From contig NC_054701.1 in assembly GCF_016097555.1 (NCBI RefSeq), forward strand, positions 3,803,688-3,867,687: a DNA stretch of 64,000 nt, written 5' to 3'. The DNA comes from Gigantopelta aegis. Its lineage: Eukaryota; Mollusca; Gastropoda; Neomphalida; Peltospiridae. The notes beneath the pieces are model-generated. The model was not told the origin of the DNA and ran no database searches. It saw only the letters and a program-made list of their open reading frames with translations. This document shows positions 1 through 64,000 of this stretch, piece by piece; within the stretch, counting starts at the first letter, position 1; the number at the start of each line of letters is the position of its first letter. The position numbers and the translations under genes were made by a program.

Positions 1-690
1 TTTTTGAAACGTAAATTCAGCATCCCACTATGCCTTTATAGTTTCATTTTGTATTTGTATTTTGAACATTGCTAACGTCATCCATGCAGTCTTGTTATTC
101 CAGTGCTCAAATGACAAGAATTTTACATGCTTCAAACACCGTGAATTGATTAACGGATAATTAGCAGTAACCTCAGGTTATTGTAGACGAGAGAAGGTAA
201 TTGTTCTGTCCTCTGTTTATCACCATGACAATTCACTCGTTTGAACCACAGTGTACATTATGGCAATAAAATATCACAACTTCATGTTCGTTGTACATGT
301 AAACTCGGGAATCTATAAGTATCCAGACTTCACCATGTTCCAATTTGTTTTTGTACCGTACATGCTGTATGCTCTGTCTGTTAAAATGGCGTAATGTGTA
401 TAGGTGTTAGCATTGTTCCAGTACTGGCTAATGCTACTTTTGTCAACAATAAGAGGAAAATAGTGTTATTTGTACCAGCCAAAGTCCAAAATATATTTCA
501 ATGAAGATGTTCACTTAATAGAAAGCATTTACAGTCCCCCCCCCCCCCCCCCAACCCTATAAAACTTGGATAGTTTTCTCTTTTCATGAATAGATAACCT
601 AACTTCTGATGATCATGTATATATTTTAACTATTGGAACACTGAACAGTTACGAAAAAATTAACAATGCAGTTTAATAACATCGACACAT
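1..690. other. Non-coding flank downstream of cwo copy 1
   Basis: No coding region, RNA gene or known repeat is recognised here. A run of 17 C lies at 536-552. The short open frames at about 700-1015 have no recognisable content and overlap the probable 3' UTR of the minus-strand gene. Confidence 0.5.
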
Positions 691-700
691 TTTATTTATT
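691..700 (-). terminator. Candidate poly(A) signal of cwo copy 1
   Basis: The plus strand reads TTTATTTATT, giving two overlapping AATAAA hexamers on the minus strand. They lie about 350 bases downstream of the stop codon at 1049-1051. The distance is plausible for a 3' UTR, but no transcript evidence is available. Confidence 0.4.
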
Positions 701-1048
701 TGTTTTCACCTGCGTCTCACAAAACCGTTTACACTACAACAATAAAACGTATACACAACAATATACAAGGCATGACTGCCAATGCATCATCTGTAACAAA
801 TGTCAAAAACTTCACGTTCTTATGCAGGATTGTTAACTTGGGTAAAGTGTCGATCATTGACGGTATATGGACAACAAAGTCTTGAATATTCTTCATCTCA
901 CTATCTCCAGATTCTGCTTTTTAGGCTCCTACAACACTATACACTCAAATACACGATTATGTCAGATGCCAAACCGAAATACATAGTCAAAACATTGAAA
1001 TTACACAAGGAGTAATTATTGTCAAGACTGTGGCTTCAAGTATTTAGC

Positions 1049-1806
1049 CTATTGAGGATTCTGAATGTTTGCTCCTACCGGAATGCATGGGCCGCAGAAA
1101 CGGACTGGTATACTGATTGGATGGAAAACAAGAGAAGAACCTTCAATGCTGGATAAGTACGACTGTGGAACCCTTGCTGGATCTATGGAGATGGGAAAGT
1201 AGTGACTGCCAGATGGGTGAAGAACAAATCCAGGAAGATACAAGTTGATGTTGGAATCAGACGCTGGTTGTGCTTGACCTCCAGCTGATTTGACGCTGCT
1301 GTGCAGGGCGCTTTGATTATAGCTGCCATCGCTGGAACTGGGATAAGCCGTCGATCCATGACTGTAGCTGAACAGCATTTTTTTCAGTATTCTTTGTCTC
1401 GCCGTCTGCAGATTATGCTCCTCGTGGGAACTGCTCGAGGATGTGTCACTTTGCTGGACCTTCTGCGCTTGTTGTGCGAAACGCTGAGTGATGTTGTATT
1501 TGAACTTGTAGGTGCCTTGTCCAGAGCAGCTAGATGAATTGGATATTTTGTAATTTGCGTAAAACTCCTGTGCTGTGCTAGAGGTCAACTGCACGCTTTC
1601 TGTTTGGCACTTTCTCAAAGGGAGGCTCATGGACGAAAACGCCGAATCCATGTTTGTAAAGCCACTGTCGGAGTTTATATAGTTGTCGTTTGAAATGTTC
1701 CCATCTGCAGATGATGGCGATAACGAATCGGAAGAGCCACGGCTAGTCATTCTAGTTGGGTATGACAAAGTGCCGTTGTAATCAACATCTTCCTTTATCC
1801 TTCTCC
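1049..1806 (-). CDS. cwo: cwo copy 1, exon 6: Ser-rich C-terminal region
   Basis: It is 758 bases from a TTTTGTTACAG acceptor to TAG at 1049-1051. The first half is Ser-rich ([26 protein letters not shown]). [12 protein letters not shown] block follows, then the conserved tail [16 protein letters not shown] and [13 protein letters not shown]. The last third is nearly copied in the paralog, while the first half is much more diverged. Confidence 0.88.
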
Positions 1807-4800
1807 CTGTAACAAAATAACACCAAGTTATAAATACTACTATGTTTGATTATTAGTGGTTCATATTATTTAATGAAGAATTATACTAAACATAAAAAAA
1901 CTAGTGCAAAAGGCTACATACATAAAAGGTGCAGATCATCTAGTCACCCCTAGATAAATTGTGCACGAAATAATAAGAAATTTAGCCTTAATTAGGAAAA
2001 CATTCAATACAAGTAAAATAGAGTGTAATTGCTACTTCACAAAATTAAGGGTAAATACCCTCTGGAGCAATTTAAGGTTGTTCAGTCTTCCTCTTCCTTC
2101 TGTAGAACAAACCTATCACTGAATATAATGAAACGGTATTGCACTGTACATGCACTGTCTACTAGATATTACTAATACGGCATCAGCACTTCGTGTGTGG
2201 ACAAATATAAAGTATCAGTCATATTTGAATATCCTTGTATTTAAATTGTAATTTGAACATTTCCAAAGGAAACATATTACAAAGTGTTGTTCTGATTCAA
2301 CATCATAGTCTTAATATAAAGAGAAATTACAATCGAGGGTAGTTCGATCATACTAACTAAAGTGAACAGGATTCACTTACATGACCTGCATCACCTTAAA
2401 GACTATTTTGAATATATGGACGCTTCAACCATTGGAGTAGAATAACTAACTTATCTTTTTTTTGCGAATGGATTCATTTCTTTTTATTATCATACATCCG
2501 AGGATTTTAGTTTGTAATAAATGTTCAGCTTACCAGTAGGTAGGAACTTCTTGGCGGCTTTGCCGAGATACTCCATCATGCAGACACAGACTTGGTCCGA
2601 CATGTTGTTGTCCTCGTTCTCGACAAGGAAGCGCATGACCTCGTCCTGGCACTCCTTGAAGCCCATGTAGAACTTGGAGATGCAACACGGTTTGGCATTC
2701 TCACCCAGGGGAGTCAGACACATAGGGTCTTGACCTTTCTCAAATTCTGAAAACAAGACATTGTTCATTATGTTTTGTGCTGGTCAGTTTAGTATCGATT
2801 TGTTTCAGGTAGAACCATGCCGATTGAATTGATAGAACTGACAGTTCTTCTTTTATTCATTTATCTGTTTAATGTAATGATTGTCATAGATAATCAGCAT
2901 GTTTGGTTCTATTTGTTAAACTTGTTATTATTTATCGTAAAGCTTATTAATTTAATTTAATTTATTTAGTTTGCAACTGAATGGTTTCTGAAAATAATAA
3001 CACAGTAGCTGAAAATGTTAAACATATGATAAAAGACTACATCTATTTTGGGTTGTAGTCCCTAAGCATCTGTTTTAAGACACTACAGCGCTGTCTGTAA
3101 AAATAACTTAAATGCATGATATAATGAATGAATAAGAAAATATACATCTTATAGTTTCAGACTGAATCATCATCAAGTACTCACCATTTTTCTCAACATC
3201 TGTTTGAAGACTCTTGATTAACTTTATTGCCATTTCAATGATTTCAGTTTTTTCAATACGTCCTTGGCTCTAAAAAGAGTATAAAGATATATAGGTTGAA
3301 TATTGAGAATCTAAAGACAAATATCTGTTACGTGATCTGCTGTGCATATCTTCCGAGTATCACCTTGTGCTTGCATGTTATATAAGGGGAAATACATAAA
3401 TGTCAATGTTTAGTTCCTTCTTACATTGTTCAATATTTACAGGAGTCTGAATGAGTACGGTAGGTCAGATATAATTTTATTTTATTGTTCATATTACAAT
3501 ATTTATTTAGTGATAAAAAAATTATATTAAATACTAGTTAGATATTGAGTAATTTTTATAACATTAGTAACATCTTACACTGGTGTGTAATATATTACAC
3601 TATTTAATTAGTGATACAAAAATGATATTAAATAATCATGTATCATTTTGAGTGGGCTTTTATTTTTGTTTAATACACATCTTAAATTATGAATATTTAA
3701 AGTTTTTAAAGTTAAAAATAAATTATATAAATCTAAATTAATAAAACTAATATGTCGTTTTATCTAAAAATGTTTCTCATTGTTTAGAAGCTCCCTGTAT
3801 TGAGTATAAAAATAATTATGATGCAATATAGAACTATAACAAAAACAACTGTTGATAAATTAAGTCAAATATTATTTTAATAGTCATTTTAAAAGTAATT
3901 CTTGATTTATGCTCCTTCTGACCTAAATTATCACCAGACTCCCCTGTTCCTCAATAATGTTACCTGTTTCGAATAGTGACTCGGCATCAGTTTGTTCAGA
4001 TCGGCCAAGCAGTTGTTCATTCGATCTCGTCGCCGTTTTTCAGTGATGCGATGGGATGTTGCATCCTATAAAAACATAGAATGAATTTAAAAATTAAATT
4101 TGTTTTAAGGATGCCAGCTTATTAACAAAATAAAGGACACGTATCAACACACTTAAATGATTTATACTGGAGTTGAACAAACAGCTCCTTTCGAAATGGG
4201 TCAAATCCAAAAGTAGTTTTTGGTTGTGGACAAATTGTCTTAAGTTCATCAGTGGACGAAATATACAGTGGACGAATCATGCGCAACCCAAACACGGATG
4301 CTGTTTATGGGTTACACCATTATTGCAGACAAACAATGGTGTAGTAAAATATCTAGCGGACGAATTCTCCAAATGTATTTATTTTGTGTGTAGACGAATT
4401 GCCTCGAGTTCATAAGCGGACAAACGTTTTGGTGAATGAAATGTACAGTGAACAATTCATTTTTAACCCGTCTATGAATGCTACATAAGTGTGAAGAAAT
4501 CGTCCATGGACGTAATGTACACATAATGCCATTTAAGGATCAATCCATTATGGCATCCAATCATTGGTGTGAAGAAATCGTCCATGGACGTAATGTACAC
4601 ATAATGCCATTTAAGGATCAATCCATTATGGCATCCAATCATTGGTGCGAGGAAATCGTCCATGGACGTAATGTACACATAATGCCATTTAAGGATCAAT
4701 CCATTATGATGTACAATCATTGGTGTGAGCAACAGCTAATGGACAAATTGGCCAAAAGTAATTTTTGGTTGTGGATTAATTGTTTCGAGTTGTCAGTAAA

Positions 4801-6121
4801 CGAATTCATGGGTGAAGGAATTGTCCGTCAACTAAGTGACCAATGGAAGGATGCCTAATAAAAAGAATCAGTGGTATGGGAAAAATCTAATGGACGAATA
4901 TATATATCGTCGTGTATTGGCCATTTAGAAAATAATGTTTATATAGTTAAAATAACGAACAGAAAAAGCGGTATTATACTTGGAATCAACTTATGTTATC
5001 TTTTATTTGCGCTTCCCACAGGCAGGATAGCACAAACCATGGCCTTTGTTGAACCAGTTATGGATCACTGGTCGGTGCAAGTGGTTTACACCTACCCATT
5101 GAGCCTTGCGGAGCACTCACTCAGGGTGTGGAGTCTCGACTGGGATCCGAACCCAGTACCTACCAGCTTGTAGATCGATGGCCTAACCACGACGCCGGTC
5201 ACCTTTCAATGAATGCAAATAATTATGATTTGGCGACCATCTTGGATCAAGTCATCTATATGCTGAACTAATCTTATTTGCATGGTATGCTTTGATACTG
5301 TGTCGCATTTATAGCAGGAAATAATGGTCGTCACAGATAGCCAACATATTTTTGTTTTGCCATTCAGCATCCACAAATTAAGTTAAAATTCTATGTTGGA
5401 CCAAATCGAAGAATAATGCCTGCATATGTTACATTCCTTGGAAATAGGTTCGGACTACACAGACAGACGCACTGAAAGTCATTGGGTAAATATTAAATTA
5501 GCAAAACCGGCCTCCATGGTGTCGTGGTTAAGCCATCGGACATAAGGCTGGTAGGTACAGAGTTCGCAACCCGGTACCGGCTCCCACTCAGAGCGCGTTT
5601 TAACGTCTCAATAGGTAGGTGTAAGGCCACTACACCCTCTTCTCTCTCACTAAAAGCTAACAATTAGCAACTAACCCACCGCCCTGGACAGACAGCCCAG
5701 CTAGCTGAGTTGTGTGTCCAGGACAGCGTGCTTGAATCTTAATTGGATGTAAGCACGAAAATAATCTGAAATAAAAATAATTAGCAAAGAGCAATAAAAA
5801 TAGCAACAAGCAATTAGCAATCAGCAATACGCAAGTGGAAATACGCAAATAGCAACGAGCCCTTTGCCATACTATAGGCCAAATGTTAATTATGTTGGCA
5901 AATAATGAATTCAAATGCTGTCAAATTCAAAGACGGTTGACTATAAGCCCACCTCGATCCCGCGCTTTTAAGTTGCTTAAATCGTCTTAATAAATATTCA
6001 ATACGAATTAGACTTACCCTAATATTTTTTCCTTTCTTGTCATCCGTTTGTTGAGTAGAAATTGCAAAGCTCAAATTCCTGAAGAATAAAATCAAATGTA
6101 TTAGATATTAATACTCCGGTT

Positions 6122-6153
<32 letters not shown>

Positions 6154-7238
6154 CTACATCCAAAATATTTTCATTTTGCTTCTTAAACTTTATATTATTG
6201 GAACATCCAATAAATAAATAATAATATAAAATAATAATAATAATAATTACATCCAAAGTAATAATAAAAATAATAACATCCAAAATATTTTCATTTTGCT
6301 ACTTAAACTTTCTATTATTGTAACATCCAAGAAAGATTCCCTACAGGGTGAAGTGACGTTACTTTTTGGATCACTTTATTAAAGGCGCAGACTCTTAGTT
6401 TCAGCCCGTGAAAATTTAGTTAATTTACAAACCTGCAATACATATGTTGGTAATGTTATAACAAGAGACGTCTAAGATGTTTAAATGGGGAATTGTCGTC
6501 TAAAATAGATTAGAGCTTGCCTCGACAACCATTACTTCTCAGACGAACGTGCGTTTTCAGAATGATGAAAAAATGCATTTCGGGGTATTACAAAAATCTG
6601 GATGACCAGAACCACTTCAGGTCTATGAAAAGGAATATTCTAAATAATAAAATGTAAGTCTGTCTATTTTACATTATAAAACAATCGGCTTTAATAGTAC
6701 AGAATACGTCGTAGTGTTTATAAACTGGGGCCTGTCACTTTAAAAACCTCAAACAAATATGACAGTGTGATTAATATCACTATGTTACATATATGCTTGA
6801 ACATATAAACCGAATACACGCAATGTATTACAGCAGGATAAAGTGATATATGAAAACCGAATTTTGTAATATATGATATTAACATTAAAACTAGAATTAA
6901 AGAGAAAGTACCAAAAAAAAAGACAAAGAAGGATAGCATGAATTTAAAGGTCAGCTTTCGAAATAGAACGTAGTAAATTTTGTTTTGTAATGTCTTGGTT
7001 CCAGGAATCTGGACCTAGGTGCTCAATATTCATCATATTCTTTAAACTGATATTTTTACTCCGACTCCGAAATAAATAACTTGTAGTAAATGCCATTGTA
7101 TCAACATAGTTTCCCCTGTGGGAAGGACTATAAATGTACTCACTGCTCGGACTGCGAATCGCTTCCATCTTGCTTGAAACGTTTTGCGAGCGGCTCGTCC
7201 GTGTCCATCTCATAACCGACAGGTCGTGTGTACTGCAT
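1049..7238 (-). CDS. cwo: clockwork orange-like bHLH-Orange transcriptional repressor, copy 1
   Basis: Six coding exons join with GT/AG borders and matching phases: 7238-7144, 6078-6018, 4065-3964, 3269-3185, 2746-2534 and 1806-1049. They total 1314 bases, 437 residues plus stop. Residues 53-86 hold the basic region and helix 1 ([20 protein letters not shown]), residues 87-114 helix 2 ([14 protein letters not shown]), and about 140-183 the Orange domain. The C-terminal half is Ser-rich and ends with a HYFPISID...[10 protein letters not shown] block like the C-terminal block recalled from Drosophila cwo. The bHLH wording ([22 protein letters not shown]) also fits cwo better than HES, HEY or DEC, and there is no WRPW or YRPW tail. 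In insects cwo is a nuclear repressor that binds E-boxes and dampens CLOCK/CYCLE targets. The start ATG at 7238 was chosen because it is in frame through the phase-2 donor and sits under a TATA promoter. Family assignment is from memory of the fly protein, not a search. Confidence 0.87.
2534..2746 (-). CDS. cwo: cwo copy 1, exon 5: Orange domain
   Basis: It is 213 bases, with acceptor TTTTCAG and donor ACTG|GTAAGC. It encodes a Cys-rich lead-in and then the Orange domain ([17 protein letters not shown]...[12 protein letters not shown]), which in this family shapes dimer choice and repression. It differs from the copy 2 exon at only three bases, all near the ends. Confidence 0.92.
3185..3269 (-). 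CDS. cwo: cwo copy 1, exon 4: helix 2
   Basis: It is 85 bases, with acceptor TTTTTAG and donor ATG|GTGAGT. It encodes loop and helix 2 ([19 protein letters not shown]). Its length equals the copy 2 exon and its base identity to it is about 79%. Confidence 0.9.
3964..4065 (-). CDS. cwo: cwo copy 1, exon 3: basic region and helix 1
   Basis: It is 102 bases and 34 codons, phase 0 on both sides. The acceptor is TTTTTATAG and the donor CAG|GTAACA. It encodes the DNA-binding basic region EKRRRDR and helix 1. It is about 78% identical at base level to the equivalent exon of copy 2. Confidence 0.9.
4173..4900. repeat. Intronic tandem repeat with a 78-bp unit
   Basis: Three near-identical 78-bp units begin at about 4493, 4571 and 4649, each containing GTCCATGGACGTAATGTACA. 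Degenerate relatives extend on both sides; for example, TTTTTGGTTGTGGA recurs at about 4216 and 4768. Because 78 is a multiple of three, the array stays open on both strands as a 26-codon repeat. It lies in cwo copy 1 intron 2. Confidence 0.75.
4990..5205 (-). mobile_element. tRNA-derived SINE, composite type
   Basis: Read on the minus strand it starts with GGCGTCGTGGTTAGGCCATC and contains GGTAGGTACTGGGTTCGGAT, which resembles Pol III A-box and B-box sequence. The distal half (CAGGCAGGATAGCACAAACC on the plus strand) is shared with the SINE remnant at 41640-41795. Confidence 0.7.
5508..5765 (+). mobile_element. tRNA-derived SINE, near full length
   Basis: The head is GGTGTCGTGGTTAAGCCATC with a B-box-like GAGTTCGCAACCC, followed by the body TAGGTGTAAGGCCACTACAC and the distal part GTCCAGGACAGCGTGCTTGA. 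The same family recurs at 15391-15482, 45598-45670 and 57900-58165. It is retroposed and not a functional tRNA gene. Confidence 0.75.
6018..6078 (-). CDS. cwo: cwo copy 1, coding exon 2
   Basis: This 61-base exon has a TTCTTCAG acceptor and an AGG|GTAAGT donor. It encodes a polar linker ending DDKKGKNIR just before the basic region. One base completes the codon left open by exon 1, and it ends in phase 0 as exon 3 requires. Confidence 0.75.
6110..6335. repeat. TAA microsatellite and local duplication
   Basis: TAA runs lie at about 6126-6153 and 6227-6246. A block of about 55 bp containing CATCCAAAATATTTTCATTT occurs twice, at about 6157 and 6268. It lies in cwo copy 1 intron 1. Confidence 0.8.
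6378..6745. mobile_element. MITE-like repeat, family 2
   Basis: It starts TTAAAGGCGCAGACTCTTAG and ends GGCCTGTCACTTTAAA, so its termini are imperfect inverted repeats. A second copy, sharing AGTTTCAGCCCGTGAAAAT and the internal GATGACCAGAA, lies at about 45680-46022. No coding capacity is seen. Confidence 0.5.
7144..7238 (-). CDS. cwo: cwo copy 1, coding exon 1 (N-terminus)
   Basis: It begins [20 protein letters not shown] and runs 31 codons plus 2 bases. The donor is CA|GTGAGT at 7143. A longer open frame in another phase overlaps this exon but does not join the next exon in frame. Confidence 0.75.
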
Positions 7239-7322
7239 GATGAGATGATGCCTCAAACACTATTTTCTATGTTCACTTAAACACAGGAAAGCTTTCAACT
7301 GACTTCTCCGTGGCCCGAACCG

Positions 7323-7460
7323 TCTTATATAGTACAACATATATGGCACTGCACGTGCTAACTGACGTCATATGTTTAATATTCATGAGCTTCCTTTTAA
7401 AGAAGTCACCTGGACAGGAGCGTGACTGTCAAGAAAAAGCTACGGCCTAATCACGTGGTA
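7323..7460 (-). promoter_or_regulatory. cwo copy 1 promoter: TATA, CRE and two E-boxes
   Basis: On the minus strand a TATA box (CTATATAAG) occupies 7324-7332, about 90 bases upstream of the ATG. Further upstream are a perfect palindromic E-box CACGTG at 7352-7357, a full CRE TGACGTCA at 7363-7370, and a second CACGTG at 7452-7457. CACGTG is the site bound by CLOCK/CYCLE and by cwo itself in insects, so circadian control and self-repression are plausible. Sites are read directly; their use is inferred. Confidence 0.65.
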
Positions 7461-7668
7461 AAACGCTGGCTTGTTCATATGGGTAGTACCTACGTAGGTA
7501 TCCTTGGAACGTAAACATGTTTACCTGTGGGTGGTGTGGTTATGGGATTGGTGTCGAGAAGAGATCTGTGCCATCACCGGATGTATTCATTCGTCTTAAG
7601 ACATATATTTTCAATCTTTAAGAGAGCCAAATAGCGTCATCTAAAATATGGTAACAAATCGCGTTTGA

Positions 7669-7951
7669 ATGAATGAATGAATGAATGTTTAACGACACCC
7701 CAGCACGAAAAATACATCGGCTATTGGGTGTCAAACTATGGTAATGCAAATAAATAAAGTGATGATCAACATCAATATAAAAATTCAAGACTTAAACAAA
7801 AACAGTGTAAAGAACTGTGCAAAAACACAAATATCACAGAATTTTACGGATACTGAATTTTACTCCAAACTTCAATTTTGTGCTGTATTGGCCATTCTCA
7901 AAGAGAATGTTACACCCCTGCACCACGGTGAGGTTACAGCACACGCAGGGG
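7669..7951 (-). mobile_element. Short LINE-end element with 13-bp target duplication
   Basis: It is a 283-bp unit. On the minus strand it begins with a LINE 5' UTR start (CCCCTGCGTGTGCTGTAACC) and ends with the LINE 3' end (TTGACACCCAATAGCCGATG) and a CATT tail. It is flanked by AAATCGCGTTTGA at 7656-7668 and 7952-7964, so both ends are defined. It has no coding region. Confidence 0.75.
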
Positions 7952-8199
7952 AAATCGCGTTTGATGTCATTCATAGACAACGCCCTAAACAGCCCTCCCC
8001 TTATTTTTTAAATATCCTTTCTAGGTGTCTGGTTACTAGACCACAAATAATTATGTTTAAATAGTATCTGATTATTAGAAAACACATAACTATGTTTCAT
8101 TAGTATCACTGTCATAGCTACAATAGAGGCGGATTCAGAACGTTATAAAGGGGACCCAACATTTTAACAATAGCACATTTTTCTTTATAGAAGGTAAAG

Positions 8200-8466
8200 C
8201 ATGTGTCAGCAACTCGAAAAGATTTATTTGGACAAAGAAATGCGATGGAATCATTTCGATTCCATCCAGAATTAGTTTTACAATTTTTACGTGGTACCGA
8301 CTTTTACTCTAAATTTTAATTTGATCTATCTGTGCTATTTGTATTTTTGCTGTTTTATTTTACACTCGAATTTTTATATTGATGTTGATCATCACTTTAT
8401 TTGTTTGCATTACCATAGTTTGTATTTGTCGTGCTGGGGTGTCGTTAAACATTCATTCATTCATTT
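8200..8466 (+). mobile_element. LINE 3' end fragment
   Basis: The last codons of the LINE ORF2 region are recognisable near 8240-8290. The 3' UTR follows, and the fragment ends GTGCTGGGGTGTCGTTAAAC plus a CATT tail at about 8450-8466. Confidence 0.65.
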
Positions 8467-8639
8467 ATCGAAGGCAAAAAAGCCAAGCTTCCTAACGGAG
8501 AAAAATATCTTGAGAATTTTGACGTCAGGAAAATTTAGCATCGGTTTGCTGGTATTATTTTGGGAACATTTTGTGTGATAACAATTTGTCAATCATATCT
8601 GTATATACACGTTCCAGACTCCTCTGTATATGCACGTGC

Positions 8640-8692
8640 AATGCAGACAGACCAGGTGTGTGTGTCCAGGACAGCGTGTTTGATCTTAAAAT
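8640..8692 (+). mobile_element. SINE 3' fragment
   Basis: It contains GTGTGTCCAGGACAGCGTGT, matching the distal part of the SINE at 5508-5765. Only this end is recognisable. Confidence 0.4.
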
Positions 8693-9422
8693 GTGGATGG
8701 ATTTCATGGAGTTTGAAAACATCACAAAGTGGCTATAACTTTGGTTAGTCTTAGATACAATACGTTGATGATTATGTTTGTACAGAACCTTGAAATGAAG
8801 GAAAACCAGATCAGATTTTGCATGTAGCGAAACTACGAAAGAAAATACAGTATGCATATACGGTAGTCGCTTAAGAAGCAACAATGCTATGAGAAAAGAA
8901 CAAGAAGAGATAAGATAGGAAAGCAGAGTTACAAATAGGAGGGTTGATTTAGAGAGAAAGCAGAAAGTAGCTGACAGATGGTAGCAGGAACTCTATTTGG
9001 TAAAACAAATTCCTAATATTCCCGTGTTCCTCGTAATGTTCTGCATTTTGAAGGACGTAATGTTGAAATTATCCGCAAGGTTAGATCCAAGGAACCTATT
9101 AGATTGTGTCGACGAGCTGAATCAATATCTAATCCTGATGCTAGTAATTCCTCGCAGACCAGTCTAAAGTATGCTATGTTCAACATCGGAGATAAAGCAG
9201 GTAGAGTTATCTTCCATTCCAGTGTTGCCATTTTCGCATGAACCATCCATAGGCGTACGGGTTCCCATTTTGGTAGGGTGCAAGCTGGCTTTTGCCAGAA
9301 TGAAAAGAAAACGTCAGAATCTGGATAACAACATTTATTCATATTAGCATTAATACCAAATACCTACACAGGGTTGTAAACGGATCGCTACGCATTTTCA
9401 CATGGATTACATCTACTTTTGA

Positions 9423-9915
9423 GGGTAGAATAACATACAATAGAATAGATGTTTAACGACACCCCAATACGAAAAATACATCGGCTATTGGGTGTCAAAC
9501 GGTAAATGCAAACAAATAAAGTGATGATCAACAGCAATATAAAAAATCAAGAGGCATATAAAAACACGGTGTAAAGAACTGAGTAAAACGTACAAGTATC
9601 ACAGATAGGTAATATTAAAATTTAGAAGAAAGTCAATATCACGTAAATATTATAATAAACATTTTGGATGGAATCGAAGTGATTCCAACACATTTCGTTA
9701 TCCAAATATATCTGTTCAAGTTTCTTTAACAGGAGTACACTTCACCCAAATGTGGCATACCGTCAGAGTACACTGACAGTGGTCACACTGAGGTGAAGGA
9801 TCTTTCTTCAAGATAAATGAATGGGTCAAGTAGATATGACCGATGCGAGCATGAAACAAGACTATTTCATTCTTCCTGTACTGCCCATAGGATGACTGCC
9901 ACTCTACCAATATTG
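9423..9915 (-). mobile_element. LINE 3' fragment including ORF2 C-terminus
   Basis: Minus strand. It encodes ARIGHIYLTHSFILKKDPSP followed by a CDHC-type Cys/His motif (QCDHCQCTLTVCHIWVKC), typical of the region after RNase H in I-like LINEs. The 3' UTR and the TTGACACCCAATAGCCGATG end follow. It is truncated at its 5' side. Confidence 0.7.
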
Positions 9916-11835
9916 GCTTGATAGCATTAAATTATTTATTAGTAAAACAACAAAATCATTCAACCAACGTTTTAACAGTTTGCAATCCGATTCTTCCATT
10001 TAAAAAACTAATTTTACACAAGTAAAAACATTTATGGGCAATTTGTACGATGTTTCCTGGGTTGATTTAACAGTGTGATGGAATAAAACGCCAGTAGGCA
10101 GGTGGAGGCGTACGTTGGTGCCAAAACGAGTTACAACAATATTTTTTTTAATCTTCTGGTTGAACAGGTTTGAAACGGGAACAAAAATTTGCTGGGAAAC
10201 AGATAGGCATAAAGCAGTTTCCTTTAGGTGTGTGTTTCAGGCACCATCAAGGGATGCATTGCCCCAATGGAAGTAGATGCAGCCCGACCCTCAAATAAAT
10301 CATTTCAGGGCTCAGTTGACCAGGCAACATTTCGAATTGGGATGGGTACCCGAAACACTCAGTCCCCAGTTGCAACTGGGAAAGTTAGTTGAAACTAGTA
10401 CCTTTCCAGCTACTCCAGTTAAGTACCACGACTCAGGTTCTGGTTGTCAGGCTATAATGTAGTATTCAAGGAGTTTCTGTTAAAGGGTTTTGCATTTGGT
10501 TTTGATGTGGGTTCTTTTTCGCCACATCAGACAAAACATTCTCAGTCATCTGAGCAGAATAAGGAACTTATAGATAGCAAAATGGAAAAAAGAATTATCG
10601 GCAGGTAGATTTGTTGGGCCTTTCAGTGAACCCCCTTTTAATAATTTTTTGGTGTCTCCTCTTGGTTTGGTTGAGAAGAAGACTCAAGATACTTTCCGTA
10701 TGATTCATAATCTTTCTACCCCAAAGGGATATTCTATCAATGATGGTATTGGCCCAGACAGTTCATGTGTTACTTATTCGTCAATTCAAGATGCCATTCG
10801 TTTTATCAAATCATTGGAAAAATGTTGTTTTATGGCTAAGACCGACATTGCGAATGCCTTTAGGTTATTACCTATCAGACCAGCTCAACACCACTTGTTC
10901 GGTTTTCAATGGAAGGAATTCTATTATTATGACAGAAACCTACCAATGGATCGTAGCTCTAGTTGTCAATTGTTTGAGAAATTTAGTTCCAGTTTAGAAT
11001 GGATATTAAAAAATAGGTTAGGGATTAACGAGGTCATGCATTACTTAGATGATTTTTTAAATTTTGAATAAGTGCCATAATAAGTATTCTGAAAAGTTGG
11101 CACGATTGGAGAGGACTTTTAATGATATCGGTATCCCTATTGCTAAAGAAAAAACTTGTTCTGCAGTGGTTATGTCTTTTTTAGGATATGAATTAGACTG
11201 AAAAAATGGAAGTCCGCTTACCTGTTAATAAATTAGATAAGTGCCAACATATTATCTCAAAGCATTTAACAAAAGAAAAAATTACATTACGAGAACTGCA
11301 GTCAATAATAGGGACACTTAACTTTGCATGTGCAGTTATTATTCCAGGCAGGGCCTTTTAAGACGAATCATTAACCTGACAATTGGTGTCAAGCAGCCAA
11401 ACCATCATATTAGAATTTCTCAATCAATGAGAGAGGACTTGAGAATGTGGTGCTCCTTCCTACGAAATTACAATGGGAAATCTTTATTTTTAGAGGATAG
11501 ATGGTTAACTTCTGAAACTTTAAAATTCTACACTGATGCCAGTTCATCTATAGGCTATGGTGCAGTCATGGGGTCAAGTGGGTTTTCTGGAATATAGAAT
11601 GAAGAATGGAAGCTTCAGGGAATTACTCTATTGGAGCTTTACCCAATAGTTTTGGCAGAAAGAATTTGGGCACAAGTCTTGCCAACAAGTGTATATATTT
11701 CCATACAGACAATAAAGCATTAGTATTATATTAAAGAAGCAAACGTATGGAGTTCAACATTCTATTTAAATCTCGTCGTGTATGGTTTGTCCAACCAACA
11801 GGCCGACGCTCTCTCCAGACAGAGAATCGAACAAA

Positions 11836-12100
11836 TGAATGAATGAATGAATGAATGTTTAACGACACCCCAGCACGAAAAATACATCGGCTATTGGGTG
11901 TCAAACTATGATAAGGCACACAAATAAGGTGATGATCAACATCAATATAAAAATTCAAGATTTAAATAAAAAACAGTGTAAAGAACTGTGCACAAATACA
12001 AATATCACAGATAGATACTGACTTTTACTCAAAATTTCAATTTGTGCTGTATTGGCCATTCTCAAAGAGAATGTTACACCCCTGCACCACGGTGAGGTTA
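11836..12100 (-). mobile_element. LINE-end element inserted in the DIRS-like element
   Basis: A GAATG tail (CATT on the minus strand) is followed by TTTAACGACACCCCAGCACG and the usual LINE 3' sequence up to CACCACGGTGAGGTTA. It resembles the short elements at 7669 and 44092, but lacks the outermost bases on the right. Confidence 0.65.
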
Positions 12101-13360
12101 TGTTCAAGCAAATGACACCGCAGGCAGATCAGTATCCGGTTCACATTCCTCCACTTCCAACCTTGCAAGAGTAAAGGAACAATTATCTGGTTTGTTACAA
12201 GGGATTTTGACCAGGGATTCAGTCCATTGCTACCAACGGGCTTTTAATTTGTATCGCATATTCGCTGGAGATTTATCGCTTTCAATTAACCTGCCTCTGT
12301 CAGTCACACACATTGCATTATTCATAGCATTTTTGAATTCAAGGAATTATGCTGCAGCAACTATAGCAACTTACATATCTGCCATAGCATTTGTACATTA
12401 TCTACAAAGGCTCCCGGATCCGTCTTCGTCATTTTAATACAAAAATTATTACAGGTCTGTCGAAAAATTTGTACCATTTCAGATACGCGTTTACCGATAA
12501 CAAAAGATATACTTCATAAATTATTACAGGCTGTTTATATGACTTCTCCTTTCATATACTTTCAGACAATGTTTCGGGCCATGTTTGCTCTAGCATTTTA
12601 TACTTTTCTTCGGATTGGCGAAATTAGTCAGTAGTAGTTGTGATACAAATGTCCTGCATTTAGCAAATATTTCATTTAATGATGAAACCTTCCAGGTCAA
12701 ATTTGTAAGTTTCAAACATTCGAAGGGTCGTGTTTTTACGTTAACAGTTTGCAAACAAGATGAACCCGCATATTGCCCATACAACATTTTGAAGCAATAT
12801 TTAACATTACGCGGAACAAACCCGGGCCCTTTGGTTTTGCATAAAAATCTACTACCAGTCTCCAGAGAGGAATTCAAGCATCGTTTGAATATGTCACTTA
12901 GGTTTTGTGGTTTAGACACTAAACTTTTCAAATCTCATAGTTTCCGAATTGGTGCTACTACCGAATGTGCCACTCGTGGCATGTCAGATGCTTCAATCCG
13001 TGTATTAGGACGGTGGAATTCAGATGCCTTCAAGAAATATATTAGAGTAGGGAGCCAAATTTCCATTGTTTTCTGGTTCGAGGGTTCTCAACCAGTTAAT
13101 TTCCACATAATATTCACCGGATTTACCCTATTCTATGTACACTTAAATGCTTGTCTAGACCTTGAGTTTGCTTCACTATTGCAAATTGGACTATTGATTA
13201 ATTGTGGGCAAGTATAGCTTTAAATTGAATTCCATCTGTTCACTCCCCTGCTTAAAGATACTCATTTGTATCTTTAGTGTTCGAATAGTTTTATTAGATG
13301 ATACTATTAGCTTAATGTTTTAATATTTTATGTTTGTTCTATTCACTAAATTAAACATTG

Positions 13361-13745
13361 AGCAAAGTGTGTTTCCATTTTTCTGCCGAATGTTTTATGT
13401 TATTCAGGTTCGTGGGTGCACAACCTGTCCATGACTTGTTAAAGCTATATGTTGTTTTTAAATGTTGGTTAATTCTATATATTGTTTTTATTTATTAATG
13501 TATACATAGAGCAAAGTGTCTTTCTATTTATGCTGCGGGACATGCTATGTTATTCAGGTTTGTGGGTACACAACCTGTCCAATACTTGTTAAAGATATAT
13601 ATTGGTTTTAAATGTTGGTTAATTTAAATATGCTAGTTTTATTTTCTAATCTAGTCACCGAGCAAAGTGTTTTTCTATTTATGCTCGGGGGAAAGTTTTA
13701 TATTATTCAGGTTTGTGGGTGCACAACCTGTCCAAGACTTGTTAA
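13361..13745 (+). repeat. Tandem repeat of about 150 bp at the DIRS-like tail
   Basis: AGCAAAGTGT starts units at 13361, 13510 and 13661. Each unit carries GGGTGCACAACCTGTCC or a close variant. A degenerate relative (CAGGTTTGTGGGTTCACAA) lies near 14009. It may be part of the terminal repeats of the element. Confidence 0.7.
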
Positions 13746-13780
13746 AGCAAAAAACACATAGACCACTGCACTGCAGTCTT

Positions 13781-15390
13781 TAATATTAGCTATATTTTAT
13801 AGTAAATGATTTCTGAGGGCATATAGAGGGAGTTGTAGAATTAATATTGTAACAATTGTTGGCATTCATGAAAACGTTTATTTCCAAAATTAAAGAAATA
13901 TTTCATGCTGCTTGCTGCTGGTTTTAGGTCAATAACCACCTAATGGACATTCTGAATCTGTCATTGTCACACAGGCAAGGAGAACGCCAAGTGCCATGTC
14001 AACAATCAGGTTTGTGGGTTCACAATCCGTGACGTTTATGCCATGAACAATCCAGGTTGTACCATTTCAAATATTCATCTTTATTAGCTCAAATCTCTTA
14101 TTTCATGTTATGTCAAAACTTGTATATATCAGGGTTGTTAATATATTACATTATATGTTTTGACTTATACCAATCTTAATCTACGGTGTAATTCCTGCCT
14201 ATGCTACATTTCATTTGGGGCTATGCGTCGACCATTAAGGAAAGTTCATGGGCTTAAATGATCGCCACATATGGCGCATTCAGCCTCAAAATCATTTCAG
14301 CGATTTAACTTTAGTATATTTTAAGCATATACACACGCATGAAATATTAAAATGTTACTATGGAAAGAAGCTAGTGCTGTATTTAAATAATAATTATTTA
14401 ACAGTTAATGTTCTCGCACTTGTGCTACAATTTCAGTTTTAATGTTAATAAATGTCACCTCAGTCGGTGGCCTAACCGACAATCTCGGCTCCGTTTTATA
14501 TTAATTATGTTGGCAGTGGGTTACATTCTGGTTGATATATTGTAATGTTTAGTTTACCAGCGTTTAAGAAATTGCACATAAAATATTTTAAGTATTGGGG
14601 TTTGACTTCCCTTCAATTAATGGGAAAGTAATATGTTCTACCATTCAAAACTATTAAAGACCAATTTTTATTATGGTTTAAATATACAATGTTATACAGA
14701 ATAACAGCTACAAATATATTTTTTAAATAAATATTTGCGATTTTTGCTATCTTATGTCAGAAACACTCGGAACACTTATTTTATTATTGCTCTAAAATTA
14801 GTCCTATAGAAAACAGTAGAATAATGAGCATTAAAAAAGGTGAATAATTTCAATTAGATATAAAAAAACATGGTTTTATTTGGTATCGTAAAGAAAAAGC
14901 AATGTTTCATATTAAATAAAAACGTTAAAACGTTCATTATTGATAAAATGCAGATTAAAAAATACATATTTTATAAAAATAGCCTATATAAAGACTTTGA
15001 TCAGTGGGAACCGTAGCAAAAGTTCTTCAAACAAATGGTATAAAGTCACTTATAAACGTTTTAATGACAAAATATGCCAAATATCGCCAGTTCGGAAAAC
15101 ATATCTCATCTTTCTACAATTTCTTTTCGTTTTAAGATTTTAATAATCGTATTTACGTCACCATCACATTAACTGTCAAACAGTTCAATACTTCAAAATA
15201 TTTACAAAATCACTGATCCATAGTTCAAATACAATTCTAAAAAGGTACATTTTTGAAACCGTCCCTGTGCCAGAGGCCATATATAAAACTTGAAAAAGGG
15301 TAATCACTCTCACAACTTTGAATGCTTTTCAAATGTGGTTAGCTCCCATGGATAAACATGCATACCAACACTAAACATGACTATCAACAC
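13781..15390. other. Spacer with no recognised gene
   Basis: AT-rich sequence. Apart from the degenerate relative of the DIRS-tail repeat near 14009, I see no repeat family shared with the rest of the window. Short open frames at 14248-14442 and 14940-15143 are of chance length and composition. Confidence 0.45.
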
Positions 15391-15483
15391 CCGCCTCGGT
15401 GGCGCAGTGGTTAAACCATCGGACTACAGGCTGGTAGGTACAGGGTTCGCAGCCCGGTAGCGGTTCCAACTCAGAGCGAGTTC
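15391..15483 (+). mobile_element. SINE head fragment
   Basis: It starts CCCGCCTCGGTGGCGCAGTG and continues through CTACAGGCTGGTAGGTACAG to CAGAGCGAGTT. It is cut off by the TTAA-flanked MITE that begins at 15484, whose insertion at TTAA here splits or truncates it. Confidence 0.75.
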
Positions 15484-15846
15484 TTAAAGGGACATTCCAG
15501 AGTTTGCTGCACTTTTTATGATGTTATCCACCAACAAAGACTTTTTAACGATTGTAATTACATATCAAATATATTTTTCTGCATAAAATATTAGTGGCTG
15601 TATATTAAACGTGTTTCTGATCGTTCTAATATTTGTACTAGGTTAAATTTCATTTTACTTCCAAAAATAAAAGACAAAATCCAGTTTGGGCTTCTTACAA
15701 ATATTTACACGACCAGAAACACATTGAATATACAGACACTGATATTCTAAACCAGAAAATATTTTTACTATGTAAGTTTAATCGTAGGAATATTTTATTT
15801 GTCGGAAATACCTTAAAATGCAGCAAACTCAGGAATGTCCCTTTAA
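15484..15846 (+). mobile_element. TTAA-flanked MITE, family 1
   Basis: It is a 363-bp element bounded by TTAA on both sides, with inverted ends AGGGACATTCC...GAGTTTGCTGCA and TGCAGCAAACTCAGGAATGT followed by CCCT. TTAA target use fits piggyBac-type elements, but no transposase is present, so the superfamily is uncertain. Other copies lie at 16234, 37066, 43307 and 59072. Confidence 0.75.
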
Positions 15847-16233
15847 TTATTTTAAATGTCGACTTATATATGTGTTATACTGCGCTCCAATCGACTCGTG
15901 CTTATAATAGCTGGTTCCTCCACGATGACGTCTCCAGTCGTGAATGTTGTTTTAATCACGTCGGAAGTCATGTTCACCAGTGGAGGATGAAAACATGTTT
16001 CTATTTTCATGACTTGACTTTAGGCGGCTTTAAAAACACAACTATTTACAAAATAGTATTTATGGATTTACAAGGCAGTATGTGACGAAAATAAATCTTA
16101 TTATTTAAACCAAAAGTAAGGTAGCCGAATTGTAATTACTAGTAACACGTTGAAGCCTGGTAGATATTACCACAATGCTTTTATTTAACATTTAATGAGT
16201 ACTGGAATTTAAATGCATATCTTAGCAGTGCCA

Positions 16234-16782
16234 TTAAAGGGACATTCCTGAGTTTGCTGCAATGTTTAAGATGTTATCGACTAACAGACTTTTTAACGAT
16301 TGTAATTACATATCAAATATATTTTTCTGCATAAAATATTAGTGGCTGTATATTAAACGTGTTTCTGATCGTTCTAATATTTGTACTAGGTTAAATTTCA
16401 ATTTATTTCCTAAAATATATGTTTTCGTACGTACAAAATTATTTGAAGACAAAATCCAGTTTGGGCTTCTTACAAATATTAAGACGACCAGAAACACACT
16501 GATATTCTAAACAAGAAAATATATTTAATATAAAAGTTTAATCATAAAACTATTTTATTAGTCGGAAACATCTTACAATGCAGCAAACTCAGGAATGTCC
16601 CTTTAAGAGAAACATCTTACAATGCAGCAAACTCAGGAATGTCCCTTTAAGAGAAACATCTTACAATGCAGCAAACTCAGGAATGTCCCTTTAAGAGAAA
16701 CATCTTACAATGCAGCAAACTCAGGAATGTCCCTTTAAGAGAAACATCTTACAATGCAGCAAACTCAGGAATGTCCCTTTAA
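16234..16782 (+). mobile_element. TTAA-flanked MITE with amplified right end
   Basis: The body matches the 15484 copy and reaches its normal right end at 16606. The right-terminal 44 bp, including the inverted repeat and TTAA, are then repeated four more times, ending at 16650, 16694, 16738 and 16782. Confidence 0.85.
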
Positions 16783-16849
16783 AGACTGATTACACTAATT
16801 ACATTTCCAACTACTTTGAATGCACACAACCTAATAGGAAAAAGGAAAC

Positions 16850-17776
16850 GAATAAACACTCATTATTGTAGCAAATAACTGAACTGTAGAACACTCATTA
16901 TTGTAGCAAATAACTGAACTGTGTAGAACACTCATTATTGTAGCAAATAACTGAACTGTGTACAACACTCATTATTGTAGCAAATAACTGAACTGTGTAC
17001 AACTCATTATTATATCAATGCAAATAACTGAACTGTGTACAACACTCATTATTGTAGCAAATAACTGAACTGTGTAGAACACTCATTATTATATCAATGC
17101 AAATAACTGAACTGTGTACAACACTCATTATTATATCCATGCAAATAACTGAACTGTGTACAGCACTCATTATTATATCAATGCAAATAACTGAACTGTG
17201 TACAACACTCATTATTATATCAATGCAAATAACTGAACTGTGTACAACACTCATTATTGTAGCAAATAACTGAACTGTGTAGAACACTCATTATTATATC
17301 AATGCAAATAACTGAACTGTGTACAACACTCATTATTATATCAATGCAAATAACTGAACTGTGTACAGCACTCATTATTATATCAATGCAAATAACTGAA
17401 CTGTGTACAACACTCATTATTATATCAATGCAAATAACTGAACTGTGTACAACACTCATTATTGTAGCAAATAACTGAACTGTGTACAACTCATTATTAT
17501 ATCAATGCAAATAACTGAACTGTGTACAACACTCATTATTATATCAATGCAAATAACTGAAATGTGTACAGCACTCATTATTATATCAATGCAAATAACT
17601 GAACTGTGTAGAACACTCATTATCATATCAATGCAAATAACTGAACTGTGTACAACTCATTATTATATCAATGCAAATAACTGAACTGTGTACAGCACTC
17701 ATTATTATATCAATGCAAATAACTGAACTGTGTAGAACACTCATTATTATATCAATGCAAATAACTGAACTGTGTA
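16850..17776. repeat. Minisatellite with 36-41 bp units
   Basis: About two dozen units are built on AAATAACTGAACTGTGTACA plus CACTCATTATT. Two unit types alternate: a shorter one with TTGTAGCAAATAACT and a longer one with TTATATCAATGCAAATAACT. The minus-strand frames with repeated VHSSVICIDIIMS are products of the repeat, not a gene. Confidence 0.9.
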
Positions 17777-17956
17777 AAACATCCTTCAGAACCATGGTAA
17801 TGTTCCAACAGTGTCTTAACATGATGTTCTCCAAAATCAGAAATATTTAACACGTGTGGTTTTTATCACTTTTATGGAATCACAGGAAAGAAATGGTAAA
17901 TTTCTGAACTTAAAAGCAATATTATAGTATAAATGTTTCAGTTCATTATTCACAAT

Positions 17957-20900
17957 CTCATACACAAAATACACAGACACAATATTTACCGCCTGAATCA
18001 TCATACTCTGGCCACAAAATACACAGACACCATATTTACCGCCTGAATCATCATACTCTGGCCACAAAATACACAGACACCAGATTTACCGCCTGAATCA
18101 TCATACTCTGGCCACAAAATACACAGACACCAGATTTACCGCCTGAATCATCATACTCTGGCCACAAAATACACAGACACCACATTTAGCGCCTGGATCA
18201 TCATACTCTGGCCACAAAATACACAGACACCACATTTAGCGCCTGGATCATCATACTCTGGCCACAAAATACACAGACACCACATTTAGCGCCTGGATCA
18301 TCATACTCTGGCCACAAAATACACAGACACCACATTTAGCGCCTGGATCATCATACTCTGGCCACATTATGAACAGACACCACATTTACCGCCTGAATCA
18401 TCATACTCTGGCCACATTATGAACAGACACCACATTTACCGCCTGAATCATCATACTCTGGCCACATTATGAACAGACACCACATTTACCGCCTGAATCA
18501 TCATACTCTGGCCACATTATGAACAGACACCACATTTAGCGCCTGAATCATCATACTCTGGCCACAAAATACACACACCACATTTAGCGCCTGGATCATC
18601 ATACTCTGGCCACAAAATACACAGACACCACATTTAGCGCCTAGATCATCATACTCTGGCCACAAAATACACAGACACCACATTTAGCGCCTGGATCATC
18701 ATACTCTGGCCACATTATGAACAGACACCACATTTACCGCCTGAATCATCATACTCTGGCCACATTATGAACAGACACCACATTTACCGCCTGAATCATC
18801 ATACTCTGGCCACATTATGAACAGACACCACATTTACCGCCTGAATCATCATACTCTGGCCACATTATGAACAGACACCACATTTACCGCCTGAATCATC
18901 ATACTCTGGCCACATTATGAACAGACACCACATTTACCGCCTGAATCATCATACTCTGGCCACATTATGAACAGACACCACACTTACCGCCTGAATCATC
19001 ATACTCTGGCCACATTATGAACAGACACCACACTTACCGCCTGAATCATCATACTCTGGCCACATTATGAACAGACACCATACTTACCGCCTGAATCATC
19101 ATACTCTGGCCACATTATGAACAGACACCATACTTACCGCCTGAATCATCATACTCTGGCCACATTATGAACAGACACCATATTTACCGCCTGAATCATC
19201 ATACTCTGGCCACATTATGAACAGACACCATATTTACCGCCTGAATCATCATACTCTGGCCACAAAATACACAGACACCATATTTACCGCCTGAATCATC
19301 ATACTCTGGCCACATTATGAACAGACACCATACTTACCGCCTGAATCATCATACTCTGGCCACATTATGAACAGACACCATATTTAGCGCCTGAATCATC
19401 ATACTCTGGCCACATTATGAACAGACACCATATTTAGCGCCTGAATCATCATACTCTGGCCACATTATGAACAGACACCATGTGTAGCGCCTGAATCATC
19501 ATACTCTGGCCACATTATGAACAGACACCATGTGTAGCGCCTGAATCATCATACTCTGGCCACATTATGAACAGACACCATACTTAGCGCCTGAATCATC
19601 ATACTCTGGCCACATTATGAACAGACACCATACTTAGCGCCTGAATCATCATACTCTGGCCACATTATGAACAGACACCATATTTACCCCCTGAATCATC
19701 ATACTCTGGCCACATTATGAACAGACACCATATTTAGCGCCTGAATCATCATACTCTGGCCACATTATGAACAGACACCATACTTAGCGCCTGAATCATC
19801 ATACTCTGGCCACATTATGAACAGACACCATATTTACCGCCTGAATCATCATACTCTGGCCACATTATGAACAGACACCATACTTACCGCCTGAATCATC
19901 ATACTCTGGCCACAATATGAACAGACACCATACTTACCGTCTGGATCATCATACTCTGGTCCCATTATGAACAGACACCATACTTACCGCCTGGATCATC
20001 ATACTCTGGTCCCATTATGAACAGACACCATACTTACCGCCTGAATCATCATACTCTGGCCACATTATGAACAGACACCACATTTACCGCCTGAATCATC
20101 ATACTCTGGCCACATTATGAACAGACACCACATTTACCGCCTGAATCATCATACTCTGGCCACATTATGAACAGACACCATACTTACCGCCTGAATCATC
20201 ATACTCTGGCCACATTATGAACAGACACCATATTTACCGCCTGAATCATCATACTCTGGCCACATTATGAACAGACACCATATTTACCGCCTGAATCATC
20301 ATACTCTGGCCACAAAATACACAGACACCATATTTACCGCCTGAATCATCATACTCTGGCCACATTATGAACAGACACCATACTTACCGCCTGAATCATC
20401 ATACTCTGGCCACATTATGAACAGACACCATATTTAGCGCCTGAATCATCATACTCTGGCCACATTATGAACAGACACCATATTTAGCGCCTGAATCATC
20501 ATACTCTGGCCACATTATGAACAGACACCATGTGTAGCGCCTGAATCATCATACTCTGGCCACATTATGAACAGACACCATGTGTAGCGCCTGAATCATC
20601 ATACTCTGGCCACATTATGAACAGACACCATACTTAGCGCCTGAATCATCATACTCTGGCCACATTATGAACAGACACCATATTTACCCCCTGAATCATC
20701 ATACTCTGGCCACATTATGAACAGACACCATATTTAGCGCCTGAATCATCATACTCTGGCCACATTATGAACAGACACCATACTTAGCGCCTGAATCATC
20801 ATACTCTGGCCACATTATGAACAGACACCATATTTACCGCCTGAATCATCATACTCTGGCCACATTATGAACAGACACCATACTTACCGCCTGAATCATC

Positions 20901-23900
20901 ATACTCTGGCCACATTATGAACAGACACCATACTTACCGCCTGAATCATCATACTCTGGCCACAATATGAACAGACACCATACTTACCGTCTGGATCATC
21001 ATACTCTGGTCCCATTATGAACAGACACCATACTTACCGCCTGGATCATCATACTCTGGTCCCATTATGAACAGACACCATACTTACCGCCTGAATCATC
21101 ATACTCTGGCCACATTATGAACAGACACCACATTTACCGCCTGAATCATCATACTCTGGCCACATTATGAACAGACACCACATTTACCGCCTGAATCATC
21201 ATACTCTGGCCACATTATGAACAGACACCACACTTACCGCCTGAATCATCATACTCTGGCCACATTATGAACAGACACCATACTTACCGCCTGAATCATC
21301 ATACTCTGGCCACATTATGAACAGACACCATACTTACCGCCTGAATCATCATACTCTGGCCACATTATGAACAGACACCATACTTACCGCCTGAATCATC
21401 ATACTCTGGCCACATTATGAACAGACACCATATTTACCGCCTGAATCATCATACTCTGGCCACATTATGAACAGACACCATATTTACCGCCTGAATCATC
21501 ATACTCTGGCCACAAAATACACAGACACCATATTTACCGCCTGAATCATCATACTCTGGCCACATTATGAACAGACACCATACTTACCGCCTGAATCATC
21601 ATACTCTGGCCACATTATGAACAGACACCATATTTAGCGCCTGAATCATCATACTCTGGCCACATTATGAACAGACACCATATTTAGCGCCTGAATCATC
21701 ATACTCTGGCCACATTATGAACAGACACCATGTGTAGCGCCTGAATCATCATACTCTGGCCACATTATGAACAGACACCATACTTAGCGCCTGAATCATC
21801 ATACTCTGGCCACATTATGAACAGACACCATACTTAGCGCCTGAATCATCATACTCTGGCCACATTATGAACAGACACCATATTTACCCCCTGAATCATC
21901 ATACTCTGGCCACATTATGAACAGACACCATATTTAGCGCCTGAATCATCATACTCTGGCCACATTATGAACAGACACCATACTTAGCGCCTGAATCATC
22001 ATACTCTGGCCACATTATGAACAGACACCATATTTACCGCCTGAATCATCATACTCTGGCCACATTATGAACAGACACCATACTTACCGCCTGGATCATC
22101 ATACTCTGGCCACAATATGAACAGACACCATACTTACCGTCTGGATCATCATACTCTGGTCCCATTATGAACAGACACCATACTTACCGCCTGGATCATC
22201 ATACTCTGGTCCCATTATGAACAGACACCATACTTACCGCCTGGATCATCATACTCTGGTCCCATTATGAACAGACACCATACTTACCGCCTGGATCATC
22301 ATACTCTGGCCACATTATGAACAGACACCATACTTAGCGCCTGGATCATCATACTCTGGCCACATTATGAACAGACACCATACTTAGCGCCTGGATCATC
22401 ATACTCTGGCCACATTATGAACAGACACCATACTTAGCGCCTGGATCATCATACTCTGGCCACATTATGAACAGACACCATACTTAGCGCCTGGATCATC
22501 ATACTCTGGCCACATTATGAACAGACACCATACTTAGCGCCTGGATCATCATACTCTGGCCACATTATGAACAGACACCATACTTAGCGCCTGGATCATC
22601 ATACTCTGGCCACATTATGAACAGACACCATACTTAGCGCCTGGATCATCATACTCTGGCCACATTATGAACAGACACCATACTTAGCGCCTGGATCATC
22701 ATACTCTGGCCACATTATGAACAGACACCATACTTAGCGCCTGGATCATCATACTCTGGCCACATTATGAACAGACACCATACTTAGCGCCTGGATCATC
22801 ATACTCTGGCCACATTATGAACAGACACCATACTTAGCGCCTGGATCATCATACTCTGGCCACATTATGAACAGACACCATACTTAGCGCCTGGATCATC
22901 ATACTCTGGCCACATTATGAACAGACACCATATTTACCCCCTGAATCATCATACTCTGGCCACATTATGAACAGACACCATATTTAGCGCCTGAATCATC
23001 ATACTCTGGCCACATTATGAACAGACACCATACTTAGAGCCTGAATCATCATACTCTGGCCACATTATGAACAGACACCATAGTTACCGCCTGAATCATC
23101 ATACTCTGGCCACATTATGAACAGACACCATACTTACCGCCTGAATCATCATACTCTGGCCACATTATGAACAGACACCATACTTACCGCCTGAATCATC
23201 ATACTCTGGCCACAATATGAACAGACACCATACTTACCGCCTGAATCATCATACTCTGGTCCCATTATGAACAGACACCATACTTACCGCCTGGATCATC
23301 ATACTCTGGTCCCATTATGAACAGACACCATACTTACCGCCTGGATCATCATACTCTGGCCACATTATGAACAGACACCATACTTAGCGCCTGGATCATC
23401 ATACTCTGGCCACATTATGAACAGACACCATACTTAGCGCCTGGATCATCATACTCTGGCCACATTATGAACAGACACCATACTTAGCGCCTGAATCATC
23501 ATACTCTGGCCACATTATGAACAGACACCATACTTAGCGCCTGAATCATCATACTCTGGCCACATTATGAACAGACACCATATTTACCCCCTGAATCATC
23601 ATACTCTGGCCACATTATGAACAGACACCATATTTAGCGCCTGAATCATCATACTCTGGCCACATTATGAACAGACACCATACTTAGCGCCTGAATCATC
23701 ATACTCTGGCCACATTATGAACAGACACCATATTTACCGCCTGAATCATCATACTCTGGCCACATTATGAACAGACACCATACTTACCGCCTGGATCATC
23801 ATGAACAGACACCATACTTACCGCCTGGATCATCATACTCTGGCCACAATATGAACAGACACCATACTTACCGTCTGGATCATCATACTCTGGTCCCATT

Positions 23901-26380
23901 ATGAACAGACACCATACTTACCGCCTGGATCATCATACTCTGGTCCCATTATGAACAGACACCATACTTACCGCCTGGATCATCATACTCTGGCCACATT
24001 ATGAACAGACACCATACTTAGCGCCTGGATCATCATACTCTGGCCACATTATGAACAGACACCATACTTAGCGCCTGGATCATCATACTCTGGCCACATT
24101 ATGAACAGACACCATACTTAGCGCCTGGATCATCATACTCTGGCCACATTATGAACAGACACCATACTTAGCGCCTGGATCATCATACTCTGGCCACATT
24201 ATGAACAGACACCATACTTAGCGCCTGGATCATCATACTCTGGCCACATTATGAACAGACACCATACTTAGCGCCTGGATCATCATACTCTGGCCACATT
24301 ATGAACAGACACCATACTTAGCGCCTGGATCATCATACTCTGGCCACATTATGAACAGACACCATACTTAGCGCCTGGATCATCATACTCTGGCCACATT
24401 ATGAACAGACACCATACTTAGCGCCTGGATCATCATACTCTGGCCACATTATGAACAGACACCATATTTACCCCCTGAATCATCATACTCTGGCCACATT
24501 ATGAACAGACACCATATTTAGCGCCTGAATCATCATACTCTGGCCACATTATGAACAGACACCATACTTAGAGCCTGAATCATCATACTCTGGCCACATT
24601 ATGAACAGACACCATAGTTACCGCCTGAATCATCATACTCTGGCCACATTATGAACAGACACCATACTTACCGCCTGAATCATCATACTCTGGCCACATT
24701 ATGAACAGACACCATACTTACCGCCTGGATCATCATACTCTGGCCACAATATGAACAGACACCATACTTACCGTCTGGATCATCATACTCTGGTCCCATT
24801 ATGAACAGACACCATACTTACCGCCTGGATCATCATACTCTGGTCCCATTATGAACAGACACCATACTTAGCGCCTGGATCATCATACTCTGGCCACATT
24901 ATGAACAGACACCATACTTAGCGCCTGGATCATCATACTCTGGCCACATTATGAACAGACACCATACTTAGCGCCTGGATCATCATACTCTGGCCACATT
25001 ATGAACAGACACCATACTTAGCGCCTGGATCATCGTACTCTGGCCACATTATGAACAGACACCATACTTAGCGCCTGGATCATCGTACTCTGGCCACATT
25101 ATGAACAGACACCATACTTAGCGCCTGGATCATCGTACTCTGGCCACATTATGAACAGACACCATACTTAGCGCCTGGATCATCGTACTCTGGCCACATT
25201 ATGAACAGACACCATACTTAGCGCCTGGATCATCGTACTCTGGCCACATTATGAACATACACCATACTTAGCGCCTGGATCATCGTACTCTGGCCACATT
25301 ATGAACAGACACCATACTTAGCGCCTGGATCATCGTACTCTGGCCACATTATGAACAGACACCATACTTAGCGCCTGGATCATCGTACTCTGGCCACATT
25401 ATGAACAGACACCATACTTAGCGCCTGGATCATCGTACTCTGGCCACATTATGAACAGACACCATACTTACCGCCTGGATCATCGTACTCTGGCCACATT
25501 ATGAACAGACACCATACTTAGCGCCTGGATCATCGTACTCTGGCCACATTATGAACAGACACCATACTTACCGCCTGGATCATCGTACTCTGGCCACATT
25601 ATGAACAGACACGATACTTACCGCCTGGATCATCGTACTCTGGCCACATTATGAACAGACACGATACTTACCGCCTGGATCATCCTACTCTGGCCACATT
25701 ATGAACAGACACGATACTTACCGCCTGGATCATCCTACTCTGGCCACATTATGAACAGACACGATACTTACCGCCTGGATCATCATACTCTGGCCACATT
25801 ATGAACAGACACGATACTTATCGCCTGAATCATCATACTCTGGCCACATTATGAACAGACACGATACTTACCGCCTGAATCATCATACTCTGGCCACATT
25901 ATGAACAGACACCATATTTACCGCCTGAATCATCATACTCTGGCCACATTATGAACAGACACCATATTTACCGCCTGAATCATCATACTCTGGCCACATT
26001 ATGAACAGACACCATATTTAGCGCCTGAATCATCATACTCTGGCCACATTATGAACAGACACCATATTTAGCGCCTGAATCATCATACTCTGGCCACATT
26101 ATGAACAGACACCATACTTAGCGCCTGAATCATCATACTCTGGCCACATTATGAACAGACACCATATTTACCGCCTGAATCATCATACTCTGGCCACATT
26201 ATGAAGAGACACCATATTTACCGCCTGAATCATCATACTCTGGCCACATTATGAACAGACACCATATTTACCGCCTGAATCATCATACTCTGGCCACATT
26301 ATGAACAGACACCATACTTAGCGCCTAAATCATCATACTCTGGCCACATTATGAACAGACACCATACTTACCGCCTGAAT
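17957..26380. repeat. 8.4-kb array of a 50-bp satellite unit
   Basis: There are about 168 head-to-tail units containing GAATCATCATACTCTGGCCA and ATTATGAACAGACACCAT. Variants differ at a few positions (TTACCGC or TTAGCGC; CACATTATGAAC or CACAAAATACAC; CTGAATC or CTGGATC). The marker CACAATATGA recurs at 19911, 20961, 22111, 23211, 23844 and 24744. One unit near 23795 is 16 bases short. From about 25034 to 25670 a CATCGTACTC variant dominates. On the minus strand units with TTACCGC read GCGGTAAGTATGG, a near-perfect splice-donor sequence. Confidence 0.95.
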
Positions 26381-26387
26381 ATAAAAA

Positions 26388-29300
26388 AAATAGAGGAGGC
26401 AGGCATAGTGGCAGATGACTACGTGTTAATACACAAAGCTCAGGCAGTACAGGGTAGCTCTATACAACAGGGTGATACGAAGAAATTTCAGCCAGGTTTT
26501 TCCCGGGAAAGTAACTATCGGGGAGAGTCATCTAGTTGGTCAGCTAGTCAGGCAAGGAATGCACCGGGTGGGCAAAGTAAGGATAAGCCTGCATTATCAG
26601 CCAATGCACGAACTTTTCGTCCACATTGCAGTTACTGTAAAAAGGATAACCATCTTGTCGGGGACTGTTTTAAAAGGAAACGCGATAATGCGCAAGTGGT
26701 CGGTTTAGTGAGGTCAGCTCCGTTAGCGAGAGAGTTAATGGTTAGTCCCATGGCAGAGAAAGTAAACCCGTATGTGTCCACTGGTATGGTTTGTGACGTA
26801 AAACAAGAGTTGAGTCCTAAGGCAATATCAATCTATCGAGATACAGGGTGTAGCCAGTCGCTTATCACGTCAGATTGTTTAGCTGGTATTAAGAATTCAG
26901 ATACAGGACGTAGTTTGGTCTTAACCTCGGTTACTGGAGAAAATATGGTTGTCCGGTTACAACTGTGTTCGAAGTTTGTGACGGGACCAGTCGATATGGG
27001 TGTTGTGAAGGACTTGCCTGTTGAAAACATAGGAGTTTTGTTGGGTAACGATTTGACTAGTCAGTGTTGCCAGCCCCAAGGTGACAAATTGTTAATTGAA
27101 GACAGCCCTTTATCCATAAAAGAGTGTGAGGTTGATGAGATTAGTTATCCTGCGGGTGTAATGACTAGGGCTATGGCCAGAAGGGTAACACGAGACCCAG
27201 AGGATATTTGTGATTTGTCTGATACGTGTGTGAGTCATGAAATTGGAGTGGATGAGGTTATCAGTAAAATGGTAGATAAGTCAACTGAGGAATTAAATGT
27301 GGTGGAACCTGTTGACCTCCCGCAGAGGGTAAATGAACCAGTTGTGTTTGATAGAGGGGACTTACCTTGTAATAGACAAGAGTTAATCCTAGAGCAGGGG
27401 GCTGATCCAAATTTGTTGGCAGCTCGCACTACATTGTTAAATGAGGGAGTATTAATGAATAAGAGAGTTAGAGATAGGAGGTTGCCGGCGACCGAACTAG
27501 CTAGGAAGCACCTGAGCTATGCTCAGAGCAAAATAAAATCAGTGTTTGATAGGAAGGCTAGGAGTCGGGAATTTAAACCAGGGGATAAGGTGCTGCTGTA
27601 CCTTCCCATTAAACGGGGTTCATTACAGAACCGGTATTTCGGTCCCTATGTTGTGCACAAACGAGTTAATGAGACAGGGTATGTGATAAACACTCCTGAT
27701 AGGGTTAGGAAAAGTAGGTATTGTCACATCAATTTGCTAAAAGGTTATTTTGACAGACTGCCGATAGTTCCAGAGTTACCTGTCCAAATTGAGAGTCACT
27801 CAATTTCCCGTGATGACGTCAAGACTGCAGAGATCAAATTAACCAACAGCCAGATTCTAGCAGACTTGAGTCCGGACTTGCACCTTGACAGCCCCCAGCG
27901 AGCAAAGTTGACTACGTTGATTCAAGACAATGTTTCCATTTGTTAGGACCTTCCAACGGTTACCAATACCTTAAGCCAGGATGTGCGCTTGGAACCCAAC
28001 GCTACACCGAGTCGACAGCATGCCTATCGGAGAAAACCTGTAAAACGTGTGACACTGAAAAAGAAGGAATCGAAGTTCCAGTGGTCAGACGAATGCGACA
28101 AGTCATTCAACCGTCTCAAGCAGATGCTCTCCTCGTCTCCCGTGATGGCAGCACCAGACTACCGAATGCCCTTCAAGCTAGCTGTGGATGCCAATGACGT
28201 AGGAGCTGGAGCTGTGCTGTTCCAAGAAGACGAAAATGGACTGGACCATCCTGTAAGTTTCTTCTCCAAAAGGTTTGACAAACACCAGGTGAACTATTCC
28301 ACTATAGAGAAGGAAGCTTTGGCCATGGTACAAGCTCTGAAGCATTTTCAGATCTACGTGAAATCGGCAGTGCATCAAGTGGTTGTCTTTACGGACCATA
28401 ATCCGCTCACTTTCATTCACAGAATGAAAGCCACCAACCAGAGAGTTTTGAGATGGAGTCTTCTTCTGCAGGAATTCACAATTACCATTGAACACATCAA
28501 GGGCACTTCCAATGTAATCGCTGATGCCCTGTCCTGAAGTTGAACGTTATGATAATGTGTTGACATTCTTGATTTCTGTTTTGTTTTTATATATTTTATT
28601 GTATACCAGGGACTCAGAGACTCAGTGTGATTACTGGTAGTCACCTTATTACTATGTGTTATAAATGCCCGGATGCGTCGGTTAACGCACTTTTTGTTTT
28701 AATGTAGTATATTTCCCTATTCCTAGAGTAGAGGAAATATCCTTTTTGAGGTGGGGGTGTGTGACAGAACATGCTCTTAATTTCTTTTCGCCTGTGGCGA
28801 TATTAATTGTTTTAGAGGGCCGTGTGCAGTCCCAATATGCACTTAGACTAGCTGAGCACTTTGTTACGTAATACCTCCGCGCGACCGTACCCTCTAATAC
28901 ACACCCAGACCATGTGCGGAGGCCATGTGGCCAGTAGCTACGTAATACCTACGATAGTGCGGTTTTTACGACCGTGATTTGGCGAACTAGGCGACAGTAA
29001 GTCTGGCCATCTAAGGAAAAATATGCCGTCTTGGTCTCTGTGGAAATATCACTTGTAGGTATTCGGTACCGCCTTCTGCCCCCAGGCGATATTCGCTGTC
29101 TCTGGGATTTTATAATAAATAGCTAGAATTTTAGATATATCGGGGAGAAACATATTGGACGGCTGTGGGGAACGTTAGTCCGACTGGACTTGGTAATTAT
29201 ATATTTTCTGCTCTGTTGTATAACCTTGATGTAATTGATGTGACTTTAAATATTTTAATACTGTATTATACCAATATTATTTAGACAGTGTTTCCGGTAA

Positions 29301-29915
29301 ACTGACGAAGTAAATTGTAGGCTTCACTGTCTAAAATTATTAAAGCTTAACCAGTCATCCTAGAGGACCTAGGTAAACTGTAGTTTATTGTCTTTATTGT
29401 GATAGGTACCAGTATTAAGTCTGTATTACAAGGTTACTGAATGAGTAGTTAAGGGTTAATAAAAAATTAACCAGTTAGGAATAGAGTTGTAATTCCTTTA
29501 TTAATTAAGTTCCCCTGGCAACGTTTCTCAATTATCACACGTGTGTGTGTTGTATCACTGTGAAGTGATTAGAATATTGCGTAAACTAGACACCTAGTGA
29601 TTAACTAATTAAGTGATTAGTTCTGGGTTGTTATATTTATTGTTGTTGTTAACTAATTAACTGCGGCAAATATATTTTGTCAGCTTAAGGTTAATACAGA
29701 TTCCAAAGTGTATTGTGTTTTGTTGTGTTTTCTAGTGAACTAACGTGCTATATTATATATACTTTATATAAGATCTTATCTCTGTTTATACCTAGAGCCG
29801 AGCTACTCGGGTATACACTGCCCGATACAGAGAGATCTAATAGAGATACAGTTAGGAGAGATATTTGGATAATCGTGTTTTATTCAGTTACGGGTACTAT
29901 AGGATCCCCGTGACG
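26388..29915 (+). mobile_element. Gypsy-type LTR retrotransposon A, broken
   Basis: Recognisable parts are a gag end with a CCHC zinc knuckle (CSYCKKDNHLVGDC), an aspartic protease-like segment, an integrase C-terminal-like segment (about 27430-27770), an RNase H segment (about 27980-28530), a purine-rich tract just before the LTR, and one LTR. The parts are not in the usual complete set or order. It is broken with multiple breaks and abuts the 50-bp array on its left. The gag part is almost identical to element B at 60752, so the family was active fairly recently. Confidence 0.85.
28760..29915 (+). repeat. LTR of Gypsy element A
   Basis: It runs from TGTGACAGAACATGC to CCCCGTGACG, about 1156 bp, preceded by the purine-rich GAGGTGGGGG. 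It aligns with the 5' LTR at 60752-61806, which is shorter. Confidence 0.8.
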
Positions 29916-30376
29916 GTCACATATTAATAAAATTACTTGAATAATTACTCTTTTTTTTGCCAAATCTTCCAAAATTAAAATGTCCTTGACTGTCACCTAT
30001 TTCCAGGCATACAACCTGCTCAAACAAAACTGTAAAAACTAAAATACTGGCAGAAAACAACGTAAAAGGTTTTTAATGATAATAAAAAATCTGTGATGGA
30101 ATCAATGTTACATTTATTTTAATGCCGATGTTTTGATATGGTATATATTAAATACTAATGTTAAACTGTGTGTCAGGTCAACATATGTGCATTAATAACC
30201 GTTTCGCCCTGTGAGAGCTCATCAGGTTGCCTGGCAGACAACGACGGTGTGTTTTTTTGTGTGTTTTTTTGTAACCTATTTCAAAATGCAGCACAATTCA
30301 TTGTTATGTGTAGATTACAATTTTTAAGAGAGCACAATAATAGTTATGTTGCTGTGATTTCACTTCTTTGTTACAT
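29916..30376. other. Spacer between the Gypsy element and the THAP-DDE transposon
   Basis: AT-rich sequence with no recognised gene. It may include the 3' flank or terminal region of the minus-strand transposon, but no clear terminal inverted repeat was identified by eye. Confidence 0.4.
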
Positions 30377-31204
30377 TCAGTCAAATGGAACTACCGATTC
30401 ACACATATTTGTTAATGCGCAACAAACTGTTGTTATTTTGTCAATTGTTGGCACTACCTCATTACTGGAATGCAAATAGTCAATTGGAATGGTACGTTGC
30501 AAAATTGTATACTTGTTACGAACAAGTCCAATGACTCTCTCCACATGAATTCTGGTATGTGCTATTTTTCTGGTGGCTTCCAATTGTAGTGGTGATAACT
30601 GTTTCTTCCCCTTGGTAAAAGCTGGAATTTTTACTTCAGCACAGTTAAGTCGGACACTTTCTTTGATATCGAAGCCACGGTCTGCCAACACAATTTCACC
30701 AGGTAGTAGTTTTGACAACAGTCCACAGTGTTCGGTTACATGTTTGTCTGATACTCTACCACCCCATCCTTTCGATGAAAATGACACGGCTCCTTGAGAG
30801 GTGATTCCAATAAAATATTTGACAGTATTGTGGTGCTTGTAGTTGGACCATGTCTCGGATCGAACCAGTAAATTTGATGGCCTCTCTATAAATACCTCAG
30901 AACAGTCTATAATTACTGACACTTTGGTACCAAAATGCTTCCTAAATTTCATGGGCATCGATAGTTGAAGTTCTTCTCGATCTGGCCAAAATATGAAACA
31001 TTTCATCCGAACAAACATTATGTGTATAACATCACGAAATGTCTTGGAAACACAACTCTCTGAAATTTTGAAACGATAATTCAGGTTCTGCTGACTTAAA
31101 TTTAGCCTCAATTTCATCAAAACCAACATCAGTTTCTCAAATTTAGTTAGAGCAGTTTTTGAAGTTTCAGAAATATTTGGTGTAATATATTCAAACAAAG
31201 CCAT
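30377..31204 (-). CDS. DDE_Tnp_4 transposase domain
   Basis: It is 275 residues beginning [16 protein letters not shown]. An HTH-like stretch ([20 protein letters not shown]) leads into the RNase H-fold catalytic core. Key landmarks are [52 protein letters not shown] and RIHVERVIG. The core shows no internal stop. Confidence 0.85.
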
Positions 31205-31211
31205 TAATGTT

Positions 31212-31684
31212 TCAAAACAGTCCTGTATAACGTCTCACTTTTTCTTCATCATCTTTTAATGCATCCGGTGAAAATGTAGCATCTTTTAGTTGTTTTTTTA
31301 GTTCTATGTTTTCTGTTTTTAATCTCTGCAACTCCATGCGCATCATTCCTACGATTTCTGGTTCATTTCCCACAGACACACTGGAATCTGGGTCAAGTGG
31401 CCCTTCCACAATAAAGCTGCAGGTATTTTCTACGTCAACCTCTACCGTTTCTGCACTTGTTGTCTGAAATGGCTCAACACTTGGAATTTCCTCTTGAAGA
31501 TCCAAAAGTGCTTTGGCAGCTTTGTATTTCATTTCTTTCGCCTTTCGTCCTTTTACTCGATCGTATAGCTTTTTGGCAGAGTTCTGATCTGGATCTGAAG
31601 TAGCCGGGATTTCAGGTACTGGCCTCATATGCAGGGAAGGAGCCCAGTCTGGATTAGTCCGATCGAAGAGATCTGCCTTTTTTC
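31212..31684 (-). CDS. Linker and coiled-coil exon of the THAP transposase
   Basis: It runs from the acceptor at 31685 to a stop at 31212. It encodes [19 protein letters not shown], a Lys/Ala-rich helix ([20 protein letters not shown]) and a Leu-heptad helix before KVRRYTGL. In relatives YTGLP is followed at once by the DDE domain in the same frame; here the frame changes. Confidence 0.7.
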
Positions 31685-32808
31685 CTGTAAATAAATTGTA
31701 TACAATGTATATAAATGTAAATACGAAAATCGAATATTTCATTACGATATAAAAATATTTAAATGTTACTAAATCATTTGGTATATACAAAACACTTTCT
31801 AAAATAATTATAACCACAAACAGTTAAAGACAAGCTATACTTTTAAAGTCACATTCCCTAGTTTTTAAACACTGCAACACGTTTTCGATAGTTGAAATGA
31901 AACGTTACTTATAATCTATTGTTTGCATACTCATTTCAGAATGTCTTGAGTATTTCTATTGACCGCAGTGTTTACAATAACACATCTATTTTTTATCATT
32001 TTTAAAAAGGTACGTACCTCTGAGAAGTTAAAATTATGGAGACTGTCTGAAGTCTATTTTTATAGCATATTTTCCCGTTTCAACGTCACACACTTTCATT
32101 TTACTCTTATTCATTCTTACCAAAACTTTATACAGATGTATTATGGGTTTGTAGATTAACTAAACTTATTCATTTTTGACTGGTTAAAACTAGGGTCCGT
32201 GACTTAACAGTTTTATTTTCAACATGTACAAAATATCCAGACGAAAGTAACACGTATGAAACTACCCATTACTATATACATGTACACGTATGCTGTGTTG
32301 CATAGAAACTACATTTCGAACAGGTAATATTAAAATGGTCCACTTTAAATGAATGCATACAATGTATGTTAACGACATTTTTGAAGGGATGAACCTTAAG
32401 TATGTTACATAAAATAATGAAGGCAGTACAGCAACTGCTGTAGTCCAGTCATGAAATTCCAAACCTGTATATTTATGGAAACTGGTATGTCCATTCCAAT
32501 TCAATATATCACTGTTAATTTTTTAAAGTATTAATTTATGCTACTGTGTTAATAATTAAGCATGAGTGTCCCAGCTATTTTATATTACACATTAAACCAA
32601 TGTAGTAGACCTATAGAAAACGTTTTGTTTAACCCCTGCTCACCAATTTGTTTTCACTTCATAATTTCTTCTTATGTAACTGGCTACCATCACCCCTTTT
32701 CCAATGTCATAATTTTATTATTTTTAAAAATATTTTTTCAACCTCGCTTCCTAAATTTCTGTACATACCCCTGGTAATAATTATTTATTAACAAATACAT
32801 TTATTTAC

Positions 32809-33046
32809 CTGTTATAAAGTGATCTGAACACACTTTAAAATGACGTTTCTTGGGGTCCGGGTTAAAGTCTGCTCGATTTATTCTTGCTAGCCACAGAATC
32901 CTTTTCTCGCTGGAAAGCTTCTCAGTTTGACTTCCTTGGTGGTTAATGACCTTTGGTATGTCATAATAACGTCGATTAGGAACTCCACTACTGGAACGAT
33001 TTGTACAGCCAAACACTACACATGAATTAACCGTGATTGCAGGCAA
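32809..33046 (-). CDS. THAP zinc-finger exon of the transposase
   Basis: It starts MPAITVNSCVVFGCTNRSSS. The C2CH ligands are visible: C and C in CVVFGC, then C and H in CSDHF. The conserved W is in ILWLARI. It ends in phase 1 at a GTAAAT donor. In this family THAP domains bind transposon ends. A domesticated host use cannot be excluded but is not supported here. Confidence 0.8.
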
Positions 33047-33132
33047 TTAGTATATAACAATGTGATAAAATTTCGATTCTTTACCAACAGCCTCAGATTA
33101 TACGCTACAACGGTCAATAACAATAGCATGCC

Positions 33133-33579
33133 CTACAACATGGCCGACAGTTGGATTATGGGTAATCGCGTGACGTCATGAGAAACCCATGTATGCACAG
33201 TTTTCAAAAGGTGAGTCACGTTTTTTACAACTGACAAATACTCCATCAACAAATGATTGAAAGACTGCATGAAGCAGTTATCACTTGTTAAAAATATGGG
33301 TAATTCTCCCATATTACCCAAACGAAATATGTGTTGGGCACAAAAACTGAGGCACACCTGAAATGGAGAAGCATTTCCACTGATATCTTTTCGTGGTAAA
33401 GGGATATAGTACATACACCTCTCCATAGTTTGTAAAATGTTTACTTCTCCAACTATAAAGGAACCGCCACAGTCTATGGCAGAACTAGTATATTCCAAAT
33501 CCATTATTGGTGAGAATTGAATAATTGTAACCGTAATAAATATAACGACAATAAGTTTTAACAATAACAGTACTAACAA
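33133..33579 (-). CDS. Unidentified repeat-encoded protein segment, copy A
   Basis: An open stretch of 148 residues. The central part (FIVGEVNILQTMERCMYYIP, FCAQHIFRLGNMGELPIFLT, NCFMQSFNHLLMEYLSVVKN) looks like real protein: it is conserved at DNA level in a second copy at 38293-38660 and partly in a third at 37650-37780. Only the shared block, about 33200-33520, should be trusted; the N-terminal hydrophobic residues and the last 20 residues are outside it. I do not recognise the family. It may be part of a transposon or a duplicated host exon. Confidence 0.4.
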   Translation of the reverse strand: MLVLLLLKLIVVIFITVTIIQFSPIMDLEYTSSAIDCGGSFIVGEVNILQTMERCMYYIPLPRKDISGNASPFQVCLSFCAQHIFRLGNMGELPIFLTSDNCFMQSFNHLLMEYLSVVKNVTHLLKTVHTWVSHDVTRLPIIQLSAML

Positions 33580-34456
33580 CTATTTCTATTATTGAATAAT
33601 TATAACAATAGTAAATATAACACCAATAAACGCAACAACTTGCAACAACTTTTAACAGTAGCAATTATTATGAGTGTAACAATTTTCTATAAAAATTAAT
33701 CTGAATGAATGAAACATAAAAAACATTGACACCCTATCCTCTTCAATGAATGCGCCTATCCTCTTCATTGCACCCGTATTTGTTTGTTTCTTCTTTTTTA
33801 ATTATGACCGTTTGACCACGAACAAGAGTTTAAACACGATCTCTTTTGATTGTATTTCAACAATTGTTTCAGACTCTTCGTCAGAAGGAACATCAACTAT
33901 GTCTGCTGTCTTGCTGACTGTGACATCATCAGGAGGAACTTGATCATCGACCACATGACACCCAAGCAATTTTTTAATCAATCGACGAAGTCATGAGGGA
34001 TATAATTATTGCCAATGAAACCATATTTTCAATTTTGAGGTTTGTCGTTAAGAAAGTAATTAATTGTTTCATGCAAAGATGTAACAAGTGCATGAATTTG
34101 ACGCCTAGAACAATATGGCAGGCCTTGTTTTATTGCTTTGTTCTGACAGCATTTCTTGGCGCAGTGCATATACAATACAATACCAGTACCAAATCAATCA
34201 TGGGTGTGCTTTCAACATTTGGCATGGTTAGCACCGGACGTTCCGACAGATGGTTGCAGTGCGGTCAGGTGTCGAAAACCAAGTCCTTTCATTACAAATG
34301 TTTCCTTCATGGTTTCAATCACTGCCTTGAACAAGTCCTCTTGTTTGGTGTTAATGATCTTCCGACAGTTTTTCAATGAATTCCAGTTAGAAATGGGACT
34401 TCAATGTGGAAACACATTTATCTCTTCTTTTATTTTGTGTCTTGTCCAGAATTGCA
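33580..34456. repeat. Continuation of unidentified duplicated repeat, copy A
   Basis: It matches 37840-37975 (first part) and 38720-39180 (second part). On the minus strand the second copy encodes ETMKETFVMKGLGFRHLTAL and VGTFNEIVSVARPVLTMPNV, also seen degraded here. It is probably another exon or segment of the same unidentified element as 33133-33579. Confidence 0.5.
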
Positions 34457-34469
34457 AGATACACATGGA

Positions 34470-34736
34470 ATGAATGGATGTTTAACGACACCCCAGCACG
34501 AAAACTACATCGGCTATTGGGTGTCAAACTATGGTAATACAAACAAATAGGGTGATGATCAACATCAATATAAAAATTCAAGATTTAAATAAAAACAGTG
34601 TAAAGAACTGTACAAAAATACAAATATCACAGATAGATACGGACTTTTACTCAAAATTTTAATTTTGTGCTGTATTGGCCATTCTCAAAGAGAATGTTAC
34701 ACCTGCACAACGGTGAGGTTACAGCACGCGCAGGGG
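34470..34736 (-). mobile_element. Short LINE-end element with target duplication
   Basis: A 267-bp relative of the element at 7669. It is flanked by AGATACACATGGA (34457-34469) and AGATACATATGGA (34737-34749). The related duplicated repeat at about 39180-39192 has the same site without the insertion. Confidence 0.8.
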
Positions 34737-34789
34737 AGATACATATGGATGTATTTTCACTTCTGTCCACTCTAGCATACATTTTTATC

Positions 34790-37605
34790 TCTTAAAACAC
34801 TTACCTGAATCATCCTTAATGGTTCTATTAAATATCTTTAACAAAATATGGATTTCTGGTGACTTTCCTACTGACTGGAGAAAAGCCATTGCCATTCCTA
34901 TTCCTAAGCCTGGTAAGGATCCAACAAATCCTACCAGTTATCACCTTATTGCTTTGACAAGTTGCATTTGTAAAACCATGGAAAGAATTATCAACCGTAG
35001 ACTTGTCTGGTATCTTGAGTCCCACAAATTGCTTACTAACATGCAATATGGGTTCAGGACTAGACGTAGCACGGTTGATCATCTTATTAGATTTGAAACG
35101 TTTTGTAGGGATGATTTTATCCATAACCAGCATTTGGTATCGGTCTTTTTTGACCTCGAGAAAGCTTATGATACCACGTGGAAGTATGGGATTTTGAAAG
35201 ACCTCCATGGCATGGGCTTAAGAAGCCGTATGCCTGACTTTATCTCAAATTTCTTAGAGAATAGGTCTTTCAAGGTACGAGTGGGATCTACGTTATCCGA
35301 TTCTCACTCCCAAGAGATGGATGTGCCTCAAGGTAGCATCCTGTCAGTAACTTTATTTTCCGTGAAAATTAACAGCATCACCCAGTGTTTAAAACCTGGT
35401 GTTGATAGCTCGTTATATGTCGATGATTTTCAGATTTGCTACAGGTCGTCCAGTATGAGTATCATTGAACGTCAGTTGCAGCTTTGTTTGAATAAACTTC
35501 AACAATGGGCAACTGACAATGGATTTCGATTCTCAAAGTCAAAAACAGTCTGTATGCATATCTGCCAGAAAAGAGTTCACCATTTAGATCCTCAGCTGTT
35601 TCTGGACAAAACTCCGCTTCCAGTTGTGGAGGGGACCAAATTTCTGGGGGTTATTTTTGACAGGAGGCTATCTTTTGTTCCTCATTTACAGTATGTGAAA
35701 AAGAAGGCCTTAAAGGCCCTCAATATCGTAAAAGTTATTGGCAACACTGAATGGGGAGCAGACTTTATAGATCTTTAGTTCGGTCTAAACTTGATTATGG
35801 GTGCATTGTGTATGGGTCAGCACGTAAGTCTTACTTGCAAATGCTAGATCCTATACACAACCAGAGACTTAGGCTTTGTCTTGGTGCTTTCAAAACATCT
35901 CCTGTGGAGAGCTTGTACACGAACCTAGTTTGGGTGCTAGATGTGCAAAGCTTTCTCTGCAGTATGCTACAAAGATTAAATCAATGCCAAAACATCCTGC
36001 ACACAATGCGGTGTTTGGTAATAAATATATGAAGTTATTTGATGCGAAACCGAATGCGATTCGAACATTTGGTCTTCGCATTAAGCAGTTTTTATCAGTT
36101 TCCAACACTGATTTAACAGACAATTTGGAAACTCCTTAATATTTTATTTTGCCACCTTGGTGTATCAAACCACCAAAAATTGTATTCGATCTTGTGCATC
36201 TAAAAAAAGATCGCACAGATGCAGTTATTTATAAACAACATTTCATGGAAATCCAAGAGAGGTACTGTGATTACATTCCTGTTTACACAGACGGATTACG
36301 GGATGGGAATTCTGTGGCTTGTGCTACAGTTTTTCCATCAGACGCAATAATTTCCATGAGATTTCCCGATTCAGCATCAATCTTTACTGCTGAAATTTGG
36401 GCAATCATTAAAGCCCTGGAACAGATTAAGGATTCATGTGCATCCAAGTATATTATTTTTACAGACTCACTTTCGTGTCTCCAAGCTCTACAGTACATGA
36501 AATTGGAGCATCCCTTAGTTGGGATGGTTATACGAAAATGTGTCTTTTTATCAATTGCCAATAAAGATGTTATATTTTGTTGGGTACCCAGCCATGTTGG
36601 CATTAAGGGTAACGAAAAGGTAGATGTTGCTGCCAAGTCTGCTTTGAACTTGCCCCGTCTCCATGTTGGTGTCCCCTTCAGTGATTTTAAATTTCATATT
36701 AACCAATATATCTTTTCGACTTGGCAAGATGATTGGGACGGTGCGGTTGCGAACAACTTCATTCTGTCAAGGCAGTCCTGGGAGAGTGGTAGTCATCTTA
36801 CAGGCGGTGCAGGAAGGATGAAGTAGTCTTATGCCGTGCCCGCATCGGCCATACATATTTAACGCATTCCTTTATTTTAAAGAAGGACCCTCCTCAGTGT
36901 GAACACTGACTGTGCGGCACATTTTGGTGGAGTGTGATCATCTCAAGCCGACGAGAAATGATATATTTGGCAACAGAAATGTTTTGGAATCGTTTAAATT
37001 CCATCCAATGTTAATTGTAAAGTTTTTAAAACACTTCAACTTCTATAAAAAAAATTAAGATATACTTAAAGGGACATTCCTGAGTTTGCTGCAATTTTTA
37101 TGATGTTATCGACTAACAGAGACTTTTTTAACGATTGTAATTACATATCAAAGATATTTTCCTGCATAACATATTAGTGGCTGTATAGTAAACGTGTTTC
37201 TGATCAATCTAATATTTGTACTAGCGTAAATTTCATTTTATTTCCTAAAATAAAGTTTTTTCGTACGTACAAAATCCAGTTTGGGCTTCTTACAAATATT
37301 AAGACGACCAGAAACACATTGAATTTACAGACACTGATATTCTAAACAAGAAAATATATTTAAGATGTAAGTTTAATCGTAGAAATATTTTATTAGTCGG
37401 AAACATCTTACAATGCAGCAAAGTCCCTTTAACTTGATTTTATATATTGTATTATGCTTTCCCACACAGGTCCTTACACTGTGGTTTTACATAGCTATAT
37501 ATAAATAATATGTTCATATACTTACCATTTGTGACACCCAATACCCGATATGTATTTTTGTGCTGGGGTGTCGTTAAACAAACATTCATTCATTCATTCA
37601 TACAT
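34790..37605 (+). mobile_element. I/Nimb-like LINE copy, ORF2 RT to 3' end, broken
   Basis: It is 5'-truncated. The RT domain (34819-35778) has NRRLVWYL, GFRTRRSTVDHL, FFDLEKAYDTTW, PQGSILS and the catalytic YVDDF. Frameshifts lie near 35760 and 35935, and a nonsense TAA sits at about 36137 where sister copies have TCA. RNase H (36283-36650) shows YTDG, FTAEIWAIIKAL, FTDSLSCLQAL and WVPSHVGIKGNEK, and a further frameshift lies near 36825. The 3' UTR holds a MITE at 37066-37432 and ends in CATT repeats. RNase H plus the terminal Cys/His motif points to the I superfamily. Confidence 0.85.
37066..37432 (+). mobile_element. TTAA-flanked MITE inside the LINE 3' UTR
   Basis: It is 367 bp with the family 1 ends. 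The right inverted repeat has lost about 10 bases (CAGCAAAGTCCCTTTAA instead of CAGCAAACTCAGGAATGT...). It is younger than the LINE copy it sits in. Confidence 0.8.
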
Positions 37606-39264
37606 TTTTATCAACAGACAGCATAGTGCGTTGTATACATTTTATAATATAATGCGGTGTTTGAAAGATAAAGGGATAGTACTTACACCTCTCCAACTAT
37701 AAAAGCACCACCACAAGTCTATGGTAGAACTACTATATTCCAAATCCATTATTGGTGAGAATTGAATAATTGTAACTAGTAAATATAAAACAAATAAACC
37801 AATAAGTTTTAACAAATAACAGTAGTAACATAGTGTATATAACAACTTTTAGCAGTAATAATTATTATTATTATTATAACAATTTGCTATAAAAATGGAA
37901 TTGAATGAATGGAACGGATAAAAAAATCGAAACCCTATCCTCTTTAATGCACCTTCATTATTTCTTGTTTTTTGTTGTTGATGTTAACCAGTCTGTTTTT
38001 AATGCAGGTATCCGTTTTCCAACTTCATCACAAGTAAAATTGCAACCTATGTGGTATACTTAAAACAGTGTGTTGTCGCTTGGAATTGAATCATCAACAA
38101 CTCGTTTATAATTATAACGTTTTGGAGATTTTTCATACCAACATGCCTAACAATATATCTGTCATCATCCAATCCACTGTTAGTCTAGTGTGCAGATACT
38201 GATGAAAGTTCGACATAAATTTGCCAGTCATGTACACGGCATTTAAACCAGCTTCTTCAGCCAATTCCAGTGTGCCACGTTTTGCAATTCAAGAGTTTTC
38301 AAAAGGTGAGTCACGTTTTACAACTGACAAATACTCCAACAAATGATTGAAAAACTGCATGGAGCAGTTATCACTTGTTAAAAATATGGGTAGTTCTCCC
38401 ATATTACCCAAACGGAATATGTGTTGGGCACAAAAACTGAGGCACACCTGAAATGGAGTAGCATTTCCACTGATATCTTTTGGCGGTAAAGGGATAGTAC
38501 ATACATCTCTCCAGTTTGTAAAATGTTTACTACTCCAACTATAAATGCACCAGAACTAGTATATTCCAAGTCCATTACTGGTGAGAATTGAACAATTGTA
38601 ACAGTAGTAAATATAACGACAATAAACCAATACGTTTTAATAATAACAGCAGTAACAACTATTTTTATTATTGAATAATTATAAAAACAATAAACGCAAC
38701 AACTTTGAACAGTAGCAACTACTGGCTGACTGACTGACATCATCAGGAGGAACTCAAGCAATTATTTAATCAGTCGACGAAGTCATTTGCAATTTTGAGG
38801 TTTGTCGAAGAGAAGGTAATCAATTGATCAATTGTTTCATGCTTAGATGAAACAATATGGCACGCTTTGTTTTAACAGCATATCTTGGTGCAGTACAACA
38901 CTAGTACCAAATCAATCATGGGTGTGCCTTCAACGTTTGGCATGGTTAGCACCGGACGTGCTACAGAAACAATTTCATTGAATGTTCCGACAGATGGTTG
39001 CAGTGCGGTCAGGTGTCGAAACCCAAGTCCTTTCATTACAAATGTTTCCTTCATGGTTTCAATCACTGCCTTGAACAATTCCTCTTATTTGGTACTGATG
39101 ATCTTCCAACATTTTTTCAATGAATTCCAGTTAGAAATGGGACTTCAATCTCTTTTATTTTGTTTTGTCCACAGTTGCAAGATACATATGGATGTATTTT
39201 CACTTTTCTCCACTCTGGCATACATTTTTATCAACAGACAGCATAGTTCGTTGTATACATTTTA
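37606..39264 (-). repeat. Unidentified duplicated repeat, copies B1 and B2
   Basis: 37606-38290 matches the hydrophobic-leader end of copy A. 38293-39180 matches the body, starting with the shared CAAAAGGTGAGTCACG. Minus-strand translations carry the same protein blocks as copy A, with frameshifts. Both copies border LINE sequence, so the unit has been duplicated together with its surroundings. Confidence 0.55.
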
Positions 39265-40285
39265 TAACGCGGTGTTTGATAACAAATATATGAAGTTATT
39301 CGATGCGATTCGAACATTTGGTCTTCGCATTAAGCAGTTTTTATCGGTTTCCAACATTGATTTAACTGACGTTTTGGAAACGCCTTCATATTTTATTTTG
39401 CCACCTTGGTGTATCAAACCACCAAAAATTGTATTCGATCTTGTGCATCTAAAGAAAGATCGCACAGATGCAGTTATTCACAAACAACATTTCATGAACA
39501 TCCCAAGAGGTACTGTGATTACATCCCTGTTGGCACAGGCGGGTCACGGGATGGGAATTATGTGGTTTCTGCTACAGTTTTTCCATCAGACGCAATAATT
39601 TCCATGAGACTACCCGATTCAGCATCAATATCTACTGCTGAAACCTGGGCACTCATTAAAGCCTTGGAATATATTAAGGATTCATATGCATCCAAATTGT
39701 AGTATTTTTACAGACACTTTCGTGTCTCCAAGGTTTACAGTACATGAAATTGGAGCATCCCTTAGTTGGGATGGTGATACGAAAGTGTGTCTTTTTATCA
39801 ATTGTGGGTACCCAGCCATGTTGGCATTAAGTGTAACAAAAAGGTAGATGTTGCTGCCACGTATGCTTTGAACTTGTCCCGTGTCCATGTTGCTGTCCCC
39901 TAAAGTGATTTTAAATTTCATATTAACCAATATATCTTTTCGACTTGGCAAGATAATTGGGACGATGCGGTTGCGAACAAGCTTCAATCTGTCATGGCAG
40001 TACTGGGAGAGTGGCAGTCATTCTACAGGCGGGGCAGGAAGGATAAAGTAGTCTTGTGCAGTGCCTGCATAAAGAAATGTTTAAATTGCATCCAGAATTA
40101 ACTGTAAAGCTTTCAAAATACTTCGACTTATATAGAAAGTTTTAAAATATTATGCTTTTCCCCAACAGCTCCTTAAACTGGTTTTACATAAATATATATA
40201 TATAGATACTTAACATTTGTGACACCCAATAGCCGATGTGTATTTTTGTGCTGGGGTGTTGTTTAAACATTCATTCATTCATGGT
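39265..40285 (+). mobile_element. LINE RNase H to 3' end fragment
   Basis: It joins the unidentified repeat directly to LINE sequence (AAATATATGAAGTTATTCGA) and continues through a degraded RNase H region to TTTGTGCTGGGGTGTTG and a CATT tail. Small deletions break the frame repeatedly. Confidence 0.7.
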
Positions 40286-40371
40286 TGGTAATCTACATGA
40301 AAAACACTTATGTGTCCATCCAAAGAATCTACTGCGGGACATCATCATATAGCTGGTTATAGTTCAGTCTT

Positions 40372-40614
40372 TCTTTTAAATTCCATCCAGAATTAATTGT
40401 AAAGTTTTTAAAACACTTTGACTTCTGTACAAAGTTTTAAAATGTACTTACCTTGATTTTATGTATTGTATTATACTTTTCACCCACAGCTCCTTACACT
40501 GGTTTTACATAAATATATATAAATAATATTTTCATATACTTACCATTTGTGACACCCAATAGCCGATGTGTATTTTTGTGCTGGGGTGTCGTTGAACATT
40601 CATTCATTCATTCA
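40372..40614 (+). mobile_element. LINE 3' end fragment
   Basis: It starts with the HPELIVKF codons (TTCCATCCAGAATTAATTGT) and ends TTTGTGCTGGGGTGTCGTTG plus CATT repeats. It interrupts the Pogo/Tigger-like sequence. Confidence 0.7.
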
Positions 40615-41300
40615 CCTGGAAGCAGATAATGTAGTAAATAGCCAGATGCACTGACACAGGCGATAATGGTTATTTGTGACTTGTCAGAACTGCCCAATCC
40701 ATATACATCTTTGCATCCTGTTTCAGCAAGGACTTTCTCATTTCATTTGGAATTTAATGGAAAGCCTGCTTCATCAGCATTAAAAATCCTGGTTGGATCT
40801 TGCATTACCTCGGGACACTTCTCTACATCAGTCAGATATAGCTGAAGATCTCTAAACCATTTAAATATAGCTTCTTTTGAGCAGGAAACGGCTCTTGGTG
40901 TACTTAGATTTTCTGGGATGCGTAGCAAAATATTGGGGTTTCGATGTAGAAAGGCTGATCATCAGTGTTTTCCTAGCTAATCGTTTATAGATGGATTTGG
41001 TCTGCCAGTTTTTGTTAGTAATTGTTTTACGATTTGTAACACCTGTTCTTTTGTTCGACCATATCCGATTTCAGCCATTTTAATTGTCCATCTAACGATT
41101 TCATCCTCTTTATCTTTCGTCAGAATTGGATGTGGACCCAGGCTTGAAACAATAGTTCTTGTTAATTTATCTTTTTGAGTTGTTTTGGGAACTGAATAGA
41201 TATCAGCAGCGTTATTAAAAGACAACTGTCTAAAGTTTACATCAGTTATGACCTTATTAATGCTTTCTTGGGTCCATGTCCGGTATGCCTTTCAATGATT
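40615..41300 (-). mobile_element. Pogo/Tigger-like DNA transposon fragment, broken
   Basis: On the minus strand it has an HTH/CENP-B-like region (FNNAADIYSVPKTTQKDKLT; IVRWTIKMAEIGYGRTKEQV), then SCSKEAIFKWFRDLQLYL and the DDE landmark RIFNADEAGFPLNSK. A stop follows at about 40743, after which the frame continues as NEKVLAETGCKDVYGLGSSD, indicating a nonsense change. A frameshift lies near 40930-40980. It is 3'-truncated at the LINE insertion. Confidence 0.7.
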
Positions 41301-41527
41301 CTACTTTTTAACAGATTTTTTGAGAAAGAAAAATACTAATAGAAGGAAAAACTATGTGTAATTACATATTTGTAAAGAAGACTTGGTGGGTGGAGGAAAA
41401 AATGTAAGAAAAATAAGTCTAGGAAAACTGAATATCATGATATGTGGCCTAGGCAAAATGAGAGAATTTGGACGTGTATAATCAAGAGGTTTTTTGTTTT
41501 TATATATTGGAATGCATGCACATGCAA
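41301..41527. other. Short spacer
   Basis: No recognised gene or repeat. Confidence 0.4.
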
Positions 41528-41618
41528 TTTACACACACTCACTCACACACACTCACATACACACACACACTCACTCACACACACACTCACACACTCACAC
41601 ACAATCTCTCTCACATGC
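41528..41618. repeat. CA/CACT microsatellite
   Basis: It is built of CACA and CTCA repeats and ends CTCTCTCACA. The open frame over it is a product of the repeat. Confidence 0.9.
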
Positions 41619-41639
41619 GGCAGGACGTAGCCCAGCGAC

Positions 41640-41795
41640 CGATCTAGGATAATTTCCGTCGGTGGGCCACTTCTCATTCCAGGCAGTGCTCCAGAACTGG
41701 TGTAACAAAAGCCGTGGTATGTACTATCCTGTCTGTGAAATTGTGCATATAAAAGATCCCTTGTTGCTAATCAAAAAGAGTAGCCCCTGAAGTGG
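41640..41795 (+). mobile_element. SINE 3' half
   Basis: It contains TGTACTATCCTGTCTGTGAA, TGCATATAAAAGATCCCTTG and AAGAGTAGCCCCTGAAGTGG, the tail of a widespread molluscan tRNA-derived SINE type. The tRNA-like head is missing. Confidence 0.65.
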
Positions 41796-42310
41796 TGACA
41801 AAATTTCAATTGTATCTCGAAGAAATAAGGGGATTTGTGCTGTATTGGCGATTCTCAAAGAAAATGTTACACCCCTGTACCACGGTGAGGTTACAGGTCA
41901 AGAAACTGAAAATAGAGCCGGGGGGGGGGGGGGGGGGGGGGGGCATTTCTATTATTGTAAATGAAAACATTCCCCTGAGTAAAGTCAAATTTACAAGCTG
42001 TGGGTGTAAAGGTCACGGCTCATAAAACTATCATTCTGTGTTCAGTTTATTTACCCCCTCGAAACAATTACAATTTTAACACTAGGGACTTTCAAGGTCT
42101 TCTTGATCAACTCCCTACTCCCTTTATCATTATGAGAGATTTTAATGCTCACCACACGTTGTGGGGATCCGATGATATAAATACTGGAGGTAAACAACTA
42201 GAAGACTTACTTCTCAAAAATGACTTAATATTACTTAATGATAAAAGTCATACAAGTGGTTCTTTCACAACCATTGATTTAGCCCGACCTGATCAATCGG
42301 CTGGTCATGT
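41796..42310 (+). mobile_element. LINE endonuclease fragment
   Basis: After a piece of LINE-end sequence and a run of about 23 G (41920-41942), 42000-42270 encodes an APE-type endonuclease part: CSVYLPPRNNYN, PFIIMRDFNAHHTLWGSDD and LENDLILLND-like text. The usual G of GDFNAH is R. It then jumps into LINE 5' UTR sequence. Confidence 0.65.
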
Positions 42311-43306
42311 CATGCTCCAGAACATACAACCCTTTGTTTTGTTTATATAATCAAGAACAAACATTGTTTGATGTACCATTTGTACTAGTTGCTCTTGGGG
42401 TGGTGGCTAGGGTCAATTGGGTGATTTATTGCCCAAATATATCAACCATCTATACCTAGCATGGGTGCTTGCACCATGTCCCCTTGTTGGACTATGTGGT
42501 GGGTGGGGAAATTATAGATTCATATATGGATCAAACTAAAGATATCGCTTCTGATGGGACCCTGAAAAGGGTCCACACCGAAGTTGCAAGACCAATGTTT
42601 CCATTAAAAAGAACATAGTAGTTTCTTCTGAATCCTGGTGAAGGTTCTTGGTGGTTACTTCTGTAACTTTCTCCGTTTGCTAGTCAGAAAAGGTCTGGTT
42701 GGTTTAGCTGGTGAACCCAAAACTGAGGAATGTTTCATTGTTAGTGGAATGTGTATTAAGAGAGTCACTTAAAGTGTCTCCTAAAGTCAACATTCCTCTG
42801 CAATGTACCGATTACTGTGACAGCCTACAATACTTTAAATTCATCAAAAGGTGTTATACGATGTCGTGATTTGGCAGGAGTTGGTGAAGATGAAATTCTT
42901 AACAATTTGTCAGCACAAGGCGTGATGTTTGTTAAAAGCATTAACCGTTTTTTTTGTCGCTTTCCAACATTGATTTAAATGACACTTTGGAAACTTCTTC
43001 ATATTTTGTTACACCACCTAAAATTGTGTTTGATCTTGCGCATCTGAAGAAAGATTGTACAGATGTTATTGTGTACAAACAGTTTTTCATGGGAATTCAA
43101 GACAGGTACCGTGATTACATTCCTGTGTATACAGACTGATCACGGGATGGGACTTCTGTGTCTTGTACTACAGGTTTTCCATCAGACACAATACTGTACA
43201 TGCAGCATCGATCTTTAGTGCTGAAGTTTGGGCATCCAAATTTATTATTTTTACTGACTCACTTTCGTGTCTCCAAGCTTTGCGCAATATGAAGCTGGAT
43301 CATCCC
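42280..43306 (+). mobile_element. LINE 5' UTR, ORF1 and RNase H pieces, deleted copy
   Basis: GACCTGATCAATCGGCTGGT starts a 5' UTR piece shared with 46330 and 48545. An ORF1-like start follows near 42540 (TCTGATGGGACCCTGAAAAG). At about 42950 it jumps to the ORF2 region before RNase H (DTLETSSYFV, YTD). A MITE cuts the RNase H region at 43307. Confidence 0.6.
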
Positions 43307-43658
43307 TTAAAGGGACATTCCTGAGTTTGCTGCACTTTTTAAGATGTTATCGACTAACAGAGACTTTTTTAACGATTGTAATTACATATCAAAGATATTT
43401 TCCTGCATAACATATTAGTGGCTGTATATTAAACGTGTTTCTGATCAATCTAATATTTGTACTAGCGTAAATTTCGTTTTATTTCCTAAAATCGAGTTTG
43501 GGCTTCTTACAAATATTAAGACGTCCACAAACACATTGAATATACAGACACTGTTATTCTAAACAAGAAAATATATTTAACATGTAAGTTTAATCGTAGA
43601 AATATTGTATTAGTCGGAAACATCTTACAATGCAGCAAACTCGGGAATGTCCCTTTAA
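43307..43658 (+). mobile_element. TTAA-flanked MITE inside a LINE copy
   Basis: It is 352 bp with the family 1 ends (TTAAAGGGACATTCCTGAG; AACTCGGGAATGTCCCTTTAA). Internal sequence is about 95% like the 37066 copy apart from an indel near 43490. Confidence 0.8.
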
Positions 43659-43659
43659 T

Positions 43660-44440
43660 TAATCGATGTGCTTTAGTGGTGTCTAAACAAACACCTTTTT
43701 TCTTTTGAAACAGAAAATATCGTTGGTCTCTTGCTACTTCTAGTTAAACATTTCATACATAACTGCAAAGGCAAATTGTTGCGTTAAGTATTATTCATTT
43801 TAAATATGAAATTAAACGAAGATACTCTCTAAAAATATATATATATATTTTAGTAACAACAGTCTTAATGTTTTAGCAAGTGGTCACTATATCATTCAAT
43901 AATTCCTTTTTAAAATCTACTTGTCTCCAGCAACACGTGCAATATATAGTAATTAATAGAATATATACTTCGCACAGTATAACAAAACATTGATAATCAG
44001 CAATACAACTGATAGGAAACTATAGTCCGTCCCATCATAAAAGTGTTTAGTAAACAACAAAATATTACATTGTTTTGTGTGTGTGCAATTAGAATGAATG
44101 AATGAATGAATGTTTAATGACACCCCAGCACGAAAAATACATCGGCTATTGGGTATCAAACCATGGTAATGCAAACAAATAAAGTAATGATAAAGATTTA
44201 AATAAAAACACAGTGTAAAGAACTGTGCAAAAATACAAATATCACAGATAAATATTGACTTTTACTCAAAACTTTAATTGTATCCCGCAGAAAACAAGTG
44301 GATTTGTGCTGTATTGGCCATTCTCAAAAAGAATGTTACAGCACGCGCAGGGGTGTGTGCAATTAAAAAGCAATTGGCTCAGAAAGAAGCAACTTGTAGT
44401 ATGAAAAAGGCGCACCCTGTGGGAATTACTACAATTACAT
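43660..44440. repeat. Segmental duplication, copy 1
   Basis: It aligns with 47765-48290 over its whole length except for the 261-bp element at 44092-44352. Shared landmarks are GTTGGTCTCTTGCTACTTCT, AATTAATAGAATATATACTT and AGCAACTTGTAGTATGAAAA. A diverged third relative (CGGCTCAGAAACAGATAACT) lies at about 59660-59770. No coding content is evident. Confidence 0.7.
44092..44352 (-). mobile_element. Short LINE-end element with perfect target duplication
   Basis: It is 261 bp, flanked by GTGTGTGCAATTA at 44079-44091 and 44353-44365. The duplicated locus at 48187-48199 carries a single copy of that 13-mer, so it is the empty site. The ends are therefore exactly known: a LINE 5' UTR start and a LINE 3' end with CATT tail. 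Confidence 0.9.
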
Positions 44441-44445
44441 ATAAT

Positions 44446-45597
44446 GCCCCCATCACACGAAACTAGTTCTCACTACGTTCTTGAAAATGTTGCCAAATGG
44501 GCTCAAACTGTGTGCGAACGGAGTGGACGTAGTAGCAACTTTTTACGGTCTTTTGACGAACTTCATGGATGGGCTAGGACGGAAGGGTGCTCCAGAACTT
44601 CGAGCCTGCTCAAAATATTCTGGCGACCATCCCGTTCTGCAATTAGACGGAGTGACAACGTACTTAAAACGATATGGACGTACTACAAACGGAATTGCCG
44701 TACTTCGATCCTACTAGGGACGTGTTACGACGTGGTGCAGTCGGGCATCAATTGCAGTACGTGTGCACACCGACCGGGTCCGTTTGTAGCTCGTTCATTC
44801 CGTTCGCAGACAGACCCAACTCCACCGCATTACGTCCTTAGCTAGTCGTTATTCCGTGCAAATACGTTCAAAACAAAACAAAAATGTTCTGAAGGAGTTG
44901 GCAACACATTTCTGCACAGTTCTAAAAGTTCGCAGTAGGTTCTCATTAAGTTCTACTCGTTTTGAGTACGTTTGTGTAGTTCTCACGCAGTTCTTACTAC
45001 GTCCACCCCGTCTGCAGTACGATAGGACAAGGTAGGGTATAAATACGGCCGTTTCCTCACTGGTTCATCATTTGGCCTCGAGATTTCTGGCAGTGCACAT
45101 CTGTTCCTGACTTGAAGATTTTCAAGTTTTTTGCCCAGAACTATGGATAACTTTGCAGTCCTTAACATGTTGAATGTTGGTTTCATGCAATTTTTGTTGG
45201 AAGCAGAGCAAGAGTACAATGAGATGGTAGAGCAAGAAAGAAGAAGGAGAAGACCAAGAACCTGTTGGGTGAGGAAGTGGCTGAAACCTGAGAGGAGAAT
45301 AGCCGTGGGTCATTATCATCAGCTCACTGTCTCTGTCCTTGTACATCAGCACAGTCTTCATTATGTCTCTGTGCATGTCTTCCCACAAGGTTGGGCGGAT
45401 GTCGTACACAGACTCCCTGGTGTATTCTATGAATACCTCCTTCATCCGGTCTGTGTTGGGCCTGACCATCTGCTGCATGAGACGATTCTGCATCTCGCCG
45501 CAGAGGTAAATGAGTGTATTGGGTTTGGTGTGGAGGGGGTGGCAGAGGCTGTTGTTGTGCTGAGGGTCAACTGCTGTTGACTGTCAGACCCCTGACT
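44446..45597 (+). mobile_element. PIF/Harbinger DNA transposon, internally deleted
   Basis: The left part begins GCCCCCATCACACGAAACTA and is rich in ACGTAGT/ACTACGT motifs. A TATA box (GGGTATAAATACGG) at about 45033 precedes a transposase start at 45143: MDNFAVLNMLN, then EQERRRRRPRTCWVRKWLKP, typical of the Harbinger transposase N-terminus. The frame then runs into the antisense accessory (Myb/trihelix-like) gene: on the minus strand, about 45590-45320 encodes GTGQMTSQGSDSQQQLTLST and LMQQMVRPNTDRMKEVFIEY with a frameshift between. The transposase core is missing. It ends at a SINE fragment. Confidence 0.7.
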
Positions 45598-45671
45598 TGT
45601 CATTTGCCCAGTACCTACCACTCCTATGTCCGATGGCTTAACCACGACACCACCCGAGGCCGGTGGATGGT
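45598..45671 (-). mobile_element. SINE head fragment
   Basis: On the minus strand it reads GGTGTCGTGGTTAAGCCATC followed by GGTAGGTACTGGG, the same family as 5508. Confidence 0.6.
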
Positions 45672-46022
45672 CTTGCAAGCGCAGACCCTAGTTTCAGCCC
45701 GTGAAAATGGACAGCAAGTTTAGTTAAATTTACAAAACTGTAACACATCTGGATAAGGTTACAACGGAGTAAAATAAGAGGGTGACGTTTACACGGTGAA
45801 ATACACTTAAACTCCATAAACGTTTCTTCTCAGGTTTTAAACATATGAAACATGCATTTTGTAATATCAAAAACATCGGGATGACCAGAAACACTTCGAA
45901 TGTACGGAAATAGATAATCTAAACAATAAAATCTTAGTAATGGCCGATTTCAGTTTCCAAAAAACGGCTATAATATTGACAAATATGCCTTGGTGTTTAC
46001 AAATAGGGCTCTGTCACTTTTA
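45672..46022. mobile_element. MITE-like repeat, family 2, second copy
   Basis: It shares AGTTTCAGCCCGTGAAAAT, the GGATGACCAGAAACACTTCG region and GGGCTCTGTCACTTT with the copy at 6378-6745 in cwo copy 1. It is more diverged inside. Confidence 0.5.
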
Positions 46023-46111
46023 GGGTGTGAATTAATTAACTTCTACAGTTGACCTAACTGGGCACGGTGTGCTCTTAAATGTGAGCTCTTCATACTGACT
46101 GCTTTATTACG

Positions 46112-47719
46112 CAACTCCCCTGAGTGTGCATTAACCTCACCGTGGTGCAGGGGTGAACATTCTTTTATAGAATGGCCAATAAATGCACAACTCCTCGTAT
46201 GAGGCGCCTTGTTTGCCGTGAGGTGCGACCCGTGAAGTGGATGATGGGATCCTGGTGGTTGAGTTAAGGTTAATGTTTGCAACCGGTATACACCAGTTTG
46301 GTCCGGAGTTCATGTAGACGGGAGGTCAGGAATGGCCCGTCTTGATCAATCGGCTGGTCACGCCATGCTCTAGAGCAAACAACCTCTGTTTTGTTTATAC
46401 AGTCAAGAACAAACATTGTTTGCTTTGCCGTTTGTATGTGTTGCTCTTGAAGCGGTGGCTAGGGTCAATTGGGTGATTTATTGTTTGTTTATTGCCCAAG
46501 TATATCAACCATGTATCCCTGGCATGGCTGTCTGCTGGTTATCCGCAGCACGATGTTCCCTTGTTGGACTCGGTGGTGGGTGGGGGGCATGGTTGATGAA
46601 CCTTTCATCCTTTAAATATGGAGAAACCAAAAATTCAAATACCAAATTCTGATAGGACCCTGAAAAGGGTCCACACCGAAGTTTCGGACTTCTTGTCTTC
46701 GGACGAGGAGTGCATGAAATCAAAGTATACTGTGATTTCTCACAAAATTGGCCAAGGTTCCTTGTCATCAGTTCTACTGATGATGGGGCCTTGAACAAAG
46801 TATCCCCGTTTGCCATTCAAAAGTCAATTATTGGCTTGGCTGGTGAGCCAAAATCCGTTAAAAAACCCAAAAATGGGCTGTTTGTTGAATGTTTAATGAA
46901 AAATCATTAAAGCCCTGGAATAGATTAAGGATTCATGTGCATCCAAATATATTATTATCACAGACTCACTTTCGTGTCTCCAAGCTTTACAGTACATGAA
47001 ATTGGAGCACCCGTTAGTTGGAATGGTGATACGAAAGTGTGTCTTTTTATCAATTGCCAATAAAGATGTTATATTTTGTTGGGTACCCAGCCATGTTGGC
47101 ATTAAGGGTAACGAAAAGGCAGATGTTGCTGCCAAGTCTGCTTTGAACTTGCCCCGTGTCCATGTTGGTGTCGCCTACAGTGATTATAAATTTCATATTA
47201 ACCAATATATGTTTTCGACTTGGCAAGATGATTGGGACGGTGCGGTTGCGAACAACTTCATTCTGTCAAACCAGTCCTGGGAGAGTGGCAGTCATCTTAC
47301 AGGCGGTGCAGGAAGGATGAATTAGTCTTGTGCCGTGCCCGCATCGGCCATACATACTTTACACATTCATTTATTTTAAAGAAGGATCCTCCTCCTGACT
47401 GTGCGCCACATTTTGGTGGAGTGTGATCATCTCAAGCCGACGAGAAATGATATATTTGGCAACAGAAACGTTTTGGAATCCTTTAAATTCCATCCAGAAT
47501 TAATTGTAAAGGTTTTGAAACATTTTGACTTCTATACAAAGTTTTAAGGTTTACTTACCTCGATTTTATATATTGTATTATACTTATCCCCACAGCTCCT
47601 TACAATGTGGGTTTACATAAATATGTATAAATAATATGTTCATATACTTACCATTTGTGACACCCAATAGCCGATTTGTATATTTGTGCTAGGGTGTCGT
47701 TAAACATTCATTCATTCAT
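46112..47719 (+). mobile_element. LINE copy, 5' UTR and 3' half, internally deleted
   Basis: It begins with the LINE 5' end (CCCCTGAGTGTGCATTAACC, CACCGTGGTGCAGGGGTG). An ORF1 start ATGGAGAAACCAAAAATTCA lies at about 46618, continuing with RTLKRVHTEVSDFLSSDEE. At about 46910 it jumps to RNase H (FTDS-like, LVGMVIRKCVFLSIANKDVI, WVPSHVGIKGNEKADVAAKS), then the terminal Cys/His region and the 3' UTR with CATT tail. Endonuclease and RT are absent. Confidence 0.75.
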
Positions 47720-47764
47720 GTTTCAGAATGACCAAATATTTGACATCCAATTGCCGATGATTAA

Positions 47765-48290
47765 TTAATCAATGTGCTCTAGTGGTATCTATAAACAAAA
47801 CAAACTTCTTCTTTTTTCAAACAGATAATGTCGTTGGTCTCTTGCTACTTCTAGTTACGTTAAGTATTATTCATTTTAAATATGAAATTAAACGGACATA
47901 CTCTACATAATTTTTAAAATATATTTTAGTACCAACAGTCTTAACAATGTTTTGCCAAGTGGTCACTATATCATTCATTAGATGAAAATCTTTAATTCAA
48001 TAATTCTTCTGGATTTTTTAAAATATACTTCTCTCCAGCAACACGTGTAATATATAGTAATTAATAGAATATATACTTCGCACAGTATCACAAAACATTG
48101 ATAAACAGCAATACAACTGATAGGAAACTATAGTCCGTCCTATCATAAAAATGTTTAGTAAACAACAGAATATTACATTGTTTTGTGTGTGTGCAATTAG
48201 AAAGCAAACGGCTCAGAAAGAAGCAACTTGTAGTATGAAAAAGGCGTAGCCTGTGGGAATCACTACAATTACATATAAACAACTGTTATC
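47765..48290. repeat. Segmental duplication, copy 2
   Basis: Partner of 43660-44440. It holds the unfilled insertion site GTGTGTGCAATTA at 48187-48199. Confidence 0.7.
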
Positions 48291-48314
48291 GCACTGTGAT
48301 ATACCTCTCTCTGC

Positions 48315-49040
48315 CCCCCCCCCCCCCCCCCCCCCGCCGCAAGTACTGTAACCTCACCGTGGTGCAGGGATGAGAATGGCTAATACAGTACAACTTCCCT
48401 TTTGGGGTACCTTGTTGACCGTGAGGTGCATCCCGTAATGCTGGATGATGGGATCCCGTGGTTGAGTTGGGGGCATATCTACGGGTATGTTTTCTGGCAG
48501 TACACTAGATTGGCCTGGAGTTTAGCCAGACGGGTGGTCAGGGAGGCCCGACCTGATCAATCAGCTGGTCATGACAAGCTCGAGAGCACACAACCTTTGT
48601 TTTGTTTATAGTAGCCAAGAACAAACATTGTTTTAATTACCTTTCGTATTTGTTGCTCTTCGGTTGGTGACTAAGGTCAGTCGGGTGATTAATTTTTTTC
48701 TTACCTGAGTATATCAACCGTGTATCCCTGTCATGAGTGTCTGCTGGTTATCCGCAGCATCATGTCCCCTTGTTGGACTCTGTGATGGGTGGGGGTATGG
48801 TTGCTGAATATTATTAACTTAACTATGGGTAACACCAATGTTATCACTTCTGATGGGGCCCTGAAAAGGGTCCATACCGAAGTTGCGAATTTTTCATCAT
48901 GAGATGAAGAATCCAAGAACGATAATTTCAATAAGATATCAAGAGTTACATCTTCTGAATCCTGGCCGAGGTTCTTGGTCATCAGTTCAACTGTTGAAGG
49001 AGCCTTGAGCAAACTTTCACCGTTTACCGTTCAGAAGGGG
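48315..49040 (+). mobile_element. LINE 5' UTR and ORF1 start fragment
   Basis: After a run of about 20 C, the LINE 5' end (CTGTAACCTCACCGTGGTGC) is followed by the same 5' UTR as at 46112, then an ORF1-like start near 48820 (GGGGCCCTGAAAAGGGTCCA). It breaks off by about 49040. Confidence 0.65.
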
Positions 49041-49370
49041 CTTGTATTAGAAAATTAATAAATTAGACTTTGTTGAATTTTAAGATCATCAATATAGAGG
49101 AAAGTAAAGTTAAACGTTTTGGCCAGATTCCTTTCTTTTGATTTAACCAGATTAGACAGGAATTCTTATTCATAGGCATAGAGCAACACATCGGCTAGTA
49201 GATGAACCTGCCTGTGCCATTTGTTTTTACAATTTCTGCATTGTGTTTCATGATAACTTTATCTATTGCTCGTTTTACATCTCTTGACCATTAAATTATA
49301 TCTTATGAACATCAATTGTTTCCTTTGTCTTGCAATAGGGGTATTTTTAAGGAATATCCCTTGCAAAAGT
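49041..49370. other. Spacer, probably degraded LINE sequence
   Basis: No gene is visible. The flanks on both sides are LINE pieces. Confidence 0.35.
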
Positions 49371-50840
49371 TGAATAGTATATTATTTATATAATTATATA
49401 AACCGACAGTGTAAAGAGCTGTGGGGAAAATTATAATACAATACAAATATCAAGGTAAGTATACTTTAAAACTTTGTATAGTAATCGAAGTGATTTGATA
49501 AGTTTAAAGTTAATTCTGAGTGGAATTTAAAACATTCAAAGACATTTCTGTTGCCATTTCTCGTCGGCTTCAGATGATTACACTCCACCAAAATGTGTTG
49601 CACAGTCGGTGTATACGGACAATGTTCACATTGAGGGGGAGGGTTCTTCTTTAAAATAAATGAATGGGTGTCAAAGATGTATGGTCGATGCGGGTATTGC
49701 ACAAGACTATTTCATCCACCCTGCACCGCCTGTAGGACGACAGAATAAAGCTTGTTTGTGACCGCACTTGCCAAATTAATGTGATAATTGAAATAATACC
49801 AGGACTCCCACTCGTACCTTGAAAGACCTATTTAAAAAAAGAAAGAAATTAGAGATAAAGTCCCGATTGCGGCCTCTTAGGCCCATGGCATGGAGGTATT
49901 TCAAAATCCCATAGTTCCACGTGGTATCATAAGTTTTCTCGAGGCAGAAAAATACCGATACCAAATACTGGTTAATGATGAAAGCATCCCTACAAAACAT
50001 TTCAAATTTAACAAGATGATCAACCATGCTACATTTAGGTAGTACTGGACCAAATACCTTCCGGCTGGGTCAAAGTTCGAGGTGCACCTCGAACTTTTGT
50101 TAGAAACATTAACACCCGAAGTCCTGTGATTGGTGACAAATGTGTGTTAGTTGTAAAAAAAACCCAACAATTTTCATCTGGGCCAAAAAAATTATGCAAT
50201 TTTATTCATCAAGTACCACTGTGTCAAGTAGCCTTGTGCTTCAAACATGTATGGGGTACCTGTAAAAAAATACATTTTGTGCCAACTAGGGTAGTCATAG
50301 ACGCTACTCACTATCTCTGAAATGAGCGGCTTGACACCCACCCCCCCCCCCCCAATTTTTTAATTCACTTTAAGGGGGAGGAGTGGTAGTATTTATATCC
50401 GTTGTGTTTATGTTGATTGATATGCTGCAGGTAGGAGTTTTAGCCACATGTGTTACTATTGTCGTCTGTGGGATTTGATTTCGTAGTATACACTCTAAAC
50501 CTGAATCCACGCGTTAGTAAGCAATGTTTGTGACTCAAGATACCAGTCTACGGTTGATCATTCCATGGTTTTACAAACGAAACTTGTCAAAGTAATAGAT
50601 CGATAACTGGTAGGATTTGTGGATCCTTATTAGGCTTAGGAATAGGAATGACAATTGCTTTTCTCCAATCAGAAGGAAAGTCACCAGAAATCCACATTTT
50701 GTAAAAGATATTTAATAGAACCATTAAGGATGCTTCAGATAAATATTTTAATAGTTGATAGTGTATTTCACCTGTTCCTATTGAAGTATCATGGGATCTC
50801 CGAAGAGCGTACTGCAACTCATCCAAAGAGAAGATGAAAA
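49371..50840 (-). mobile_element. LINE ORF2 fragments, minus strand, interrupted
   Basis: Recognisable blocks from the 5' side are 50826-50587 (LRRSHDTSIGTGEIHYQLLK, WISGDFPSDWRKAIVIPIPK; RT N-terminal part), 50027-49776 (VDHLVKFEMFCRDAF, FFCLEKTYDTTWNYGIL; RT core) and 49702-49466 (THSFILKKNPPPQCEHCPYT; terminal Cys/His region). About 50040-50520 is non-LINE sequence with a C run at 50340-50353, apparently a later insertion into the RT. Confidence 0.75.
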
Positions 50841-51300
50841 GTTAATAATTACTTTTCAGCTTTATTTTTTTTTTGTGTGTGTGTCTATAGAGGAAAGCTA
50901 TCTTGATACATTGTTCCATTGCGGTGTGTAGGAGGACCACATTATAGCGCACACTGCCCTCTAGTACAGGCGCCCAAAAGGTACTACAGCTTCCGTACAC
51001 ATTGATACATATGAATGCACACATGAATGTGCATAGAACATTTCAAGCAAATAATTTTATACTGTGTACATAATTATTGCTAACGCATTGAGAGGAAGCT
51101 CCCCGTATATAAGACTACGAGCCCCAACTTATTGTTAATACGGGACCCAAAAGAGTGATATATACTTTTTAAGACATTGTCACATACTAAGATGCCGAGA
51201 AATATTAGTCATATACATGGCTGTACAAACTGTGAATACATTGTCAAGAAAAATGCAACAAAAGAGTTAAGGAAAAATAACAAAGAACTAAACAGTTAGA
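50841..51300. other. Spacer downstream of cwo copy 2
   Basis: No gene is recognised. Confidence 0.35.
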
Positions 51301-51308
51301 TCAAAAAC

Positions 51309-51314
51309 TTTATT
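51309..51314 (-). terminator. Candidate poly(A) signal of cwo copy 2
   Basis: The minus strand reads AATAAA about 170 bases downstream of the stop at 51485. Confidence 0.4.
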
Positions 51315-51484
51315 TTAGTAATCTTCAGTTAAAAAAGACAATAAACATTAATGTATTACATAAAAATAAAATTCACAATGAATTATTAACCATTATTTGT
51401 AACAATTAACTCTGTAGTATGTAATGTCAACATCGTATTGATTTTTTGTAAAACAAATCCCTTTTATTGTGTAACCACATAGCA

Positions 51485-52269
51485 TTAGTTGCTTTCGTGT
51501 GCTTGTGCTTGAATGTTTCCTTCTATTTTAATGTTTGGGCCGCAAAATCGAACTGGGATACTGATCGGGTGGAAAACAAGGGATTGATGTCCGTAGATGG
51601 ATACAAACGACTGTGGCACACTTGCTTGATCTATGGAGATGGGAAAGTAGTGACTGCCTGATGGATGAAGAACAAAGCCAGGAAGGTGCGAACTGATGTT
51701 GGAATCAGACGCTGGTGGTGCTTGACCTCCAGCTGAATTGACACTGCTGTGCAGGGCGCTTTGATTATAGCTGCCATCGCTGGAACTGGGATAAGGCGTC
51801 GATCCATGACTGTAGTTGGACAGCAAAGTCTTCAAATCGCTTCGTCTCGCCGACTCCTGATTCGCCTCTTCTTGGGAACTGCTCGACGATGTGTCACTCT
51901 GCTGTAGTTTCGACTGCTCTTGGCAAAAGCGTGTGGTGAATATGTGTTTGAACTTGTAGTTGCTTTGTGCGCAGCCACTAGACGCATTGCCTCCGTCATC
52001 ATTCGCGTTGCCGTCCTTGTCCGTGTTAAAATAGAACTGCATACCGTCTGTTTGGGATTTCGTCAAAGGCAGACTGATGGATGAAAAGGCTGAATCCATG
52101 TTTGTAATGCCACTGTCAGAGCTGATACTTCTGTTCTTCTTTTCTGTCATCTCATTGGCCGAATTTCCATCTGTGGATGATGGTGATGCGTCATAAAAGC
52201 CACCGCTGGCCTGTGCAGCTGTGAGTGATGAAGTACTGATATAGCCACTGTCGCTAATGTCTCTGCCAA
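51485..52269 (-). CDS. cwo: cwo copy 2, C-terminal exon
   Basis: The acceptor is TTTTTTTACAG at 52270 and the stop TAA at 51485-51487. The exon begins [14 protein letters not shown], holding a DSGYIS motif at 52235-52252. A Ser-rich region ([15 protein letters not shown]), a [11 protein letters not shown] block and the conserved tail [15 protein letters not shown] follow. The last third is nearly identical to copy 1. Confidence 0.88.
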
Positions 52270-55200
52270 CTGTAAAAAAATATGTTTAAAATGGTGGTTG
52301 TGTTTAATTAGCTGTAAGCCACTAGCAATACTCAGTGAATGAAACAGACCATCCATACAGTGCCCATATTCCTCAAAAACATTGATCGTAACTGTTAAGC
52401 AGTGTAAAATAGCTTCGACTAAATGTATCCTTAAATTACATATTATATTCCCCGTTTTATTCAATTCTGGCAAATGCAGTGTGTTCCAGGTTATAGGCTT
52501 ATAAAACGTTTAGAGTCTACACTCAAGACTAATAGAATCGGATACTTTAACCTCACGGCAACGCCATACAAATTACAAACGTGTGACGTCCAGTGGGCTC
52601 CCATTGTTAAACAAAAGGAGACACATATACTTATAACTACAATAATGTCATTCAATTATTATAATTTTTATACCAGAATATTTGTTTATTTTTTTTTTTG
52701 TTATTATATGGAGGAGCCATAGTAATCATACCATTGTATTCTGAGATAAATGTATCAAGAATAGAATTCTAGAAATCAGAAATGCTTGACTAATGGTGGG
52801 ATCCAGGTGGAACCCTGATATACAGCTTAGTAAATTCTGGCAACTGGACTGATGAGGATTAATGTTTGCAACTTACGTGTAGGTAGGAACTTCTTGGCGG
52901 CTTTGCCGAGATACTCCATCATGCAGACACAGACTTGGTCCGACATGTTGTTGTCCTCGTTCTCGACAAGGAAGCGCATGACCTCGTCCTGGCACTCCTT
53001 GAAGCCCATGTAGAACTTGGAGATGCAACACGGTTTGGCATTCTCACCCAGGGGAGTCAGACACATAGGGTCTTGACCTTTCTCAGATTCTAAAATGAGA
53101 CATTGTACATTATTTCGTGTTAATACTAATTTTTAAAATGTGATATCTGAATTGCTTGTAGTGAGACAGCATGAAACATTGTATTACAGGATACCAAATC
53201 ACCATTTTGGCGTTTCAAATTTAAACAGTAAATATTTTAATCCTGCAACCACAGTTTCGTTTGACAGAATATGATGACGGATAAAGCAAAGTCATATCCT
53301 GCTACTTGCATGGTATGACTTGACGATGTGACGTCACATGCATAGCTTACATTACAAAATCGCTCATTTGACCTTTAGGTCATCGTACAATGTGGTTGAA
53401 ATAACAGAAATAATAACTTTTCCCCTTAATGTTTATGGTCTGCAGGATAAAGAAAATAACTAGTTAATGACGTCGGATATCTGCTTTATCCTGTTCAGGC
53501 TGAATGAGAAATTCCGCTCGGCACAGCCTCGAGGAATTTCCCATTCTTACCTTCACAGGATAGTTATTCTCTGTTAAAGAGACATTGTAAATATTTTAGC
53601 ACGTGTGTATTAACAACATGAACATGCTGCAATGGACATTTGTTAAACATTTTTGGTTGTAGTTTATAATTATACAATGACTGACAGTTGGAATCAAACA
53701 TTAGCACGATCTGCAATCACAATGTTAAAAGAGTTCTACACCAGGCCATCTACATCTGGCAGTATCATTTCTTTAAACAAGTAAAAGCCCGGTCTGGAAA
53801 TCTTGGTCGATTCAAGATTCACACATCAGCCTAATCTTGTTCGACTGGATGCCCTTCTCTTCCATGTAACATTCACCCGGAGAGTGGTGTACACGTGTAT
53901 GAACGACAGCATTATCACCAAAATGGATATTATATATTGGTACCATATTCAGTTCTCATTTGTATGTTTTATAAATAAATAAATAAATATGTAGATCATA
54001 AGACTAAAACAGAGCAGGACAGAGAACAGTTGCTACCCGAGAAACTGTGAGAAAAGCTTAGCAATGATGACCCTGTATTACAGTTCTCTGGTTCTTTCTT
54101 ACTGGACCTCACCCCTCCCGCTATTTTAGGCTAGTATTGAATGAATGAAATAATTAATGAAAGAATGTTTAACGACACACCAGCACAAAAATACACATCG
54201 GCTATCGGGTGTCAAAAATGTAAGTATATGGAGATATTATTTATACAATTATATAAAACACAGTGTAAAGAGCTGTGTGGAAAAGTACAATACAATACAA
54301 CTATTAAGGTAAGTAGGCCTATATTTTAAAACTTTATAGTTTTTTAAAAACTTTAAAATTAATTCAGGATGGAATTTAAAAGATTCCGAAACATTTTTGT
54401 TGCCAAATATATATTTTGTCGTCAGCTTCAGATGATTACACTCCACAAAAATGTGGCGCCAGTCAGTGTACACTGAGAATGTTCACACTGATAAATGAGT
54501 GCACCAAATATGTATGGCCTGGCACGGCACAAGGCTACTTCATCCTTCATACACCGCCTGTGTTGAAGACTAAGCGGGAAACACAACAAACTTGGTAGTA
54601 CAAATTTAGCATGACGACCGTGAATACACGTCAGTCTCATAGTACCAGTAAGTGGTCGTCAGTGGAGTGCGATTTATTATTATTATTATTTTGATCTAAG
54701 GAATCATAGGAAAACTTAACTGTTGGTTAATTTTTTTAAACGTTTTATTTTAATGTTTAAATCTGATAATAAAAAAAGTCCCTGTCTAAAACCTATAATT
54801 ATTCTCTTCAATGGTTAACAGTTTAAAAAAAAAAAAAAAAAGGCAATTATGGGTTTTCAAATATTGGTCCAACAATGCTGGTAGTAGGCAACGGGTGGCT
54901 GTATGTATGTTGATCGCCAGTCCCTATGGAGTAGTTTTAAGCCCTTACGACCATCAGAGTAGGTACCGTTCTTTGCCTTATCTGTCTGAAGGTTCTTTAT
55001 TAACTTGATTGCCATTTCAATTATTTCAGTTTTTTCAACACGTCTCTGACCCTAAAACAATATAATATAAAAATATATATACAACTTGAATACATGTTTA
55101 TAAAATAATATAAAAATATACACAAAATAATATAAAAAATATATACAATAATGAATTATGAATCTAGGGAAACGTCTACTCTCAGTAATCTATGCTAGGA

Positions 55201-58200
55201 AAAATATACATGTTGTACAATTGTTTAAGTTCTTATATATTTCGACATTAATAGTAATATGAATTATTTGAAATACTTTAAATAAGTATACATGTATGAT
55301 ATCCGGTAATATCGTACCATTTTCTGTATTAATTTACAATTTAATAATTAATCATAACAGTTTAACATTGAATATATTATGATATAAATTAATATTAGGT
55401 ATTTGTGTACGTTTCGAAATACGTTACCATTATCCATCTAAAATATTTTTAAGGACGAATATGACAAAGAAATAATTAATAAGAAGATGAACTGTCCTGA
55501 TTATATAAATACAGTTACGTGATCGATAACGCACCACTGAACACTTACGACACCTCGCAGTTACCTCGAGCACTTCTTGAATTCTCCATTCTTTTTCACG
55601 AAGTATTCGTTTGTCAGTATATATTTCTGTTTTCGCATGTCGCAATATTACTAAAACAACTTGATTCCGTGTGTCACTGTTATAGAATAACAATTTTTTT
55701 ACCCGTTTTGATACACTGCGAATGTTCATTAATATTAAGGTGACCTTTGTAAAATACCGTTTATTACCAAAACCCTCAAATCAAAACGGCATATATCAAT
55801 CAGTTATAACTTACTTCACCACTTCTTGCACAATGTAGATGACTTTGATATGGTGTTTAACACATGGAAATAAACGCATAACGTTTTAGACATTATTTAT
55901 TTTCGTTAAATGGGTGGGATAAAAATTATCATTTATTAATATGCAATACGTGATATACGGCTATTCAACCTTCGATTATATAATCTGGTTATGTACAGCA
56001 AATTATGTACCCTTTTCAAATCTGATTCTTTACCTCAAATATTTACATTATGGAATCCAGACTACATATATGGTGATCACTGAAAAATAACTGATCGAAT
56101 TATAGTTTTGTTTTATGAGTTGTGACTTCCGCATAGAATATTTTCATTAACAATAATGGAAACAGGCCAGGAAACTCCAACTTCACTTCGATGAAATTAT
56201 TATTTTTTAAAAATATTCTGATATTAATACTTTGCGTATCATTCGGAAAGGTTTCTCTTAAACACACTGCAATCCGATGTTATGTTTGAATTATGGTATT
56301 TCATAAAAATGGTTGTAGCTACACGGCCGTTTCACTGGATAAATGCATTAGTTATCATGGGAAGGATGACTGCTATTATCGGTTTTGGTTTGCATTTTCA
56401 GGTTCAATAAAACTATCTAAAGTTTCATACGGAAAAAAAAGTCCTGACTAAACGTATTACATATTTTGTTTTCCAATCTTCAACTAGTAATGTTTTCTTT
56501 TGTTTTAAAAAAAAGTATTTTCCTGTCTCAGTAGTAGGGCCTGATTCTCTATCACTCAACCTACTTGACGAATTCTCAGAAACCGAGGATATTTTAGTAT
56601 CATTTGCTTTTGTGTCTGCTGTGCTTCAGTTCCTTTTTGTATGTTTCTCAGTTTTCTCAACATCGCAGATTATTATTATTATTATTATCATCATCCCACA
56701 TAAATGTTCTTAACATCGCTGTCAGGCTGCTCTTCGCTAAATCACTTCTGGGGGAGAACTTGTCTGGAGCATCATTAGACGTCCTTGTCGAATCAGAATT
56801 TAGAGTACCCGCTGTTGTCCTAGATTCATAAAAGAGGGTGTTCTTATCTTGAACTTGCTGAACCCTCTTTGCATTTGTTAAAACGAATTCAGCCGAGTGG
56901 GAACATGTCTCCCCTTGCTTTATAACAGTATCGAACATTATAAAGGTCCGTCTGTGGTATACCATTTTGTTTTACCCCACAAACATTTTGGCATTTGAAC
57001 ATTCACTTAAGGAAATTGGAATATATGGCTCAATAAATATGTTGAAGTAGCCAGTCTTAGTGGATAATGGAAAGAATGACTGAACGTCTGCTGTCACTAG
57101 GTGCCAACAGCAGGAAACCCCTACTGTTAAATGAATGAATGAATGAATGAATGAATGTTTGACAACACCCCAGCATGACAAATACATCGGCTATTGGGTG
57201 TCAAAGAATGGTAAATGACAACTGTCAAACAAGTGACGGAAAACCCATACATCTGATTATGACCCATTTGAGAAACATTCAAAAGGTAAACAAATAGTTA
57301 ATATAAAGGTTTAATGATACTAACCCTAGTTACCAGACAATGAAATATATTTTCCGTTGTTAAAGATTGGGGTTTTTTAATATATATTTTTTTAATCTTT
57401 ACATTCGTCAACTTCTTGTTTAAATTGTCAATGTTTGCAAAATCCGATTTGGTAATGGCTGCCATGGTGTTTATTTGCTCTAAATACATTTTACGTAAAA
57501 TATAAAAAAAACGTATGTCCCTCAGAAATTAGAGTCAGTGTCTTATTAAAAATAAAATAAAGTATGCATTCATTCAATTAATCATTCATTTCAGTTCATT
57601 TTCGTGCTTATATCTAGTTAAGGTTCAAGCACGCTGTCCTGAGCAAACACCACAGCTATCTGGGCTGTCTGTCTACGACAGTGGGTTCTTAGTGGTTAGT
57701 ATGTCTTTTGGCCAAACTATATAAATCCTATAAACAGTTTTCTTTATTAAAGTAAAACAAAAATCAAAACATGAAGTGCATGATTGTTCAAACTTTATGT
57801 TCTCAAGAGAATTTTGTTTAATATTGTTGATTTACCATTCATCATATCACGCACTTTTGTAATAATTCCACAAATGCTACACAGACCACTTAAGGGCCAT
57901 TTCAGTTCAACTGATGTTCGTGGTTATATCGAATTACGGTTTAGGTACGCGGTCCTTGACACACTCACCTCAGCTACCTGGGCTGTCGGTCCAGGACAGT
58001 GTGTTAGTTGGTTAGTGGTTGTGAGTGAGAAGAGGGTGTAGTGGTCTTACACCTACCCACTGAGTTGTTAAAACTCACTCGCTCTGGGTGGGAGCATGCA
58101 CCGGGCTGCGAACCCTGTACCTACCAGTCTTGTGTCCGATGGATTAACCATGACACCGGTTTAAGGAACAAAGAATGTTTTATATGCACATTCACTTACA

Positions 58201-60093
58201 AAAACACTGCTAAATATTGAATTACTCACCATGGTGTATTTTAAAAATAATAGACAATTCTTACGCTTCTTAAGACCTACATTAGACGAATCTGTTCGTC
58301 AAAAATGTTACCTGTTTTAAGTAGTCACTAGGCATGAGTTTGCTCAGGTCCACCAAGTAGTTGTTCATTCGATCTCTCCTGCGTTTTTCAATAATCCGAT
58401 GTGATGTTTGATTCTGTAACGACAAAAATATCAACACGTGACTTCAAATAATAAATTAGAGAATTAGTGAAAACAAATTAAAACGTAATTATAGATTTAT
58501 ATATTAAATATAGATAATACATTAAATCATTGTTAACAGGCACGGCAGATCAGAGGGTTGGGCGGGGGTGGGGCTCTAGCCCCTAAATAAATCTGAATCG
58601 AAAATATTGGTAGTAAATCTTAAGGCAGAGATGAATTTTACTTGTAGAATGCAGGAAATTGCATTTTAGAACATCTAGTTTTCAGAATTTACAGGAGAAC
58701 ATACCCCCGAACCCCAAGAAACTTTGCTTTGCACTCTCAATCTCACTCATACACCCCTCAAATGTCTACTTGCTTCCGTCGTGCCTGGTTTGTATTATTT
58801 TTATTCAATTATTACCTTAAGTGTCTTTTGATCCTTTACGGGTGCAAGTTCTTCATCACAAATGGAAACGTTCACGTCCTTGTAATATACAACAAAATGT
58901 AATATTTGTTCTGCCGGATAAATGGCCATACCTGTATATAGAATTTTAAAAATTATATTCTCAGTGAAACATCGTACAAATAATGTTGTTATACTGGGAG
59001 GTATGGATGGATGTTTAATGACTCCACACCAATGATTGTGTATGAAGAGTTGTTGTTTCAAATAAAAGCCATTAAAGGGACATCCCTGAGTTTGCTGCAT
59101 TGCAAGATGTTTCAGACTAATAAAACATTTCTAAGATTAAACTTACATATTGTTTAGGAATATCAGTGTCTGTATATTCAATGTGTTTCTGGTCGTCTTA
59201 ATATTTGTAAGAAGCTCAAACTGGTTCGAAAGTAGTAGAAAACAGAAAACTAGGTCACCCCAATGTAATGGAAAACGAAACTATTTAATATTTATTTGTT
59301 TGGGTTGTTTTTAAAAAAATAATTATTTTATATTTACAGATTTATATTACTAATGTTAGTGAAAGTTACTTTTTAAAAACAATGTTCTAATTTACTTCCT
59401 TCTGAACTAATATGTGACCTATAGGTGTAACTTTCTTCAGCCATTCAGCAATCGTTAAAATTTAGGTCAGACACGCCCGTGGTCCAACTATGGGATCTAC
59501 CACGGGTAAAATCAAAGGGACGGACACTAACGCGTGGTACAATTTTGAATATTATCTCTAGTCCGTTTCATCATTCTTTAAAAACAAAAATTGTAAATAA
59601 TTTTAGTTTGGTTTGACGTAGGAAGAAAAGTAAGTGTTTTGGAAATAAGAAAAAAGAAGGAAAAAATGTTTGTGTGTAATTTACAAATTAATCGGCTCAG
59701 AAACAGATAACTTGTAAATTTCATAGTGTAAAACAAGGCGTTTGCTGTGGAACGGACTATAGTTATACTATTTAATTTTATCAATAAAATATCCCGAATG
59801 AAATTGTGAAATCCTGAGACTCACAACAATCTTTCGAAAGCCAACAGAAAAAATGGCGTGCACATATTTGTTTTAAATTATTATTTCCTTGACAGATAAA
59901 TATTAAGACACTTCTACAACCAAAGGAGCCATTCTATATAAATGAGATTAAATTGTAAATTGCATAGACTTGATACATGTATGATTGACAGTACATTTTG
60001 TTTTACAAGACATTGTCTAACCTAAAGTACTCACCCATATCCTCGATAATCATTATCATCGCGTTTGAAATTGTTCGGCCCGGTAGGGGACAT
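51485..60093 (-). CDS. cwo: clockwork orange-like bHLH-Orange repressor, copy 2
   Basis: A tandem paralog of the gene at 1049-7238, on the same strand. Well-supported exons are 58413-58312 (basic region and helix 1), 55051-54967 (helix 2), 53089-52877 (Orange) and 52269-51485 (C-terminal region), with lengths 102, 85, 213 and 785 and consistent phases: 394 residues from the basic-region exon to the stop. N-terminal exons are likely at 60093-60035 ([19 protein letters not shown]) and at about 58878-58816 ([20 protein letters not shown]), but their phases do not join simply. The basic region [10 protein letters not shown] is intact, so DNA binding should be kept. Helix 1 differs from copy 1 (NYLVDLSKL against NCLADLNKL). 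The C-terminal HYFPISID and [10 protein letters not shown] blocks are kept. Partner choice or timing may differ from copy 1. Confidence 0.85.
52877..53089 (-). CDS. cwo: cwo copy 2, Orange-domain exon
   Basis: It is 213 bases, with acceptor CATTTTAG and donor CAC|GTAAGT. It differs from copy 1 at three bases, two at the first positions by the donor and one near the acceptor; every other base, including all internal silent sites, is the same. Confidence 0.92.
54165..54575 (-). mobile_element. LINE 3' fragment in a cwo copy 2 intron
   Basis: It contains GTTTAACGACACACCAGCAC and CACATCGGCTATCGGGTGTC, then the [10 protein letters not shown] and Cys/His-region remnants on the minus strand. It lies between the Orange and helix 2 exons. 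Confidence 0.7.
54967..55051 (-). CDS. cwo: cwo copy 2, helix 2 exon
   Basis: It is 85 bases, with acceptor TTGTTTTAG. It encodes [20 protein letters not shown]. The donor that keeps length and phase equal to copy 1 is AACG|GTACCT, which departs from the usual GTRAGT. Confidence 0.8.
55052..57130. other. Intron sequence of cwo copy 2
   Basis: AT-rich, with a short ATT microsatellite at 56668-56690. A 102-residue minus-strand open stretch at 56657-56965 starts [20 protein letters not shown] and is unlike anything I recognise. It could be a transposon remnant. Confidence 0.4.
57131..57220 (-). mobile_element. LINE 3' terminal fragment
   Basis: GAATG tail followed by ACACCCCAGCATGACAAATA and CATCGGCTATTGGGTGTC. 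Lies in a cwo copy 2 intron. Confidence 0.65.
57600..57700 (-). mobile_element. SINE 3' fragment
   Basis: TTCAAGCACGCTGTCCTGAG and CTATCTGGGCTGTCTGTCTA match the distal part of the SINE family at 5508. Confidence 0.5.
57900..58165 (-). mobile_element. tRNA-derived SINE, near full length
   Basis: The minus strand reads GGTGTCATGGTTAATCCATC, GGTAGGTACAGGGTTCGCAG, then TAGGTGTAAGACCACTACAC and the distal GTCCAGGACAG analog. It ends about 145 bases upstream of the bHLH exon donor in the cwo copy 2 intron. Confidence 0.75.
58312..58413 (-). CDS. cwo: cwo copy 2, basic region and helix 1 exon
   Basis: It is 102 bases, with acceptor GTTACAG and donor CAG|GTAACA. It encodes [20 protein letters not shown] and [11 protein letters not shown]. 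About 78% identical at base level to copy 1. Confidence 0.9.
58816..58878 (-). CDS. cwo: cwo copy 2, candidate exon 2
   Basis: An open stretch ending [14 protein letters not shown] directly before a GTAATA donor in the phase needed by the next exon. The acceptor is either at 58879 (TATTACAAG) or at 58932 (ATATACAG), giving 63 or 116 bases. Copy 1 has a 61-base exon at this place. Confidence 0.5.
59072..59225 (-). mobile_element. TTAA MITE fragment, inverted
   Basis: It starts TTAAAGGGACATCCCTGAGT and runs into the reverse complement of the MITE right half (TAATAAAACATTTCTAAGAT). The other end is missing. Confidence 0.65.
60035..60093 (-). CDS. cwo: cwo copy 2, candidate first exon
   Basis: [19 protein letters not shown] ends at the donor GG|GTGAGT in phase 2, the same phase as exon 1 of copy 1, and NNFKRDDND resembles KRFKQDGSD there. 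No in-phase acceptor was found at the candidate exon 2, so a missed small exon or a different reading frame is possible. Confidence 0.45.
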
Positions 60094-60509
60094 GTATTGC
60101 TTTATCAGTACTCTCTAAATGCTAGTATAATTTAACGATTATGATATATTAACAACTTTGTCAACTAATGCTCAAAATATCACACAAATGTTGAAAGTCA
60201 CGGACCTTAAGGATGCAGTTTAATATATTTTCAGATTTATACAGCTTTTATAAGAATTAAATTTCACATTATTTATAATTTATTTAAATTATCAATTCTG
60301 GCCAATCCAACTGTGCTGTTCCTCGTGATCGTGGTACAGGGATGACAACATTCTCATGAGTGGCGAATACAGCACACATTCTGTTATTCTTATCAATTTT
60401 AAAATAAGTTCCATAAGCATCTGCGATGTTTTGAATTATGTTTTTTTTTTCGTTTTGTGCAATATTGGTTTGTGTACCAGTTCCATTCACAGTTTCCTTG
60501 GTCTCACCA

Positions 60510-60515
60510 CACGTG
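60510..60515 (-). promoter_or_regulatory. E-box upstream of cwo copy 2
   Basis: A palindromic CACGTG about 420 bases upstream of the candidate ATG. Unlike copy 1, no strong TATA box or CRE was seen between it and the ATG. Confidence 0.4.
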
Positions 60516-60751
60516 GGTTTTTTTAGTTTTTTAATTTCGAAGATTTTATATTTGGCATGTTTGTTGATCGTTCGCAGCTATTCACTTTCACATCAGTTTT
60601 GTTTGTTTGTTTGTTGTTGTCTTAATAAGGTTATTTTTACATTCAGAGAACGCTGACCATCTCAAACTTTTCAGTTTTATGTGCTGCTATTCTGTGACCG
60701 CTTAGGTGAAGTATAAAACATGCACATATAACACATCGCCATATTTGGGGT

Positions 60752-61806
60752 TGTGACGGAACATGCTGTTATTTTTTCGCCTGTGGCGATGTTAATTCTT
60801 TTAGAGGGCTGTGTGCAGCTTGGTTACGTAATACCTCCGCGCGACCGGGGTATTTCTAGCGAACTGGCGACGGCCTGTCTGGCCACGTTAGAAAATATAC
60901 CGTCTCAGGGAGTTGTGGAAATATCACATGATAGGTGAGGTACCGCGTTGTGCCCCCAGGCGATATTCGCTGTCTCTGAGATTTTTGAATAAATAGATAG
61001 GATTTTAGAGATATAAGGAGAAACATTGGAAGGCTCCCGGGGAACGTTGTCTGACTGGACTGGTAAATATATTTTTCTGCTCTGTTGTATAACCTTGATG
61101 TGATTGATGTGACTTTAAATATTTTAATACTGTATTATACCAATATTCTTTAGACAGTGTCTCCGGTAATCTGACGAAGTAAATTGTAGGCTTCTGTTCT
61201 AATATTTTTATACGAGTATTTGGTAAGATAAAGCTTAGCTGGTCATCCTAGAGGACCTAGGTAAACTGTAGGTTATTATCTTTATTGTGATATGTACCAG
61301 TATTAATTCTGTATTACAAGGTTACTGAATGAGTATTTAAGGGTTAATTAAAAATTAACCAGTTAGGAATAGAGTTGTAATTCCTTTAGTAATTAAGTTC
61401 CCCTGGCAGCGTTTCTCAATTATCACACGTGTGTGTGTGTATCACGGTGAAGGGATTAGAATATTGTGTAAACTAGACACCTAGTGATTAACTAATTAAG
61501 TGATTAGCTCTGGGTTGTTATTATATTGTTGTTGTTAATTAACTACTACGGCAAATACATTTGTCAGCGTAGTGTTAATACAGATTCCAAAGTGTATTGT
61601 GTGTTGTTGTGTTTTCTAGTGAACTAAACGTGCTATATATATATATATATATATTTATATAAGATCTTATCTCTAATTATACCTAGAGCCGAGCCACTCG
61701 GGTATAGACTGCCCGATACAGAGAGATCGAATAGATATACAGTTAGCAGAGATATTTGGATAATCGTGTTTTATTCAGTTACGGGTATTATAGGATCCCC
61801 GTGACA
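60752..61806 (+). repeat. 5' LTR of Gypsy element B
   Basis: It runs from TGTGACGGAACATGC to CCCCGTGACA, about 1055 bp, with TG...CA ends. It is shorter than the LTR at 28760-29915, mainly from missing internal sequence near the left end. It lies about 660 bases from the candidate start of cwo copy 2. Confidence 0.8.
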
Positions 61807-63475
61807 GGAATAAAAATTGGGGTGCTCGTCCTGGATCTGAAACGGGAGATGCATATTTGAAAAGTATGGTTTGTAAATGGGGGCTTTATAATTTTTTTTT
61901 ACAAATTCACTAGAAGTAGCAACGTTGTTCACTAGGAAAAAAAACCCAGTGCGTCATATATAAACATGGATAAGAATTTGCTGGATACGCTCAGTGTAGT
62001 GGAGTTAAAGCGTGCGCGTAAGGCCGAATTAGTTGAAATCGCGAGTGAGCGGGAAATTGATTTAACATCAGCTAAAACATTAGCAGATATAAGGACAATT
62101 ATTATCCATGATGTTTTTGGTGATAGCCCTGTTATGGAAGAAAGTGAGATTGTTCCAGAGATAGAGATAAATGAGATGAGTATGGAACAACAGTTAGCTT
62201 TTAAAAAGCTTGAGTACGAAAGAGAAGAACATGCATTAGAGAGAGAAAGAGAAGAGAGGGATAGAGAAAAAGAAGAGAGAGAGAGAGAAGGGGTAGAGAG
62301 AAAGAGAAGAGAGAAAGAGAAGAGAGGGGTAGAGAAAAAAAAGAAGAGAGAGATAGGGATAGAGAATTCCAGTTAGCAAAATTAAAAGTGGAACATGAGT
62401 TAAAGTTGAATACTGAAGAAGTTAGACGAGAGGCAGGAAATGGGTTTAACATGTCGGAGGCTTATAGATCAGTGCCTGTATTTGACGACCAGGAGGTAGA
62501 TATGTTCTTCCAACCTTTTGAATGGACCGCTAAGCAGCTAAATTGGCCGCAGTCTAAGTGGACATTGTTAGCCGTGTCTAAGTTTAAGGGGAAGGCTAGC
62601 GTAGCTTATAATTCAATGAGTGATGAGCGAGCAAGTCAGTACGACCTAGTTAAGTCTGCAGTGTTGAGGGCTTATGAGTTGCGACCTGAGGATTATCGTT
62701 TACGGTATAGCGAGTTGAGAAAAATGCAGGGTCAGTCTTATAGTGAGTTCGTGGCTAAGAAAGCAGGGATGTTTGATAAATGGGTGGTTTCTCATCAGGT
62801 AGGGTCATATACCGAGTTACGGGAATTGTTGATCTTACAGGACATTAAAAATGGATTACCAGTTAGCTAACGTATTCATTCAGAGGATAGTGATATCGAA
62901 AAAATAGAGGAGGCAGGCATAGCGGCAGATGATTACGTGTTAATACACAAAGCTCAGGCAGTACAGGGTAGCTCTATACAACAGGGTGACAAGAAGAAAT
63001 TTCAGCCAGGTTTTTCCCGGGAAAGTAATTATCGGGGAGAGTCATCTAGTTGGTCAGCTAGTCAGGCAAGTAATGCACCTGGTAGCAAATTAAGGATAAA
63101 CATGCATTATCAGCCAATGCACGAACTTTTCGTCCACATTGCAGTTACTGTAAAAAGGATAACCATCTTGTCGGGGACTGTTTTAAAAGGAAACGCGATA
63201 ATGCGCAAGTGGTCGGTTTAGTGAGGTCAGCTCCGTTAGCGAGAGAGTTAATGGTTAGTCCCATGGCAGAGAAAGTAAACCCGTATGTGTCCACTGGTAT
63301 GGTTTGTGATGTAGAAGAAGAGTTGAGTCCTAAGGCTATATCAATCTATCGAGATACAGGGTGTAGCCAGTCTCTTATAACGTCAGGTTGTTTAGCTGGT
63401 ATAGAGAATTCAGATACAGGACGTAGTTTGGCCTTAACCTCGGTTACTGGGGAAAATATGGTTGTCCGGTTACAT
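60752..63475 (+). mobile_element. Gypsy-type LTR retrotransposon B, broken
   Basis: It has a 5' LTR, a leader, a gag region (from about 61966: a charged Glu/Arg-rich coiled stretch, then a capsid-like segment with WPQSKWTLLAVSKFKGKAS and YELRPEDYRLRYSELRK), a zinc-knuckle region and the start of a protease-like segment. From 62898 it is nearly identical to element A. It is broken by several changes and lacks the rest of pol and its 3' LTR in this window. Confidence 0.85.
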
Positions 63476-63542
63476 ACAAACCTATCCCGAATTACCCCTA
63501 TGCTATTGGATGATGATTATATTCTAGGTAAAACTTCATTGA

Positions 63543-63690
63543 AGGTTTTACCACAGAAGTAAAACCTAGTCACAGGTTTTACCACAGAAGTAAAACCTCC
63601 AACGCAGGTTTTACCACAGAAGTAAAACCTCGACCACAGGTTTTACCACAGAAGTAAAACCTCCAAGTCCCGTAGTCACAGGTTTTACCC
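63543..63690. repeat. Tandem cluster of short hairpins
   Basis: Four perfect 25-base units with 9-base arms AGGTTTTAC and GTAAAACCT around the loop CACAGAA start at 63543, 63574, 63606 and 63638. Spacers are 6-7 bases. A half unit (AGGTTTTACC) follows at 63680. The function is unknown. Confidence 0.85.
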
Positions 63691-63768
63691 TTTAAACTAG
63701 AGTATAAAATGAAAACATTACCCAGTTTTAACTTGAAAATAAATAATCAAGCAAACACGTTTTAACTA

Positions 63769-63774
63769 TTTATT
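63769..63774 (-). terminator. Poly(A) signal of the right-edge gene
   Basis: The minus strand reads AATAAA 44 bases downstream of the stop at 63818, a very typical spacing for a short 3' UTR. Confidence 0.55.
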
Positions 63775-63817
63775 TTAATGGAAATTAAAAATGACAGTAT
63801 AATGTTTGGATTCTGTG

Positions 63818-64000
63818 TCAGAATGATCCATGTGCCTGTGGAGTTGTCTCTGTAGATGCCGGTGTGACATGTGGAACTATCTCTGTAGCTGCCGGTGGGA
63901 CCTGTGGAGGTGTCTTTGTAACTGCCGGTGGAACTTGTGGATTTGTGTCTGTAGCTGCCGGTGGGACCTGTGGAGGTGTCTTTGTAGCTGCCGGTGGAAC
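63818..64000 (-). CDS. C-terminal exon of a Pro/Thr repeat protein, partial
   Basis: An open minus-strand frame enters from the right edge and ends at TGA (63818-63820): 60 residues. It is made of five 11-residue units: VPPAATKTPPQ, VPPAATDTNPQ, VPPAVTKTPPQ, VPPAATEIVPH and VTPASTETTPQ, then AHGSF. The unit is 33 bp. Low-complexity P/T repeats with many Thr fit a secreted, O-glycosylated mucin-like or matrix protein, but the rest lies outside the window, so the function is unknown. The in-frame repeat variation and the AATAAA just downstream support a real gene end over a chance frame. Confidence 0.6.
   Translation of the reverse strand, partial: VPPAATKTPPQVPPAATDTNPQVPPAVTKTPPQVPPAATEIVPHVTPASTETTPQAHGSF

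Follow-up and report, generated by a model that had tools for sequence, protein, structure and literature searches.

The nearest case that we found to the gene pair described here comes from the annelid Capitella teleta, for whose two Dlx genes PMC3199776 reports gene conversion, found with GENECONV, over a 150 bp tract that takes in homeobox and intron sequence. The same paper names conversion between the engrailed and invected genes of insects. Mosaic concerted evolution, in which some exons of a pair evolve in concert while others have diverged, is described for the mammalian pairs BMP8A/B, DDX19A/B and TUBG1/2 in PMC2720389.

Here we describe two bHLH-Orange genes within a 64,000-nucleotide stretch of the genome of the gastropod Gigantopelta aegis (the window), and we regard them as an unusually sharp new case of an already known phenomenon, gene conversion between paralogs. 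Like the Dlx genes, they are linked, duplicated developmental transcription factor genes whose high nucleotide identity is limited to a conserved-domain part, giving a mosaic pattern inside the gene. The two systems differ in three respects: the Dlx genes are inverted tail to tail, whereas the bHLH-Orange genes share one orientation; the Dlx tract enters an intron, whereas the tract described here stops at both introns; and the homogenised part here is the Orange exon rather than the DNA-binding domain. The engrailed/invected case, as named there, likewise involves conversion within a conserved part of paralogous genes for transcription factors, in that case homeobox genes. The mammalian pairs resemble ours in combining concerted and diverged exons within one pair, but by the design of that survey their tracts include introns, and the tract in the bHLH-Orange pair does not. 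No literature title on gene conversion in bHLH-Orange genes appeared among the matches listed.

Organisation of the gene pair

Gene 1 (1049-4065) and gene 2 (51485-58413) lie in tandem, separated by about 50 kb, on the minus strand of a single 96.8 Mb contig, and both read open from the bHLH exon through to the stop codon. The basic region and helix 1 of gene 1 are encoded by bHLH exon a (3964-4065, 102 bp; PF00010), helix 2 by bHLH exon b (3185-3269, 85 bp), the Orange domain by an exon of 213 bp (2534-2746; PF07527), and the end of the protein by the last exon with the stop codon (1049-1806). Their counterparts in gene 2, all on the minus strand as well, are exon a at 58312-58413 (102 bp), exon b at 54967-55051 (85 bp), the Orange exon at 52877-53089 (213 bp) and the last exon with its stop codon at 51485-52269. 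When joined, exons a and b and the Orange exon of gene 1 score 54.2 bits against PF00010 (cut-off 20.7) and 25.9 bits against PF07527 (cut-off 25.3), with bHLH preceding Orange, and the Orange exon of either gene by itself reaches 26.4 bits against PF07527.

The translations of both genes carry a bHLH signature that may be that of the clockwork orange (Cwo) branch. Hes and Hey factors bear a C-terminal WRPW or YRPW motif; both motifs are absent from the C-termini of the two proteins, which end in ...GANIQNPQ and ...HESN. The pair is best read as clockwork-orange-like, a name that we use provisionally. Clockwork orange is a group E bHLH-Orange factor known in lophotrochozoans, according to PMC8166818. 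Upstream of the bHLH exons, neither tblastx nor a search for K/R-rich ends followed by phase-0 donors yielded a candidate 5' exon common to both genes. A reading in which gene 1 has no separate 5' exons and serves as an additional 3' cassette within a single transcription unit is conceivable but gained no support.

An Orange exon almost identical between two diverged genes

Comparison of the two Orange exons reveals a difference at 3 of 213 bases, each at an edge of the exon. On the plus strand the differing sites are offsets 0, 1 and 209, corresponding on the coding strand to the last two bases of the exon and to exon base 4, and the 207 bases between them (offsets 2-208) are consecutively identical. 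The identical tract thus stops at most 4 bp from one exon edge and at most 2 bp from the other. In each gene AG and GT lie directly outside the 213 bp, which identifies these borders as the true exon borders. Identity spans both the linker, that is, the exon codons preceding the Orange domain, and the Orange domain itself.

The remainder of the coding sequence has diverged extensively. Exon-by-exon estimates by the Nei-Gojobori method give a dS of 1.28 for bHLH exon a (22/102 bases differ), 1.48 for exon b (18/85) and 0.65 for the last exons (204 of 753 aligned bases), as against 0.025 for the Orange exon, whose lone silent change falls in its last codon, at the exon edge. The sequence-only reading from which this analysis started had given the same counts for the Orange exon and the two preceding exons, and had stated that all internal silent sites match; the counts proved exact and the statement on silent sites holds.

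Two permutation analyses place these figures against chance. The aligned coding sequence of the pair comprises 1152 bases with 246 differences; when these were permuted 20,000 times, the longest identical run averaged 24.8 bases and never exceeded 63, and the observed run of 207 was reached in none of the 20,000. A similar picture emerges from comparable codons, defined as degenerate codons whose amino acid agrees between the two genes, of which there are 262, with 60 silently changed. The changed codons are distributed as 10/24 in exon a, 7/21 in exon b, 42/153 in the last exon and 1/64 in the Orange exon, the last contrasting with 59/198 in the other three exons taken together (Fisher p = 2e-7). 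The longest stretch free of silent change, 63 codons, lies wholly inside the Orange exon, and the maximum in 20,000 permutations was 47. The earlier judgement that selection on the protein is a poor explanation is borne out by these 63 silent-free codons beside frequent silent change elsewhere in the pair, and its reading of gene conversion is supported by both the identical run and the distribution of silent changes.

Similarity had also been said to fade into both introns, and it does so within roughly 25 bp of either border, beyond which it falls to the level of unrelated intron ends. The residual flank similarity gives scores of 31 and 18, against non-homologous maxima of 26 and 10, and bHLH exon a, though not homogenised, reaches a comparable 32 at its donor flank. 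No non-coding bases lie in the homogenised tract, and identity enters neither intron. Some surveys, PMC2720389 among them, demand intron similarity as proof against selection. The Orange exon lacks the similarity that such surveys require. In the intron 3' of the first bHLH exon, about 80 bp of genes 1 and 2 can still be aligned, more than at the other exons; the alignment of 3886-4071 with 58238-58419, at 75.5% identity, covers bHLH exon a and this downstream intron.

Comparison with the rest of the genome

The assembly searched comprises 1.149 Gb in 5216 contigs. Searching all of it with the Orange exon DNA returned two matches, both inside the window, and a search with the last-exon peptide returned no match beyond the pair. 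With the bHLH peptide of gene 1 as query, paralogs are recovered at 53-57% identity (E 3e-5 to 3e-3), whereas with the Orange peptide, the pair aside, no paralog in the assembly scores better than E 0.3, the three further matches being weak (E 0.33, 0.34 and 3.1). Since the bHLH is recognisable across paralogs and the Orange domain hardly so, the closer match within the pair would be expected in the bHLH. The gene pair shows the reverse order, its Orange part being more alike than its bHLH, a pattern that protein constraint, as gauged from these paralogs, would not predict.

As a control, open frames were compared in all 55 pairs of 11 bHLH-Orange loci, with L010 and the weak hits L015-L018 set aside; against the 207 identical bases of the present pair, the next-longest common run was 23. 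By their motifs, the other loci presumably include Hes (contig C15), Helt (C8) and Hey (C7 and C2784) genes. Scans for orthologs produced no match in prokaryote genomes and, in viral contigs, two 37% matches over about 36 residues (residues 10-45) that we judged spurious.

The assembly keeps some alternative haplotypes, as contig C5060 indicates. This contig aligns to 57531-59224 with 1648 of 1706 positions matching and 22 gaps, so that 36 of about 1684 ungapped bases mismatch (about 2%), and is best read, from this alignment, as a haplotig that carries the upstream part of gene 2 in its other haplotype. The Orange exon is absent from it. At about 2% mismatch, roughly one change would be expected over the 40 silent sites of the identical core; none is seen, and the proposed conversion may accordingly be as old as the split of the C5060 haplotype or younger. 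The event can be dated in this way only by a loose bound.

Origin of the identical tract

Recent interlocus gene conversion confined to the Orange exon very probably accounts for these observations. According to this model, one bHLH-Orange gene would have been duplicated in tandem long ago to give genes 1 and 2, most silent sites would then have diverged, and a patch of DNA from one copy would subsequently have overwritten the Orange exon of the other. The extent of the patch would have been limited to the homology that remained, the introns having already diverged; the tract would therefore end within 4 bp and 2 bp of the exon edges because the introns had lost homology. We infer all three elements of this model: the conversion event, its recency relative to the duplication, and the setting of its edges by lost intron homology. 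If the model is correct, the pair offers a very clean exon-confined conversion, with 207 identical bases beside exons whose dS exceeds 1, and indicates that lost intron homology can trim conversion to a single exon. Dating by an Orange-domain tree would then place the duplication as recent, where the bHLH exons say that it is old.

Extreme purifying selection on the nucleotides of the exon since the duplication, imposed by an overlapping regulatory, splicing or RNA function, would also predict that identity stops almost exactly at the exon borders, as it does. That exon sequence can be better conserved than introns is moreover illustrated by the haplotig, in which exon a of gene 2 shows 0/102 differences within an alignment carrying the 36 mismatches noted above. 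Such selection would, however, have to constrain about 40 silent sites in one exon beside bHLH exons that are near saturation, and we consider it improbable. The RNA folding of the Orange exon is ordinary (z = -0.47) and Rfam has no match within the window, results that remove two simple sources of nucleotide constraint and leave others. Simple codon preference is not responsible either, given that the exon keeps G/C-ending and A/T-ending codons alike. Raised third-position GC is a usual mark of repeated conversion, and the GC3 of the Orange exon is 0.72, compared with 0.25-0.53 in the other exons of the pair. Within the exon it is 0.88 in the Orange part and 0.52 in the linker, the former value falling inside the 0.49-0.92 span of 11 other Orange domains in the genome.

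The tract stops no more than 4 bp from one exon border and 2 bp from the other, a shape that would also suit an RNA- or cDNA-templated conversion, with the Orange exon of one gene mended from a reverse-transcribed message of its paralog. Once the introns have diverged, however, ordinary conversion from DNA is expected to leave these same edges. A cDNA would have offered the neighbouring exons too, yet those are not homogenised, and the search of the assembly, with only two genomic matches to the Orange exon, recovered no processed copy of it; we hold this route to be highly improbable. Still harder to credit is an artefact in which reads of one copy were placed at both loci. The assembly is indeed fragmented beside its large contigs and contains at least one haplotig, but the window has no N, the search of the assembly recovered no haplotig bearing the Orange exon, and the two copies differ in their edge bases and in the introns on either side, where misplaced reads would have brought the flanks along.

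It is conceivable, if rather doubtful, that the Orange exon is under permanent concerted evolution, conversion and selection together keeping one common Orange (dimer/partner) module while the bHLH and C-terminal parts diverge. Were this so, the two factors would be forced to common partners while their targets drift, and the introns would act as the walls of the unit of exchange. Should homogenisation recur, the pair could serve to test selection for a common partner-binding module combined with separate DNA-binding modules.

A second patch of low divergence

A further stretch of low divergence lies in the last exons, at 1166-1378 in gene 1 and approximately 51614-51826 in gene 2 (both minus strand), the latter placed by the constant offset of the BLAST alignment. 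Here 17 of 213 bases differ, and two blocks of 40 codons have a dS of about 0.25. The longest silent-free run of the patch, 23 codons, was reached in 242 of 20,000 permutations, a frequency to be read in the light of the post hoc choice of the patch, and the protein is also conserved across it. Judged by these values, the patch may be an older conversion tract, which would fit mosaic conversion. Just 3' of the stop codon of gene 1, at 835-914, lies a decayed partial copy of the last exon. Examined for evidence of a transfer from gene 2, this piece proved uninformative, its distance to the two genes being about the same (65 and 68 of 96 sites).

Repeats around the genes

The region between the two genes contains tandem arrays over 16565-26380. 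These consist of an array of 44-bp units (16565-16782), one of 42/205-bp units (16855-17781) and an 8.4-kb array with a 50-bp unit and a 150-bp higher-order period (17973-26380). Sequence around gene 2, and also beyond it, is matched by two non-coding blocks (26391-29914 and 35308-37063), and a larger recent segmental duplication was considered on their account. The repeat search covered the first of these blocks, as distinct from 35308-37063, with 27018-28962 as its query; it gave at least 49 matches on many contigs (40 scored of 3271 candidates), as a high-copy repeat would, and the segmental duplication was rejected. The 26391-29914 block is a high-copy dispersed repeat that occurs again at about 60.8-63.5 kb and past the right end of the window. 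Another high-copy repeat, of about 330 bp and with matches on many contigs, occupies 53233-53563 in the intron upstream of the gene 2 Orange exon.
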